Source: Owenia fusiformis (Eukaryota; Annelida; Polychaeta; Sabellida; Oweniidae). From it: DNA of 64,000 nucleotides. Below, in pieces: positions 1 through 64,000 of the stretch (the first letter of the stretch is position 1; the number at the start of each line of letters is the position of its first letter). The stretch lies in assembly GCA_903813345.2 (NCBI GenBank), contig CAIIXF020000010.1, forward strand, positions 17,617,181 through 17,681,180, read 5' to 3'. The translations under genes and the position numbers were made by a program. The notes under the pieces are model-generated. The model did not search any database. It was given only the letters and a program-made list of their open reading frames with translations, and had not been told where the DNA came from.

Positions 1-346
1 CTAGGCATTTTGGTGTCCAAATTTTAAAGCTAGATAGCCTTCGAGGTCCCTTTCTTTTATAGGCTTTCAGAATGTTAAGCTGTACTCAGTCTATATCTGG
101 TATTTTACACTTCAAAAAATCTTTTTTTCTCATTGACATAACATGGGACACCAAATTTAGCGATTTTTGAGCTTTCAAAACGCCATAACTTCCGAACCGG
201 TAGTCGGATTGAAATTTGGTTTGCAGATTCGGAATCCTGAGAAAATTCTACACTTGAGTCATAACTCATATATTGAATTCTGAGAATTTTTTGTGTTGAC
301 CTATTTTCTGGACGCCATATCTCAAAATCGGTAAGAGTAATCAAAA
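1..346. repeat. Family A repeat, truncated 3' part of a unit
   Basis: The window opens inside a family A unit. The stretch carries the conserved block starting GCCATAACTTCCGAACCGG and the block ending near TCGGTAAGAGTAATC, then joins the next unit at CTAGA (347). Short reading frames here recur only because the repeat recurs and show no domain. The 5' part of the unit lies outside the window. Confidence 0.8.
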
Positions 347-1641
347 CTAGATTGGTAAATTGAACAAAGTTCAATTTAAGACTCCAGATTGATTTACTTG
401 AGTAAAGAGCTGAGTAAGTAACTGAGTAGGAAGCTGAGTAAGTAGATGATTAAGTAATTGAGTAAGTAGCTGAGTAGGTAGCTGAGTAAGCAGCTGAGCA
501 GGTTGCTGAGTTAGTAGCTGAGTAGGTAGCTGAGTAAGTAGCTGAGTAGGTAGCTGAGTAGGTAGCTAAGTAGGTAGCCAAATAGGTAGGTAAGTAGGAA
601 TTTTTGACTGGAAGTCGGATTGAAATTTGGTTTGCAGATTTGGATTCCTGAGAAAATTCTACCCTTAATTCATAACTCATATGTTAAATTTGGAGAATTT
701 TTTATTTTGACCTACTTTTCGGACACGCCATAACTTTGGAACCGGAAGTCGGATCGAAATTTGGTTTGCAGATTCGGATTCCTGAGAAAATTCTACTCTT
801 AATTCATAACTCATGTTAAATTTGGAGAATTTTTTATTTTGACCTACGTTTCGGACACCATATCTCAAAAGTGGGTCAAAATACTCTCTGACGGCAAAAG
901 GCTAACACTATTAGCACACTCTTTGCTACCTGTATACAAAATTTTGAAGCAAATCCTAAAAGTGTAGTGCCAGAATCGCAAAAATAAGGAAAAACTATGA
1001 ATTTGACCTAGATTTTGACCTAGGCATTTTGGTGTCCAAATATTGAAACTAGGTAGCTTTTGAGGTCCCCTTCTTTTATAGGAATTCATTATCTTAAGCT
1101 GTACTCAATCTATAACTCGTATTTTTCACTTCAAAAAATCTTTTTTCCTTGACTTTCTATCAGGATAACATCAGATCGATTTTTCTCGAAATTTCAAAAC
1201 GCCATAACTTTCAAACGGGAAGTCGGATCGAAATTTGGTTTGCAGATTCAGATTCCTGAGGAAATTCTACCCTTATTTCATAGCTCATATGTTAAATTTG
1301 GAGAACTTTTTTAGTTTGACCTACTTTCCGGACGCCATATATCAAAATCGCTAAGAGTAATCAAAAAACGGATGGCACACTCTCGATTTGTTTTTTTCTA
1401 AGCTACATGATGAAAAAAAGATGAAGGAGTAACGACAATAAGCAACGAAGATAATTGACAGAATGTTGATTTGACCTTAATTTGACCTACTTCTTGACCT
1501 TTAACCTAGATACAAATTTGACCTAATTTCCCAGAAACTAGGTTGATGGGCTATGTTAGCCATGTAAGTTGGTTAAAGTAAGTTCTCCTAGTTACTGAGA
1601 AAATGTGTACGGAAAGAAAGAAAGAAAAATAATAATAATAA
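347..1641 (+). repeat. Family A unit 1, first of a near-identical 1295-bp pair
   Basis: The unit starts CTAGATTGG, followed by the hairpin TTGAAC-aaa-GTTCAA and then ACTCCAGATTG. A 12-bp GTAGCTGAGTAA-type minisatellite follows (about 405-590), then monomers with the CATAACTTTGGAACCGG-type block. The unit ends with GAGAAAATGTG and a (GAAA)n(AAT)n junction. It looks essentially identical to 1642-2933 by eye, so the duplication is recent or an assembly repeat. Confidence 0.85.
405..590. repeat. 12-bp minisatellite (GTAGCTGAGTAA/GTAGCTGAGTAG)
   Basis: Tandem 12-bp units with alternating last base. Sister arrays lie at about 1700-1886, 2995-3190 and 4715-4930, in the first four units only. Later units carry a GGATAG-type array at the same place. 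Antisense frames through it give Tyr/Leu/Ser or Thr/Ala/Tyr/Ser repeats that are simple translations of the array. Confidence 0.9.
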
Positions 1642-2933
1642 CTAGATTGGTAAATTGAACAAAGTTCAATTTAAGACTCCAGATTGATTTACTTGAGTAA
1701 AGAGCTGAGTAAGTAACTGAGTAGGAAGCTGAGTAAGTAGATGATTAAGTAATTGAGTAAGTAGCTGAGTAGGTAGCTGAGTAAGCAGCTGAGCAGGTTG
1801 CTGAGTTAGTAGCTGAGTAGGTAGCTGAGTAAGTAGCTGAGTAGGTAGCTGAGTAGGTAGCTAAGTAGGTAGCCAAATAGGTAGGTAAGTAGGAATTTTT
1901 GACTGGAAGTCGGATTGAAATTTGGTTTGCAGATTTGGATTCCTGAGAAAATTCTACCCTTAATTCATAACTCATATGTTAAATTTGGAGAATTTTTTAT
2001 TTTGACCTACTTTTCGGACACGCCATAACTTTGGAACCGGAAGTCGGATCGAAATTTGGTTTGCAGATTCGGATTCCTGAGAAAATTCTACTCTTAATTC
2101 ATAACTCATGTTAAATTTGGAGAATTTTTTATTTTGACCTACGTTTCGGACACCATATCTCAAAAGTGGGTCAAAATACTCTCTGACGGCAAAAGGCTAA
2201 CACTATTAGCACACTCTTTGCTACCTGTATACAAAATTTTGAAGCAAATCCTAAAAGTGTAGTGCCAGAATCGCAAAAATAAGGAAAAACTATGAATTTG
2301 ACCTAGATTTTGACCTAGGCATTTTGGTGTCCAAATATTGAAACTAGGTAGCTTTTGAGGTCCCCTTCTTTTATAGGAATTCATTATCTTAAGCTGTACT
2401 CAATCTATAACTCGTATTTTTCACTTCAAAAAATCTTTTTTCCTTGACTTTCTATCAGGATAACATCAGATCGATTTTTCTCGAAATTTCAAAACGCCAT
2501 AACTTTCAAACGGGAAGTCGGATCGAAATTTGGTTTGCAGATTCAGATTCCTGAGGAAATTCTACCCTTATTTCATAGCTCATATGTTAAATTTGGAGAA
2601 CTTTTTTAGTTTGACCTACTTTCCGGACGCCATATATCAAAATCGCTAAGAGTAATCAAAAAACGGATGGCACACTCTCGATTTGTTTTTTTCTAAGCTA
2701 CATGATGAAAAAAAGATGAAGGAGTAACGACAATAAGCAACGAAGATAATTGACAGAATGTTGATTTGACCTTAATTTGACCTACTTCTTGACCTTTAAC
2801 CTAGATACAAATTTGACCTAATTTCCCAGAAACTAGGTTGATGGGCTATGTTAGCCATGTAAGTTGGTTAAAGTAAGTTCTCCTAGTTACTGAGAAAATG
2901 TGTACGGAAAGAAAGAAAGAAAAATAATAATAA
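1642..2933 (+). repeat. Family A unit 2, near-identical copy of unit 1
   Basis: Landmarks sit 1295 bp after those of unit 1: minisatellite, AACCGGAAGT monomer, GTGGGTCAAAATACTC block and the TTTGACCTAATTTCC end. The main difference I see is one AAT triplet fewer at the junction, making it 1292 bp. Orientation is assigned by the array's CTAGA end. Confidence 0.85.
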
Positions 2934-4652
2934 CTAGATTGGTAAATTGAACAAAGTTCAATTTAAGACTCCAGATTGATTTACTTGAGTAAAGAGCTGA
3001 GTAGGAAGCTGAGTACGTAGATGATTAAGTAATTGAGTAAGTAGCTGAGTAGGTAGCTGAGTAAGTAGCTGAGTAGGTAGCTGAGTAAGTAGCTGAGTAG
3101 GTAGCTGAGTAAGTAGCTGAGTAGGTAGCTGAGAAGTAGGTAGCTAAGTAGGTAGCCAAGTAGGTAAGTAGGTAGGTAGGTAAGTAGGAATTGTTGAAAG
3201 TATATTTGATGGATCTGCATTGTGGATACTGGCAAATGTGAATTTTAAAATGGCATAGAATCTAAACTGGGAGTCAGATTGAAAGTTGATTTGCAGATTT
3301 GGATTCCTTAGAAAATTCTACCCTTAATTCATAACTCATAAGTTAAATTTGGAGAACTTTTTATTTTGACCTACTTTTCGGACACCATATCTCAAAAGTG
3401 GGTCAAAATACTTTCTGACGGCAAAAGGCTAACACTATTAGCACACTCTTTGTTACCTGTATACAAAATTTTGAAGCAAATTATTAAAGTGTAATGTCAG
3501 AATCGCAAAATTAAGGAAAAGCTATGAATTTGACCTAGATTTTGACCTTGGCATTTTGGTGTCCACATTTTGAAGCTAGGTAGCCGTTTGAGGTCCCCTT
3601 CTTTTATAGACTTTCATTATGTTGAGCTGTACTCAGTCTATACCTGGTATTTTACACTTCAAAAAGATATTTTTCCCTATTGATATAACATGGGGCACCA
3701 AATTTAGCAATTTTTGAGCTTTCAAAATGCCATAACTTCCGACCTGAAAGTCGAATCAAAATTTGGTTTGCAAATTCGGATTCCTGAGAAAATTCTACCC
3801 TTATTTCATAGCTCATATGTTAAATTTGGAGAATTTTTTATTTTGACCTACTTTTCAGACACCATATCTCAAAAGTGGGTCAAAATACTTCCTGACGGCA
3901 AAAGGCTAACATTATTAGCACACTCTTTGCTACCTGTATACAAAATTAAGAAGCAAATAATTTAACTGTAGTGTCAGAATCGTAAAAATTAGGAAAAACT
4001 ATCAATTTGACCTAGATTTTGACCTTGGGATTTTGGTGTCCAAATTTTGAAGCTAGGTAGCTTTTGGGTACCCTTCTTTTATAGGAATTCATTATGTTAA
4101 GCTGCACTCTGTCTATATCTCATATTTTACAATTAAATAAAGTCTTTTTTCCCATTGACTTAACATGGGGCACCAAATTTAGCAATTTTTGAGCTTTCAA
4201 ACCGCCATAACTTCCAAACGGGAAGTCGGATCGAAATTTGGTTTGCAGATTCGGATTCCTGAGAAAATTCTACCCTTATTTCATAGCTCATATGCTAAAT
4301 TTGGAGAACTTTTTTAGTTTGACCTACTTTCCGGACGCCATATCTCAAAATCGCTAAGAGTAATTAAAAAACGGATGGCACACTCTCGATTTGTTTTTTT
4401 CTAAGCTACATGTTGAAAAAAAGATGAAGGAGTTACCACAAGTAACAACGAAGATAATTGACATAATGTTGATTTGACCTAAATTTGACCTTGTTCTTGA
4501 CCTTTGACCTAGATAAAAATTTGACCTAATTTCCCAGAAACTAGGTTGATGGGCTATGTTAGCCATGTAAGTAGGTTAAAGTAAGTTCTTCTAGTTGCTG
4601 AGAAAAAGTGTTCGGAAAGAAAGAAAGAAAGAAAGAAAGAAAGAATGAATAA
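2934..4652 (+). repeat. Family A unit 3
   Basis: It starts with the same CTAGATTGG and TTGAAC/GTTCAA hairpin. The 12-bp GTAGCTGAGTAG/GTAGCTGAGTAA minisatellite (about 2995-3190) is followed by diverged copies of the conserved blocks. The TGACCTTTGACCT direct repeat sits at 4498-4510. The unit ends in (GAAA)n. It is more diverged than units 1 and 2, so the array is of mixed age. Confidence 0.75.
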
Positions 4653-7008
4653 CTAGATTTGTGAAATTGAACAAGTTCAATTTAAGACTCCAGATTTATT
4701 TGACCTAGATAGATCAGTAAAGAGCTGAGTAAGTAACTGAGTAATTAGCTGAGTAAGTACCTTAGTAGTAGTTGAGTAAGTAGCTGAGTAAGTAACTGAG
4801 TAAAAAGCTGAGTAGGTAGCTGAGTAAGTAGCTGAGTAAGTACCTGAGTTAGTAGCTGAGTAAGTTGCTAAGTAAGTACCCCTAAGTAATTGAGTAAGAA
4901 GTCAAATAAGTAGCTGAGTAGGTAGAGAGGTAAAGTAGGGTATGCAGTATATTTGATCAATCTGCATCGTGAATACTGGCAAGTGCGAATTTCAAACTTC
5001 AAAATGGCGTAGAATCTTAACCGGGGGTCGGATTGCAATTTTAATTTCAGATCCGGATTCCTGAGGAAATTCTACCCCTAATTCATAACTCATACTTTAA
5101 AATTGGAGAACTTTTTATTTTGACCTACATTTCAGACACCATATCTCAAAAGTGGGTCAAAAAACTTATTGACGGCAAAATGTTAACATTATTAGCACAC
5201 TCTTCACTACAAGTATACAAAATTTCGGAGAATATCATTGAAGTGTAGTGTCAGAATCGCAAAATAATAAAAAAAAACTATGAATTTGACCTAGATTTTG
5301 AACTAGGTATTTTGGTGTCCAAACTTTGAAGGAAAGTAGCTTTTGAGGTCCCCTTCTTCTATGGGCTTTCATTATGTTTAGCTTTACTCATTCTATATCT
5401 CGTATTTTTACACTTCAAAAAATTATTCGGTCCCATTGATTTAACATGGGGCACCAAACTTAGCGATTTTTGAGATTTCAAAACGCCATTACTTCCGCAC
5501 GGGAAGTCGGATCAAAATTTGGTTTGCAGATTCGGATTCCTGATAAAATTCTACCCCTTATTTATAACTCATACGTTAAATTTGAAGATTTTTTTATTTT
5601 GACCTACTTTTGGGACACCATATCTCAAAAGTGGGTCAAAATACTTTTTGACGGCAAAAGGCTAACACTATTAGCATACTCTTGGCTACATGTATACACA
5701 ATTTCGAAGAATATAATTAAAGTGTAGTGTCAGAATCGCAAAAATAAGGAAAAACTTTGAATTTGACCTAGATTTTGACCTAGGCATTTGTGTGTCCAGA
5801 TTTTTAAGCTAGATGGCTTTTGAGGTCCCCTTCTTTTAAAAGCTTCCATTATATTTAGCTGAACTCAGTCTATATTTCGTATTTTTCACTTCAAAAAATC
5901 TTTTTTTCCCATTGACTTAACATGGGCACCAAATTTAGCGATTTTTGAGCTTTCAAAACGCCATAACTTCCAAACCAAAAGTCGGATTGAAATTTGGTTT
6001 GCAGATTCGGATTCCTGGGATAATTCTACCCTTAATTCATAACTCATACGTTGAATTTGTAGAACTTTTTATTTTGACCTACTTTTCGGACACGCCATAG
6101 CTTCCGAACCGGAAGTCTGATCGAAATTTGGTTTGCAGATCCGGATTCCTGACAAAATCCTACCCCTAATTCATAACTCATACGTTAAATTTGAAGAACT
6201 TTATATTTTGACCTATATTTGGGACACCATATCTCAAAAGTGGGTCAAAATACTTTCTGACGGCAAAAGGCTAACACTATTAGCACACTCTTGGCTACAT
6301 GTATACACAATTTTGAAGAATATAATTAAAGTGTAGTGTCAGAATCGCAAAAATAAGGAAAAACTTTGAATTTGACCTAGATTTTGACCTAGGCATTTTG
6401 GTGTCCAAATTTTTAAGAAAAGAAGGTTTTGAGGTCCCTTTCTTTTATGGGCTTCCATTATGTTTAGCTGTACTTAGTCTATATCTCATATTTTACACTT
6501 CAAAAAAATCTTTTTTTCCATTGAATTAACATGGGGACACAAAATTTAGCGATTTTTGAGCTTTCAAAACGATATAACTTCCGAACCGGAAGTCGGATCG
6601 AAATTTGGTTTTCAGATTCGGAATCCTGAGAAAATTTCCTACAAGACCAGTAGCCTGGACATTTAATTGGGAGAACTATTTTTTGGACCTCGTTTTCGGA
6701 CACTGATATCTCGAAATCGGTTTGAGATATCAAAAAACTAAATCGACCTGTTTTCCCCTACTTTTTTATGAGGAACACAATGAAAAAAACCCGGATTGAA
6801 AATATTGAAGGACGACCGAGAAAATTGAAAAAAGTGACAAAATACTGGATTTGACCTAGTTCTTGACCTTTGACCTAGATAAAAATTTGACCTAATTTCC
6901 CATCATCCCAGATACATTCCCTAGGAAATCATGTAAGCAGCTTAAAGTAAGCTCTTCTAGTTGGTGAGAAATCTGGGAAGGAGGAAGATTCTGAAAGAAT
7001 AATAATAA
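4653..7008 (+). repeat. Family A unit 4 (expanded)
   Basis: Starts CTAGATTTG and a TTGAAC/GTTCAA hairpin with a degenerate GCTGAGTAAGTA minisatellite (about 4715-4930). The central block is present about three times (near 5000, 5480 and 5960), so this unit was lengthened by internal duplication. The TGACCTTTGACCT block lies near 6864, and the unit ends in AATAATAA. Confidence 0.7.
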
Positions 7009-7074
7009 CTAGATTTTGGAAATTGAACGAAGTTCAATTTCAGACTCCAGATCTAGACTTTTTTAAGCCCAGTC

Positions 7075-7315
7075 ATCTAAAATAAGCCGAGTCATCCAGA
7101 ATAAGCTGAGTCATCCAGAATAAGATGGATGGATAAAATAAGAAGGTAGGATAGGATAGAATGGGAAGGAACGATAGGATAGAATAATAAAGAAGGATAG
7201 GATAGAACAGAATAGGAAGAAAGGATATGATAGGAGAGGATAGGAAGGAAAGGATACGAAGGAAGGATAGATAGGAAGGATAGGATAGGATCAGATAGGA
7301 AGGATGGATGGATGA
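7075..7315. repeat. GAGTCATCCA repeats plus GGATAG/GGAAGGA minisatellite
   Basis: About three copies of a 20-bp GAGTCATCCAGAATAAG unit lead into a degenerate purine-rich array of GGATAG and GGAAGGA. The same pair recurs at about 12265-12510, 13660-13918, 15105-15330, 16505-16758, 18400-18662 and 20480-20720. One unit of the 20-mer holds TGAGTCA, the AP-1 core (7107-7113). Serine/leucine/proline-rich antisense frames are artefacts. Confidence 0.85.
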
Positions 7316-8411
7316 ATTTTTCAATATTTTCTTCCCTACTCTTGACTTTCTATCAGGATACCATCAGATCGATTTTCCGAAATTTCAAAACGCCATAACT
7401 TCAGAACCGGAAGTCAGATCTAAATTTGATTTAAAGATTCGGATTCCTGACAAAATTCTACCCCTAATTCATAACTTTTGACCTACTTTTTGGACACGCC
7501 ATAACTTCTGAACCGGAAGTCGGATCGAAATTTGGTTTGCAGATTCGGATTTCTGAGAAAATTCTACCCTTAATTCATAACTCAAACGTTAAATTTGGAG
7601 AACTTTTTATTTTGACCTACTTTTCGGACACCATATCTCAAAAGTGGGTCAAAATACTTTCTGACGGCAAAGGCTAACGCTATTAGCACACTCTTGGCTA
7701 CATGTATACATAATTTCGAAGAATATAATTAAAATGTAGTGTCAGAATCGCAAAAATAAGAAAAAACTTTGAATTTGACCTAGATTTTGACCTAGGCATT
7801 TTGGTGTCCAATTTTTGAATCTATGTGGCTTTTGAGGTCCCCTTCTTTTAAAGGCTTTGATTATATGAAGCTGAACTCAGTCTATATTTCGTATTTTTCA
7901 CTTCAAAAAAATCTTTTCTCCCATTGACTTAACATGGGCACCAAATTTAGCGATTTTTGAGCTTTCAAAACGCCAGAACTTCCGAACCGGAAGTCTGATC
8001 CAAATTTGGTTTGCATATTCAGATTTCTGACAAAATTCTACCCCTAATTCATAACTCATACCCTGAATTTGGAGAACTTTTGTTTTGACCTACTTTCTGG
8101 ACGCCATATTTCAATATCGGTAAGGGTAATTAAAAGAAAACAGGGACACTTATGAAAGGGCTTTTTCTAAGCTACATGATGAAAAAAAGACGAAGACGTT
8201 TCAATAAATAACGACGAAGATAATTGATAGAATGTTGAAAATGTAAGATTTGACCTAGTTCTTGACCTTTGACCTAGATAAAAATTTGACCCAATTTCCG
8301 AGGAACTAGATACTGGACATAAATTGACTGAATAATGATCTTTATTGGAAACCTTATGGTTATCGAGAAAACTGGGAGAGAATAATAATAAAGAATACTG
8401 GCAAAAACAAT

Positions 8412-8561
8412 AGACTCCAGATTTACATCTGGAGTCTAATAATAATAATAATAATAATAAAGAAAACTGACGAAAGCAATAGACTCCAGATTTTATCTGG
8501 AGTCTAATAATAATAAGAAAACTGGCAAAAGCAATAGACTCCAGATTTTCATCTGGAGTCT
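8412..8561 (+). repeat. Triple terminal hairpin, AGACTCCAGAT stem
   Basis: Three copies of a roughly 60-bp end module: an ACTGGCAAAAGCAAT-like lead, an 11-bp perfect inverted repeat AGACTCCAGAT / ATCTGGAGTCT with a 3-4 base loop, and an AATAAT tail. Further copies lie at 10908-10933, 10964-10989, 13526-13551, 13576-13602, 21867-21891 and 21916-21941. The same AGACTCCAGAT word occurs about 35 bp inside the 5' end of most family A units. Confidence 0.85.
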
Positions 8562-8569
8562 AATAATAA

Positions 8570-9647
8570 CTAGACATTTAAAATCGCCACGGGGGCGATT
8601 TCGTAGAATGCCGTTCCTCGCCGCAGCAGCAAATTCGGTGCACAATTGACCTTTTTCAAGGTCACGCAGAGGTCGAATTCCAAAACCGAAAGCATATTTA
8701 GAATCAGGGACATCCATACTTCATACTTGCAAAGAATTGGAATGAAAATCACCCAAATTATAAACCCTAGAGATATGTTAAATGGGAAGAGTAAGGCATG
8801 CAAAAAATAACTACAGTGGCTCCTTGAACAGGTAAAACAAGAAATAAGTTTTACGTCATTTTACAGTGAAGGTCAAAGGTCAAGGTCAAAATGTTGACCT
8901 AATTTACTCTAGTTTAGTACAGTGTAATACAATGGTACCAATTTCGAATCAATTGGAGCAATTTTAGCAATTTAACCTTTTTGACCTTTTCAAGGTCACC
9001 CGGAGGTCAAATTCCAAAACCACAAGCATATTTAGAATCAGGGACATCCATACTTCATACTTGCAAAGAATTGGAATGAAAATCCTAGTTTTCAACTTTG
9101 AGGTCATTTGAAGGTCAATGTCAAAGGTCAAGGTCAAAATGGTGACCTAATTTACTCTATCCGAGTACAGTGTAATACAATGGTACCAATTTGGAATCAA
9201 TTTGAGCGATTTTGATTTTTGAACTTGTTGACCTTTTCAAGGTCACTCAGAGGTCGGATTCCAAAACCGAAAGCATATTTGGAATCAGGGGCTTCTATTC
9301 TTTATATCTGCTCAGAATTGGGATCGGATACACAGTTTTCAAATTTTGCCCCACTGGGGTGCCCCATTTTTCAAATTGGGGCACCCAATTTTAAAACCCG
9401 GAATATATGTGAAATGGCAATTGTGAGGGATGGCATATGCAAATTTTGGGTAAAAAATAAAAATGGTTACTCCTTGTACGTGCAAAAATGTAAAAATTTG
9501 CGATTTGACCTTGGCTAATTAGGGAGGGGCTAATTAAAAAAATGAAGGCATTTCCCTGTAGCCCAGGAACATGTCAAGGTTGATGGTATATGCTAATTAG
9601 CTGACATGTCGGTGTGTGCGGAGAAATCTTGCGTGGAATAATAATAA
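8570..9647 (+). repeat. Family B unit 1
   Basis: Starts CTAGACATTTAAAATCGCC with hairpin AAATCGCC-acgg-GGGCGATTT, then TAGAATGCCG. The body is dense in AGGTCA/TGACCT: TGACCTTTTTCAAGGTCA (everted, 6-bp spacing) near 8648, and AGGTCAAAGGTCA plus an adjoining AGGTCA at 8870-8888. A 10-bp hairpin GGGTGCCCCA / TGGGGCACCC lies near 9356-9385. The unit ends TTGCGTGGAATAATAATAA. Confidence 0.8.
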
Positions 9648-10881
9648 CTAGACATTTAAAATCGCCACGGGGGCGATTTCGTAGAATGCCGTTCCTCGCC
9701 GCAGCAGCAAATTCGGTGCACAATTGACCTTTTTCAAGGTCACGCAGAGGTCGAATTCCAAAACCGAAAGCATATTTGATATCATATTTTGCCATATTTT
9801 TGAAATTTTGGCACTCAATTTAAAAACCCGTACCCTTATCCTCCCAGACGCGCTTTAAAGCGCTGTCGCGTGCCCCCTATATAGATTAGGAAAGAATTGG
9901 AATGAAAATGAAAATCACCCAAATTATAAACCCTAGAGATATGTTAAATGGGAAGAGTAAGGCATGCAAAAAATAACTACAGTGGCTCCTTGAACAGGTA
10001 AAACAAGAAATAAGTTTTACGTCATTTTACGGTGAAGGTCAAAGGTCAAGGTCAAAATGTTGACCTAATTTACTCTAGTTTAGTACAGTGTAATACAATG
10101 GTACCAATTTCGAATCAATTGGAGCAATTTTAGCAATTTAACCTTTTTGACCTTTTCAAGGTCACCCGGAGGTCAAATTCCAAAACCACAAGCATATTTA
10201 GAATCAGGGACATCCATACTTCATACTTGCAAAGAATTGGAATGAAAATCCTAGTTTTCAACTTTGAGGTCATTTGAAGGTCAATGTCAAAGGTCAAGGT
10301 CAAAATGGTGACCTAATTTGCTCTATACGAGTACAGTGTAATACAATGGTACCAATTTGGAATCAATTTGAGCGATTTTGATTTTTGAACTTGTTGACCT
10401 TTTCAAGGTCACTCAGAGGTCGGATTCCAAAACCGAAAGCATATTTGGAATCAGGGGCTTCTATTCTTTATATCTGCTCAGAATTGGGATCGGATACACA
10501 GTTTTCAAATTTTGCCCCACTGGGGTGCCCCATTTTTCAAATTTGGGGCACCCAATTTTAAAACCCGGAATATATGTGAAATGGCAATTGTGAGGGATGG
10601 CATATGCAAATTTTGGGTAAAAAATAAAAATGGTTACTCCTTGTACGTGCAAAAATGTAAAAATTTGCGATTTGACCTTGGCTAATTAGGGAGGGGCTAA
10701 TTAAAAAAATGAAGGCATTTCCCTGTAGCCCAGGAACATGTCAAGGTTGATGGTATATGCTAATTAGCTGACATGTCGGTGTGTGCGGAGAAATCTTGCG
10801 TGGAATAATAATAATAATAATAATAAGAAGAAGAAAAAGGCGAAAACTATAGAATGCCGTTTCTTCGAAACCGGCATTCTA
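9648..10881 (+). repeat. Family B unit 2 with its own terminal hairpin
   Basis: Nearly identical to 8570-9647, except that a segment near 9777-9893 is replaced by one holding the perfect palindrome GCGCTTTAAAGCGC. After (AATAAT)n it ends in a hairpin at 10850-10881 whose arms contain TAGAATGCCG / CGGCATTCTA. The same TAGAATGCCG lies near the 5' end of family B. This is the design of family A with a different word. Confidence 0.8.
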
Positions 10882-12212
10882 ATAAGAAGAAAACTGGCAA
10901 AAGCAATAGACTCCAGATTTTCATCTGGAGTCTAATAATAAGAAGAAAACTGGCAAAAGCAATAGACTCCAGATTTTCATCTGGAGTCTAAAAAACGGTG
11001 ACACTAATGAAAGGGCTGTTTTTAAGCTATGTGATGAAAAAAAGATAAGGGAATAATGACGAATAGTGACCAAGATAATTGACAGAATGTTAGAAATGTA
11101 AGATTTGACCCAGTTCTTGACCTTGGCTTTTCAGTGTCCAAATTTTATATTAAAGGAGCTTCGGAGGGCCTCGTCTATTGTAGACTTTCATTTATTTTAT
11201 TTGTATCCAGTCTTTATCTCGTATATTTACAATTCATAATTTTCTTGAGCTCCATAGATTTAACAGAGGGATATCATCATATCGACTTTTTTAAAATTCG
11301 AAACATCATAACTTCCGAACCGGAAATCAAATCGAAATTTGGTTTACAGATTTAGATTCCTGGGAAAATTCTACCTTTATTTCATAACTCATACATTAAA
11401 TTTGGAGATTTTTTTATTTTGACCTACTTTTCGGACGCCATATCTCAAAAGTGGGTCGGAATACTTTCTGACGGCAAAAGGCTTGCACTATTAGCACACT
11501 CTTTTCTACCTGTATACACAATTTTGAAGCAAATCATCAAAGTGTAGTGTCAGAATCGCAAAAATAAGGAAAAACTATGAATTTGACCTAGATTTTGACC
11601 TAGGCATTTTGGTGTCCAAATATTGAAACTAAGTAGCTTTTGAGGTCCCCTTCTTTTATAGGAATTCATTATCTTAAGCTGCACTCAGTCTATATCTCGT
11701 ATTTTACACTTCAAAAAAGTCTTTTTTCCCATTGACTTAACATGGGGCACCAAATTTAGCGATTTTGAGCTTTCAAAACGCCATAACTTCCGAACGGGAA
11801 GTCGGATCGGAATTTCGTTTGCAGATTTGGATTCCTGAGAAAATTCTACCCTTATTTCATAGCTCATATGTTAAATTTGGAGAACTTTCTTAGTTTGACC
11901 TACTTTCTGGACGCCATATCTCAAAATTTGTAAGAGTAATCAAAAAACGGATGGCACACTCTCCATTTGTTTTTTTCTTAGCTACATGTTAAAAAAAAGA
12001 TGAAGGAGTTACGTCAAACAACAACGAAGATAATTGACAGAATGTTGATTTGAACTAAATTTGACCTAGTTCTTTACCTTTGACCTAGATAAAAAATTGA
12101 CCTAATTTCCCAGAAACTAGGTCGATGGGCTATGTTAGCCATGTAAATAGGTTAAAGTAAGTTCTTCTAGTTGCTGAGAAAAAGTGTTCGGAAAGAAAGA
12201 AAGAAAGAATAA
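10882..12212 (+). repeat. Two AGACTCCAGAT hairpins, then a family A unit lacking its 5' end
   Basis: Two family A end hairpins (10908-10933, 10964-10989) are followed by a family A body that starts inside the TGAAAGGGCTGTTTTTAAGC block, so the CTAGA end is missing. It carries the usual blocks (GCACACTCTTTTCTACC near 11490, ACTTCCGAACGGGAAGT near 11787) and ends in (GAAA)n before CTAGA at 12213. No credible gene. Confidence 0.7.
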
Positions 12213-13613
12213 CTAGACTTGGGAAATTGAACGAAGTTCAATTTCAGACTCCAGATCTAGACTTTTTTTTAGCCGAGTCATCCAGAATAAGCCGAGTCAT
12301 CCAAAATAAGCTGAGTCATCCAGAAAAAGATGGATGGATGGATGGATGAAAAAGGAAGGAAGGATAGGCTAGAATAGGAAGGGACGATAGGATAGAATAA
12401 GAAAGAATGATAGAATAGAATAGGAAGAAGGAATAGAATAGGAAGGATAGGAAGGAGAGGATACGAAGGAAAGGTAGATAAGAAGGATACGATAGGATCA
12501 CAAAGGAAAGATGGATGCATTTTTCAATATTTTCTTCTCTACTCTTGACTTTCTATCAGGATACCATCAGATCGATTTTTCTCGAAATTTCAAAACGCCA
12601 TAACTTTCGAACCGGAAGTCTGATCGAAATTTGGTTTGCAGAGTCGGATTCCTGAGAAAATTCTGACTTTAATTCATAACTCATATGTTAAATTTTGAGA
12701 ACTTTTTATTTTGACCTACTTTTCGGACACCATATCTCAAAAGTGGGTCGAAATACTTTCTGACGGCAAAAGGCTAACACTATTAGCACACTCTTGGCTA
12801 CATGTATACAAAATTTCGAAGAATATAATTAATCTGTAGTGTCAGAATCGCAAAAATAAGGGAAAACTTTGAATTTGACCTAGATTTTGACCTAGGCATT
12901 TTGGTGTCCAAATTGTTATGAAAAGAGGATTTTGAGGTCCCTTTCTTTTATGGGCTTCCATTATGTTTAGCTGTGCTTAGTCTATATCTCGTACTTTACA
13001 CTTCAAAAAAATATTTTTTCCCATTGAATTAACATGGGGCACCAAATTTTGCGATTTTTGAATTTTCAAAACGCCATAACTTCTGCACCGGAAGTGAGAT
13101 CGAAATTTTGTTTTCAGATTCGGAATCCTGAAAAAATTTCCTTTAAAACTGATATCCTGGACATTGGATTCGAAGATTTTTTTTTTGGACCTCGTTTTCG
13201 GACACTGATATCTCGAAATCGGTTTGAGATACCAAAAAACTAAATCGACCCTAGATTTTCTACTTTTTTATGAGGAACACAATGAAAAAAAACCGGATCA
13301 AAAATATTGAAGGACGACCGAGAAAATCGAAAAAAATGACAAAGTACTGGATTTGACCTAGTTCTTGACCTTTGACCTAGATAAAAATTTGACCCAATTT
13401 CCCACCAACTAGATACTGAACCTAAATGAACTGTATAATGGTCTTTACTGGATACCTTATAGTTATTGAAAAAACTCTTAAAGAAAAATAATAATAAGAA
13501 GAAGAAGAATACTGGCAAAAACAATAGACTCCAGATTGACATCTGGAGTCTAATAAGAAAACTGGCAAAAGCAATAGACTCCAGATTTTCAATCTGGAGT
13601 CTAATAATAATAA
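12213..13613 (+). repeat. Family A unit with two terminal hairpins
   Basis: Starts CTAGACTTGG with the TTGAAC/GTTCAA hairpin and ACTCCAGATCTAGAC. GAGTCATCCA repeats and a GGATAG/GGAA minisatellite span about 12265-12510. It ends with hairpins at 13526-13551 and 13576-13602. A 133-codon antisense frame at 13240-13641 runs across the 3' end and into the next unit, with no recognisable domain. Confidence 0.8.
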
Positions 13614-15039
13614 CTAGATTTTGGAAATTGAACGAGTTCAATTTCAGACTCCAGATCTAGACTTTTTTTAGCCGAGTCATCCAGAATAAGCCAAGTCATC
13701 CAAAATAAGCTAAGTCATCCAGAAAAAGATGGATGGATGAACGGATGAAAAAGGAAGGAAAGATAGGATAGAATAGGAAGGAACTATAGGATAGAATAGG
13801 AAAGAATGATATAATAGAATAGGAAGAAGGGATAGAATAGGAAGGATAGGAAGGAGAGGATACGAAGCAAGGGTAGATAGGAAGGATAGGATAGGATAGG
13901 ATCAGAAAGGAAGGATGGATGCATTTTTCAATATTTTCTTCTCTACTCTTGACTTTCTATGAGGATACCATCAGATCGATTTTTCTTGAAATTTCAAAAC
14001 GTCATAACTTCCGAACCGGAAGTCGGATCGAAATTTGATTTGCAGATTCGAATTCCTGACAAAATTCTACCCCTAATTCATAACTCATACGTTAAATTTG
14101 GAGATTTTTTATTTTGACCTACTTTTCGGACACGCCATAACTTCCGAACCGGAAGTCGGATTGAAATTTGGTTTGAAGATCCGGATTCCTGACAAAATTC
14201 TACCCTTAATTCATAACTCATATATTAAATTTTGAGAACTTTTTATTTTGACCTACTTTTCGGACACCATATCTCAAAAGTGGATCAAAATACTTTCTGA
14301 CGGCAAAAGGCTAACACTATTAGCATATTCTTGGCTACATGTATACACAATTTCGAAGAATATAATTAAAGTGTAGTGTCAGAATCGAAAAAATAAGGAA
14401 AACCTATGAATTTGACCTAGATTTTGACCTAGGCATTTCGGTGTCCAAATTTTGAAGCTAGATGGCTTTTGAGGCCTCCTTCTTTTAAAGGCTTTGATTA
14501 TATGAAGCTGAACTCAGTCTTTATTCCGTATTTTTCACTTCAAAAAAATATTTTTTCCCATTGACTTAACATGGGCACCAAATTTAGCGATTTTTGAGTT
14601 TTCAAAACGCCATAACTTCCGAACTGGAAGTCGGATCGAAATTTCGTTTTCAGATTTGGAATCCTGAGAAAATTTCCTATAAGACTAATATCCTGGACAT
14701 TTGATTCGGAGAACTTTTTTTTGGACCTCGTTTTCGGACAATGATATCTCGAAATCGGTTTGAGATATCAAAAAACTAAATCGACCTTAGGTTTCCTACT
14801 TTTTTATAAGGAACACAATGAAAAAAAACCGGATCAAAAATATTGAAGGATGACCGAGAAAATCGAAAAAAGTGACAAAGTACTGGATTTGACCTAGTTC
14901 TTGACCTTTGACCTAGATAAAAATTTGACCCAATTTCCAGAGAACTAGATACTGAACCTAAATTGACCAAATGATTGACTTTACTGAAGACCTTATGGTT
15001 ATTGAGAAAACTGGGTTAGAATAATAAGAAGAAGAATAA
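13614..15039 (+). repeat. Family A unit, about 1.4 kb
   Basis: CTAGATTTTGG start, TTGAAC/GTTCAA hairpin, GAGTCATCCA repeats, GGATAG-rich minisatellite (13660-13918), two ACTTCCGAACCGGAAGT monomers, and the TGACCTTTGACCT block near 14900. It ends at (AATAAGAAG) just before the next CTAGA. The terminal hairpin is missing, so the junction lies just inside the normal 3' end. Confidence 0.8.
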
Positions 15040-16449
15040 CTAGACTTGGGAAATTGAACGAAGTTCAATTTCAGACTCCAGATCCAGACTTTTTTAAGCC
15101 CAGTCATCTAAAATAAGCCGAGTCATCCAGAATAAGCTGAGTCATCCAGAATAAGATGGATGGATAAAACAGGAAGGTAGGATAGGATAGAATGGGAAGG
15201 AACGATAGGATAGAATAAGAAAGAAGGATGGGGTAGAACAGAATAGGAAGAAAGGATATGATAGGAGAGGATAGGAAGGAAAGGATACGAAGGAAAGATA
15301 GGATAGGATAGGATCAGATAGGAAGGATGGATGAATTTTTCAATATTTTCTTCTCTACTCTTGACTTTCTATCAGGATACCATCAGATCGATTTTCCGAA
15401 ATTTCGAAACGCCATAACTTCCGAACCGGAAGTCGGATCTAAATTTGATTTAAAGATTCGGATTCCTGACAAAATTCTACCCCTAATTCATAACTCATAC
15501 ATTAAATTTGGCAAATTTTTATTTTGACCTACTTTTTGGACACGCCATAACTTCAGAACCGGAAGTCGGATCGAAATTTGGTTTGCAGATTCGGATTTCT
15601 GAGAAAATTCTATTCTTAATTCATAACTCAAACGTTAAATTTGGAGAACTTTTTATTTTGACCTACTTTTCGGACACCATATCTCAAAAGTGGGTCAAAA
15701 TACTTTTTGACGGCAAAAGGCTAACACTATTAGCACACTCTTGGCTACATGTATACACAATTTCGAAGAATATAATTAAAGTGTAGTGTCAGAATCGCAA
15801 AAATAAGAAAAAACTTTGAATTTGACCTAGATTTTGACCTAGGCATTTTGGTGTCCAAATTTTAAGGCTAGATGGCTTTTGAGGTCCCATTCTTTTAAAA
15901 GCTTTCATTATATTTAGCTGAACTTAGTCTATATTTCGCATTTTTCACTTCAAAAAATCTTTTTTCCCTTTGACTTAACATGGGCTCAAAATTTAGCGAT
16001 TTTTGAGTTTTCAAAACGCCATAACTTCAGAACCGGAAGTCTGATCTAAATTTCGTTTTCAGATTCGGAATCCTGAGAAAATTTTCTATAAGACTAATAT
16101 CCTGGACATTCGATTCGGAGAACTTTTTTTTGGACCTCGTTTTCGGACACTGATATCTCGAAATCGGTTTGAGATATCAAAAAACTAAATCGACCCTAGA
16201 TTTCCTACTTTTTTATAAGGAACACAATGAAAAAAACCCGGATCGAAAATATTGAAGGACAACCGAGAAAATCGAAAAAAGTGACAAAGTACTGGATTTG
16301 ACCTAGTTCTTGACCTTTGACCTAGATAAAAATTTGACCCAATTTCCGAGAAACTAGATCTAGGACCTAAATGGACCATATATAGGACTTGACTCTATAT
16401 CTTCTAGTTAACGAGAAAACTGGGAAAGAATAATAAAGAATAATAATAA
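15040..16449 (+). repeat. Family A unit, about 1.4 kb
   Basis: Same order of blocks as 13614-15039, starting CTAGACTTGGG. GAGTCATCCA repeats and the GGATAG minisatellite span about 15105-15330. Two monomers with AACCGGAAGT follow (15421 and 15555). The DR1-like TGACCTTTGACCT block is near 16310. It ends in AATAAAGAATAATAATAA. Confidence 0.8.
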
Positions 16450-17857
16450 CTAGACTTTGGAAATTGAACGAAGTTCAATTTCAGACTCCAGATCTAGCCT
16501 TTTTTAAGCCCAGTCATCTAAAATAAGCCGAGTCATCCAGAATAAGCTGAGTCATCCAGAATAAGATGGATGGATAAAATAGGAAAGTAGGATAGGATAG
16601 AATGAGAAGGAACGATAGGATAGAATAAGAAAGAAGGATAGGATAGAACAGAATAGGAAGAAAGGATATGATAGGAGAGGATAGGAAGGATAGGAAGGAA
16701 AGGATACGAAGGAAGGATAGATAGGAAGGATAGGATCAGATAGGAAGGATGGATGGATGAATTTTTCTAATATTTTCTTCTCTACTCTTGACTTTCTATC
16801 AGGATACCATCAGATCAATTTTCCGAAATTTCAAAACGCCATAACTTCCGAACCGGAAGTCGGATCGAAATTTGATTTAAAGATTCAGATTCCTGACAAA
16901 ATTCTACCCCTATTTCATAACTCATACGTTAAATTTGGCGAATTTTTATTTTGACCTACTTTTTGGATACGCCATAACTTCGGAACCGGAAGTCAGATCG
17001 AAATTTGGTTTGCAGATTCAGATTTTTGAGAAAATTCTATTCTTAATTCATAACTCAAACGTTAAATTTCGAGAACTTTTTATTTTGACCTACTTTTCGG
17101 ACACCATATCTCAAAAGTGGTTCAAAATAATTTCTGACGGCAAAAGGCTAACGCTATTAGCATACTCTTGGCTACATGTATACACAATTTCGAAGAATAA
17201 AATTAAAGTGTAGTGTCAGAATCGCAAAAATAAGAAAAAACTTTGAATTTGACCTAGATTTTGACCTAGGCATTTTGGTGTCCAAATTTTGAAGCTATTT
17301 GGCTTTTGAGGTCCCCTTCTTTTAAAGGCTTTAATTATACGAAGCTGAACTCAGTCTACATTTCGTATTCTTCACTTCAAAAAAATCTTTTTTCCCATTG
17401 ACTTAACATGGGCACCAAATTTAGCGATTTTTGAGCTTTCAAAATGCCATAACTTCCGAACAGGAAGTCGGATCGAAATTTGGTTTGCAGATTCAGATTC
17501 CTGACAAAATTCTACCCCTAATTCATAACTCATACCCTGAATTTGGAGAACTTTTGTTTTGACCTACTTTCTGGACGCCATATTTCAAAATCGGTAAGAG
17601 TAATTAAAAAAGAACAGTGGCACTTATGAAAGGGCTTTCTCTAAGCTACATGATGAAAAAAAGACGAAGACGTTTCGATAAATAACGACAAAGATAATTG
17701 ATAGAATGTTGAAAATGTAAGATTTGACCTAGTTCTTGACCTTTGACCTAGATAAAAAATTGACCCAATTTCCAAGAAACTAGATACTGGACTTAAATTG
17801 ACCATATACAGGACTTGACTCAATGTCTTCTAGTTAAGGAGAAAACGTGGGTAGAAG
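16450..17857 (+). repeat. Family A unit, about 1.4 kb
   Basis: Starts CTAGACTTTGG. The GGATAG-type minisatellite spans about 16505-16758, followed by two AACCGGAAGT monomers and the GTGTCCAAATTTTGAAGC block. It ends at the GAGAAAACGTGGGTAGAAG junction. Closest by eye to 15040-16449. Confidence 0.75.
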
Positions 17858-18347
17858 AATAACAATTTTTTTACTTTTCTTGACATTCTATAAGGGTACC
17901 ATCAGATCGATTTTTCTCGAACTTTCAAAACGTCATAACTCCTGAACCGGAAGTCGGATTTCAATTCGGTTTTCAGATTCGGAATCCTGAGAAAATTTTC
18001 TATAAGACTGATATCCTCGATATTGGATTCGGAGATCTTTTTTTTGGACCTCGTTTTCGGACACTGATATCTCGAAATCGGTTTGAGATATCAAAAAACT
18101 AAATCGACTCTAGATTTCCTACTTTTTTATGAGGAACACGATGAAAAAAACCCGGATCAAAAATATTGAAGGACGACCGAGAAAATCGAAAAAAGTGACA
18201 AAGTACTGGATTTGACCTAGTTCTTGACCTTTGACCTAGATAAAAATTTGACCCAATTTCCGAGGAACTAGATACTGGACATAAATTGACTGAATAATGA
18301 TCTTTATTGGAAGCCTTATGGTTATCGAGAAAACTGGGAAAGAATAA
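17858..18347 (+). repeat. Truncated family A fragment
   Basis: It begins inside the CTTGACATTCTATAAGGGTACC block without a CTAGA end or minisatellite, then runs through one CTGAACCGGAAGT monomer, the TTTTTTATGAGGAACAC block and TGACCTTTGACCT to GAGAAAACTGGGAAAGAATAA. It is a 5'-truncated unit of about 490 bp. Confidence 0.7.
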
Positions 18348-20420
18348 CTAGATTTTGGAAATTGAACGAAGTTCAATTTCAGACTACAGATCTAGACTTT
18401 TTTTAGCCGAGTCATCCAGAATAAGCCGAGTCATCCAGAATAAGCTGAGTCATCTAGAAAGAGATGGATAAATAAAAAGGGAAGGTAGGATAGGATAGAA
18501 TAGGAAAGAACGATAGGATAGAATAAGAAAGAAGGATAGGATAGGATAGGATAGAATAGAATAGGAAGAAAGGATAGGATAGGATAGGAAGGATAGGAAG
18601 GAAAAGATATGAAGAAAGGATAGATAGGAAGGATAGGATAGGATGAGATAGGAAGGATGGATGAATTTTTCAATATTTTCTTCTCTACTCTTGACTTTCT
18701 ATCAGGATACCATTAGATCGATTTTTCTCGAAATTTCAAAACGCTATAACTTGGTTTGCAGATTCGGATTCCTGACAAAATTCTACCCCTAATTCATAAC
18801 ACATACGTTAAATTTGGAGATTTTTTATTTTGACCTACTTTTCGGACACGCCATAACTTCCGAACCGGAAGTCGGATCGAAATTTGGTTTGCAGATCCGG
18901 ATTCCTGACCGAATTCTACCCCTAATTCATAACTCATACGTTAAATTTGGAGATTTTTTATTTTGACCTACTTTTCGGACACGCCATAACTTCCGAACCG
19001 GAAGTCGGATCGAAATTTGGTTTGCAGATCCGGATTCCTGACCGAATTCTACCCCTAATTCATAACTCATACGTTAAATTTGGAGATTTTTTATTTTGAC
19101 CTACTTTTCGGACACGCCATAACTTCCGAACCGGAAGTTGGATCGAAATTTGGTTTGCAGTTCCGGATTCCTGACAAAATTCTACCCCTAATTCATAACT
19201 CATACGTTAAATTTGGAGATTTTTTATTTTGACCTACTTTTCTGACATGCCATAACTTCTGAACCGGAAGTCGGATCGAAATTTGGTTTGCAGATCCGGA
19301 TTCCTGAGAAAATTCTATACCTAATTCATAACTCATACGTTAAATTTGGAGATTTTTTATTTTGATCTACTTTTCGGACATGCCATAACTTCCGAACCGG
19401 AAGTCGGATCGAAATTTGATTTGCAGATTCGGATTCCTGACAAAATTCTACCCCTAATTCATAACTCATACGTTAAATTTGGCGAATTTTTATTTTGACC
19501 TACTTTTCGGACACGCGATAACTTCGGAACCGGAAGTCGAATTGAAATTTGGTTTGCAGATTCGGATTTCTGACAAAATTCTACCCCTAATTCATAACTC
19601 ATATGTTAAATTTGGAGAACTTTTTATTTTGACCTACTTTTCGGACACCATATCTCAAAAATGGGTCAAAATACTTTCTGACGGCAAAAGGCTAACACTA
19701 TAAGCGTACTCTTGGCTACATGTATACAAAATTTCGAAGAATATAATTAATCTGTAGTGTCAGAATCGCAAAAATAAGGAAAAACTTTGAATTTGACCTA
19801 GATTTCGACCTAGGAATTTTGGTGTCCAAATTCTGAAGCTAGATGGCTTTTGAGGTCTCCTTCTTTTAAAGGCTTTGATTATATGAAGCTGAACTCAGTC
19901 TTTATTCCGTATTTTTCACTTCAAAAAAATATTTTTTCCCATTGACTTAACATGGGCACCAAATTTAGCGATTTTTGAGTTTTCAAAACGCCATAACTTC
20001 CGAACTGGAAGTCGGATCGAAATTTCGTTTTCAGATTCGGAATTCTGAGAAAATTTCCTATAAGACTAATATCCTAAATATTCAATTCGGGGAAGTTTTT
20101 TTTGGACCTCGTTTTCGGACACTGATATCTCGAAATCGGTTTGAGATATCAAAAAACTAAATCGACCCTAGGTTTCTTACTTTTTTATAAGGAACACAAT
20201 GAAAAAAACCCGGATCAAAAATATTGAAGGATGACCGAGAAAATCGAAAAAAGTGACAAAGTACTGGATTTGACCTAGTTCTTGACCTTTGACCTAGATA
20301 AAAATTTGACCCAATTTCCAGAGAACTAGATACTGAACCTAAATTGACCAAATGATTGACTTTACTGAAGACCTTATGGTTATTGAGAAAACTGGGTTAG
20401 AATAATAAGAAGAAGAATAA
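18348..20420 (+). repeat. Family A unit expanded by a 133-bp tandem array
   Basis: CTAGATTTTGG start, TTGAAC/GTTCAA hairpin, GAGTCATCCA repeats and a GGATAG minisatellite (about 18400-18662). Tandem 133-bp monomers then stretch the unit to about 2.07 kb. The rest follows family A order and ends in AATAATAAGAAGAAG. Confidence 0.85.
18733..19640 (+). repeat. 133-bp tandem monomer array, about seven copies
   Basis: The block CCATAACTTCCGAACCGG recurs at 18851, 18984, 19117, 19250, 19383 and 19516, a constant 133-bp step. Each monomer holds ACTTCCG-aac-CGGAAGT (or a one-base variant), the word TTTGGTTTGCAGAT, an AATTCATAACTCATACG block and one TTTTGACCTACTTTT. Single or double copies are scattered through all other family A units. 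Confidence 0.9.
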
Positions 20421-21941
20421 CTAGATTTTGGAAATTGAACGAAGTTCAATTTCAGACTCCAGATCTAGACTTTTTTTAGCCGAGTCATCCAGAATAAGCC
20501 GAGTCATCCAGAATAAGCTGAGTCATCTAGAAAGAGATGGATAAATAAAATAGGAAGGTAGGATAGAATAGGAAAGAACGATAGGATAGAATAAGAAAGA
20601 AGGATAGGATAGAATAGAATAGGAAGAAAGGATAGGATAGGATAGGAAGGATAGGAAGGAAAAGATATGAAGGAAGGATAGATAGGAAGGATAGGGTAGG
20701 ATGAGATAGGAGGATGGATGAATTTTTCAATATTTTCTTCTCTACTCTTGACTTTCTATCAGGATACCATCAGATCGATTTTTCTCGAAATTTCAAAACG
20801 CTATCACTTCCGAACCGGAAGTCGGATCGAAATTTGGTTTGCAGATTCGGATTCCTGACAAAATTCTACCCCTAATTCATAACTCATACGTTAAATTTGG
20901 AGATTTTTTATTTTGACCTACTTTTCGGACACGCCATAACTTCCGAACCGGAAATCGGATCGAAATTTGGTTTGCAGATTCGGATTCCTGACAAAATTCT
21001 ACCCTTAATTCATAACTCATATATTCAATTTGGAGAACTTTTTATTTTGACCTACTTTTCGGACACCATATCTCAAAAGTGGGTCAAAATACTTTCTGAC
21101 GGCAAAAGGCTTACACTATTAGCATATTCTTGGCTACATGTATACTTAATTTCGAAGAATATAATTAAAGTGTAGTGTCAGAATCGAAAAAATAAGGAAA
21201 ACCTATGAATTTGACCTAGATTTTGACCTAGGCATTTCGGTGTCCAAATTGTGAAGCTAGATGGCTTTTGAGGTCCCCTTCTTTTAAAGGCTTTGATTAT
21301 ATGAAGCTGAACTCAGTCTATATTCCGTATTTTTCACTTCAAAAAAATATTTTTTCCCATTGACTTAACATGGGCACCAAATTTAGCGATTTTTGAGTTT
21401 TCAAAACGCCATAACTTCCGAACTGGAAGTCAGATCCAAATTTCGTTTTCAGATTCGGAATCCTGAGAAAATATCCTATAAGACTAATATCCTGGACATT
21501 TGATTCGGAGAACTTTTTTTTGGACCTCGTTTTCGGACCCTGATATCTCGAAATCGGTTTGAGATATCAAAAAACTAAATCGACCCTAGGTTTCCTACTT
21601 TTTTATAAGGAACACAATGAAAAAAACCCGGATCAAAAATATTGAAGGACGACCGAGAAAATCGAAAAAAGTGACAAAGTACTGGATTTGACCTAGTTCT
21701 TGACCTTTGACCTAGATAAAAATTTGACCCAATTTCCGAGGAACTAGATACTGAACCTAAATTGACCAAATGATTGACTTTACTGAAAACCTAATGGTTA
21801 TTGAGAAAACTGGTATAGAATAATAATAAGAAGAAGAAGAAGAATAAGAAAACTGACGAAAACAATAGACTCCAGATTTCATCTGGAGTCTAATAAGAAA
21901 ACTGGCAAAAGCAATAGACTCCAGATTTTCATCTGGAGTCT
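20421..21941 (+). repeat. Last family A unit, ending in two terminal hairpins
   Basis: CTAGATTTTGG start, GGATAG minisatellite (about 20480-20720), two monomers and the DR1-like block. It ends in two AGACTCCAGAT hairpins (21867-21891, 21916-21941). Non-repetitive sequence begins immediately after AATAAT, so the hairpin is the true 3' boundary of the whole array. Confidence 0.85.
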
Positions 21942-23458
21942 AATAATATAATTTGCACGATTAAGGGAAACTGAACTTCAAAATACAGTAGCCCAATGTA
22001 TGATGTACATGTATATATCACAACTAGTTACCTATTATTACAGCGTATCTTATCATTACCGACCGTCTCTGATTCAAGTTCAAGGTTACATACTAGGTGT
22101 TCGTGATATAACCTTTATTCTTTCATATATAATGTAAAACAATTGTCTCATGATCAGCTTAATCGATCAAATATTTATTACCAATAATTCAGCAAGTATC
22201 TTGCATCTGGATTCTCCGCAGAATGAAGGTGAATTGAAGAAATAAAGATACAGAGTTACAGGCAACAGAATAGAGAGCCAGAGAGTAGCTTCTTTTATTT
22301 AATACCATCAACAGCTATTAGTAGACTATTAGGTATATTATCGTAATTGTATTAAGTTCGCACTTCCCTCCCTAAAGACGTCTTCATTTCGTAGCGTTTA
22401 AAGCATGTCAATATTAGAATCAAATATTTTTCCTTTGTGCAATAGTTTGGAAATTGACAACTTTGATGAACAGGCTTGAACACGCGATCCAGAATTGGAC
22501 TTTCTAGTGACCAGACTTATGGAGGGGGGTAGTTATGTACTGTATAAAAATATCCATTAACGCTTCCGGACAAGGATCATTTCAAATTGAGCAGTCAAAT
22601 ATGATTAAGTCATAAATTTTGTGTCAGTCTGTCCATTATACTAATTAATAGCATTAATAGTTTGTCGAGAAGATTTCAATTATCTTGTCATTCATTTATC
22701 ACCTGGCAATTTGTTCACAAGACACAGTCCCGTAGCCAGAGGGGGAGCTGGCCAGAAATTCTTTCAAAATCATGCAGTTTTTCACCATTCTGAGAATTTT
22801 TCGCATGATTTTTAGCCAAAATTGTGAAAAAGCCCCTCTCCCTGGAAAAAGCTCCCCCTCCTGGTAAAGCTGGCTACAGGCAAGAGACCTATGGCTATCG
22901 GTTACCAAGATCGATCAGTTAATGGGTATTATCATGACCATGATGGTAGCATACAAAATATGACAGAATGAAACAATATGCATTTCATGTACCTTTAGTA
23001 TACCTAGGTCCCTGGGTCCGGGCCCTATGTATATGGTCTAATAGTTGTATATATGTATGGCATGCCTCAGCTATCATCGTTACTTTACCACTCGAACAAA
23101 TAAATGATTTTTTCGATTAAAATATAATATTGAAGAATATAATATTTGATGAATTAACAAGCTAATTAATTAAAAAATAACTGTTTATAATGGAATAGCA
23201 AACGATGTAGTGGAGTGTCATACGATATGATTTTATACCATTCATGAACATAGCCCTATATCTGTATATGTTACTACGATGTACCCATGCTATGAAAAGT
23301 ACTAGTCTTGCTTCAAGACCCGGGATTATCTACTCTAACAACTGTGTTGTTTAGATAGGAGTCAGGTCCACAGTCTTGACGCAAGACTCATAAAAAGAAA
23401 CATGTCATTGATCATAAATTAGCCTCTTGATTGTCGTATCTGATTGAGTAGTTGTATC
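21942..23458. other. Intergenic, with one MITE-like foldback
   Basis: AT-rich unique sequence between the repeat array and the receptor stop codon. It should contain the receptor's 3' UTR, since the gene runs toward it. I see no clear AATAAA on the minus strand close to the stop. A short foldback at 22725-22880 is listed separately. No other gene seen. Confidence 0.6.
22725..22880. mobile_element. MITE-like foldback with CGTAGCCAG / CTGGCTACA ends
   Basis: The left side reads CCCGTAGCCAGAGGGGGAGC and the right side GCTCCCCCTCCTGGTAAAGC then TGGCTACAGG, so the termini and a GGGGGAGC core are inverted. About 155 bp with no coding capacity. Related GGGGCGTAGCCAG-type ends appear at about 55769 and within the foldback arms near 32278 and 35330, so this terminus recurs in the window. 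Confidence 0.65.
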
Positions 23459-24574
23459 TCAGCTGTGATATGTCATGGTAGAGTTAGGTCTTGCTACATG
23501 TACAGGCCTTGGTTTCGGATTTTCAACATGTTCATTCTTATTGTTCTGCTCGGGTGGTGCATTGTTGATAGAGCTATTAAGGGTGATGCCACTGTTGCCG
23601 GGTAGTGCAGGTTGAGGGTGTATTCTATGTTTACAGCGAATAAAGATCAGTAATTGTTGTCGAAACCTGCTCCCGCATACTGAATACATCCAAAAATTAA
23701 TGGCTGAATTGGTATACACCGATATAACTGACATTGTTAAAAGTAACAACAATGAACTCTGCCCGTCGCGGTCATCACTGGCCACAGTTGGTTCAAGGAA
23801 CCAGTAAATAATACTAGGGAGAGTGGCAATCGCTAGAAAAATGCTGACCGCCACCATCATGACCGTCATTGAAGTGAGCTTGTAACCCGAAGTAGTACTA
23901 CCTGTAGCGTACAACCTCTTCCGCTGAATCTCCGCATGTACTACCTTTGTAGCGATGACCATGTTACAGCAAACAACAATAGAAACTGGTAACAAAAAGA
24001 ACGCCGTGAAATCCAGCCAGGGGAATATATATATGACAAAGTGTTTGTAACGGATATCTTGCACCTGGCAGCTGAACATATGTACTTCGTCAGCATTGAT
24101 TGAGAAAGTCCATAGAAAGTGGCAATTTACCACCATGAGCAAGACGAAGATAACGACTATGGTTATGACGATACGATTTCTTGTTATAATGACCTTAACC
24201 CGATGTGGTTTAAGAACGGAAACCAGTCGTTCCAGCACGACTATAGCAACAAGCCAAGCAGAAAAGTCCGTCAATGTATAATTGACAAAAAACACCATCT
24301 TGCAGAGTCCTGCCGAATATGATGTGAAGTCATTCCCGGTAACCGCGACGTAAATGAATCTTGGTGGGCCAATAAGCAGACACCCGCTATCGTTTACTGC
24401 AAGCACGGATAAGATAAGCCCTGTTGTGTTCCCTTTCAGTTTTGACTTACGGAATACGATGATTGTCATTGCGTTTCCAAACAGTCCTAACAACATTAGA
24501 ACTGGTAAGCAAACTTTATAAAGTTTCATTGAAAATGCATATTCAGGGAGCTCCGATAATGTAAAGTTTGACAT
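23459..24574 (-). CDS. Rhodopsin-class (class A) GPCR, neuropeptide-type orphan receptor
   Basis: A single-exon frame of 371 residues with seven hydrophobic segments, acting at the plasma membrane through G proteins. Seen: an N-terminal sequon (Asn3-Phe-Thr), LFGN in TM1, LAVND with the conserved Asp62 in TM2, Cys91 and Cys169 for the extracellular disulfide, ERL at 115-117 in place of DRY, ATLP at 250-253 in place of CWxP, and NFxxY at 293-297 in place of NPxxY, then helix 8 GSRFR. The tail (about 305-371) is polar and Asn/Pro-rich. These variants are common among invertebrate peptide receptors such as the FMRFamide-receptor-like group, so a peptide ligand is an inference. The start is supported by an in-frame TAA eight codons upstream. 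No close paralogue in the window. Confidence 0.92.
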   Translation of the reverse strand: MSNFTLSELPEYAFSMKLYKVCLPVLMLLGLFGNAMTIIVFRKSKLKGNTTGLILSVLAVNDSGCLLIGPPRFIYVAVTGNDFTSYSAGLCKMVFFVNYTLTDFSAWLVAIVVLERLVSVLKPHRVKVIITRNRIVITIVVIFVLLMVVNCHFLWTFSINADEVHMFSCQVQDIRYKHFVIYIFPWLDFTAFFLLPVSIVVCCNMVIATKVVHAEIQRKRLYATGSTTSGYKLTSMTVMMVAVSIFLAIATLPSIIYWFLEPTVASDDRDGQSSLLLLLTMSVISVYTNSAINFWMYSVCGSRFRQQLLIFIRCKHRIHPQPALPGNSGITLNSSINNAPPEQNNKNEHVENPKPRPVHVARPNSTMTYHS

Positions 24575-24738
24575 ACCGAATACTGATGCGTTGGATTAGT
24601 CTTGATTATTGTGTCGAGAATACAAGTTATGTCCCTATTGTCATGCCGTTGCTCTCTTAAATAACTAAGCCAATATCTAGTAGTTAGTTCTTTGCAGCGA
24701 CTGTCTTCTAATAACAATTGTCCCCAAGAATAAATGTA

Positions 24739-24746
24739 TATTTATA
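24739..24746 (-). promoter_or_regulatory. TATA box of the GPCR gene
   Basis: On the minus strand the sequence reads TATAAATA inside GAGTATAAATATAC, about 165 bp upstream of the receptor ATG. A start site about 30 bp downstream, near 24712, would give a 5' UTR of roughly 140 bases. That UTR contains no in-frame ATG close to the start. Confidence 0.5.
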
Positions 24747-25586
24747 CTCGTCTGGGAGGAGCAGAATGTTCCTCTCTTTTAATTATCCAATGCCATCCTA
24801 TTGGATGACTCCAAGCTTTTCACATTTGGATTATGACGCTCGTTTGGAAACAGATAGATATACGAACATATAGTATATGAGACACTGGTACGCAGTACTA
24901 GACTTAGTGTTATTATACATGTCTATTCAGATGATTCAGTCTGTTTGTATGCTAAATCAGCTTGATATGCCAGCAGATTCTCGCTCTTGGGCGTTAATTT
25001 TAAAGAAGGCCGTATGATACAGAAATGTCTCCTCTTTTTAAAGGCCCGTGGTGTTTATTGAGTAGGTCGAGAGCTTATAAATAACCAGTAGGCGCATTAG
25101 CGAACAACTGCCCCACTTCAGGAAGTTCAGGCCCATTGTGGTCTGAATATTTAGCAGATCGATCTGTGAATCAAATTACGAAATTATGACTTCTCTAAAC
25201 AAAGGGTATCGAAAATGACTTACTATAAAACACAGAATATTGGAATGCGCAGATAAATTGACAATTTTCAATTTGTCTGGTTTGAAAACAAATCAAGTCA
25301 ATTTAGCTTCAGGCGTGTTCCATTAACAACAATCTGCACTGAGGACGGTTTTGATGTTCCTTACAAGCAGAAACTTTTAATTAATTGTGCGTCATAATCA
25401 GCACCTGAGCCGAAACAAAATATTATTTGTAATGATGCACGTGTTAGGCATGGTTATATTTGTACCTCTACCAGTTAGACCACATGTGGCATTTAACTTA
25501 TCTATTAGCTAAGTTTTGTAAAAGGGGATCATACTATTAGTTATTAAATGATTTGGAGTGCAATTTACAGGATACATTCTGCTCGA
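24747..25586. other. Intergenic, upstream of the GPCR
   Basis: AT-rich, non-repetitive sequence upstream of the receptor promoter. No frame longer than about 60 codons, no splice-linked exon and no repeat that I can recognise. It may hold receptor enhancers, but nothing in the sequence shows this. Confidence 0.5.
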
Positions 25587-26718
25587 AAAAGGAGTGGTAT
25601 CGATATGGTGAACTTTTTGAACACACGTTTCTTTTAAACCAGTCATCAAAATATTCTGAAAATTTTACACATCGTCAATTTAATGGTCATCTTTTGAATA
25701 GTGACATTATAATTTGAATTATATATGTATATTTTTCTCTATATTGTAATTGTACAAAGGAAAGTTTGGTTGATTTTAAAAAAGTATCTTGTTAATGAAT
25801 TAAAAGGTTTATCTTAATTTTTATCTATTTAGGGGGGTTTTGTTTTACGTTTTTGCATACTTTTTGTTAAATCAACCAAAATTCCTATAACTAATATTGA
25901 GAGGTCTAATTAAGAAAATGTTGTATATCCTATTTTGTTCCAACAAGGTTCGGAAAGACATTTTATTTCATTCTCAAGAATTGGTAGAAAGGAACAAAAA
26001 ACAATTGCACTAAAAACAGTTAACAAAAACAGTTATATAAAATATATTTAAATAATGTTTGTATGAAATTGTTGCCAATCAGTCAACATTAAATAAAGGA
26101 TCGTGTTTTTTATAGAATGTTTTCAATAATTGGCTTAAGCATGGGCTTTCAATTAGAAGGGTATGCAACTCTGTGTAATAACATGAGCCTTCAAAATGAG
26201 CAATGCCATGCTTCCCTTTTATGGTAAAATTTCAAAAAGTATTAGATAAATGTATATGTTTTTTTGTAGTATTTTGAATAAAAATCAATTTCCAACATGA
26301 TTAAAGCATTAAATATATTCAATCTCATGTAAACATAAACAAAAAAGACCAATTAGAATAAGAGGTACCAAGATTTTCTCTTCGAGTATTGCATTGTGGG
26401 TAATTATTCAAGAAGACATTCCAATAAAAACATAATTTGTGGGAGAATGTTCACTTTCGGTATTGTCATAATTATGATGAATTCCATTTTTTATTAAATT
26501 ATCAATATGTTTGTGGATAATCATGTTTTTATTTTTTAATTATTTCTTAAATCATCCATAAAAAGTACAAAATAAGATTTTCTTGGAATGTGTACATTCT
26601 CCAATTTTGAAAACCCAAAGGCAATGCTTATGTATGAAATATGGGAAGTTGTCTACCCTTCTAGTTTAAGAGAAAATCATTGTTGAATTCAGTTCACCAT
26701 ATCGATTATATCCTTTTG
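25587..26718. mobile_element. Non-autonomous TIR element, copy 1
   Basis: Left end AAAAGGAGTGGTATCGATATGG and right end CCATATCGATTATATCCTTTTG form imperfect inverted termini. Inside, TTTGGTTGATTTTAAAAAAG faces AAATCAACCAAAA, an internal foldback. The interior (about 25740-26150) matches the reverse complement of 43760-44390, so the two are one family in opposite orientation. About 525 bp near 26144-26668 are absent from the other copy. No transposase frame, so it must be mobilised in trans. Confidence 0.75.
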
Positions 26719-26781
26719 TATTGGCACAAGATGAAGTCTAGGCCAATGTGCTCTTAGGCCAATACATTTTATTTAGGAGAT

Positions 26782-27075
26782 AATCCCTAGGACTGTATTG
26801 CTACTGAGATTGTCCCCTCCGTACCGATATTTTCTGTGTTGCGACGGAGATGATCAATGGGGACAATTTCAGTAGCAATACAGATTGGTACAGCACAAGA
26901 ACTGACCAATCAGAGTTCTTCATTTTACAGATTATACGATGATACTTAGTATATTTTCTGTATTGCGACGGAGATGATCAATGGGGACAATTTCAGTAGC
27001 AATACAGATTGGTACAGCACAAGAACTGACCAATCAGAGTTCTTCATTTTACAGATTATACGATGATATTTAGTT
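26782..27075. repeat. 124-bp tandem duplication with an adjoining inverted repeat
   Basis: The unit TTTCTGTGTTGCGACGGAG begins at 26831 and again at 26955, two nearly identical 124-bp copies. The flank at about 26797 contains CTGTATTGCTACTGAGATTG, the inverse of CAATTTCAGTAGCAATACAG inside the unit, so the first copy can fold into a hairpin. It looks like a small MITE partly duplicated in tandem. Confidence 0.8.
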
Positions 27076-30000
27076 ACACGTCGCACGAAACTGGGGACAA
27101 TTAGAGTAACATTATGGCGTCAAAATACCAAACAATACAATGGGCAGTATAGGGTGCAATCAGCATTATAACGTCAAAAACGACAAGCGTTACATTTTGT
27201 CAATTTTAGTCAACCTAGAAATAAGATGCTTTATTCTTATTCAATCCTGGTAAAATTCACAGAGCAACAAGATCTCGATGACAATATTTCTAAAATGTTT
27301 TTGATTTTTGAAAAACGGTCAGGAAATCCACTCGGGGCGTTAGCAAAAATTGATATGTATGGGATTTGTGGTAAAAAATCGATGCGTTACATTTTTTCAA
27401 GTCTCTAAAAGCAACTCTTATTTTCTTATTATTTGAAGAATAAAGAAATCGGTTATTGTTTTGTAAATTTCGCCATGACAGTATTGTGCAGTTAAATTCT
27501 TTTTGAAATCAGACCTAAATTAGAAGGTTAAATAAAGGTAAACTTATTGCTAGTCTCCTTCGTCTTCAAAACCTTACACAATTTTGAAAATTTTACAAGC
27601 GTTCATATAAGACGATTTGAACTGTAGCCGCTAGGCAATTGTGACGTCATAAAAGCACATGTTTCAATGAATAAAATGTGAAATTTTAGTAAAATTTTGA
27701 TCAGTATTTCAAAAGTTATCCCGAATTCAACGAACCGTGTAAGCATGGAATGTTACGTCTTACAGCGTATTTGACGATGTCGGAGTACATTTAACTTTAA
27801 AAATATGGTAGATCTCATCAAACTTTTCAAGGAAAAATGATTTCAGTGAAATGCGAATAAAAAACACTTCAAAATGATATATAATGCACATAGTTAGCTT
27901 TTTAAATAAGGCAGATATTAACGCTTAAAGCTGGGATTACCCCGTATTTCCCGAATTGTCCCCAGGTCCGTGCACGTCATAAGTACTATTAATATTTAGT
28001 TATCGGTAGTAATTAGTACTTCCGATTCTGCTACTTGGCTGGGAAATCAAAGTTTTATCAGAAATAGACGTTGCAAATGAATATTGACCAGTTTTTTATC
28101 CTTTTATGGAGTTTGCGACTTGGGATTTTCCGTCCCACATTTCCACATCCACGTCCCACATTTGAGACTGTGAATGTTTAATCATTTTGTATTTGCATTT
28201 TCGTACAGTTTATTCTTCAAATGCATCGCAATGAATTCAGTATGAATGAAATGCCCCATCTAGTATTCCGGATTTTGATATTGATTCATGGCTTGAGGAT
28301 AAGTTTTTTCATGGCTAGAGGAGAGTTTTTGAATACATTGTCGGGGTTTGTTTTCCTTGGCTTTATGGATGTTTCTTTTCTTTTTTCTTGCAGTGCTTTG
28401 TACTATGCTTTTGTCTTGTCATGTTGTACAGCTTTGAAAAAATATATTTGCAGGGCCAATGTGACATTTAGCAACATTCTACCAATAAAATAGGTTATGC
28501 AATTAGAAAAATGAAGAATCGAACTCAAATTACATTTTTGCGTCATAACATCTCTAATATTGGAATCAGACTTATGAAATTAAGCTAGCAGTAAATCCTG
28601 TGAAAGTAAAATGAAAAACTCAGAATTAGAATGGTGTAATCAATAAATCTTATTAAAGATCAGGGCAAATGGTTACCTTGTCCTCACTTTTGATGATGAC
28701 GTCTAATGGCATTTCTTCAGCCTGTATAATGCCCAATAGATACAATACAATACGATATAGATTTAATCGTAGTGAAATATCTAGGTATGTCATACATTGA
28801 CAAATTAATTTATTTTCAATCCACGGATCAGAGTCGAAACTGTTTTTTCTAAAGAGAGTTTTCAGGGATTATCCGACATTAAAAGACGAGAACCAATTAT
28901 TTTATTGTTAATTGAAAGCGATAATATTGTCTAGCAGACAGATCAAATAGTGTTGCAATATGTAAATAAGGGTCGGTACAACAAAGCAACTTATCTTTTG
29001 AGTAAACGTTGACAAATACAGATGCCTTAGACTTCAAGATGTCCCTAGTCCTACTAGGGACATCTCGCATACCATTGAATAGATTGTCGCGGAATTCTGT
29101 ACTCATGAATGTTAAAATTATGATGTTAGTTTGAGACCTACCCTTTATTTGAACAGCCCACTTCTTTCCTGTCTCATTTATACAGTTGAAATTGTAATTC
29201 TTGAGTTCTTAATTATCGTAAATTCTTCGTTCTATAAGTATAATGTCGAAGCAATTTCAACTTAGAAATTTTAGTTCGTCTGGTCGTTCTGCAAATCTAT
29301 ATGAACACCAAGAAACGAAATTATTATAATAAGATTTCGCTAAAGCTACTAAACGTGTAGCGAGATATCATATTATTTTCATATATTCATATATATTCAT
29401 ATAAGTTATATATATTCATGTAATTGTCCGTTTATCGTTATTAAACTAGTATTGAAATAATGATTTCGATTAGTTAAACACGCGATAAGTTTGACACGCG
29501 CACCCCGCGCATGCGCATAAAGAGAATTTTAATTTTCAAAATTAGTTCCAAATTTTTGACAAAAATCTCCTAATTACTCATGAAATACCAAATTACTTCA
29601 CTAAAACGTAGCAGAGTGATTTCGGAGCATTCAAAGATAGGGTAGGTGCATTATGAGTTTATCGCAGTTTGCTGCTGCGTCATTATAAATATAGGTAGGC
29701 CTATGCGTAATGGCCATGATATCATCATGGCCATTGGGAAAGGCTAAGATGCCTGAAAGTGAATCAAAATTGAAAAAATTGCTCGAGAGGGTTCAATAAT
29801 TTAGGTCACCAAATAATTATAGCTGAGCAAACGAGAGCTACAAAGTCTGTTCCTTTTAACGTTTAAACGTATACTCTAAATGTGTGCCTCCGCACACTCT
29901 AAATGTCATATTTCATTCCACAGCAATCAGACAAACTAATTAAATTGCCATGATTAGAAACGTCTTGGGTTCAAATGAAGCACGAAAGCATGAGTATTGT

Positions 30001-30946
30001 TTTACCTTAGGCTTTGTGTCTGGGAAGAATCTTTCTTGAAATCCTATATCTAATTTAATGGTTTTGAGCAGTGTTGAGAGGAATTTTTAATCCGGACCAG
30101 TACAAAAGCTTTTTATCCCATAATATCTATGACTCTCTTCATAAAAGCATTTGTACAAAATCCATATCTGCTTTTTGTATGAAACAAAACCATATTTGGT
30201 CTACAGAATAAGACTTTACGACATTTTGAAGTATAAAAATAAACATTGACACATCAACATACAAATATATAACAATACGTATGTCCGTCACAAGGCACTT
30301 GCATATTGGTCAAATTTCCATGACTTTGACTGTCCGTGTCAGTGCATGCTCGCGAAATTAAAATTCGCCTATGTTTAATAAGCTTACATCCTCATACTTC
30401 TTACGTTTCAAAATCTGTTCACATAAGAACATATATAGCACTCTATATTTGAACCCAACTGAACGTAGGAGTAAAACTCCACAGCCTTGACTTCAGACTT
30501 CATTTGGACCTGAAAGGCTAGGTGTAGCATTTTTCGCAATGTGATTTCAGACACTTCGCCATAATTTTAAAAATTTGATCTACATCTTATTTACAAATAA
30601 ATCTCATTATCAGATAAATATCGGCTGTTGGAGTATTCATTATTTGAGTGATAGTGAATGCAATTTTCGAAAATCTACTCAGTACTTTAACAGCAGGTCC
30701 CTTTGACTTTGACTTATAATAGGTTAAGCGTTTTACTTCTTGGAACACTCCCCCTGCCCTACAAACAGCAAATATAAATGACAGATGTGTTACAGCCCGG
30801 GGCTTGTAGAAATACTTTATTTTCTTACCGTGTATATATATGCTAGGACGTAATTCGTCATTCGGTGGCCCAGGTACTCAGTTTTGGCTCCATTTTTATA
30901 TACCAACAAAGTCCACTCACGCTGCACACCTGTTGAATTATGCAAA
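27076..30946. other. Gene-poor AT-rich stretch
   Basis: No convincing exon. The longest frame (28221-28493, plus, 90 codons) is hydrophobic but has no domain and no repeat support. Short inverted repeats are present: CATGATATCATCATG inside TAATGGCCATGATATC near 29708-29740, and a 12-bp perfect hairpin GATGTCCCTAGT / ACTAGGGACATC near 29039-29065. A single CGCGCATGCGCA lies at 29506-29517. Confidence 0.5.
29039..29065. repeat. 12-bp perfect hairpin with a 3-base loop
   Basis: GATGTCCCTAGT, loop CCT, ACTAGGGACATC. It sits inside a short antisense frame that I do not consider a gene. It could be the core of an old MITE or a cruciform site. No second copy was recognised in the window. Confidence 0.7.
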
Positions 30947-31025
30947 TACAGGGTGACCCAAAAAGCAGAAACCATGAATTTTATTCAAAGATAATTGTGA
31001 TTTCTGTTTTGGGGGTCACTCTGTA
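30947..31025. mobile_element. 79-bp MITE with TACAGGGTGACCC ends
   Basis: Left end TACAGGGTGACCCAAAA and right end TTTTGGGGGTCACTCTGTA are near-perfect inverted repeats beginning with TA, as in Tc1/mariner-type MITEs. A third end, TTTTCGGTCACCCTGTA, lies at 31232-31248, so a larger parent (30947-31248) is also possible. Another TACAGGGTGACCC occurs at about 53859, some 25 bp from exon 16 of the ABC gene. Confidence 0.75.
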
Positions 31026-31498
31026 TTTATCTGCTGGTTGAACCACCCTAAAGTAGAACGATTTAGTATGTATGCAATAACCGGTAACCTTATTTTCTAG
31101 GTACAGAACTAAGAATGATATACATGTAATTGGATATTAACCATTTAAGTTGTTTAATAAAGTTTACTCCGAAAATAAGGATAATTACATGATTGCTATC
31201 AAATAAATCAAAATACTTCTTAACGGTTTTGTTTTCGGTCACCCTGTATGAAGTGTCATTAATTAGATGGCAGCCACTTAAAATCATCCATTCAACGCGT
31301 TCTAAATCAATCGTTATTCATCTTACCGGGCATATCCTAATTTTTTGAAAAACAACGTTCAAAAATATGATTCATGAAAGGACTGAAAAATTGCCATATT
31401 AGTATGGGAGCAAAGGTAATTCCGTGTCCTTTTTAGAGGCGAGCTAAGCGACATATATTTTTATGAACTATATGAGATACTTTCCAAGAAAAATGATG

Positions 31499-31840
31499 TT
31501 GGCAATTCTGAATCCGCGACGGCGTTGCTATGGTAACCAAGTAAATGGGCCACGCCCACTTTTGGGGGCTCTTTTCAGTGTTTGGCCCTAATCTACTTCA
31601 TTATTGCTCAGATTTCGATGAGATTCACATCAAATGGAAGGTAATAGATAACGCACTCAAAATATATTAAGTTGGCAATTCTGAATCCGCGGCAGCGTTA
31701 CTATGGTAACAAAGTAAATATGCCACACCCACTTTTAGGGGCTCTTTTCAGTGTTTGGCCCATATCTTTGTCATTATTGCTCAGATTTTGATGAAATTTG
31801 CACCAAATGAAAGGTAATAGATGAAGCAATCATACAGTTC
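31499..31840. repeat. 173-bp tandem pair in the left foldback arm
   Basis: TTGGCAATTCTGAATCCGCG begins at 31499 and 31672. Each unit continues with an X-box-like GTTGCTATGGTAAC or GTTACTATGGTAAC, CACGCCCACTTTT or a variant, and AGTGTTTGGCCC. The mirrored pair is in the right arm (about 35810-36130). Confidence 0.85.
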
Positions 31841-33189
31841 ATAAAATATGCAAATAGGGTGATTTGCATCTTAATTATGACGTCATAACTGTTTATTTTT
31901 GTGTATTTTATTTTAATCATAATGTATAAATCTGCGAAATGATTATTTTTAAAATGGTCAGTAATGCTTTTAACTAGTTTATTAGTTAATTTATTTTAGT
32001 TGAGTTTATTAGTTTATTACATTCATACATGTATGGTCATAAAACATTGAATAAATGTAATGAAAGTGACCAATTCATGCTGTTGCTATGGTAACAGCAA
32101 GTAGCAAAACGATCCGCTGTAAACAAGAGAATTCTTTAGGAAATGTTACATTTTGACCATTTGACTGTCATGTATTCTTTTTAAAATTTGGTGACAGAAA
32201 ATAACCTAATAACTAGAGAAAATTATTTAATTTGGATTGTGTTATATTAAGATGTCATAAGGGCAATTGTTAATCAGGGGCGCAGCAAGCTCTCAGTCGG
32301 GGGGGGGGGGTGCTTCGACACAATTTTTTTTAAAGATTTTGTTTAATTTGACAAAAATTGATGCAACTTCCTTCAAAACTGAGCTAGAAGGTTCGAGTCA
32401 AATGCATTTTAAAACTCTTCTTCTATCTAATGGTTCTATTTTTTATTGGTTACAGGGGGTGCACTCATTTCACCCCCTGGCTATGCCTATGTTAGCTATG
32501 GTAACCAGGTAAATATGCCGTCCCCATTTTTCAAGACTTTTCCAAAGTTATGCTTCTATCTTTGTCATCATGATAGCTCTGGTGTATATGAAATTTTCAT
32601 CAAATGGAAGCTAAAGTTTGGTTATCTTGCTGGGTTTCTTTACAGTGTTTGGTCCTTTCCTTTGGTATTTGCGCTTAGATATTCATACTTGTAAAGAAAT
32701 AGAAAAAGAATCAATCATAGTTTTCAGCTTTGACCTCATTTTATGGTGAATGTCAAAGGACAAGGTACCAATTTGGAATAATTTTGAGCAATTCTACCTT
32801 ATTTTAAGAAAATAATCACAAAAGCAACTATGATACCAAAACGAGTATGCCAGTCAGTTAATCTACAATATCCATGCATTTTCTGATTCACCTGGCATAT
32901 TCACCTGGTTACCATAGCAACATCATATTGGATTAACATACCCCCCCCACCCATAAACAATAAGATAGAACCATTAGATAGAAGAAGAGATTTAACCCAT
33001 TAGTGTCTATGTCCCGAATGTGGCACGTTTTTTGAGTATATTGGAAGATGTCAGCACTGTATCATTAGTACTTTATATTTCTTACAAAAGAAGATACTAG
33101 TATAGTAGATTTCTCTAAAGTTCAAGGTCATTTTGTTTTTTGCAGGCATCTTTTGAATTTTTTCACAGGAAAGGGCCCAATGTCCCTCA

Positions 33190-34470
33190 AATTGATATAT
33201 CAGTCCATAGGCCATAGGGGGCCACTACCATGCTATTGAGGGCCACTTGCATGTTTTTGATGCCATCGGGGCCACTTAAATTTCTTTTGGGACCACAGGG
33301 GTCTACTAGGATGCATTTGGGGGCCAAGGGGGTCCACTGGAATACGTTTGGGACTTGGGGGCCACTGGGATGCTTTAAGGGGTCACAGGGGGCCACCAGG
33401 GTGCTTTTGATGGCCATGAGGAGCCGTTTGCATGCTTCTGGCAGCCTCTTGCGGGCCACTAGTATGGTTTTGGGGGCCAACGGGGGCTAATAGGATGCTT
33501 TCAAGGGCTACTTAGATGCTTTTAGGGGGTATAATGGGGCCCTTGGATGCGTTTTTGGCCACTGGGTGTCACTAGTATGCTTTTTGGGGGCCACTAAAAT
33601 GATTTTGGGGTCCACAGAGGCCCTTTGGAGTGCTTTTAGAGGCCACCTGGGGCCACTGAGATGGGATGCCAATGGGATGCTTTCGGGGGCCACTAGGATG
33701 CTTTATAGGGGGCATAGTGGGGCCACTTGTATGCTTTTTGGGCCACTGGGTGTCACTAGTATGCTTTGTGGGGGCCACTGGAGGGGAAATGGGAAGCTTT
33801 TGGGGCCACTGGGGGCAACTAGAACGATTTTAGAGCCCATTGAAGTGCTTTTAGAGGCCACTGAGATGCTTTTTTTTGGGCCACAGGGGTCAATAGGATG
33901 CTTTCAGGGCCAATAGGATGCTTTCGGGGGCCACTAGGATGCTTTTAAGGGGCATAATGGGGCCACTTGGATGCTTTTTTGGGCCACTGGGCGTCACTAG
34001 TATGCTTTTTGGGGGTCATTGGGGGGCAACTGAGAAGCTTTTGAGGCCTCTAGAATGAGTTTGGGGCCTTTGGAGTGCTTTTAGAGGCCACTTGGGGCAA
34101 TGTTTTGGGACCACAGGGGGCCACTGGGTTGATGTCATGAGTCACAGAGGGGTACTAGGATACTTTTGAGGGCCTCATAGCAGCACTAATTTGTTTTTGG
34201 GGGCCACTGGGGACAACTATGATGCTTTTGAGGACCACACGGGGCCACTATGATGCTTTTTGGGGGCATCTAGGGGCTATTGGGATGCTTTTTGGGGCAT
34301 CTGAGGGCCACTAGGATGATTGGGGGAGTCGTATGAGCTGCAAGTATGCATAGGGGGGCCACAGGGGCCACTAGAATGCATTTGGGGGCCACTTTGGGGC
34401 ACTGGGATGCTTTTTCGGATCATATGGGGCCACTGCCGTGCTTTTGAATGTCACTGGGGCCTATTTAGTA
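33190..34470. repeat. GC-rich minisatellite of GGGGGCCACT-GGATGCTTTT units
   Basis: About 1.3 kb of degenerate units of roughly 25-35 bp, built on GGGGGCCACTAGGATGCTTT with variable spacing, occupying the loop of the large foldback. Several higher-order copies are visible: ATGCTTTTTGGGCCACTGGG followed by TGTCACTAGTATGC occurs near 33548, 33730 and 33970. Frames of up to 116 codons on both strands are translations of the repeat and are not genes. Confidence 0.9.
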
Positions 34471-34784
34471 TTGAATTATAACAAACAGACTAAGTTGAAG
34501 TTAATGACAGTGTAAAATTACATGATTGTTAAAGTTATGATATTATAAATAGGTTTTACAACCACGAAATCATTACCACTTAACCCAAAATGTTTCATGG
34601 ACACTTGTCTCTAGAACAAAAACTAATTTTTTCTTAGTTATGCTTTCCAGGTTAGAAAAACAAAAAAATTATTTTAAAAATACTGATGCATTCAATTTGT
34701 TGTCATTATTGGGTTAAAATGCTTTTGACTTGAAGCTTCTAGCTCAATTTTGAAGGAAGTTGCATCAATTTTTGTAAGTGTGCG

Positions 34785-35280
34785 CCAAAGTTTAAAACTG
34801 CGCAGGCGCAGCGCTCTCGCTAACCTATATAAAGAGATTACAGGGTACAGGCTTCAGAGGTAAGCCAGGAAGGTGAACAACTATCGTCCCATGTTGATTT
34901 CCCGTATAATCGTAACCAGGCAAGTTTCACCATTGGAATTGAAAATTACTATTAGATATACTTTGTAGATGTTTATATATGAAGGTATTTTAAGTGTATG
35001 CATCAATCAAATGGCTCATTTTGAACATATAAAAAGTATTTGTGTTTTGTTTCCCAGGGAATTGTATTCCCATGTTGTACACACATAAATAGTGTACATT
35101 ATGTTGTACTTGAATAGCCTGGCTTATATAATATTGAAGGGCATGCTGATTGTACACACGAGTACATGCATGAAGGCCAAATATTGATATTGCTTGCATA
35201 CCTAAAGTAAAAATGAACTCTTCTAATCCCCTAATGTAAACACGGCGGTATACGTAGCCCGATTTATCGGGGGCTTTAAA
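34785..35280. other. Extra segment in the right foldback arm, promoter-like at one end
   Basis: This stretch has no counterpart in the left arm. At 34798-34880 it contains TGCGCAGGCGCA (one base from an NRF1-type palindrome), then CTATATAAAG, then a GAGGTAAGCC that would serve as a splice donor. On the minus strand at 35200-35270 a short frame reads VYIRGLEEFIF-like and ends at a possible donor. I cannot tell whether either belongs to a real transcript. Confidence 0.35.
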
Positions 35281-36395
35281 CAATTTTTGGGTTGCTTATG
35301 CCAAGATCGCTCCCCCCACCCGACTGAAAGCTGGCTGCACCCCTGATTAATAATTGCCCTTATGACATGATAATATAACACAATCCAAATTAAATAATTT
35401 TCTATAGTTATTAGATTATTTTGTCATCAAATTTTTAAAAGAATACATGTCAGTCAACTGGTCAAAATGTAACATTTCCTAAAGAATTCTTGTTTACAGC
35501 GGACAGTTTTGCTACATGATGTTACCATAGCAACAGTGTGAATTGAACATTTTTATTTGAATTAGACATATTTCATTACAGTTATTAAATTTTTCTATGA
35601 CCGTAAATGTATGAATGAAATAAACTTATAAACTCAACTCAAAGAAATAAACTAGTTGAAAGCATTACTGACCATTTTAAAGACAGTAATTTCACAGAGT
35701 TATACATCATGATTAAGATAAAACATGCAAGAACAAACAGTTATGATATCATATTTAAGATGCAAATCACCCTAATTGCATATTTTGTAAAGTATATGAT
35801 TGCTTTATCTATTACCTTTCATTTGGTGCAAATTTCATCGAAATCTGAGCAATAATGACGAAGATATGGGCCAAACACTGAAAAGAGCCCCTAAAAGTGG
35901 GTGTGGCATATTTACTTGGTTACCATAGTGACGCTGCCGCGGATTCAGAATTGCCAACTTAATATATTTTGATTGCATTATCTATTACCTTCCATTTGGT
36001 GTGAATTTCATCGAAATCTGAGCAATAATGAAGGAGATAGGGGCCAAACACTGAAAAGAGCCCCTAAAAGTGGGCGTGGCTTATTCACTTGGTTACCATA
36101 GCAACGCCGTCGCGGATCCAGAATTGCCAACATAATTTTTCTTGGTAAGTATCACGTATAGTTCATAAAAATGTATGTCGCTTAGCTCGCCTCTAAAAAG
36201 GACACGGAACCTCTTATTTGGACTTTTGCTCCCAGACTATATTTAAGCATATCTTTAAGAGCAGTTTTCTCGATACACTGAGTATGGTTGCCAAATATTT
36301 GTGGGAAGGTTGACGCATTGGTAAGAGAGGAGGTGAAACTATCATTATGATACATCCTAAATACAAACGTAATTTTATTTTATTGTTAGAAATAC

Positions 36396-37511
36396 CTTCA
36401 TTCCTTGCTAATTCTTTGTTTCTGTCTATGGTTAAATCGACTGTTCCAAACACAACATCTATCCCAAGTGAATAGTACGCACATATCTATGTTAAACAGA
36501 GTCATCATTAGATGGGATATCATTGGAGAGTAGAAAGAGACATACGATTATTAGCTCCATCTTTTTTACAAAATAAAACAAATTAATGTAATCTCTCTGA
36601 GTAATTTCGTGGCAACATTTGCTCCGATCTTCAACACCATCGCCCAGCATACTCATCGCAGGGTTCAAGAAGATACCCAATATAAATGAAATAAATTGCT
36701 CGTTATATTTCTGTAAAGCAATGAACCAAACCTACACTTTATATTTAACCTTTTGAATCCCAGACTCTTAAATCAATTTGAAACTAGAGATCTAGAATTT
36801 ATTATTTTTGCTAGCTTTTGATATTTTACTACATACGATACATGATGCTCTATTTAGTGAACCTAGTCTACAGAGATCATTTCTACATGTTTTAATTTGT
36901 TTAAGTTGGACAAAAATTGTTCAAATTAGAGCAATTTTAGTGAAAATGTTGTGACAGGTTATCTTGTCACTCTAGGTTTCAAAGTAATTTTTTAGGTGAC
37001 GAGAAATGTTGTCACTCTGGGTAGTCAAGAGGTTAAAGAATTCATTTACACCAGCACATTTTACAAGGAACGTTTTTGGACGTTTACTCTCATCTACATT
37101 AACTTTTATATCTGCAAACGTGATGGAGGAGACCTTATATATAATATAGTCTTCCTACTCAATGAACACCAGCTATAAAAGACGTCTTGGTACAATTGGA
37201 AAACTTTAAATTATTCAAGTAGGATTACCTCAAGCATTCTCTCATTCGCATCTAGTATACGACGAAGTTCTTCACCACCTTCCTTTTTTACTACAAACAT
37301 AACTAAAAATATCTTATGTTTTTCTCGTAGCTTTTTGAAATTTGTTTCATCGACCTCAATAAGTCTACGTTTCTCATCTGTCTGTCCGATGCGGAATTCA
37401 ATTGGTTTGCGAAGTATGTCACCAAACACCTGTTGAGCAATGAACCACAACACGATGAGGAGCATTATTGTTAGTTCCACCCAACGTGGCATGCACATGT
37501 TCTTAAAAATC
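36396..37511 (-). CDS. Membrane-anchored thioredoxin-fold protein without CxxC (partial, two exons)
   Basis: Two phase-matched exons: 37229-37511 (acceptor ...TGCAG, donor GTAATC) and 36396-36486 (acceptor ...CATAG, donor GTATTT, leaving phase 1). From the ATG at 37498 the protein starts with a short polar end and one membrane helix (about residues 7-26). An EVDETNFKKL segment, the strand IFLVMFVV and the helix EELRRILDAN follow. Exon 2 continues to DVVFGTVDL and NKELARNEG, the strand-helix pattern of PDI/calsequestrin-type thioredoxin folds. Where PDIs have a CGHC active site, this one has KKEGGE, so it should be redox-inactive. The 3' exons are not established: the next 200 bases run into the foldback element. 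A low-confidence continuation (ending VYIRGLEEFIF) lies at 35207-35270. The ATG may lie downstream of a non-coding first exon. Confidence 0.6.
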
Positions 37512-37528
37512 CTGCAACTATGATGCAC

Positions 37529-39810
37529 TTGACAAAAATATAACTCGAAATATGTAAATCACATTAATACGGGTCCTGCTTTATGTAAATCCAGTATGTA
37601 TGCTATTTAACGATTTGATTATGTCTACAAACGATAGCCTGTTAAATCACAGTCAATGGACGATTGAGACAATGTGTTAAACTGTTATTTAAGCTGTAAA
37701 GTACTACATGACTCCAGGCTATACAACAACAGATATATTTTACTACTTTTACTGCAACAAGTACATCTGCTATATATTTTGCTTTATTGTTGGTACCTTG
37801 ATCAGTCTAAATATATCATGATTGGCAATATGCAATATATCGTTCCCATAGGGTTTTTCTTAGTTGTATTTCTGCGTTTTTGACAATAATACATCCAATG
37901 ACACATTGAAAACATGACCATCTAACGAGTGTAATTGATAATAATAAGTAAAGTCGGAATATTTCGGCAAACAGTCTGGATTGCCCAACTGTTCTGACAA
38001 GCCAAGTGTTCCTAGTTCACTTATTTCATCATATCTTAAAATTCACAAGAGAGGGTTCGAAAAATAAAATGTTGCTGGAGAAATGCTAGGTCACAAGAGT
38101 CGGAATACTCGGGTAGCCAAGAACACTTTGAGCTTCAAATGCGTACATTATACTTGATATGCATATCGGAGAAAGATGTATCATCCAATTCTCTGAAACT
38201 CACTCAATTCAATGCAAAATGATCAGAGCATGCTTTCACTGACATAACTTATATGTAAGCTGTTGAACCCCATAAATATGAATAAGAATGGGGCAGAGGC
38301 ATATAAAACATATACAAATGTTTTATATGTCTCTGATTGGGGCCATGGGGACATGGCTATTCAATAGAGATCTACCATCTGTCAATCACGTTACTCAATC
38401 TTAGACAAGATTTTGTACCGAAAGGATTGTCCCTACTGAAATAATGTTTTTGTGTAACTGAAAAGGCCAGCGATTGCTACTAGAATGTGTGAAACAAGTT
38501 GAATAGAATTGTGTGATAGATTGTGTAAACACGTTGAATCATGGGCTTTCAACACTCTCTTGAAAACCCATGGTTGAATGGAGTTATGGTGTAGTAATTG
38601 TAGGTAGTTTTTATACACTCTACTATACCTAACCCCTAGAAATGCATAAGATACTCTGTTTGTCCAATTGTATTGTTTAGTATATTTTTGAAAGTACCTT
38701 ATTAACATCTGATGTCATCCGATAAACCATTGATAAGGAACAGACAAATAAAAACAAATAACAAGGTAATACACGCATTGGTTATTTACGTGACACAACT
38801 ACGAAATGTGTATCAGAAACCATCAACGCAAGAGATAAGGAAGATACAAGGGAGTCGATATATATATTTGTCGTGCATTTATACAGTTAGACACCTCACG
38901 TGCATATATGAATTATTTTTATTATGCGTATATCAGTTACAAATTATACAATTATAAACTAACATAAGTATAAAGTAAGATAAAGGAAATTAATCTCTCA
39001 ATTACTTCTAGTCATGATGGTGAGAAACGTCTTACAATTCTGACTCTGCATGGAGGTCATCACTAATGATATAGAAGTGAGTTAAATACTCCCCAACCCT
39101 TAACGAAGACTATGAAAAAAGCCAACTTTTTAACAATTTCTTGGCAGTCTCAGGTATTTTGATGAGAGTCTATTGCTCATGGGTAAATAATTCACATAAA
39201 ACTAAAAATGTTCCCAACAAAAGTTTCCTTCATTGAAGTACAATGGGCAAACTATTGTCAGAGGGATAGCACCTTGCTTTTAGCTTAAACATTAGTAAAA
39301 TAGATTACATAAGATTATTATTCAGACTTACATAGACTTATTTGTTAAATATACTTACAAAGACTTACATGTCAGCCATCGTATGTTTTGCTGCATGGCA
39401 TTAATAGTATGTAAAATAATGTTTAAGAATCATAAACGAAATTGAAATTGGTCTCTTCAAGCAAGGCAATCGTCTCAAGTCGATACAATGCTGTTGTTGA
39501 AGAACAAATGACATGTATTCACGATACAACACCATTGCTGATTTAGCACCGAAATTAGCAAATTAGTTGACAATCATATACAGGTCAACTGTTAAGTACA
39601 ATGGTAAATATTAAAGAATAATATATCTACATGTAGGTTAATAATCATTGACAGGTGAACAATCATACGCATGTGAAAACTCACAGACAGGTGAAAACCA
39701 TATACAGGTAGGTGAACAATAGTTTAGTGTTGAACAATAATGTACAGGTATAAAAATCTCCACCAGAAACTTTTCCAGCTGTACATGTACAGCTCGAGAA
39801 AAATGTTCTT
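37529..39810. other. Intergenic between the thioredoxin-fold and CMTM-like genes
   Basis: AT-rich, no supported exon. A hairpin at about 38296-38332 has AGAGGCATATAAAACAT facing ATGTTTTATATGTCTCT around an 8-base loop. Near 39640-39760 a degenerate ACAGGTGAA-type repeat occurs several times; this may be 3' UTR of the CMTM-like gene. Frames at 38433 and 38712 show no domain. Confidence 0.5.
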
Positions 39811-42596
39811 TCAAAAGTCCACAGCATAGGTTTGTTCGTGGTAGTTTTCCATCCACCATTTTCTGATCGCGAACAATGCATCCAAGGCATGGACAGCCGT
39901 TGCTATGAAACCGAATATCTGAAACATACGTTACGTTCATAAACAAATTGCAAAAGTTTTGAATACTATCAAATAATATAGACCCTCAATGATATTGGTC
40001 TTATACATATACAGGGCATATAGAAAAACGCAACAAGTAGTTATCTCGTAAAATCACAAAACTGGTGATGACTACATCAATTTCATTCAATGTACCATAA
40101 AGCCACATCACTCCTCTTTGCAATAATATGTCATTCATTCACATGTGGTCATGGTTAGGTGGGAAATTCTTCCATTTGCACAGTGGGTCAAAATCGGCTC
40201 TGTACCAAGTTTCAGATATTGCAAAAAACAGTGCAAGGGCTAAGTGCAAATGGAAGTTCTCCTGACTTGATTTGTTGTGACTTTTTCTTTTGGAGCTATC
40301 TCAGGAGCATCTGTGCTCACAATTTCTCCACCAGATATTGCAAAACTTCGATAAAAATTGCCCATGGGCTGCTTTTCTCAGATGATTCAGGGCTGAACAA
40401 TGCATGACGTGGAGATATGAGCGCATCTTTATGTGCAAAGAAGTGGTGGCAATTTGGAGGGGTAATAGGATGTATTCTTGCAAGAGTATGAGTATGAACA
40501 CTTTACTGTCTATGCCACACCTGTCACACCTTTTTCCAATAGCTCTTATGCCCCTTGCATGTCTTTTGCAATGTTTAAAACTTGGGTCCAAGCTGAATTT
40601 TACCCCACTTTGCGAAAAGAGGAGACACATAGCTTTATGGTACATTGAAGGAAATCAATGCTGTTATCACTGGTTTTGTGCTTTTGTACTTACATACGCT
40701 CCAACGAATCCTTCATACTTGCATCCAGGGTTCCAGTGGTACGTTACACGACATAGTAATGCTGATGCGATTAACAGTAAAACGGTGGCAAAAATGTTCC
40801 AGACAATCTCCTGCAAAAAATATTTCACAGAAATATAGTCAGAACCCCCATCTTCGAATTTCAAGGTGGTTACAGTTGGGGCAACTGATGAAACCTTGTG
40901 AATCAAGATGAGAAACCCATTCCCTCATTCGATGCTACGGTAAGTTATATACACAGACCAAGGCCTTTTGGCCAATGAAATAGTTGTTCGGAAACCTTGT
41001 TACTATGTACCTGTTTTAATACTTGATTTTCCATCGTCATGTCTGTAATTTTTCTCACTAACAATATCCCAGATGCGAGTAGAAATAATCTTGATTTACG
41101 TCATTAACAATTCACAATTCAGTCAAACTGATGCCATATTTGGAATCTACATGTAATATTACATTTAGAAATGTGGTTTTGAAAAGAGTTTATCAACTTT
41201 GAAAATTTAATTTTGTTTGAAAATGTGACTTCTAGGTCGGGGAGATTCCCCATAGACCCAATGTTGTAAAACCACAAAAAGTGAAATATCTTTTCTTGTG
41301 TTGGGTAGATAATATTTTCTTTTACTGGACATATTTTAATTTGTATAACTATCAGATACATAAAGGTAATATGAAAAGTGAACCACTAAAACTGATGCAT
41401 ATTCAAGTTTAAGGGAATTTTGTAATACCCTGCCACGTTAATTCCCCCGAATCAGCCACCTGGTGGCGAAACTGGTAACTACCTACTCGCATCTGAGTAA
41501 TTGAACATGTATTGAAGGTGTATTCAATTACAAGTACTTTGTAAAAAGGAAACTGTACTGTTCACACATACACTACTACTAACTTTACCATCTTCAGAAA
41601 CTGTTGTTGTTCAAAGATGGTACCCGTTCCATAAGTCATCGAAACGTCGAGATAAAGTTATTTGAGTAGTGATGTTCTAAAAACAGCTACATTTTTGAAT
41701 TACATAATCTACCCAGTGAATATCTTTAGTGAAGGTACAGTAACTATATTCAGGGATACATTAATTGTAAATACATCGATCTTTGCACTTACAGCAAAGT
41801 TCCATACAAGAAGCGAGACCTGTTCATCGACCATACATATAATGGCAAGGCAGAGCAAAGAGGTTATGACACAGTTGGCAATGGCGATGACTTGCATGAA
41901 ACGGAAGATGTGTTCAGATTCCCAACAATGTCGCCAGTACGCTGCACTTACCGCCACAGCGGCACATGCTGACAGAAACTGTAAAATAAAATGGTGAGTG
42001 AAGGGGTAAGTGTTTACTTTATCAAGTTGCTTTCATTATTCGACTAGGTGACAATATGCATAGCTGAAATTTATGAACACCTTGCAACTTTACTGTTGAC
42101 AAAATAAAAAGCCACTGACATGAAACGAATACATATATTCTTCTAATATTCTTATCTATTATTATATTTATTCCAAAAGTAGTTTCAGTTTCTTGAAAAG
42201 TTCAAGGTCATGGTGTAAGCTGGCTACTTAAAATTTGCTAGATGTTTTTTTTAGATCAAGGGAACTTTTGACTATCTAAAATCATTTCCTTTGATATTAA
42301 TAGTCTAACAAATCCATTTAAATTTTCGTTAATTTTTTTTTCAAAACAATGAAACTTAAAATTCGACGTAATGTATCTTACATCAATCCTAAAAGCGATT
42401 ATTGAAAATCAAAACATCCGCCATTTTGATTAGTGACTCATCATGTCCTGTTTGTATTTCGTCCAGTGATACTCACAATTTGTAAGATCTTGGTTCCTCC
42501 AGTTATATATTTGGCGTATTTTATGTCCGTTTTTAGTTTTGCCCCTGGCTTCATTGGAAGAGCTGGATTTCCTACACCTCTTGCGTGATCTCCCAT
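39811..42596 (-). CDS. CMTM/MARVEL-domain four-transmembrane protein
   Basis: Four exons joined by phase-0 introns give 176 residues: 42477-42596, 41793-41978, 40694-40810, 39811-39918 (stop TGA at 39811-39813). All junctions are GT-AG with strong GTGAGT or GTAAGT donors. The ATG sits in ACACCATGG, a strong context. The 40-residue N-terminus is basic and polar and ends YITGGTKILQI. Exon 2 carries two hydrophobic segments flanking YWRHCWESEHIFRFMQV. Exon 3 carries TM3 (IFATVLLLIASALL), then YHWNPGCKYEG. Exon 4 carries TM4 and a short tail (AIRKWWMENYHEQTYAVDF). Length, four helices and the TM4-proximal pattern fit CKLF-like MARVEL proteins, which act in membrane apposition, vesicle traffic and receptor stability. 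MAL/plasmolipin would be the alternative. Introns 2 and 3 contain dispersed repeats. Confidence 0.88.
40612..40682. repeat. Dispersed repeat shared with 49428-49500
   Basis: GAGACACATAGCTTTATGG followed by AATCAATGCTGTTATCACTG here matches GAGACACATAGCTTCATGG and AATTGATGTAGTTATTACTG in the ABC-transporter gene. The two copies lie in introns of different genes, so this is a transposable-element family, not a duplicated exon. The full extent and class are not visible. Confidence 0.6.
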
Positions 42597-43399
42597 GGTG
42601 TTCTTTTTTAAGCGAAAGTGACAGATAGTAGTAGCTGACTTCAATTGTTACATTTTTTGTAATCCTATATATTGTTTTTACGTAGCGACTCTGCAAGATC
42701 GTAAACACAAACTATTCTTTGTTGAATAAAAGATAAATAAAAGATATAACGATATCAACAAAATTACGAATGTATATTAAAAAATATGTATGTGAAATAA
42801 TGTAAATAAAGACATTACCTTAACTCACCTTAGTTGTTGAGACGGACTTTGACCGGTTTTACAGTTGCATAGATAAGAGAACCAAGGCAAATCACTTCTG
42901 TTTAATGAATAACAAATATGGTATACATACATATTCAAATCAGTTGATCGTTATTAACAATAATATTCAAATGATAAAAATTAATATTTAACTCGTCATT
43001 TCTCAAGCGTATACTAAATGACAAATTATTTAATGGGAAGACTTTATTTCATAGTATGGGATATTTGTAAGGTTTATCATAAAAACGAGCAAGATATTTG
43101 GTATAAACAAAAAAGATACTTCTACCAAATGGGATAGATCAAACTTAGCAGATCATTTTAAACCATTAACAATCGAAACCAGAGTGAGTAGTTGTCACCT
43201 TGTTATTCAATTGCGATATGGATACATAATCTTAGGTGGAACAACAGATGTTATTCCGGGGATGTTATTCAACTAAATGGGACATTTTCATAATATATTT
43301 GCAATTAATACGGCACAAGTTCAGAGAAACTACTACAATCTAATAAGCAGTTATCCTAGAATGTCCTAACTTGTCCATAACCAAATATCCCAAGGTTAA
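42597..43399. other. Upstream region of the CMTM-like gene
   Basis: About 800 bp of AT-rich sequence between the CMTM-like start codon and the transposon at 43400. No TATA box, CpG cluster or repeat stands out. The promoter and any 5' non-coding exon should lie here. ACTTTGACCGG near 42846 is the only GC-richer spot. Confidence 0.45.
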
Positions 43400-44451
43400 C
43401 AAAGGAGTGGTATCGATATGGAGAACTGAATTCAACAATAGTCCACCCGCTATGGCTCAGTGGCAGAGTCAAGGTTACCAATATCGCTTGGCCCCGGGTT
43501 CGATTCCCGGTTCAGACAAGTTTGTTTGTGCGTTATGTAATTCTGGGTGTTTGACTGAGTGGTTCACGACTCGTATAAAAGGCTGTGGTGTGTACCTGTA
43601 TGTCTGTGTACCTGTGCACACAAAAGAACACAGGGCTCTTCCAAGGAGTGGTTTCTGGCTCTGTCTTCGAGTGTAAAATACGTAAAATACGGAATATACC
43701 AATGAGGTATTGCTCGCCAAATATGGCGGTAACCAAGATATAATAATAAAAAAACAATGTTATTCTCTTAAACCAATCATTGAAAACATTCTCTAAAAAA
43801 CACGGTATTTAATGTAATGTTGACTGATTGACAACAATTTAATGCGAAAATTATTTAGATACGTGTTTTTGTTAACTTTTTTTTGTTTTTTTTAGTGCAA
43901 TTGTTTTTGCTCCTTTCTACCAATTCTTGAGGAAATAAAATGTATTTCCGAACCTTGTTGGAACAAAATAGCATATACAACATGTTTTTAGACCTCTCAA
44001 TATTATAGTTATACAAAGAAACTTTTGGTTGATTTTAAAAAAAGTATTCAAAAAATTAAAACAAAATCCCCCAAAATAGATGAAAATCAAGATAAACCTT
44101 TTATTTCATTAACAAGATACTTTTTTAAAACAACCAAATTTTCATTTGTACAATTACAATACTTATCTAGAGACCTAAACATGTTGTGTTTGGTTTATGT
44201 CGCTTTGTTCCAATGAGGTTCAGAAAGATGTTTCATTTCACTCTGGAAACATGATACCAAGAACAAAACAAGCGTTTGATGTGTTTTCTAAAATAATATA
44301 GATGAAAGTATATATATATTTTTCAAATTATATTGTTACCATTCAAAAGAAGACCATTAAATTGACGATGCGTAAAGATTTTAGATTTTTTATGACTGGT
44401 TTAAGAGAAACGTGTGTTCAAAAAGTTCTCCATATCGATACCACTCCTTTG
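43400..44451. mobile_element. Non-autonomous TIR element, copy 2, with a SINE inside
   Basis: Perfect 27-bp terminal inverted repeats lie at 43400-43426 and 44425-44451 (outermost bases CAAAGGAGTGG). The body is the reverse complement of copy 1 at 25587-26718. An internal foldback is also present (TTGGTTGATTTTAAAAAAAG facing TTTTTTAAAACAACCAA). Without the SINE it would be about 730 bp. A 124-codon plus frame at 44302-44676 runs through the right terminus and is not a gene. Confidence 0.85.
43440..43752 (+). mobile_element. tRNA-derived SINE with target-site duplication
   Basis: The head contains an A box TGGCTCAGTGG at 43453-43463 and a B box GGTTCGATTCC at 43497-43507, the internal RNA polymerase III promoter of a tRNA-like sequence. 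A roughly 240-bp non-tRNA body follows, then an (AAT)n/A-rich tail. AACAAT flanks it at 43434-43439 and 43753-43758. The undisturbed sequence in copy 1 (reverse strand, TTCAACAATGATTTTCTCTT) confirms that this is an insertion. It needs LINE machinery in trans. Confidence 0.85.
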
Positions 44452-46021
44452 CCAAAACAATTGCTCCTAAATTTCACAATATATCTTCAATGTTTGGAAA
44501 ATGATTCTTTCTGCCACAAATCATTCAACTATTTCACAACTAAGCCCGTATTTCACTCTACCATGAAAAGTGCGATTTCTACGCATGGTGATTCAAATCA
44601 ACAATATATGGAAGGAAATTCACGACAGCTTCTCATTTTATCCACATTTTCCTATGATGGATGTTTGGCATTTTGAAATCTTGGTTTTACAATGGGAGAG
44701 GCAGAGATTAACAAGTTGTATACCATTTGAAATGTACATTTAAAATGTAGATTGAAGCCTATGAGAGATCCAATAGATGCATAGACATAGACATAGATTT
44801 AATCCCGAAGTGATGTTAGCAACAAACGTTAATCATTAGCTTGTGAATGACTAAAAAGTGGTAGAACTCTCCGTACTTTTTGTTCCATTGAAATGCATTA
44901 TTTAATTGACAACGTTCAAATTAGAATTTCTCAAATCGCAGCCCATCGATTTTCAAAGTACTTCAGAGAAATAAAGAGAAACATCTCACCTTTATATAAA
45001 AAATCAACAAAAATATTCTGCTCTCTTACATAGATGGAGTACCAAAACGTCATCATATTTATATATATATGTACATTGACCAATTCACCACTACCAAGCT
45101 CATCCATCCGCAGAAAATAATACCAAATATTTTACCGATCACTGTTATGATCACATGTTTTCCAGTTGTTCTGGGCATTATACAGAGTGTTCTATCCAAA
45201 TATGGTGCTGTAGTATACCACTGAAGTCCCAAAACAGGTTTTTAATAGAACTACTTTCCTCATACCGTGGCACGAAATAAACAAACCGAGTAAGGATAGT
45301 ACACTCAAAGCGGAGCAAAAATTTGAGATTTCAGGTGTGTATCTTCTAATTTGGTACCAATACCATAATCTTTGATTAATGCTAAAGGACAATCATTGAT
45401 TGCCTTATAAGACTCATTTTCCGGAACTGGATTCGTATGCCAACTTATATTTTTAATTTATATGTACTTTAACAGTATGTGTTCAATTATATTCTATCGA
45501 TGAATGAGATTTAATTGCAATTTGCAGAGTATTGTCTAATTGTATTTCCATTTCATTCTTACTATAATGATAGCTGGGATGGTCGTAATTACTAGTAATT
45601 ACCTTTGGCTTATTATTAATTAATCTCAAACAATTCTTAATTCAATTTTCATTTCTTCTAATCTGCTTTTATAATTATATGTGATAGAGAAGTCTCTCTG
45701 CATCTGTTTCGTAGTTTTTTGTTCCTGTTTATGCATCACTTTCAAGAACGATATACCATCCCGTGGTTCAAAATAACAATATGATCATTCCTCCAACCAA
45801 TCAAAATGCGAGAAAATACTTGAGAATAAGTGCAGGTGTGATATGTACACATTTTTTGAATTTCTTGCTGTCTATTTGCCTAATGTTTCCTACTCTTTAC
45901 TCTTTAAGAGTGGGAGTGATGTGAATAACATACGAGGAGGAAGTCGGAAATATTTTATTTCATTTAGTGCTACATAAGGACAAGACATACGCTTACTAAG
46001 TTGCGTACCAACAGAGGAACA
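44452..46021. other. Intergenic, upstream of the GH128-type gene
   Basis: AT-rich unique sequence. It contains the promoter of the glycosidase gene, but no clear TATA box at the expected distance; the closest AT-rich word is TATTTTATTTC near 45951. Frames at 44302, 45192 and 46275 have no domain. No repeat recognised apart from the TIR end on the left. Confidence 0.45.
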
Positions 46022-48611
46022 ATGAAAACTAAATCAACTATGCAGGGTTTTACCATTTTTGTGGTGTTGTTTACTCTAACTATTGATGTGATTGCAGGTA
46101 AGTGTGAAACGTATTATGATTTAGTAGAATTAAAAAAGTCCATTTAAACTCACATGCAGTGCACCTCATCTGTAAAGCCTAAAGATAAAAAATTAAATTG
46201 AAACCTTACATGGGACATTCAAGAATAAATGGAGGATACATAGTTTTCGCTGAACAGTAAAAATAACTTAACTTCTAATTATGTATCTGTCTTTTAGTTA
46301 CATCGACAAAGAAGGGGGTCGCAATGTCACCAAAGAGAACGTTTTGCGACGATCTAAAACCTTTTGATAACGTCAAGTGGTGGTGAGTAGTTTTATATGT
46401 TTTATATTCTGTTCTAAAATCAATAAAATTTACGATACAAAGAGTCATCAGCGAAAAGAGAAAATAAGTACTCACTGGAGATCTAACTAAAAAAATCATG
46501 TGAAAACAAAATACTGATTTTTAGTTTAGATTTCCAAACCAGAATTTATCTTTTAATATCCAGCTATAACACATTTCAAAACAGAAGTCTCTATGTCGTG
46601 CATTGTTTTGAACTGGGCAGCTTTTTAACTTACTTTGCACTTCCATCATTTCCATGCAACGATATTTGATCTAGCTATGAACCAAATGCCATGGGGGCCA
46701 TAATAATGTCACGCGCTTAAAGAGGTAATGTCAGGTCACTGGCTTTGTCTGCGCTTGCCTTAGTAACCATATCCATTTTTGAAAAACACATACCAGAGGG
46801 ATGATCATTTTGAATCTAAGTTAACATACAATGGAAAACTATCTCTTTTGACGTCAAGAACAGTCCCTCAATATCAGCCTTTAAGTCACGTTACAATAAA
46901 TGGAAATATAACCCCAACCCCCGTTCAGTGCTGACCACAAAATTAAACCTCAAAAGATCTATCGAAATTAAATTGAATCGTATCCGAGTTGACCTGGCAT
47001 CCAGAGCAGATTTTTACAGACACAATTTTAAAGAGTTTACAGATCCCAGTTGCCCCTGTGGATATCAACAGCAAACTAAGTCTCATTTACTCCTTGATTG
47101 CCCTCTATCGAATGGAGCCAGAAAAGTTTTTACCCAAAACCTGAAGGAGCTGCCTAGTTTTAATTATAACAACTTTGCCACTTTAACAAAGGCTAGTAAA
47201 ATCAAGATTATGCTTTTTGGAGATTGTAAACTTTCAGATGAATGTAACAAAGAAATTACCAATTTATCAGCAAATCTTATTGACAAAACCATCTGATTAT
47301 TTATAAAAAATTCATGATAATAAGGACAAAGTTCAACCCATCTTTCATCAATCATTATCATTCATTCCTTACATTTCCCATAAGGACCATGTAACACTTA
47401 CAAAAGACAGGACACATGTTTTGAGAACCGTTATAAATATATGTTAATTTTGCAAATTTTATACAAGGGAGGCCAATAATGTAATGTTTTACCTAGGCCT
47501 TCCTAGTATGTTAACAAGTGTAAAATCTTATTGCAAATAAATAAAACTTAACCTTAAAAAAACATACAATGCAGATTAAAAGAATCAACACTATCATGTA
47601 GCGGTGTCTACACGATTTTCTATTTGGTTATTTCTGTCTGGGTATCGAATGTCATTTTCCTTCATAACTTGTTTGATTTTTACTCCATCGACAAAGTACA
47701 GGGAAACCTGTATATAGTATATGAAGATATTTTGCCTATTTTCGCTCTAATTTTTCCCTCTTATTTGTCACTTTTGAGGATGGAATATTTTTTCTTATTA
47801 GTTGGATGTTAAGATTTCTAAAATATACTAATTACTCAAAACATCGACTTAAGTTATTTCACGATAATGTGCGCAAGAAATCACATACTAGTATTTGTTT
47901 TAAAATGAGGATATACACTCTTATGTTTCTAGGTACGATTGGCGACTCACCGATGATTGGTTGGTCAAGGAGTGTGGCTCTGATTACAATCCACATGGTA
48001 TAGAAAGAGTACCTATGCAATGGGGAGCCCTCAAGGGCCCGATAAAAAACTTCCCTAAAGACGCTAAATATTTTCTAGGATTTAACGAGCCAAATCATAT
48101 CGCTGAAGCAAATATTCTTCCAAAAGATGCAGCTAGGATGTGGCGCGATTATATTCAGGACGCTGTGCCCGGAGATGTAAAACTTGTAAGCCCCTCAGCT
48201 GCACCATGTGGGAAATGCAATATGTCCCCGACAAAATGGTTTGATGAGTTTTTCGATGAATGTGGACGTGACTGTCGTGTCGAATACCTTGCAACCCATA
48301 TCTATTCATGCAATGCAGACCAAACTATGGCATACCTCGAAGGTCTCTGGCAGCGTTATAAAAAGGAAATATGGGTCACTGAATTCGCGTGTCCTTATGC
48401 CAAATCAACCGATATTGCGCTTGAGTACATGGCAAAGATTCTTCCAATGTTAGAGGACGCAAAATACATATTTAGGTATTCCTGGTACGTTAATAGGTTA
48501 TGGGTAGACGGTTTTATAACACGCGCAGACGCTCTGGAAAATGGAGATTTCTCTTTTCTCAGACGAACTGGACAATATTATAATGACTACAATCCACCAA
48601 AACCATTTTAA
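46022..48611 (+). CDS. Secreted GH128-type (Glyco_hydro_cc) beta-glucanase-like glycosidase
   Basis: Three exons, 46022-46097, 46298-46382 and 47933-48611, give 279 residues; phases match at both GT-AG introns. Residues 1-25 form a signal peptide (hydrophobic GFTIFVVLFTLTIDVIA). The catalytic domain begins FDNVKWWYDW, the Trp-rich first strand of the family. FLGFNEPN (Glu106) is the expected acid/base, and IWVTEFACP (Glu204) the expected nucleophile, both on strand ends of a TIM barrel. FRYSWY near 233-239 and several cysteines (146, 149, 164, 168, 180, 207) suit an extracellular disulfide-bonded enzyme. The family is known mainly from fungi as endo-beta-1,3-glucanases; digestion of, or defence against, glucan-bearing food or microbes is inferred. 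Intron 2 (1550 bp) holds a LINE insertion. The gene is convergent with the ABC transporter. Confidence 0.9.
46834..47560 (+). mobile_element. 5'-truncated LINE fragment in intron 2 of the GH128-type gene
   Basis: A frame at 46928-47296 encodes the C-terminus of a non-LTR reverse transcriptase protein. It has the zinc-knuckle-like motif CPCGYQQQTKSHLLLDC near 47057-47101 and then about 65 residues. A 3' UTR follows, ending AATAAAACTTAACCTTAAAAA. The 11-bp word AACATACAATG flanks the block at 46823-46833 and 47561-47571, a target-site duplication. The insert is therefore about 727 bp, lacks the endonuclease and polymerase domains, and lies in the sense orientation of the host gene. Confidence 0.88.
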
Positions 48612-49175
48612 GACATGAGAAACTGCGATTGAGAGGAATTTTAAGATTCATTACAAGAGACACTATTTTGTAGTCAAGCAATTGCATGTATTTTATTTAA
48701 TTAATGTGCTGAATTCACATATATTGTAAATACACATACCATATTATGGTATACATCTAATTGAACAATCGTAGCAGAAGTAAAAATCAAAAATACTCAC
48801 AGACAACCAAACACTTGCTTTTCATGTAAGTGTAAGTGTTCTTGTCACATGAAAGTGTTCTTGTCTAAACTGTAAATGTACACTGTTGATATTGAATATC
48901 ATTTAATTGTGTTTGTCGGTTTTACTCATTTTTAAGGTTAGTTTATTTCATTTTCACATACATATTACAGAACAATATGCAAATGAGATAGAAGCCGATT
49001 GTCCACCTTCATTGGTGGTAAAATACAATAAAATACAATTTTTGGCTTGGTTTTACTCATCTACATGTGCATTATGATTTCGTGTATTTGTTCATAAAAA
49101 TCTCCAATGTTTTGCATACTATTTGTTCCATTGCAACCAAAATAAATCCAGTCGTATATGTGTTTCAAATTATAA
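48612..49175. other. Convergent 3' spacer between the glycosidase and ABC genes
   Basis: A 564-bp AT-rich spacer that must hold both 3' UTRs. On the plus strand the first clear AATAAA is at 49027 (in CAATAAAATAC). On the minus strand an AATAAA (TTTATT on plus) lies near 48945. If both are used, the two transcripts would overlap by roughly 80 bases. No gene in the spacer. Confidence 0.5.
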
Positions 49176-52100
49176 TTATGTCCTCTTTTTTCTTTGTGTG
49201 TTTTGAAGATTATAATAAATTCCCTCTAGTCTTAAAAGCTCCTCGTGGTTTCCTATTTCTGCAACTCTTCCGTTTGAAATAACTGCTATTTTGTCAGAGT
49301 CTTGGATTGTAGACAGTCTGTGGGCAATTACAATACATGTACGCCCTTGTCTAGCCCGGTCCAATGCCTCTTGTACGATCTGAAAAAGAAATGCGAAATA
49401 ATAGACCTTTCCCACTTATCCCTGTGAAGAAGAGACACATAGCTTCATGGTAAATTAAATGGAATTGATGTAGTTATTACTGATTTCGTGATGTTGTTTC
49501 GTTTTGAGACACACTATATATTGAAAAGGTCTTTTCATGTATGATAAGCCAATTCAGAGGGGAACTGTTTAGATGTAAGGACTTTGGGTTTCACCTTTTC
49601 ACTCTCTGTGTCCAGTGCTGATGTTGCTTCATCCAGGAGAAGAATCTTGGGGTTTCTGACCAGGGCTCTGGCTATCGCTACACGTTGTTTCTGACCCCCA
49701 CTCAACTGTGCACCTTTGTCTCCCACGCTTGTGTTGTAGCCCTGGTATAACATATATCATATTTATAACAACACCACAAATAATGTACAAATGACCCAGA
49801 GTAGCATCCATAGATCAAGACCAAGGATACGAAATGCAATTGCACTGCAACTTAGTGTCAATTTATTGGGTAAACGTTCAAACCTACGAGAATGAGGCTT
49901 TCTAGCATGACTTACATCAGGTAAAGAAGATATGAAGTTATGAATGTTTGAACTCTTGGCTGCTTGTATGACCTCGTCCATTGTCACATTTCTTGAGTTG
50001 TCTCCATACATGATGTTCTCTGCGATACTAGCATCAAACAACACAGGTTCTTGAGACACAATTCCTATCTGTCTGCGCAACCAGGCTACGTTTACGGAGT
50101 GAATCTCATGACTCCCATCTAGAATCTGAAATGAATTAAATGTAAGAGGACATTGAGGTCAAGGACACATTGAGGTCAAGGACTGAGGGCAGGGTCATTG
50201 TTGAATGTTTGTTAATTTTTAGCACTTATACAAGTGAAGAATTTCAATAGTTGATTATTCAAGGGATCTTTGAAATTTTACATATGCTCTCGTGACTCAC
50301 AATGCTACCAGCTAAAGCATCATAGAATCTCTCAATGAGTTGAACTGATGTACTCTTCCCACATCCACTACTTCCCACGAGGGCCAGCGTCTGTCCTGGT
50401 GTCACGCTCAAATTCAAACCACGTAAAACTGGCACCTCAGGTCTTGATGGATAGCGGAACTTAACTTCTACAAACTCAACTGCTCCCGAATAAGAAGGCT
50501 ACATAAAACATATATATTTATTAGATTTAATCCTGTCTATGACTTAATTATTTTTAATTGATGGTTTATGGGATAATCCCTATTTATGCAGTTAATTTAT
50601 ATACAGTTATAAAGTAAAACACTCGTATAAAAGAGAACTTAACACACTAAGATACATACATAGTTTTCAAATCGAACGAGATCGATGCTAAAAGATAAAG
50701 ACCAATTATCGATGATTATATTGTGCCTTTGTGCTCTAAGTCTGAGTACTTACTGGTTCATTTCCGTGTGGTGATTCAGTGTCTATAGCCGGGATCCTGT
50801 CAAATAGTTTAAATAATCTGGCTGCAGCGACCTTAGCCTTGGCGTAGTCGGGTGCAAATGCGGCAGCCTGACCCATACCCATTGCACCCAAAATAATCAC
50901 CGAAAATACCCTAAAATACAAAAAATAAATAAGGTGCAACAATTTATATTGTAATTGTAATTGTAAAATTTATTATAGTGTCTTGGGTATAACTTTACAT
51001 AAAATATCAATTAAAACGGCCTATAAGACACCTGTCTTATCTATATAGAACCCGCTCCCTGGTCCTGAGCATTTGGCCACAGGCCCTGGCAACGTATAGG
51101 TAAATTCCAGGTTCACTCATAAGTATTTTAAATCGTTCTTCGTGATTTTCTTATATTATAACGATTCAGATCTTTACCAATCAGACGGCGTATTTGCCGA
51201 TTTGTGTTCTTCACCTATCATATTATTACACATGCACCAGTTTTCTTGACTAATTGTGTAATGTATTTCCAGTAAGTACATGCAACCATGTACTCGTGAA
51301 TTGAACACAACTATTCAACTTATAATCGATTTCAGGTTAATCGATTTTGATTTCACAGCTGTGATAATATTATGCCAGAACTCTTGGATTCATGTATGCA
51401 TACTCACTTGAAAAGATCACTCATTTGCATCAGTCTGATTTCTATCAGATAGGCACCATAAGTGAATCCTGCGGCGAATGCAAAATAAAATGTGGCCTGA
51501 GATAAAGCATATGTAGCTCCATAGACGAATGCTTTCTTTATGGAACTTTTATAAGGTGCCTTTAACTTTTCATAATACATCGAGTAGAATTTCTCTTCCT
51601 TTGTTAGGGCAGCTATGGTTCTGATGTTTTCCAATGCTTCAAGTGCAATCTGCAATATGGCACTATTGTGTTAAACATGCAAGAAGATGCGCCATAAACG
51701 GAAAGAACAGAGAATATTTAGAACAACCGTTCATAAAGAAATAAACGCCAACTATCCAAAATATATATTGAAAAGCCTACAGTGCGTATTTGTTCTTACT
51801 TTTTTCCAAAAAGTTTTTATGTTCTAAAATGGTAACAGATATGCATTTCAACATTAGTTAGCAATGTCAAGAATGTTACCTTCCCCGCATTTTCCAAAGC
51901 TTTCTTGTCACCTCCGGCTACACCTGACAACACTCGCACTTCCATTACTCCCGCAATGGCGAGTACAGGCACGAAGCCCATCATAACCAACGCAAGACGC
52001 CAGCCAAAGACGAACGCAATTATAATGCCAGCACCGATGTTTGCTGCGTTCATGAGAATCAAACCCAATCGTGAACCAGTTGCCTGTTTTGAATAAAAAC

Positions 52101-55100
52101 GATTGAGGTTAATGCAGTGAGACTTTTGCAAAATTAAGATAATCATTAAAAGAAAATGACAAACCCACATTGTTATATCTTTGCATATATGGTAAATACG
52201 GTGTCTTTAAAGTTGTGTCAACCCAAAAAGATCTTGAAAATACAACCTGGAACAATGTTCAAAACAGAGATACTGGAAATAATTGATATATTGAGTAATA
52301 TTACCCCCTGTACACTAGATGCGTCAGTTGCCAATCTAGTACATAATGCCCCTGTGCTGTTCTTGTGGTTATCAAACCATCCGATGTCCTGTCTCATCAT
52401 TGCCTTGAATGCCATCTGCCTCAACCTCATCGTCAATCCCTCACCGGACACACTGAACAGATATGTCTGCAAGACATACAAAATATGTAGTCCAAACTGA
52501 AAACGTACTGTGCACTACACTATGCACAATCAAAAAATGAGAATTCAATCGGCATTGATTATATAATGTCCAAAGTAATGATAAACTATCTCGTTTTATG
52601 AAAAGCATAGTGGGGAAGCACGATAAAAAGTCACGATGTTACAGCTCTTGAGTATCCTCGAGACATTATTCATATATTCCAAATCTAACTTATGATCTCT
52701 TTCCATATCGCGGGGCTTACTTGTAAGAATTGCATGAGTCCGACTACGGCGCCAAGAATGAGGAAAATGATTGCAAACATAGATGCATCTCTCTCCTGTT
52801 GTCCCATGTCCCAGTATGTGAATATCTAGAGAAATAAAAAATGCATTATTTCAAATTATGTCACGAAGAGACCAAATATAGCCTGTTTCGTGAATATTTG
52901 TAATTGTGTAACTTTAACGAATTGCATGAGCGGCTAAACAAATAGAGAAATAGGAGAGCCTGGGACAAGACGAACAATGGGTGAACGGCAACATTGACGC
53001 TATATATAATCTATAGTATATTAAATACGGACCAGCCAAAAATGTTCATCATGTTTATAAATAAAGCCCCCACCCTCAATGATACGTACAACTAGCAGTT
53101 CGCTAAAGATGATTGCAAAAATAGGCATTTCTGCTCCGTTGAATATGGCGGCGAGGCATCCACCGAGAATGTATGGCCATTCTGGTGAGTTGAGTCCAGC
53201 TAGTCGCTTCAGTTGTGGTGGAGGGAGCGCCTCATCTTCCGGCTGGTAAAAATGTAATATTGTAATATGTAACCCCAACGATTGATTCGTATGGTTCTGT
53301 TGCTTATTTACTTTATTATCTTAAGTTTTAGCGCAACTCTTAGTTTTAGTATTAGGTCCAACAAATTGTAAATTTTGCTTTGATATACAAAAAAACTTAA
53401 ATGTATTGGTTTACTTTCAAATACAAATTAAAATCACTTTCTGCTAAATTAAGTGGCATCATCAACTAAATCAAGTTGCATCATCCACTGTATAGATATC
53501 ATCAATGAGAAACGCTCGAAACTCACTGTAGGCGACAGATCAAGGTCCTCGTCCCGAAGCTCAGGCTTAGTAAGTTTGCCATGAAGAGACATTCCTGCTC
53601 CCAAATGCCTCAAACCCCGGAGGCTTCCTTTCAAACTGAAATTTAATACAATCATGGAGTTAAATTATCTGTATACAGAAACATCTTACGGGGGCAGACA
53701 TTAGAGTATTCCATGCCAATCAATGTGCAATTATTCATAACTCTAGCACTTAGTACAGGTGTCATTTACCACTTACCTGTTTCTGAAGCTGTTACCCCTC
53801 TTTAATTCCGAGACTAATTTGTCATCAGGAGACACTGCAAAAAGTGATTCAAGTGTAATACAGGGTGACCCAAGATGTGAGTCTAAACGATCTCTAAAGA
53901 TGTCCAAACTTTAATGATATCAACTTAAATTCCCATTGCTTTATGTACCTTCATGATGTCATGAGCATTGAAAATATGGACGCACTTGCGGAAAGGATTT
54001 CAAAACTAAGTCATTAAAACATAATTAACCAGCATTCATGTTTAGAGTTCTTGAACTGTCTATCACGTCTGTGAGAAATATTCAGATCCATGATCAAGTA
54101 TTAAATGAACAAAAGTGTTGCCAAATTGGTAGTCTCACAACAAAACACAACCACAGGCTGTCATAAAAAATATGTCCAGCTTGGGGAGCATCCTATTTCT
54201 CATAATAACATTAAGAAAACCTTTTTTCGAAGGCCCCCGCGAAGTGGGCGGAGCCATTCGTTCTATGGAACAGGTTTTGACCAGTCACGTGTCCAAAAAT
54301 CCGCCATTATTACCTTATATGGCAAATCATCACAACAATTTTCTCCACATATGATATGATATGGCTTTCGTATTCTTCTAGTGAAATTTCACTGGAGTAT
54401 CTTGTTAACTATGTCTATTAAATATGTCTCATAATGCCAAAGAAAATCAACCACATGCAATGAGCATACTATTTGCGGACTTCTGTTGAAGTCCGATAAC
54501 GTAAAGAGTAAAATATATTTAAAATGGCGCTAGTTGTTAGGTTTTCTTAGTGTTTTATGAAAAATAGCATGCTCCTTCAAGCTGGCCAAATCGTTCGATG
54601 ATGGCGCGTTACAACATTGGGTTTCTTATTGTTCATGGCATTCTGAGAAATACTATATCTTAATTTGTCACACGCTAACTGGAGATAAAGACATGATAAT
54701 AAGATTTTGTTGTATTAATTCATCTGAGAAAAACTATTATACTATTAATATCAAAGCAGGCCAACCTTGAATGTTGTTAGTTGTTATTTTACAATTGTAC
54801 ACGGACATGTATTAAATAAAAAGTGCAGACTATTATTAAAGATTATAATGAAATGAAAACTCTTCTAAGAATGATCTATCACTATAAAATGCTACAACAT
54901 TCAAAAGAATGTTTTTGAGACTAAGCAACTGACACACATCAAGCCTAGTTTTTGGTCTCATCGATTTATCAAAATGTTTTTCAAGTAGATCATTGTGCCA
55001 TCGATTCGTAAAAGTAAAACGAATGACAAAATGTCATCACCTAGTTGCTCACAATATTATTAGCCCCATCTAAATTTGAATTTCTGAGAACTCTGTAGAT

Positions 55101-58100
55101 GATTTTGAAAAAAATGGTCAATTTGAAGCAAGTTTTTTTGCCCTGGGACATGTGGGGTCATTGATGGTGAAATCTCAAATCTGAAGTCAGATTTGAACTT
55201 CTGAGAACTTGTAGATGATTTTGAAAGAAAAATTGGTTTTGAAGCACGTTGAAAAAAATACCCTTTTGACCTTGAGAAGGTTATTGAAGATCAAATCTAT
55301 ATAGCCAGATTTGAACTCTTGAGAACTTGTAGATGATTTTGAAAGAAAAATTGGTAAATTTGAAGCACGTTGAAAAAATACCTTTTTGACCTTGAGAAGG
55401 TTATTGAAGATCAAATCTATATAGCCAGGTTTGAACTTTTGAGAACTTGTAGATGATTTTGAAAGAAAAATCGGTAAATTTGAAGCAAGTTAAAAAATTA
55501 AACTAATTGTGAAGACAAAAAGCAAACAGCAAAAAGGAATAAGACTAGAGCATGCAAAGAAATTATGTTTCTACCGAGATAACTTTCTTCGGCGGGTTTT
55601 CCCTCCTCGTTTATCTCAAAAATCTCTGCTGCATGTTGGGAAACACATTTATTGATAATGGTAATTTGTTGGCATTTTCATTTATTACTTATTGCATATT
55701 TTATGAAATTCGTAAATACATTGTGGATATAGTTTATATTTCTATCGATATGTCTATATCAGCTGTGCAGGGGCGTAGCCAGCTTTCAGTCAGGGAGGTG
55801 CGATCGCCAAAAAGAATTCAGTCAGGGGGAGCGATTGTGGCATAAACAAGCCAGAAATTAAGATATATCTTGAATTTTATTGAATTGATGCAACTTCCTT
55901 CAAAATTGAGCTAGAAGCTTCAAATAAAAAGCATTTTAAAGCTCATTTCTTCTTCTATATCATGCTTATTTTTATTTGTTATGGGAGCTGTCGCAGCTAT
56001 CGCACCCCCCCCCCCCCCCCCTGACTACACCTATGGTTGCGTGATTTCTAATTTTGCTCTCCCTTTGGGAATTGTTCTTTTTCTTAGAATGATGATGGTT
56101 GGGATTGTAAAGGACTGAAATGCATGTCAGATGTTGTTAACTGTAAATGGTAAGTAGATTCACATGCCCACGGGGCCAGTATCATTGCATTATAGACAAT
56201 CAACTCGCAATTGTTATGCAAGGCATCCATGCGACGATAATGTGTTTTGACAAGTAAAATGTATTACGAATGTTGTTAATGCCTACTACTTGAGCAAAAT
56301 AGAGCCTCCAAGTGTTCTCCTTAGTGATGTTTAAATTACCTCTTCTGCATTAAGGTTCCAATACACCGTTGGAAAGCTGAGAGTGTGAGCTTGAAGAATC
56401 TAACCTCCATTTGAATTTTTGCTGAATGCAAAATTCTATATGACACTTTCATCACCAAGGGGTAAATTTAAGAAATCAATCATGCTTTTTCAATCAAAAT
56501 ATATTTTGACAATCGGTTTCTATTTTCAATCTGATTATCAATAACAACAAGGTTTGTGGTCTCGGCAACACAACAGTATATAATTATGATGTTTACACTT
56601 TGTGGTTAGGATTACAATTTTTCTTTGAATATAAAACAGGAGAATGTACTTTTAATTGCATAAAGGATATATTTGTGTCACTCTCCATGATCAGTCGTGT
56701 GACTTTGCCTCTCTCCTTAGTATAGTTTATATGAGATGGTGGTACTATGTGAAAATATATGGTTTCAGAATACCTACATGGACTGTTATGTCTAAGAAAA
56801 TATTCATTGGAATCACTCCATATTAGAGATTATGCATGTTTGAGATAGAATTCTACATTAGAGTAAAATAAAAAGATGCTGTTTGAGAAATTAGGTGTGG
56901 CAATAGAGGTCAAAGGTCAAATATTTGGCTTGATGGGTTCCACTTAACCTTGGTATGTAGTGCATCACCCATACCACTTGCTTAGATTGCAGGTAATGCT
57001 CATTTGGAATTAATTATATCATTGATAAAGTAAACTTATAAGGGTAAATTTTAATAGATAATATGAAGGTCAAAGGGATATGGTAATGCCCAATGTTAAG
57101 TAAAAGGTGCATGTTCTCATGTTAAGTCAATTCACGCTTGCTGCAATATAAATATTCTCAGGAGAAGATTAGTAATTTGAATTGTACATTCCTAAATACC
57201 CAAACTACACATATTTAAAGTACATATTATTTTTCAAATATCAAATCTCATTTTTACTGAAAACAAAAATGCTGATCCATTTTGTAGCATTGTGGGGGTC
57301 ATTGTACTTATGACCCCTATCTCAGCCTATCTGGGTTCAAACTTTTAAATATTCTCCAAAGTATAATTTGACATTGAATTGAGTATTGTAAATCTAAAAA
57401 TAATCCATTCTGGCAAAAGGGGTACTTGTCATTTTGAAATTGATTTTCATAAAACTAATAAATGACCCCTTGGGGATGAAAGGGTTAATATTTAATTTTG
57501 CATTCACTAAAACTTTTAATGGAAATCAGATTCTTAAAGCTCACCCTTTCAGCTTTCCAATGGTGTATATGAACCTTAGATGGTCATTTATATCACCCAA
57601 GTTTGCTCTACTATACGACCTTCGTGTTAGATAAACCGCTGTTGGTGTGGTGATATTACTTACTTTCCTGTTGTAGCTTTCCTTTCAGCAGGGCAAGTGA
57701 ATCGTCTACTTGTTCAGCTGTAAAATATATAATATTCTGTCCGTGTAACTTTCGGATTCGCTATGTGTATGTAAACATTACATTAAAATAATATGAGGAA
57801 ATGAAGACATTTTATAAAAAATATACAGAATAACCACAATAACATTAAACACTAAAGTATACATGAATTAAAAATACGAAATCGTTCAAACAAGTTAGCT
57901 GTTATGAAATATGTACTGTGTCCTCACCGTCCTTCTTTACGACGTCTTCACGAGTTTGCAGTGTCACAAGTTGGTAATATATTCCACCATAATCCATCAG
58001 TTCCTCGTGAGACCCCTGCTCCACAATTTTACCCCCTTCAAAGCCGCATATGAGGTTAGCGTAGCGAATAGTAGACAAACGATGGGCTATAACGATTGTA

Positions 58101-61100
58101 GTACGTCCTTGCCTAGCCTAATACATATGATTCATATTATTCAAGTCATGTTCACAGAAGAAAAAATGATTTGAAATTGAAATAATACTGCAAGAACTAA
58201 TAAAGAACAACGAGTCTTTTCACATGTGCATATGATTAACATTCTACCTTATCAAGAGCATTTTGTACGGTGGCTTCACTCTCAGTGTCCAGTGCAGAGG
58301 TGGCCTCATCTAACAGTAAAATTTTAGGATTCCTAACTAAAGCTCTTGCAATGGCAATTCTTTGTTTCTGTCCTCCACTCATCTGTCCACCTCGTTCGCC
58401 CACTAATGTCTCGTACCTCTAAAATATGCATATATTGAATGATGCTTGTTTGAATAACTAGTAGGTTGTCTATTCTGTATTACAGACCTCAAGGCAATGT
58501 TTTTGTAAAAAGTAGCTGGAAAAAAGACTTACGGGAGTTTCGGTTTTTACGCACGGGAAGCTGTTTTTGAAGATGTTCATATTTTGTCGTATTTTGCATT
58601 TATTAGTTTCAAAATAGTACCAGCAGTTAAAACAAAAAAGTATCCTTACATCCGGAAACTCCATGATGAAGTTATGGGCATTTGATTCCTTGGCAGCTTG
58701 TTCAATTTCTTGCTGGGTAACATCGTCTCGCCCATAACGAATATTTTCAGCTATAGTCGTGCCAAACAGTATCGGTTCCTGAGATACAATTCCAATCTGG
58801 TTACGCCACCATTTAATATTGAATTCCCTGATATCGATGCCATCAATTTCAATCTACAAATGACGAAGCAACAATAAAATACGATTATATATTATTGACT
58901 AAGGCAATTTCATCACATTTATTTTGTTCGGGTGGGGTGTGTGTTGTAAACCAAAATATTTGGAATCATGTCGGAGAATGGGCTTATTAACTTGGCTCCA
59001 TTTTTCGAAATATAGGTCAATGTTAATTTTTCCCCTGTAGAAATTGTGCTTACATCTCTGATTAATTAATACAATCTACTCACAGATCCCTCAAGTGGGT
59101 CATAGAATCGCTGGATAAGCTGTACTGATGTCGACTTTCCACAACCACTGGAACCGACAAGAGCAACGGACTCCCCAACTCCAACCTTTAGGCTAATACC
59201 TTGCAACACCTAGAAGAGAAGTAATGAAATATCACAATACCCCCATACTGATGTAATACGCCCTTTTTAAAATAAATAAAGCAGAACTACTGGTGAATGC
59301 AAATACTACTCACTTTGACGTCAGGTCTTGTTGGATAACAGAAGTGTAGATTCTTAATTTCTATATTTCCTTTGATCCCGCTGGGCTTTGTACCAGCCTC
59401 ACTGCTACTATCTATGGGAGGAATCTGCAATTTAGATAGATTTAGTTCTATTTTACACCTCTATGACTTTGTATCTGAGCTGTTTTTGAATGGCGCCCTG
59501 ATGGTTATCAAACAGGATTGAAATACACTTACTTTATGTTCAATATTGCGAACACAAACTCTCCGTTAAATGTTCATTGAAAATTAGAAAATTGCAAATC
59601 CTGGGTTAGACGTACTCACCCTGTCTATGATGTTATATATGGTGTATGCAGCTCCCCTTGCCGTCCCAATGTTCTGCAGATTTGGGGCAGCCTGTCCAAT
59701 GGCAACAGCACCAGTCACAACAGAGAAAAAGACCTAAGATGGACAAATATACAACAATGTTATGGAGAATGTCTGCGACACTGGTGATAATATTACTTCA
59801 TACAAATGAAGTATTTTAATGAAAATGTCGATTTTTCAACGTAATCATCATCCTTTATAATTTTGGGCATTTAAAACATATTAGAACTTTACGACGTAGG
59901 GTGTATATAGGGGTTATGCACTGGGAGGTTTTGGATACAGGGAATATCCCGAGGAATATACAATATATCTGATGTATTGTATATCCCAAGGGATATTCCA
60001 TGTAACCAAACCGACCGTGCATAACTGGTGTATCTCATACTTGAGTGGGTTTAGGGTAGATATAACCTATTCCACCTTTTTCAAATGACAAGATATTTAT
60101 ATTTAACATTTTCGTAATATTCTTTTTGTTCAATACAATGAAATTGTAACATTTAAACTTAAAAAATTTAATTTTTTGATATTTAAACTTTTGAAAAATT
60201 CCCGGGAGCGGGATGGATATATTATATCTGCCCGCATTTGGCCTGGAGCGGGACATATACAATATATCCTGCCCGCTCCTCAGATACGATATATATTCCC
60301 GGGTGATGGCTACCCCAAACCCACTCAAGTATGAGATACAAGCCATTATTTCTTTTCCTTAGTTTTTGGTCCTTTCTTTTGGGCATTTGTGCTTAGATAT
60401 TAATAACTCAGTTTTATATGTTGCACCTAAAACACTGTAAACTGACACTTAAATGGCGGCCATTTTGAAACCGGCAGCCATTTTGAAAATCGGCTTTTTG
60501 GTAGAACTTGAATGTACATGGGGCATATAAATATAAACGATGTTGGTTCAACGGGATTCGAGTTATTGCCCGACATATAGTCGTACGGACGAAGCCGTTC
60601 TCTTTATCCCTTTGAACTTTACTCGATGGGAAAGAAAAGCCATCCTTACTATAAGAAGTATCCCAGCACTATAGTCCTCCTCGCGGATGAGCTTAGCTCC
60701 ATACCAAAACCCAAGGGAGTATGCACAATAGCAGATGAACCATGCAAATCCTATGCCAAGGCCCATCACAAGTCCTTTTTGGATACCTTTCTGCCTTGCA
60801 AATCCTAAGTTGTTGTTGTAACTGAAAATAAACAATTCCTCTGTGACACTCAAGTACATGTATATATACGTTAGAATAATTACTTTAGTGCTTGCAGCGA
60901 TATAATATATATACATTATTTGCTTTTTCCCTACCGTTCACATTCCTTCTTCTCGCCACCAAAAGCAGCAACAGTGCGCATAGACCCCAATACCTCTTCC
61001 GCGATCTTACCCGATTGAGCATACGCCTTCAGCTCTACGTTAGTAAGAACACTGTTAACCTGTATCAAAGAAAAGCGATTAGCTTGTTTAAGTATAGCCG

Positions 61101-63714
61101 CCCATAGCATTCTCAGATATGCCTTGCCGAAGATCATTTTCATTGAAGCTTTTTAATTATGGTATTATGTTACTCATCTTTTTGCACAAATAATAATTAA
61201 GTATTCATACATAGCCCATTACGAACACCGCTATGGTCAGCCCAGGAACGGTAGCCAACATCACCAATGAAAGTTTCCAACCGTAAACGAAGCCAATGAC
61301 GAATCCCCAAACAAACGTAGAGACGTACTGGATGAACGTGCCAAGTTTGTCGCTTATGCCATCGCTGATTTTCAGAATGTCACTAAAACATGTAATTACA
61401 TGGAAATAACTTATGTGAATTAAACAAATTGTGAAAAACATGGTAATGACTGGATTGACATTTTCATCGTCAAAATATATTTTGCAGAAACCCCTGAAAA
61501 TACTTAGTTAACAGATATTATTGTCCTTTCATGATTGTTGTGCATTTATGGCCCTTATAAATTTCAAACTTAAAGTATAAACTAAATTAGTAGTAATTAG
61601 GTCAACGAAGTAACCATTGAAGATGAGAACGTCATTCCAAGTTATTTCTTTGATCCAGTATATCGTACGTTTTGTATCTGTACTCACTCAGAGAGACGGG
61701 TGTTCAGTTCCCCAGCACCTAGCTCATCGTACCATCCTACGTTCTGCCTTAAGCAAGCTTTCAGGAAGTATGTTCTTATCCTCCTCATCTGACGCTCTGC
61801 TGGTATCATAAAGAACGAGATCTGGACGAATGCTGTGAGCATCACCATAACGCCCATGACTAAATAATTTGAAATGAATAAACAGTAAGAACTCGGGGCC
61901 TCATGAATACAGCAACAGCGCCTAGCTTACCGTGTTAAGACATTTTCATAACTAGGTGGTGATATGATATATCTATCTTTAGTATGAATGGAACAATAAA
62001 CTTCAGCCATGAGAGAAGATATTTGGAATTATTACTACAAATACTTTAAGACAAGGATATTACTTACAGACATACCACCAGGCATACCCTCTCATTGCGG
62101 TGAATATACCTTCAGCAGCTACTACGGGTAGGACACTAGAGTTGTAATCTCTTACCCCGTTGTCAATCAATATCGGGCTAAATGTAACAAGACAAAGGTC
62201 TGAATGATGATACATTATAAGAGTAAATTAACACTTGATCGCAAATGCAACTAGAATCAAACAAAATACATTTCACGGAATTTATTTTGAGCATATCAAA
62301 TCAATATGGGAACAACTTACTCGAGTAAGCTTCGATTCCTTATGATGTCCTCGTTGGTCAAATTATATGAGGAAACGTTGAAACGACTAATCAGCCTGAT
62401 AGATTTAGTGTAGTTTACAAAAACATCGGTGGTTTCACCGAAGACAATGTTAACAGCCACATAGAAGAAACCATGGATTAAAGCACCAATAAGTCCAATG
62501 ATCGTCATAACAGTGTCTCTCGTATCTGCGAACCGGAACTAAAAATAAAAACACAATTGTGGATGTCAAAATGGAACACTCACAGACGTGCATAGGTGCT
62601 CTTTCAAAGAATATGAATGCAAAGCATAGATATTATGACAGAATCCATATATAGACCTATTGATAATCTCAAGATGTATATCAATGTCTTTTAAGGATAA
62701 TGTAAGGCATTCGGTTCGAAATAATATGACGTTATGTTTATGTTTATGTATCTTTATTTCCACCTATGCAGATGAGTACATAATAATTATAATGTTAATG
62801 TGGCAATATTAAAAATATAAAAATAAAATATATATATTTACAACGCAAACTGTGTTGATTTAATAGTTTATAGAGGTATAGCTGCAGCTCTTGTTTTTAA
62901 CATGTGTTTGACACTTAACATTATCTTCACATACATTCTGTAGTCTAATGCTTCATTTTTTCCTAGTAGGACCTCCATTTTTTCAACCATATTATATCCA
63001 TCAAATATTCTGTCACTTAAAACTGCCAACAAGTCACTCCTACTTTCATGAAGTTCAAGGCAATCTAAGAGAAAATGCCTTGTCGTTTCATTTGTCATCC
63101 CACACAGAGGACAAATAGTGTCATAGTTGAGTGGGAAAGCACCTGTTAGCAGTTTTACCATATCCCTACACATCCCTATATATTTACAATTCGATTGACA
63201 GATTCTCCACCATACGCATGGTTTTATCGTAACTTGTATCGTTCTATAAACGCTAAGTCTGTTAGATATGTTACATAACAAGTGCCATCTGTCTTCTTCA
63301 TACTGCATTGAGACCTGCTACTAACATGTAAAGGTTTTAATGTACTCACCAATTGGAAGAATGAAATCTGTTTGATTTTCTGTTCCGGTTCTTCAAGCTC
63401 TTGATGATGCGTGCTGGCATATTTAGCCCCTTCCTCTGAAACCACAACAGTATGTGTCCAAAAATGAGACACTTTTTGACAAGTATTTTCACAGCAACTG
63501 ATGAACCAAATTCATTGAAAATGTGTACAAAGCAGCCTAGGAGTATCATTAACAAGAATAATAATATAAACAATCAATATTCTGTGAGTACTAAGAAATT
63601 CAAAATAGCATGTCAAAACATCCAATACCGGAGCTCTTCGATGAGACCTCGTACCGGCTTCTCTTTCGATTTGGGAAGGCTACGACCATCGTGTCCTAAT
63701 AATCCATTGCTCAT
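49176..63714 (-). CDS. ABCB1: ABCB full transporter (P-glycoprotein/MDR type), 27 exons, 1346 residues
   Basis: ATP-driven efflux pump of the plasma membrane, layout TMD1-NBD1-linker-TMD2-NBD2. Exons in order: 63648-63714, 63350-63435, 62321-62538, 62068-62177, 61688-61859, 61211-61382, 60935-61059, 60650-60821, 59620-59733, 59314-59424, 59084-59209, 58650-58853, 58248-58418, 57928-58117, 57664-57717, 53777-53834, 53527-53635, 53090-53242, 52721-52825, 52305-52466, 51880-52083, 51408-51649, 50754-50910, 50301-50498, 49916-50125, 49595-49741, 49176-49379. Every junction is GT-AG, and the summed length (4041 nt) is in frame. NBD1: Tyr442 A-loop, Walker [10 protein letters not shown] 468-476, signature MSGGQ 572-576, Walker B with Asp596-Glu597, His628. 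NBD2: Tyr1110, Walker A 1136-1144, LSGGQ 1243-1247, Asp1267-Glu1268, His1299. The first extracellular loop has several sequons. Exon 1's donor (CGAG/gtctca) is the weakest call. The subfamily is sure; orthology to vertebrate ABCB1 is inferred. Confidence 0.93.
55080..55500. repeat. About 118-bp tandem repeat, four copies
   Basis: GAGAACTTGTAGATGATTTT (first copy GAGAACTCTGTAGATG) occurs at 55087, 55203, 55321 and 55441. Complete units also share TTGAAGCACGTTGAAAAAA and TTTTGACCTTGAGAAGGTTA, the latter an inverted pair around TGACCTT/AAGGTTA. It lies within intron 15. The antisense frame at 55187-55414 is the repeat translated. Confidence 0.85.
55769..56040. mobile_element. GGGGCGTAGCCAG-type element related to the big foldback
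   Basis: GGGGCGTAGCCAGCTTTCAGT, then GATGCAACTTCCTTCAAAATT and GAGCTAGAAGCTTC match the inner part of the foldback arms at 32278-32420 and 34730-35340. The 3' side ends in a long poly-C run (about 56006-56020) and CTGACTACACCTATGG, a degenerate inverse of the left end. About 270 bp, non-coding. It shows that the arm sequence also moves on its own. Confidence 0.7.
56290..57635. mobile_element. Foldback element, about 1.35 kb, in ABC intron 15
   Basis: The left arm (about 56290-56490: AAGGTTCCAATACACCGTTGG, AAAGCTGAGAGTGTGAGC, GAATGCAAAATTC, CACCAAGGGG) is mirrored at about 57440-57635 (CCCCTTGGGGATG, TTTTGCATTCACT, GCTCACCCTTTCAGC, TTTCCAATGGTGTATATG). The arms are roughly 80 percent alike by eye, so it is old. 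No coding capacity. The perfect DR1 at 56907-56919 lies between the arms. Confidence 0.75.
59734..60649. other. Intron 8 of the ABC gene, hosting a MITE
   Basis: It holds a strong hairpin at about 59940-59998 (GGAATATCCC...TATTGTATAT...GGGATATTCC) and the MITE at 60029-60340. The rest is AT-rich with no exon. Exons 8 and 9 join in frame across it. Confidence 0.7.
60029..60340. mobile_element. 312-bp MITE with 31-bp terminal inverted repeats
   Basis: The left end TGTATCTCATACTTGAGTGG and its continuation to 60059 are mirrored at 60310-60340 with a single mismatch over 31 bp. The inside has GGAGCGGGA-type blocks in inverted arrangement (CCCGGGAGCGGGATGG near 60201, CCTGCCCGCTCC near 60268). 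High terminal identity suggests recent activity. Target duplication unclear. Confidence 0.85.
62728..63340 (-). mobile_element. 5'-truncated LINE fragment in ABC intron 2
   Basis: An antisense frame at 62868-63308 (146 codons) encodes the end of a non-LTR reverse transcriptase protein. It carries [18 protein letters not shown], a CxxC...HxxxxC zinc-knuckle-like motif, plus flanking helices. The 3' UTR ends in an ACATAAACATAAACATAA-type tail at about 62728-62760. It lies in the same orientation as the host gene, between exons 2 and 3. The knuckle differs from the one at 47057, so this is another LINE lineage. Ends are approximate and no target duplication was found. Confidence 0.8.
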
Positions 63715-64000
63715 AAACAGACTACTACATGCATCAAATGGATGCCTAAGGTGTTGAGACTAACAAACGACAATTAAATGAAATCATATTTTAATGAATC
63801 TTGGTTATACCACGTGACAGCAAAACGTTTAACACAATTTTATCATTAACATTTATTAGTGATAACATTTTGCAAGTGTTCTATTTAAAAACGTTTATTT
63901 TAGCATAAAACCGATAACAAGTTTCCAACGGCACAATCTAAGTGGACAAAAATCAAATAGTCAGACGTATACATTAGACCCAGACAGTGAGACTTCTTGG
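63715..64000. promoter_or_regulatory. Promoter region of the ABC transporter gene
   Basis: About 285 bp upstream of the ATG. On the minus strand it holds GTCACGTGGTATAACC near 63807-63822: an E-box CACGTG beside a weak TATA-like word, about 95 bp before the ATG. Otherwise AT-rich. Assignment rests only on position and these words. Confidence 0.35.

Follow-up and report, generated by a model that had tools for sequence, protein, structure and literature searches.

Helitron2 elements are described as bearing asymmetric terminal inverted repeats (ATIRs), of which the 5′ copy forms a 5′ hairpin and the 3′ copy lies immediately upstream of a 3′ hairpin, and the available text of that account offers the guess that recognition takes place between the 5′ and 3′ asymmetric repeats (PMC3627910). 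In the part of the Helentron literature at hand, HINEs are described as deletion derivatives, and the tandem arrays of Helitrons in bat and silkworm are ascribed to missed termination or termination bypass (PMC4067079). The array presented here comes from the annelid Owenia fusiformis (assembly of 498 Mb) and occupies part of the window, that is, the whole stretch of 64,000 nucleotides that was analysed (C10:17617181-17681180). We hold it to be, with good confidence, a nest of rolling-circle transposons lying inside the ends of older copies, namely HINEs (non-autonomous Helentrons) of the Helitron2 kind that probably arrived by landing-pad insertion.

The two family words, AGACTCCAGAT and TAGAATGCCG, occur 28 and four times in the window, against 0.02 and 0.07 expected from shuffles, frequencies far beyond chance. 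An earlier note on this DNA had counted at least 13 units starting with CTAG, and a stricter scan for CTAG, hairpin and word returned 13 (11 of family A and two of family B; Table 1), together with 10 word-hairpins (nine A, one B) grouped in stacks of two or three. The right edge that it had placed at a hairpin (21941) also stands, as the following 500 bp are without array similarity. The left start of the array is outside the window at C10:17614252, which gives a total span of 24,870 bp with two further CTAG ends left of the window, and the 500-bp flanks of the whole array show no array similarity. Two other statements of the same note hold in part. The family word was said to stand at both ends of each unit, which is the case for four of the 13 (7009, 9648, 12213 and 20421, each with a hairpin directly after it) and not for the other nine. 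Each unit was also said to start straight after an AAT-type tract; AATAA precedes 12 of them, mostly as the end of an AAT/AAG/GAAA-type tract, and the unit at 347 is preceded by AATCAAAA. That position is the edge of a composite (347-10989) that lies inside an A unit (1-344 plus 10990-12212): the left half ends at 344 in AATCAAAA, the sequence resumes at 10990 with GTCT followed by AAAAAACGG, and related units read AATCAAAAAACGG. When the two halves are joined, they align over the junction with other units at about 84%, in bodies that contain internal repeats. The bodies of the units carry minisatellites, 133-bp and 479-bp repeats.

Table 1. Features of the array within the window (window coordinates).
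Feature	Position	Strand	Basis and remarks
Left part of interrupted A unit (start C10:17616625, left of window)	1..344	-	joined-halves alignment
Inner composite, 10.6 kb: 5 A + 2 B CTAG ends, 5 A + 1 B hairpins	347..10989	-	bracket parse; sits in T-run of A-unit body
A unit, CTAG 3′ end at 347	347..1641	-	CTAG-end scan; 100% to 1642-2933 over 1292 bp
A unit	1642..2933	-	CTAG-end scan
A unit	2934..4652	-	CTAG-end scan
A unit	4653..7008	-	CTAG-end scan
A unit with own 5′ hairpin 8412-8437	7009..8437	-	CTAG-end scan, bracket parse
A 5′ hairpin, outer element (stack)	8481..8505	-	hairpin scan
A 5′ hairpin, outer element (stack)	8536..8561	-	hairpin scan
B unit, hairpin missing	8570..9647	-	first 130 bp of CTAG end 100% to C12 Helentron
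B unit with 5′ hairpin 10850-10881, deletion derivative of C12 Helentron	9648..10881	-	246 bp 99.6% + 908 bp 98.1% to C12
A 5′ hairpin, outer element	10908..10933	-	hairpin scan, bracket parse
A 5′ hairpin, outermost of inner composite	10964..10989	-	hairpin scan, bracket parse
Right part of interrupted A unit (left part 1..344)	10990..12212	-	joined-halves alignment
A unit with 5′ hairpin 13526-13551	12213..13551	-	CTAG-end scan, bracket parse
A 5′ hairpin, outer element	13576..13602	-	hairpin scan, bracket parse
A unit without directly adjoining hairpin	13614..15039	-	CTAG-end scan
A unit without directly adjoining hairpin	15040..16449	-	CTAG-end scan
A unit without directly adjoining hairpin	16450..18347	-	CTAG-end scan
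A unit, one word mismatch, body with ~6.7 copies of 133-bp repeat	18348..20420	-	CTAG-end scan
A unit with 5′ hairpin 21867-21891	20421..21891	-	CTAG-end scan, bracket parse
A 5′ hairpin, outermost, right edge of nest	21916..21941	-	hairpin scan; DNA fold z -6.2

On the minus strand, one end of the A element consists of TTATTAGACTCCAGAT, a loop and ATCTGGAGTCT, and the other end carries ATCTGGAGTCT, the hairpin GAAATTGAAC...GTTCAATTTC and then CAAAATCTAG. The layout of a unit on this strand is 5′-TTATTA, the word hairpin, about 20 nt, a T-rich AAT/AAG-type tract, the body, the minisatellite, the word, a second hairpin and CTAG-3′. A third word, C (GGAGGCCCC), comes with the same architecture as A and B, and DNA folding supports the hairpins (z of -6.2, -4.2, -4.3 and -2.9). 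Read in this way, the ends of all three families have the Helitron2 layout, with the 5′ ATIR in the 5′ hairpin and the 3′ ATIR before the 3′ hairpin. The canonical Helitron (Helitron1; 5′ TC, no 5′ hairpin, 3′ CTRR) was considered as well; its 3′ end fits CTAG, but the units have a 5′ hairpin as well as ATIRs.

We were able to locate, by similarity to B, a Rep-helicase element with the CTAGA end and the B hairpin, for which the earlier note had proposed to search. It spans 27.6 kb (C12:19506443-19534029), has the B CTAG end at 19534029 (91/91) and carries the B body (98%) and the B hairpin at its other end. Its open frame encodes 3164 aa, and a profile search on 3066 aa detected the OTU (E-value = 5.8e-7), DUF6570, Rep (E-value = 1.1e-28) and PIF1 (E-value = 3.7e-19) domains. 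Rep motif 2 reads FFYR-IEFQMRGSPHVH, which matches the Helentron signature (GSPH and F/Y-x-R) as given in the available text of PMC4067079. For a C-terminal endonuclease, PF14529 (E-value = 6.4e-4) and PF03372 (E-value = 0.001) were both below the curated cut-off, and a GDFNED motif is present. The B unit at 9648-10881 matches this element at 1-246 (99.6%) and at 25500-26397 (908 bp, 98.1%); these alignments make it a deletion derivative in which two parts that are far apart in the C12 Helentron are joined. A SINE or LINE with an AAT tail, as such elements are generally understood, was dropped because the B ends sit on a Rep-helicase element. Across the genome, the PF14214 profile gave 58 Rep matches, many of them in ORFs of more than 2000 aa. 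When A-like or any word-sharing ends were sought around eight Rep loci, no autonomous A partner was found, and both ends were present at C6:5.17M only, with a word of its own. At that Helentron TTATTATGTCACCAC-loop-GTGGTGACATATTG lies upstream of the ORF with a matching repeat downstream, and this upstream end (TTATTA-hairpin-TTG) has the layout that A shows at its hairpin when read on the minus strand; the downstream end of this type is known from two copies and the upstream hairpin from one, the C11 sister being without the first hairpin arm. A Helentron ORF on C1 was tried as the C partner, being flanked by a C CTAG end (C1:21095499) and a C body end with hairpin (C1:21130465), and it is not claimed as such because separate short C copies could explain both ends. 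For family A, the Helentron/HINE assignment is supported by the shared architecture, not by a partner.

Dispersed solo copies, on which the earlier note had made the class depend, were also found. The 122-bp CTAG end of family A recurs with 100% identity at 40 or more places, spread over seven large contigs (C1-C5, C7 and C8; 40 of 1630 candidates scored). Twenty of those 40 loci were read, with clustered and some other loci left out; the CTAG side is host DNA in five and array sequence in the other 15. Four are complete solos of 1.5-2.0 kb with host DNA on both sides (L011, L013, L018 and L019), and L001, with host DNA at its CTAG side, has no hairpin within 3.4 kb. Concerning target sites, the joined flanks of five insertions were searched and six paralogous sites were read; three solos have paralogous empty sites, one of them a clear case. 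Four paralogous empty sites of L019 read CTATTACAATTAGATG, and the filled site reads CTATTACAA, then CTAG...GTCT, then AATAAGATG. The CTAG end is exact there, the shared bases are at most TT (AA on the read strand), and one A/T difference is unexplained; host TT follows CTAG, a T-rich (TT) site without target-site duplication, which is a feature of Helentrons and HINEs. The L011 paralogue differs from the filled site at the junction, the paralogous empty site of L018 has 13 extra bp, and no empty site was seen for L013 or the window array among the 40 candidates listed. No clear target-site duplication appeared at the insertions examined, and the Helentron/HINE class is borne out by the Rep-helicase partner of B, the dispersed solos and this result.

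The polarity given in the earlier note (CTAG as 5′ end, hairpin as 3′ end) is not supported: in the minus-strand reading, the published 5′ end corresponds to the hairpin end and the published 3′ end to CTAG. That the elements are nested HINEs of the opposite polarity, with the CTAGA end 5′ and the word hairpin 3′, appears improbable to us. The ORF of the C12 Helentron does run towards the hairpin end, starting on the CTAGA side, which is the common orientation but goes against Helitron2 polarity, and the minisatellite follows the CTAGA end like the left flanks of oyster HINEs, as far as the available description of these goes. Such ORF reversal relative to the ends is, however, already published (PMC5148889, PMC3627910, in the parts at hand), and the Helitron2 definition of ATIRs and hairpins, as it stands in the available text of PMC3627910, fits the minus-strand reading only. 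Moreover, CTAG followed by T resembles a Helitron-type 3′ end, and the TTATTA-hairpin-TTG of the C6 Helentron, although a single copy, precedes its ORF like the minus-strand A end.

For 24 loci, the order of the ends was parsed by taking each CTAG end as an opening and each hairpin as a closing bracket, labelled by word. One mismatch was allowed in the scan for C hairpins, as two gave false matches inside B bodies, and where a nest consists of a single family, the bracket rule decided which hairpin belongs to which body. Of the 61 hairpins, 51 carry the same word as the most recent CTAG end still open, two mismatch (10908 in the window and one at L016, each of which vanishes if one hairpin is missing) and eight have no open end in range; one of these eight looks like an A hairpin, lies in host DNA beside the C12 array and was left out when whole arrays were compared. 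Shuffling the labels over all loci gave a mean of 16.6 mismatches (sd 2.0, minimum 9) and shuffling within the seven loci with more than one word gave 10.0 ± 1.9, against two observed, with 0 of 5000 shuffles as low in either case; the loci are best-scoring matches and mutually related, so these values are not a strict probability. The parses include C(C(A(A)C)C)A(A(A)A)C) at L017, C(B(B)C) at C12, B(A(A(B(B)A)A)B( at L059 and A(A(B(B)A)A) at L060. Same-word outer ends, set as an expectation beforehand, were found at C12 (C...C), L016 (B...B) and the controls L010, L012 and L015 (A...A), where this match was scored, L002 and L017 extending past the range read. The expected inner order at L059 and L060, two A ends outside an inner B, was likewise found; for L016, L059 and L060, the expectations were set with some of the B ends or hairpin stacks already seen. 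At L016 a B end is outermost with host DNA beside it. In all 11 arrays that are bounded by host DNA on both sides (four of them solos; the right flank of L060 is 68 bp), the two outer ends share their word, and closings never exceed openings. CTAG ends and hairpins are equal in number in eight of the 11, four of these eight being solos, and CTAG ends are in surplus in the window array (15 vs 10, counting the two outside the window), L012 (4 vs 3) and L016 (3 vs 2). Over the 24 loci, 74 CTAG ends point one way within their locus and none the other when the hairpin sequences are required (a loose reverse scan gave 15 matches). The array of the earlier note, if taken as a row of tandem units, is not supported; the units are nested, and their hairpins and CTAG ends pair like typed brackets.

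There is also a recurrent place of insertion. Direct nesting was seen in 21 pairs (17 of A in A or C in C, four between families), and in every one the inner element occupies the AAT/AAG/GAAA-type tract, which separates the outer body from the final ~20 bases in front of the outer hairpin. The spacing of neighbouring hairpins is 23-43 bp in 30 of 30 cases, and in solos the same tract is uninterrupted. The outer C element at C12 was also used as a query with its inner element removed; of 672 candidates the best 40 were scored, and 39 of these match almost end to end (87-97%), whereas the same query at C12 itself matches to 1-157 only. The tract is T-rich on one strand only and the orientation of insertion would therefore be fixed. 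The inner composite of the window is an exception, as it lies in the T-run of an A body and not in the pad.

The likely process is that copies insert again and again, in the same orientation, into a T-rich landing pad that is part of the element itself. A Helentron protein would copy HINEs in trans by rolling circle, the new copies would prefer T-rich DNA, and the pad of a resident, a T-rich site with a fixed T-rich strand, would be entered in the same orientation each time. Every insertion would separate the resident's 5′ hairpin from its body, and repeated insertion would leave the hairpins stacked to one side and the CTAG-ended bodies lined up to the other. Since copies would land inside the ends of older copies, the order of ends would record the order of insertion. 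The surplus of CTAG ends in three of the 11 complete arrays means that hairpin loss, truncation or duplication must be added: bodies without hairpin may stem from 5′-truncated insertions, hairpin loss or later tandem duplication, and the exceptions (the composite in a T-run, surplus ends, identical units) suggest 5′-truncated insertions, hairpin loss and some tandem duplication. The complete identity of units 347 and 1642 is as expected of tandem duplication or of an assembly duplicate. A further idea, possible but doubtful, is that the tract next to the 5′ hairpin has evolved into a self-landing pad, through which Helentrons would steer copies into their own residents and spare the host, with word pairing telling the enzyme which bracket closes which and nests mobile at any level.

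Rolling-circle concatemers or termination bypass, where one event lays down several head-to-tail units with a terminator at the end of the array only, would account for the head-to-tail order of units and for the surplus CTAG ends of the window array. However, this would predict neither cross-family nests with matching words, such as those at L017 and C12, nor the equal end numbers of most complete arrays (half of these being solos), and we regard it as very improbable. Tandem, satellite-like growth of an old element by unequal exchange, with the hairpins as local duplications, agrees with the identity of the adjoining units 347 and 1642 and with the minisatellites and the 133-bp and 479-bp repeats in the bodies, and unequal exchange probably acts on some units; as an origin of the arrays it is hardly probable at all, given solos flanked by host DNA on both sides and nests of different families.

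The composites may themselves be mobile, so that whole nests would be assembled elsewhere and move together, which is compatible with nesting and which we judge unlikely. Among 40 scored loci, 27 other than its own match the greater part of the A,A,B hairpin stack (84-95%), and the two of these 27 that were read both hold A,A,B. The B[A] junction of L016 is found at full length at 20 other loci (87-99%; 40 scored), the best match, on C27, having 99% identity and equal length. Against this, hairpin subtypes and tract lengths vary among the loci read, the L059 junction has its best other match at 97% with a different length, and the C12 junction has three other matches at 82-92%, the best at 92%. 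Three junction queries (L059, L016 and C12) gave no second exact copy. Repeated independent insertion is favoured because subtypes and tract lengths differ between loci; movement or duplication of some nests as units may have contributed.

If such arrays preserve the history of nested insertions, with typed brackets giving the sequence of events, they would provide a relative dating method and a route from HINEs to satellite-like arrays without satellite amplification, and the recognition between 5′ and 3′ asymmetric repeats guessed at in the available text of PMC3627910 becomes directly testable. In a literature search covering few subscription journals, neither typed nesting nor a landing pad next to a 5′ hairpin was described in the texts available. 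Comparison with described systems is limited to the parts of each source at hand. Like Helitron2 (PMC3627910), the elements have a 5′ ATIR that forms the 5′ hairpin and a 3′ ATIR directly upstream of the 3′ hairpin; unlike it, their ends finish in CTAG, and no nesting rule is given in the part of that account at hand. Cg_HINE of the Pacific oyster (PMC7492417) shares the satellite-like central repeats, the T-rich targets and the lack of target-site duplication, whereas nests are not described in the available text. FoHeli of Fusarium (PMC5148889) is similar in its short duplicated 5′ ends, explained by self-insertion, in its reversed ORFs and in a nested copy; some FoHeli elements have several 5′ ends and one 3′ end, whereas the typed nests of the present elements have many 3′ ends and a single spot at which insertion recurs. 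With HINEs/DINE-1 and Helentrons (PMC4067079) the elements have in common the asymmetric sub-terminal repeats, the hairpins, a T-rich target without target-site duplication, an internal microsatellite and origin as deletion derivatives of a Rep-helicase element with the GSPH motif, and they differ in the 3′ CTAG, which the same source reports for a Phytophthora proto-Helentron, in the reversed ORF of the C12 element relative to its ends and in the copies nested in a pad by the 5′ hairpin.

Outside the nest of non-autonomous Helentron relatives (HINEs), the window carries two ORFs, a large foldback and a tandem repeat (table below). Both arms of the foldback, 92% complementary to each other, contain 173-bp repeats, and the structure is possibly another transposon.

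Features of the window outside the HINE nest
Feature	Window position	Strand	Size	Remarks
ORF	23459-24574	-	371 aa	seven-helix receptor appearance, assessed by eye
Foldback	31420-36209		arms 564 nt	arms spaced 3.7 kb
ORF	47961-48611	+	216 aa	glycoside hydrolase resemblance, assessed by eye
Tandem repeat	55074-55498		120-bp period

Elsewhere in the genome, within C1:21095499-21130675 (+), an open Helentron frame is flanked by a CTAG end of the C type, the family with the third terminal word, and by a C body end with the C hairpin. This locus is a possible candidate for an autonomous C element, although the ends may instead belong to two separate short C copies, one on either side of the frame. 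Several Rep frames of ~2000-3400 aa are clustered on a few small contigs (C13, C505 and C515), and this crowding hints at either recent Helentron activity or collapsed repeats. Concerning the 120-bp repeat of the window, it presents ~77% similarity with the internal satellite-like array of the Rep-bearing Helentron at C6:5.17M and is a leftover of another HINE/Helentron family.
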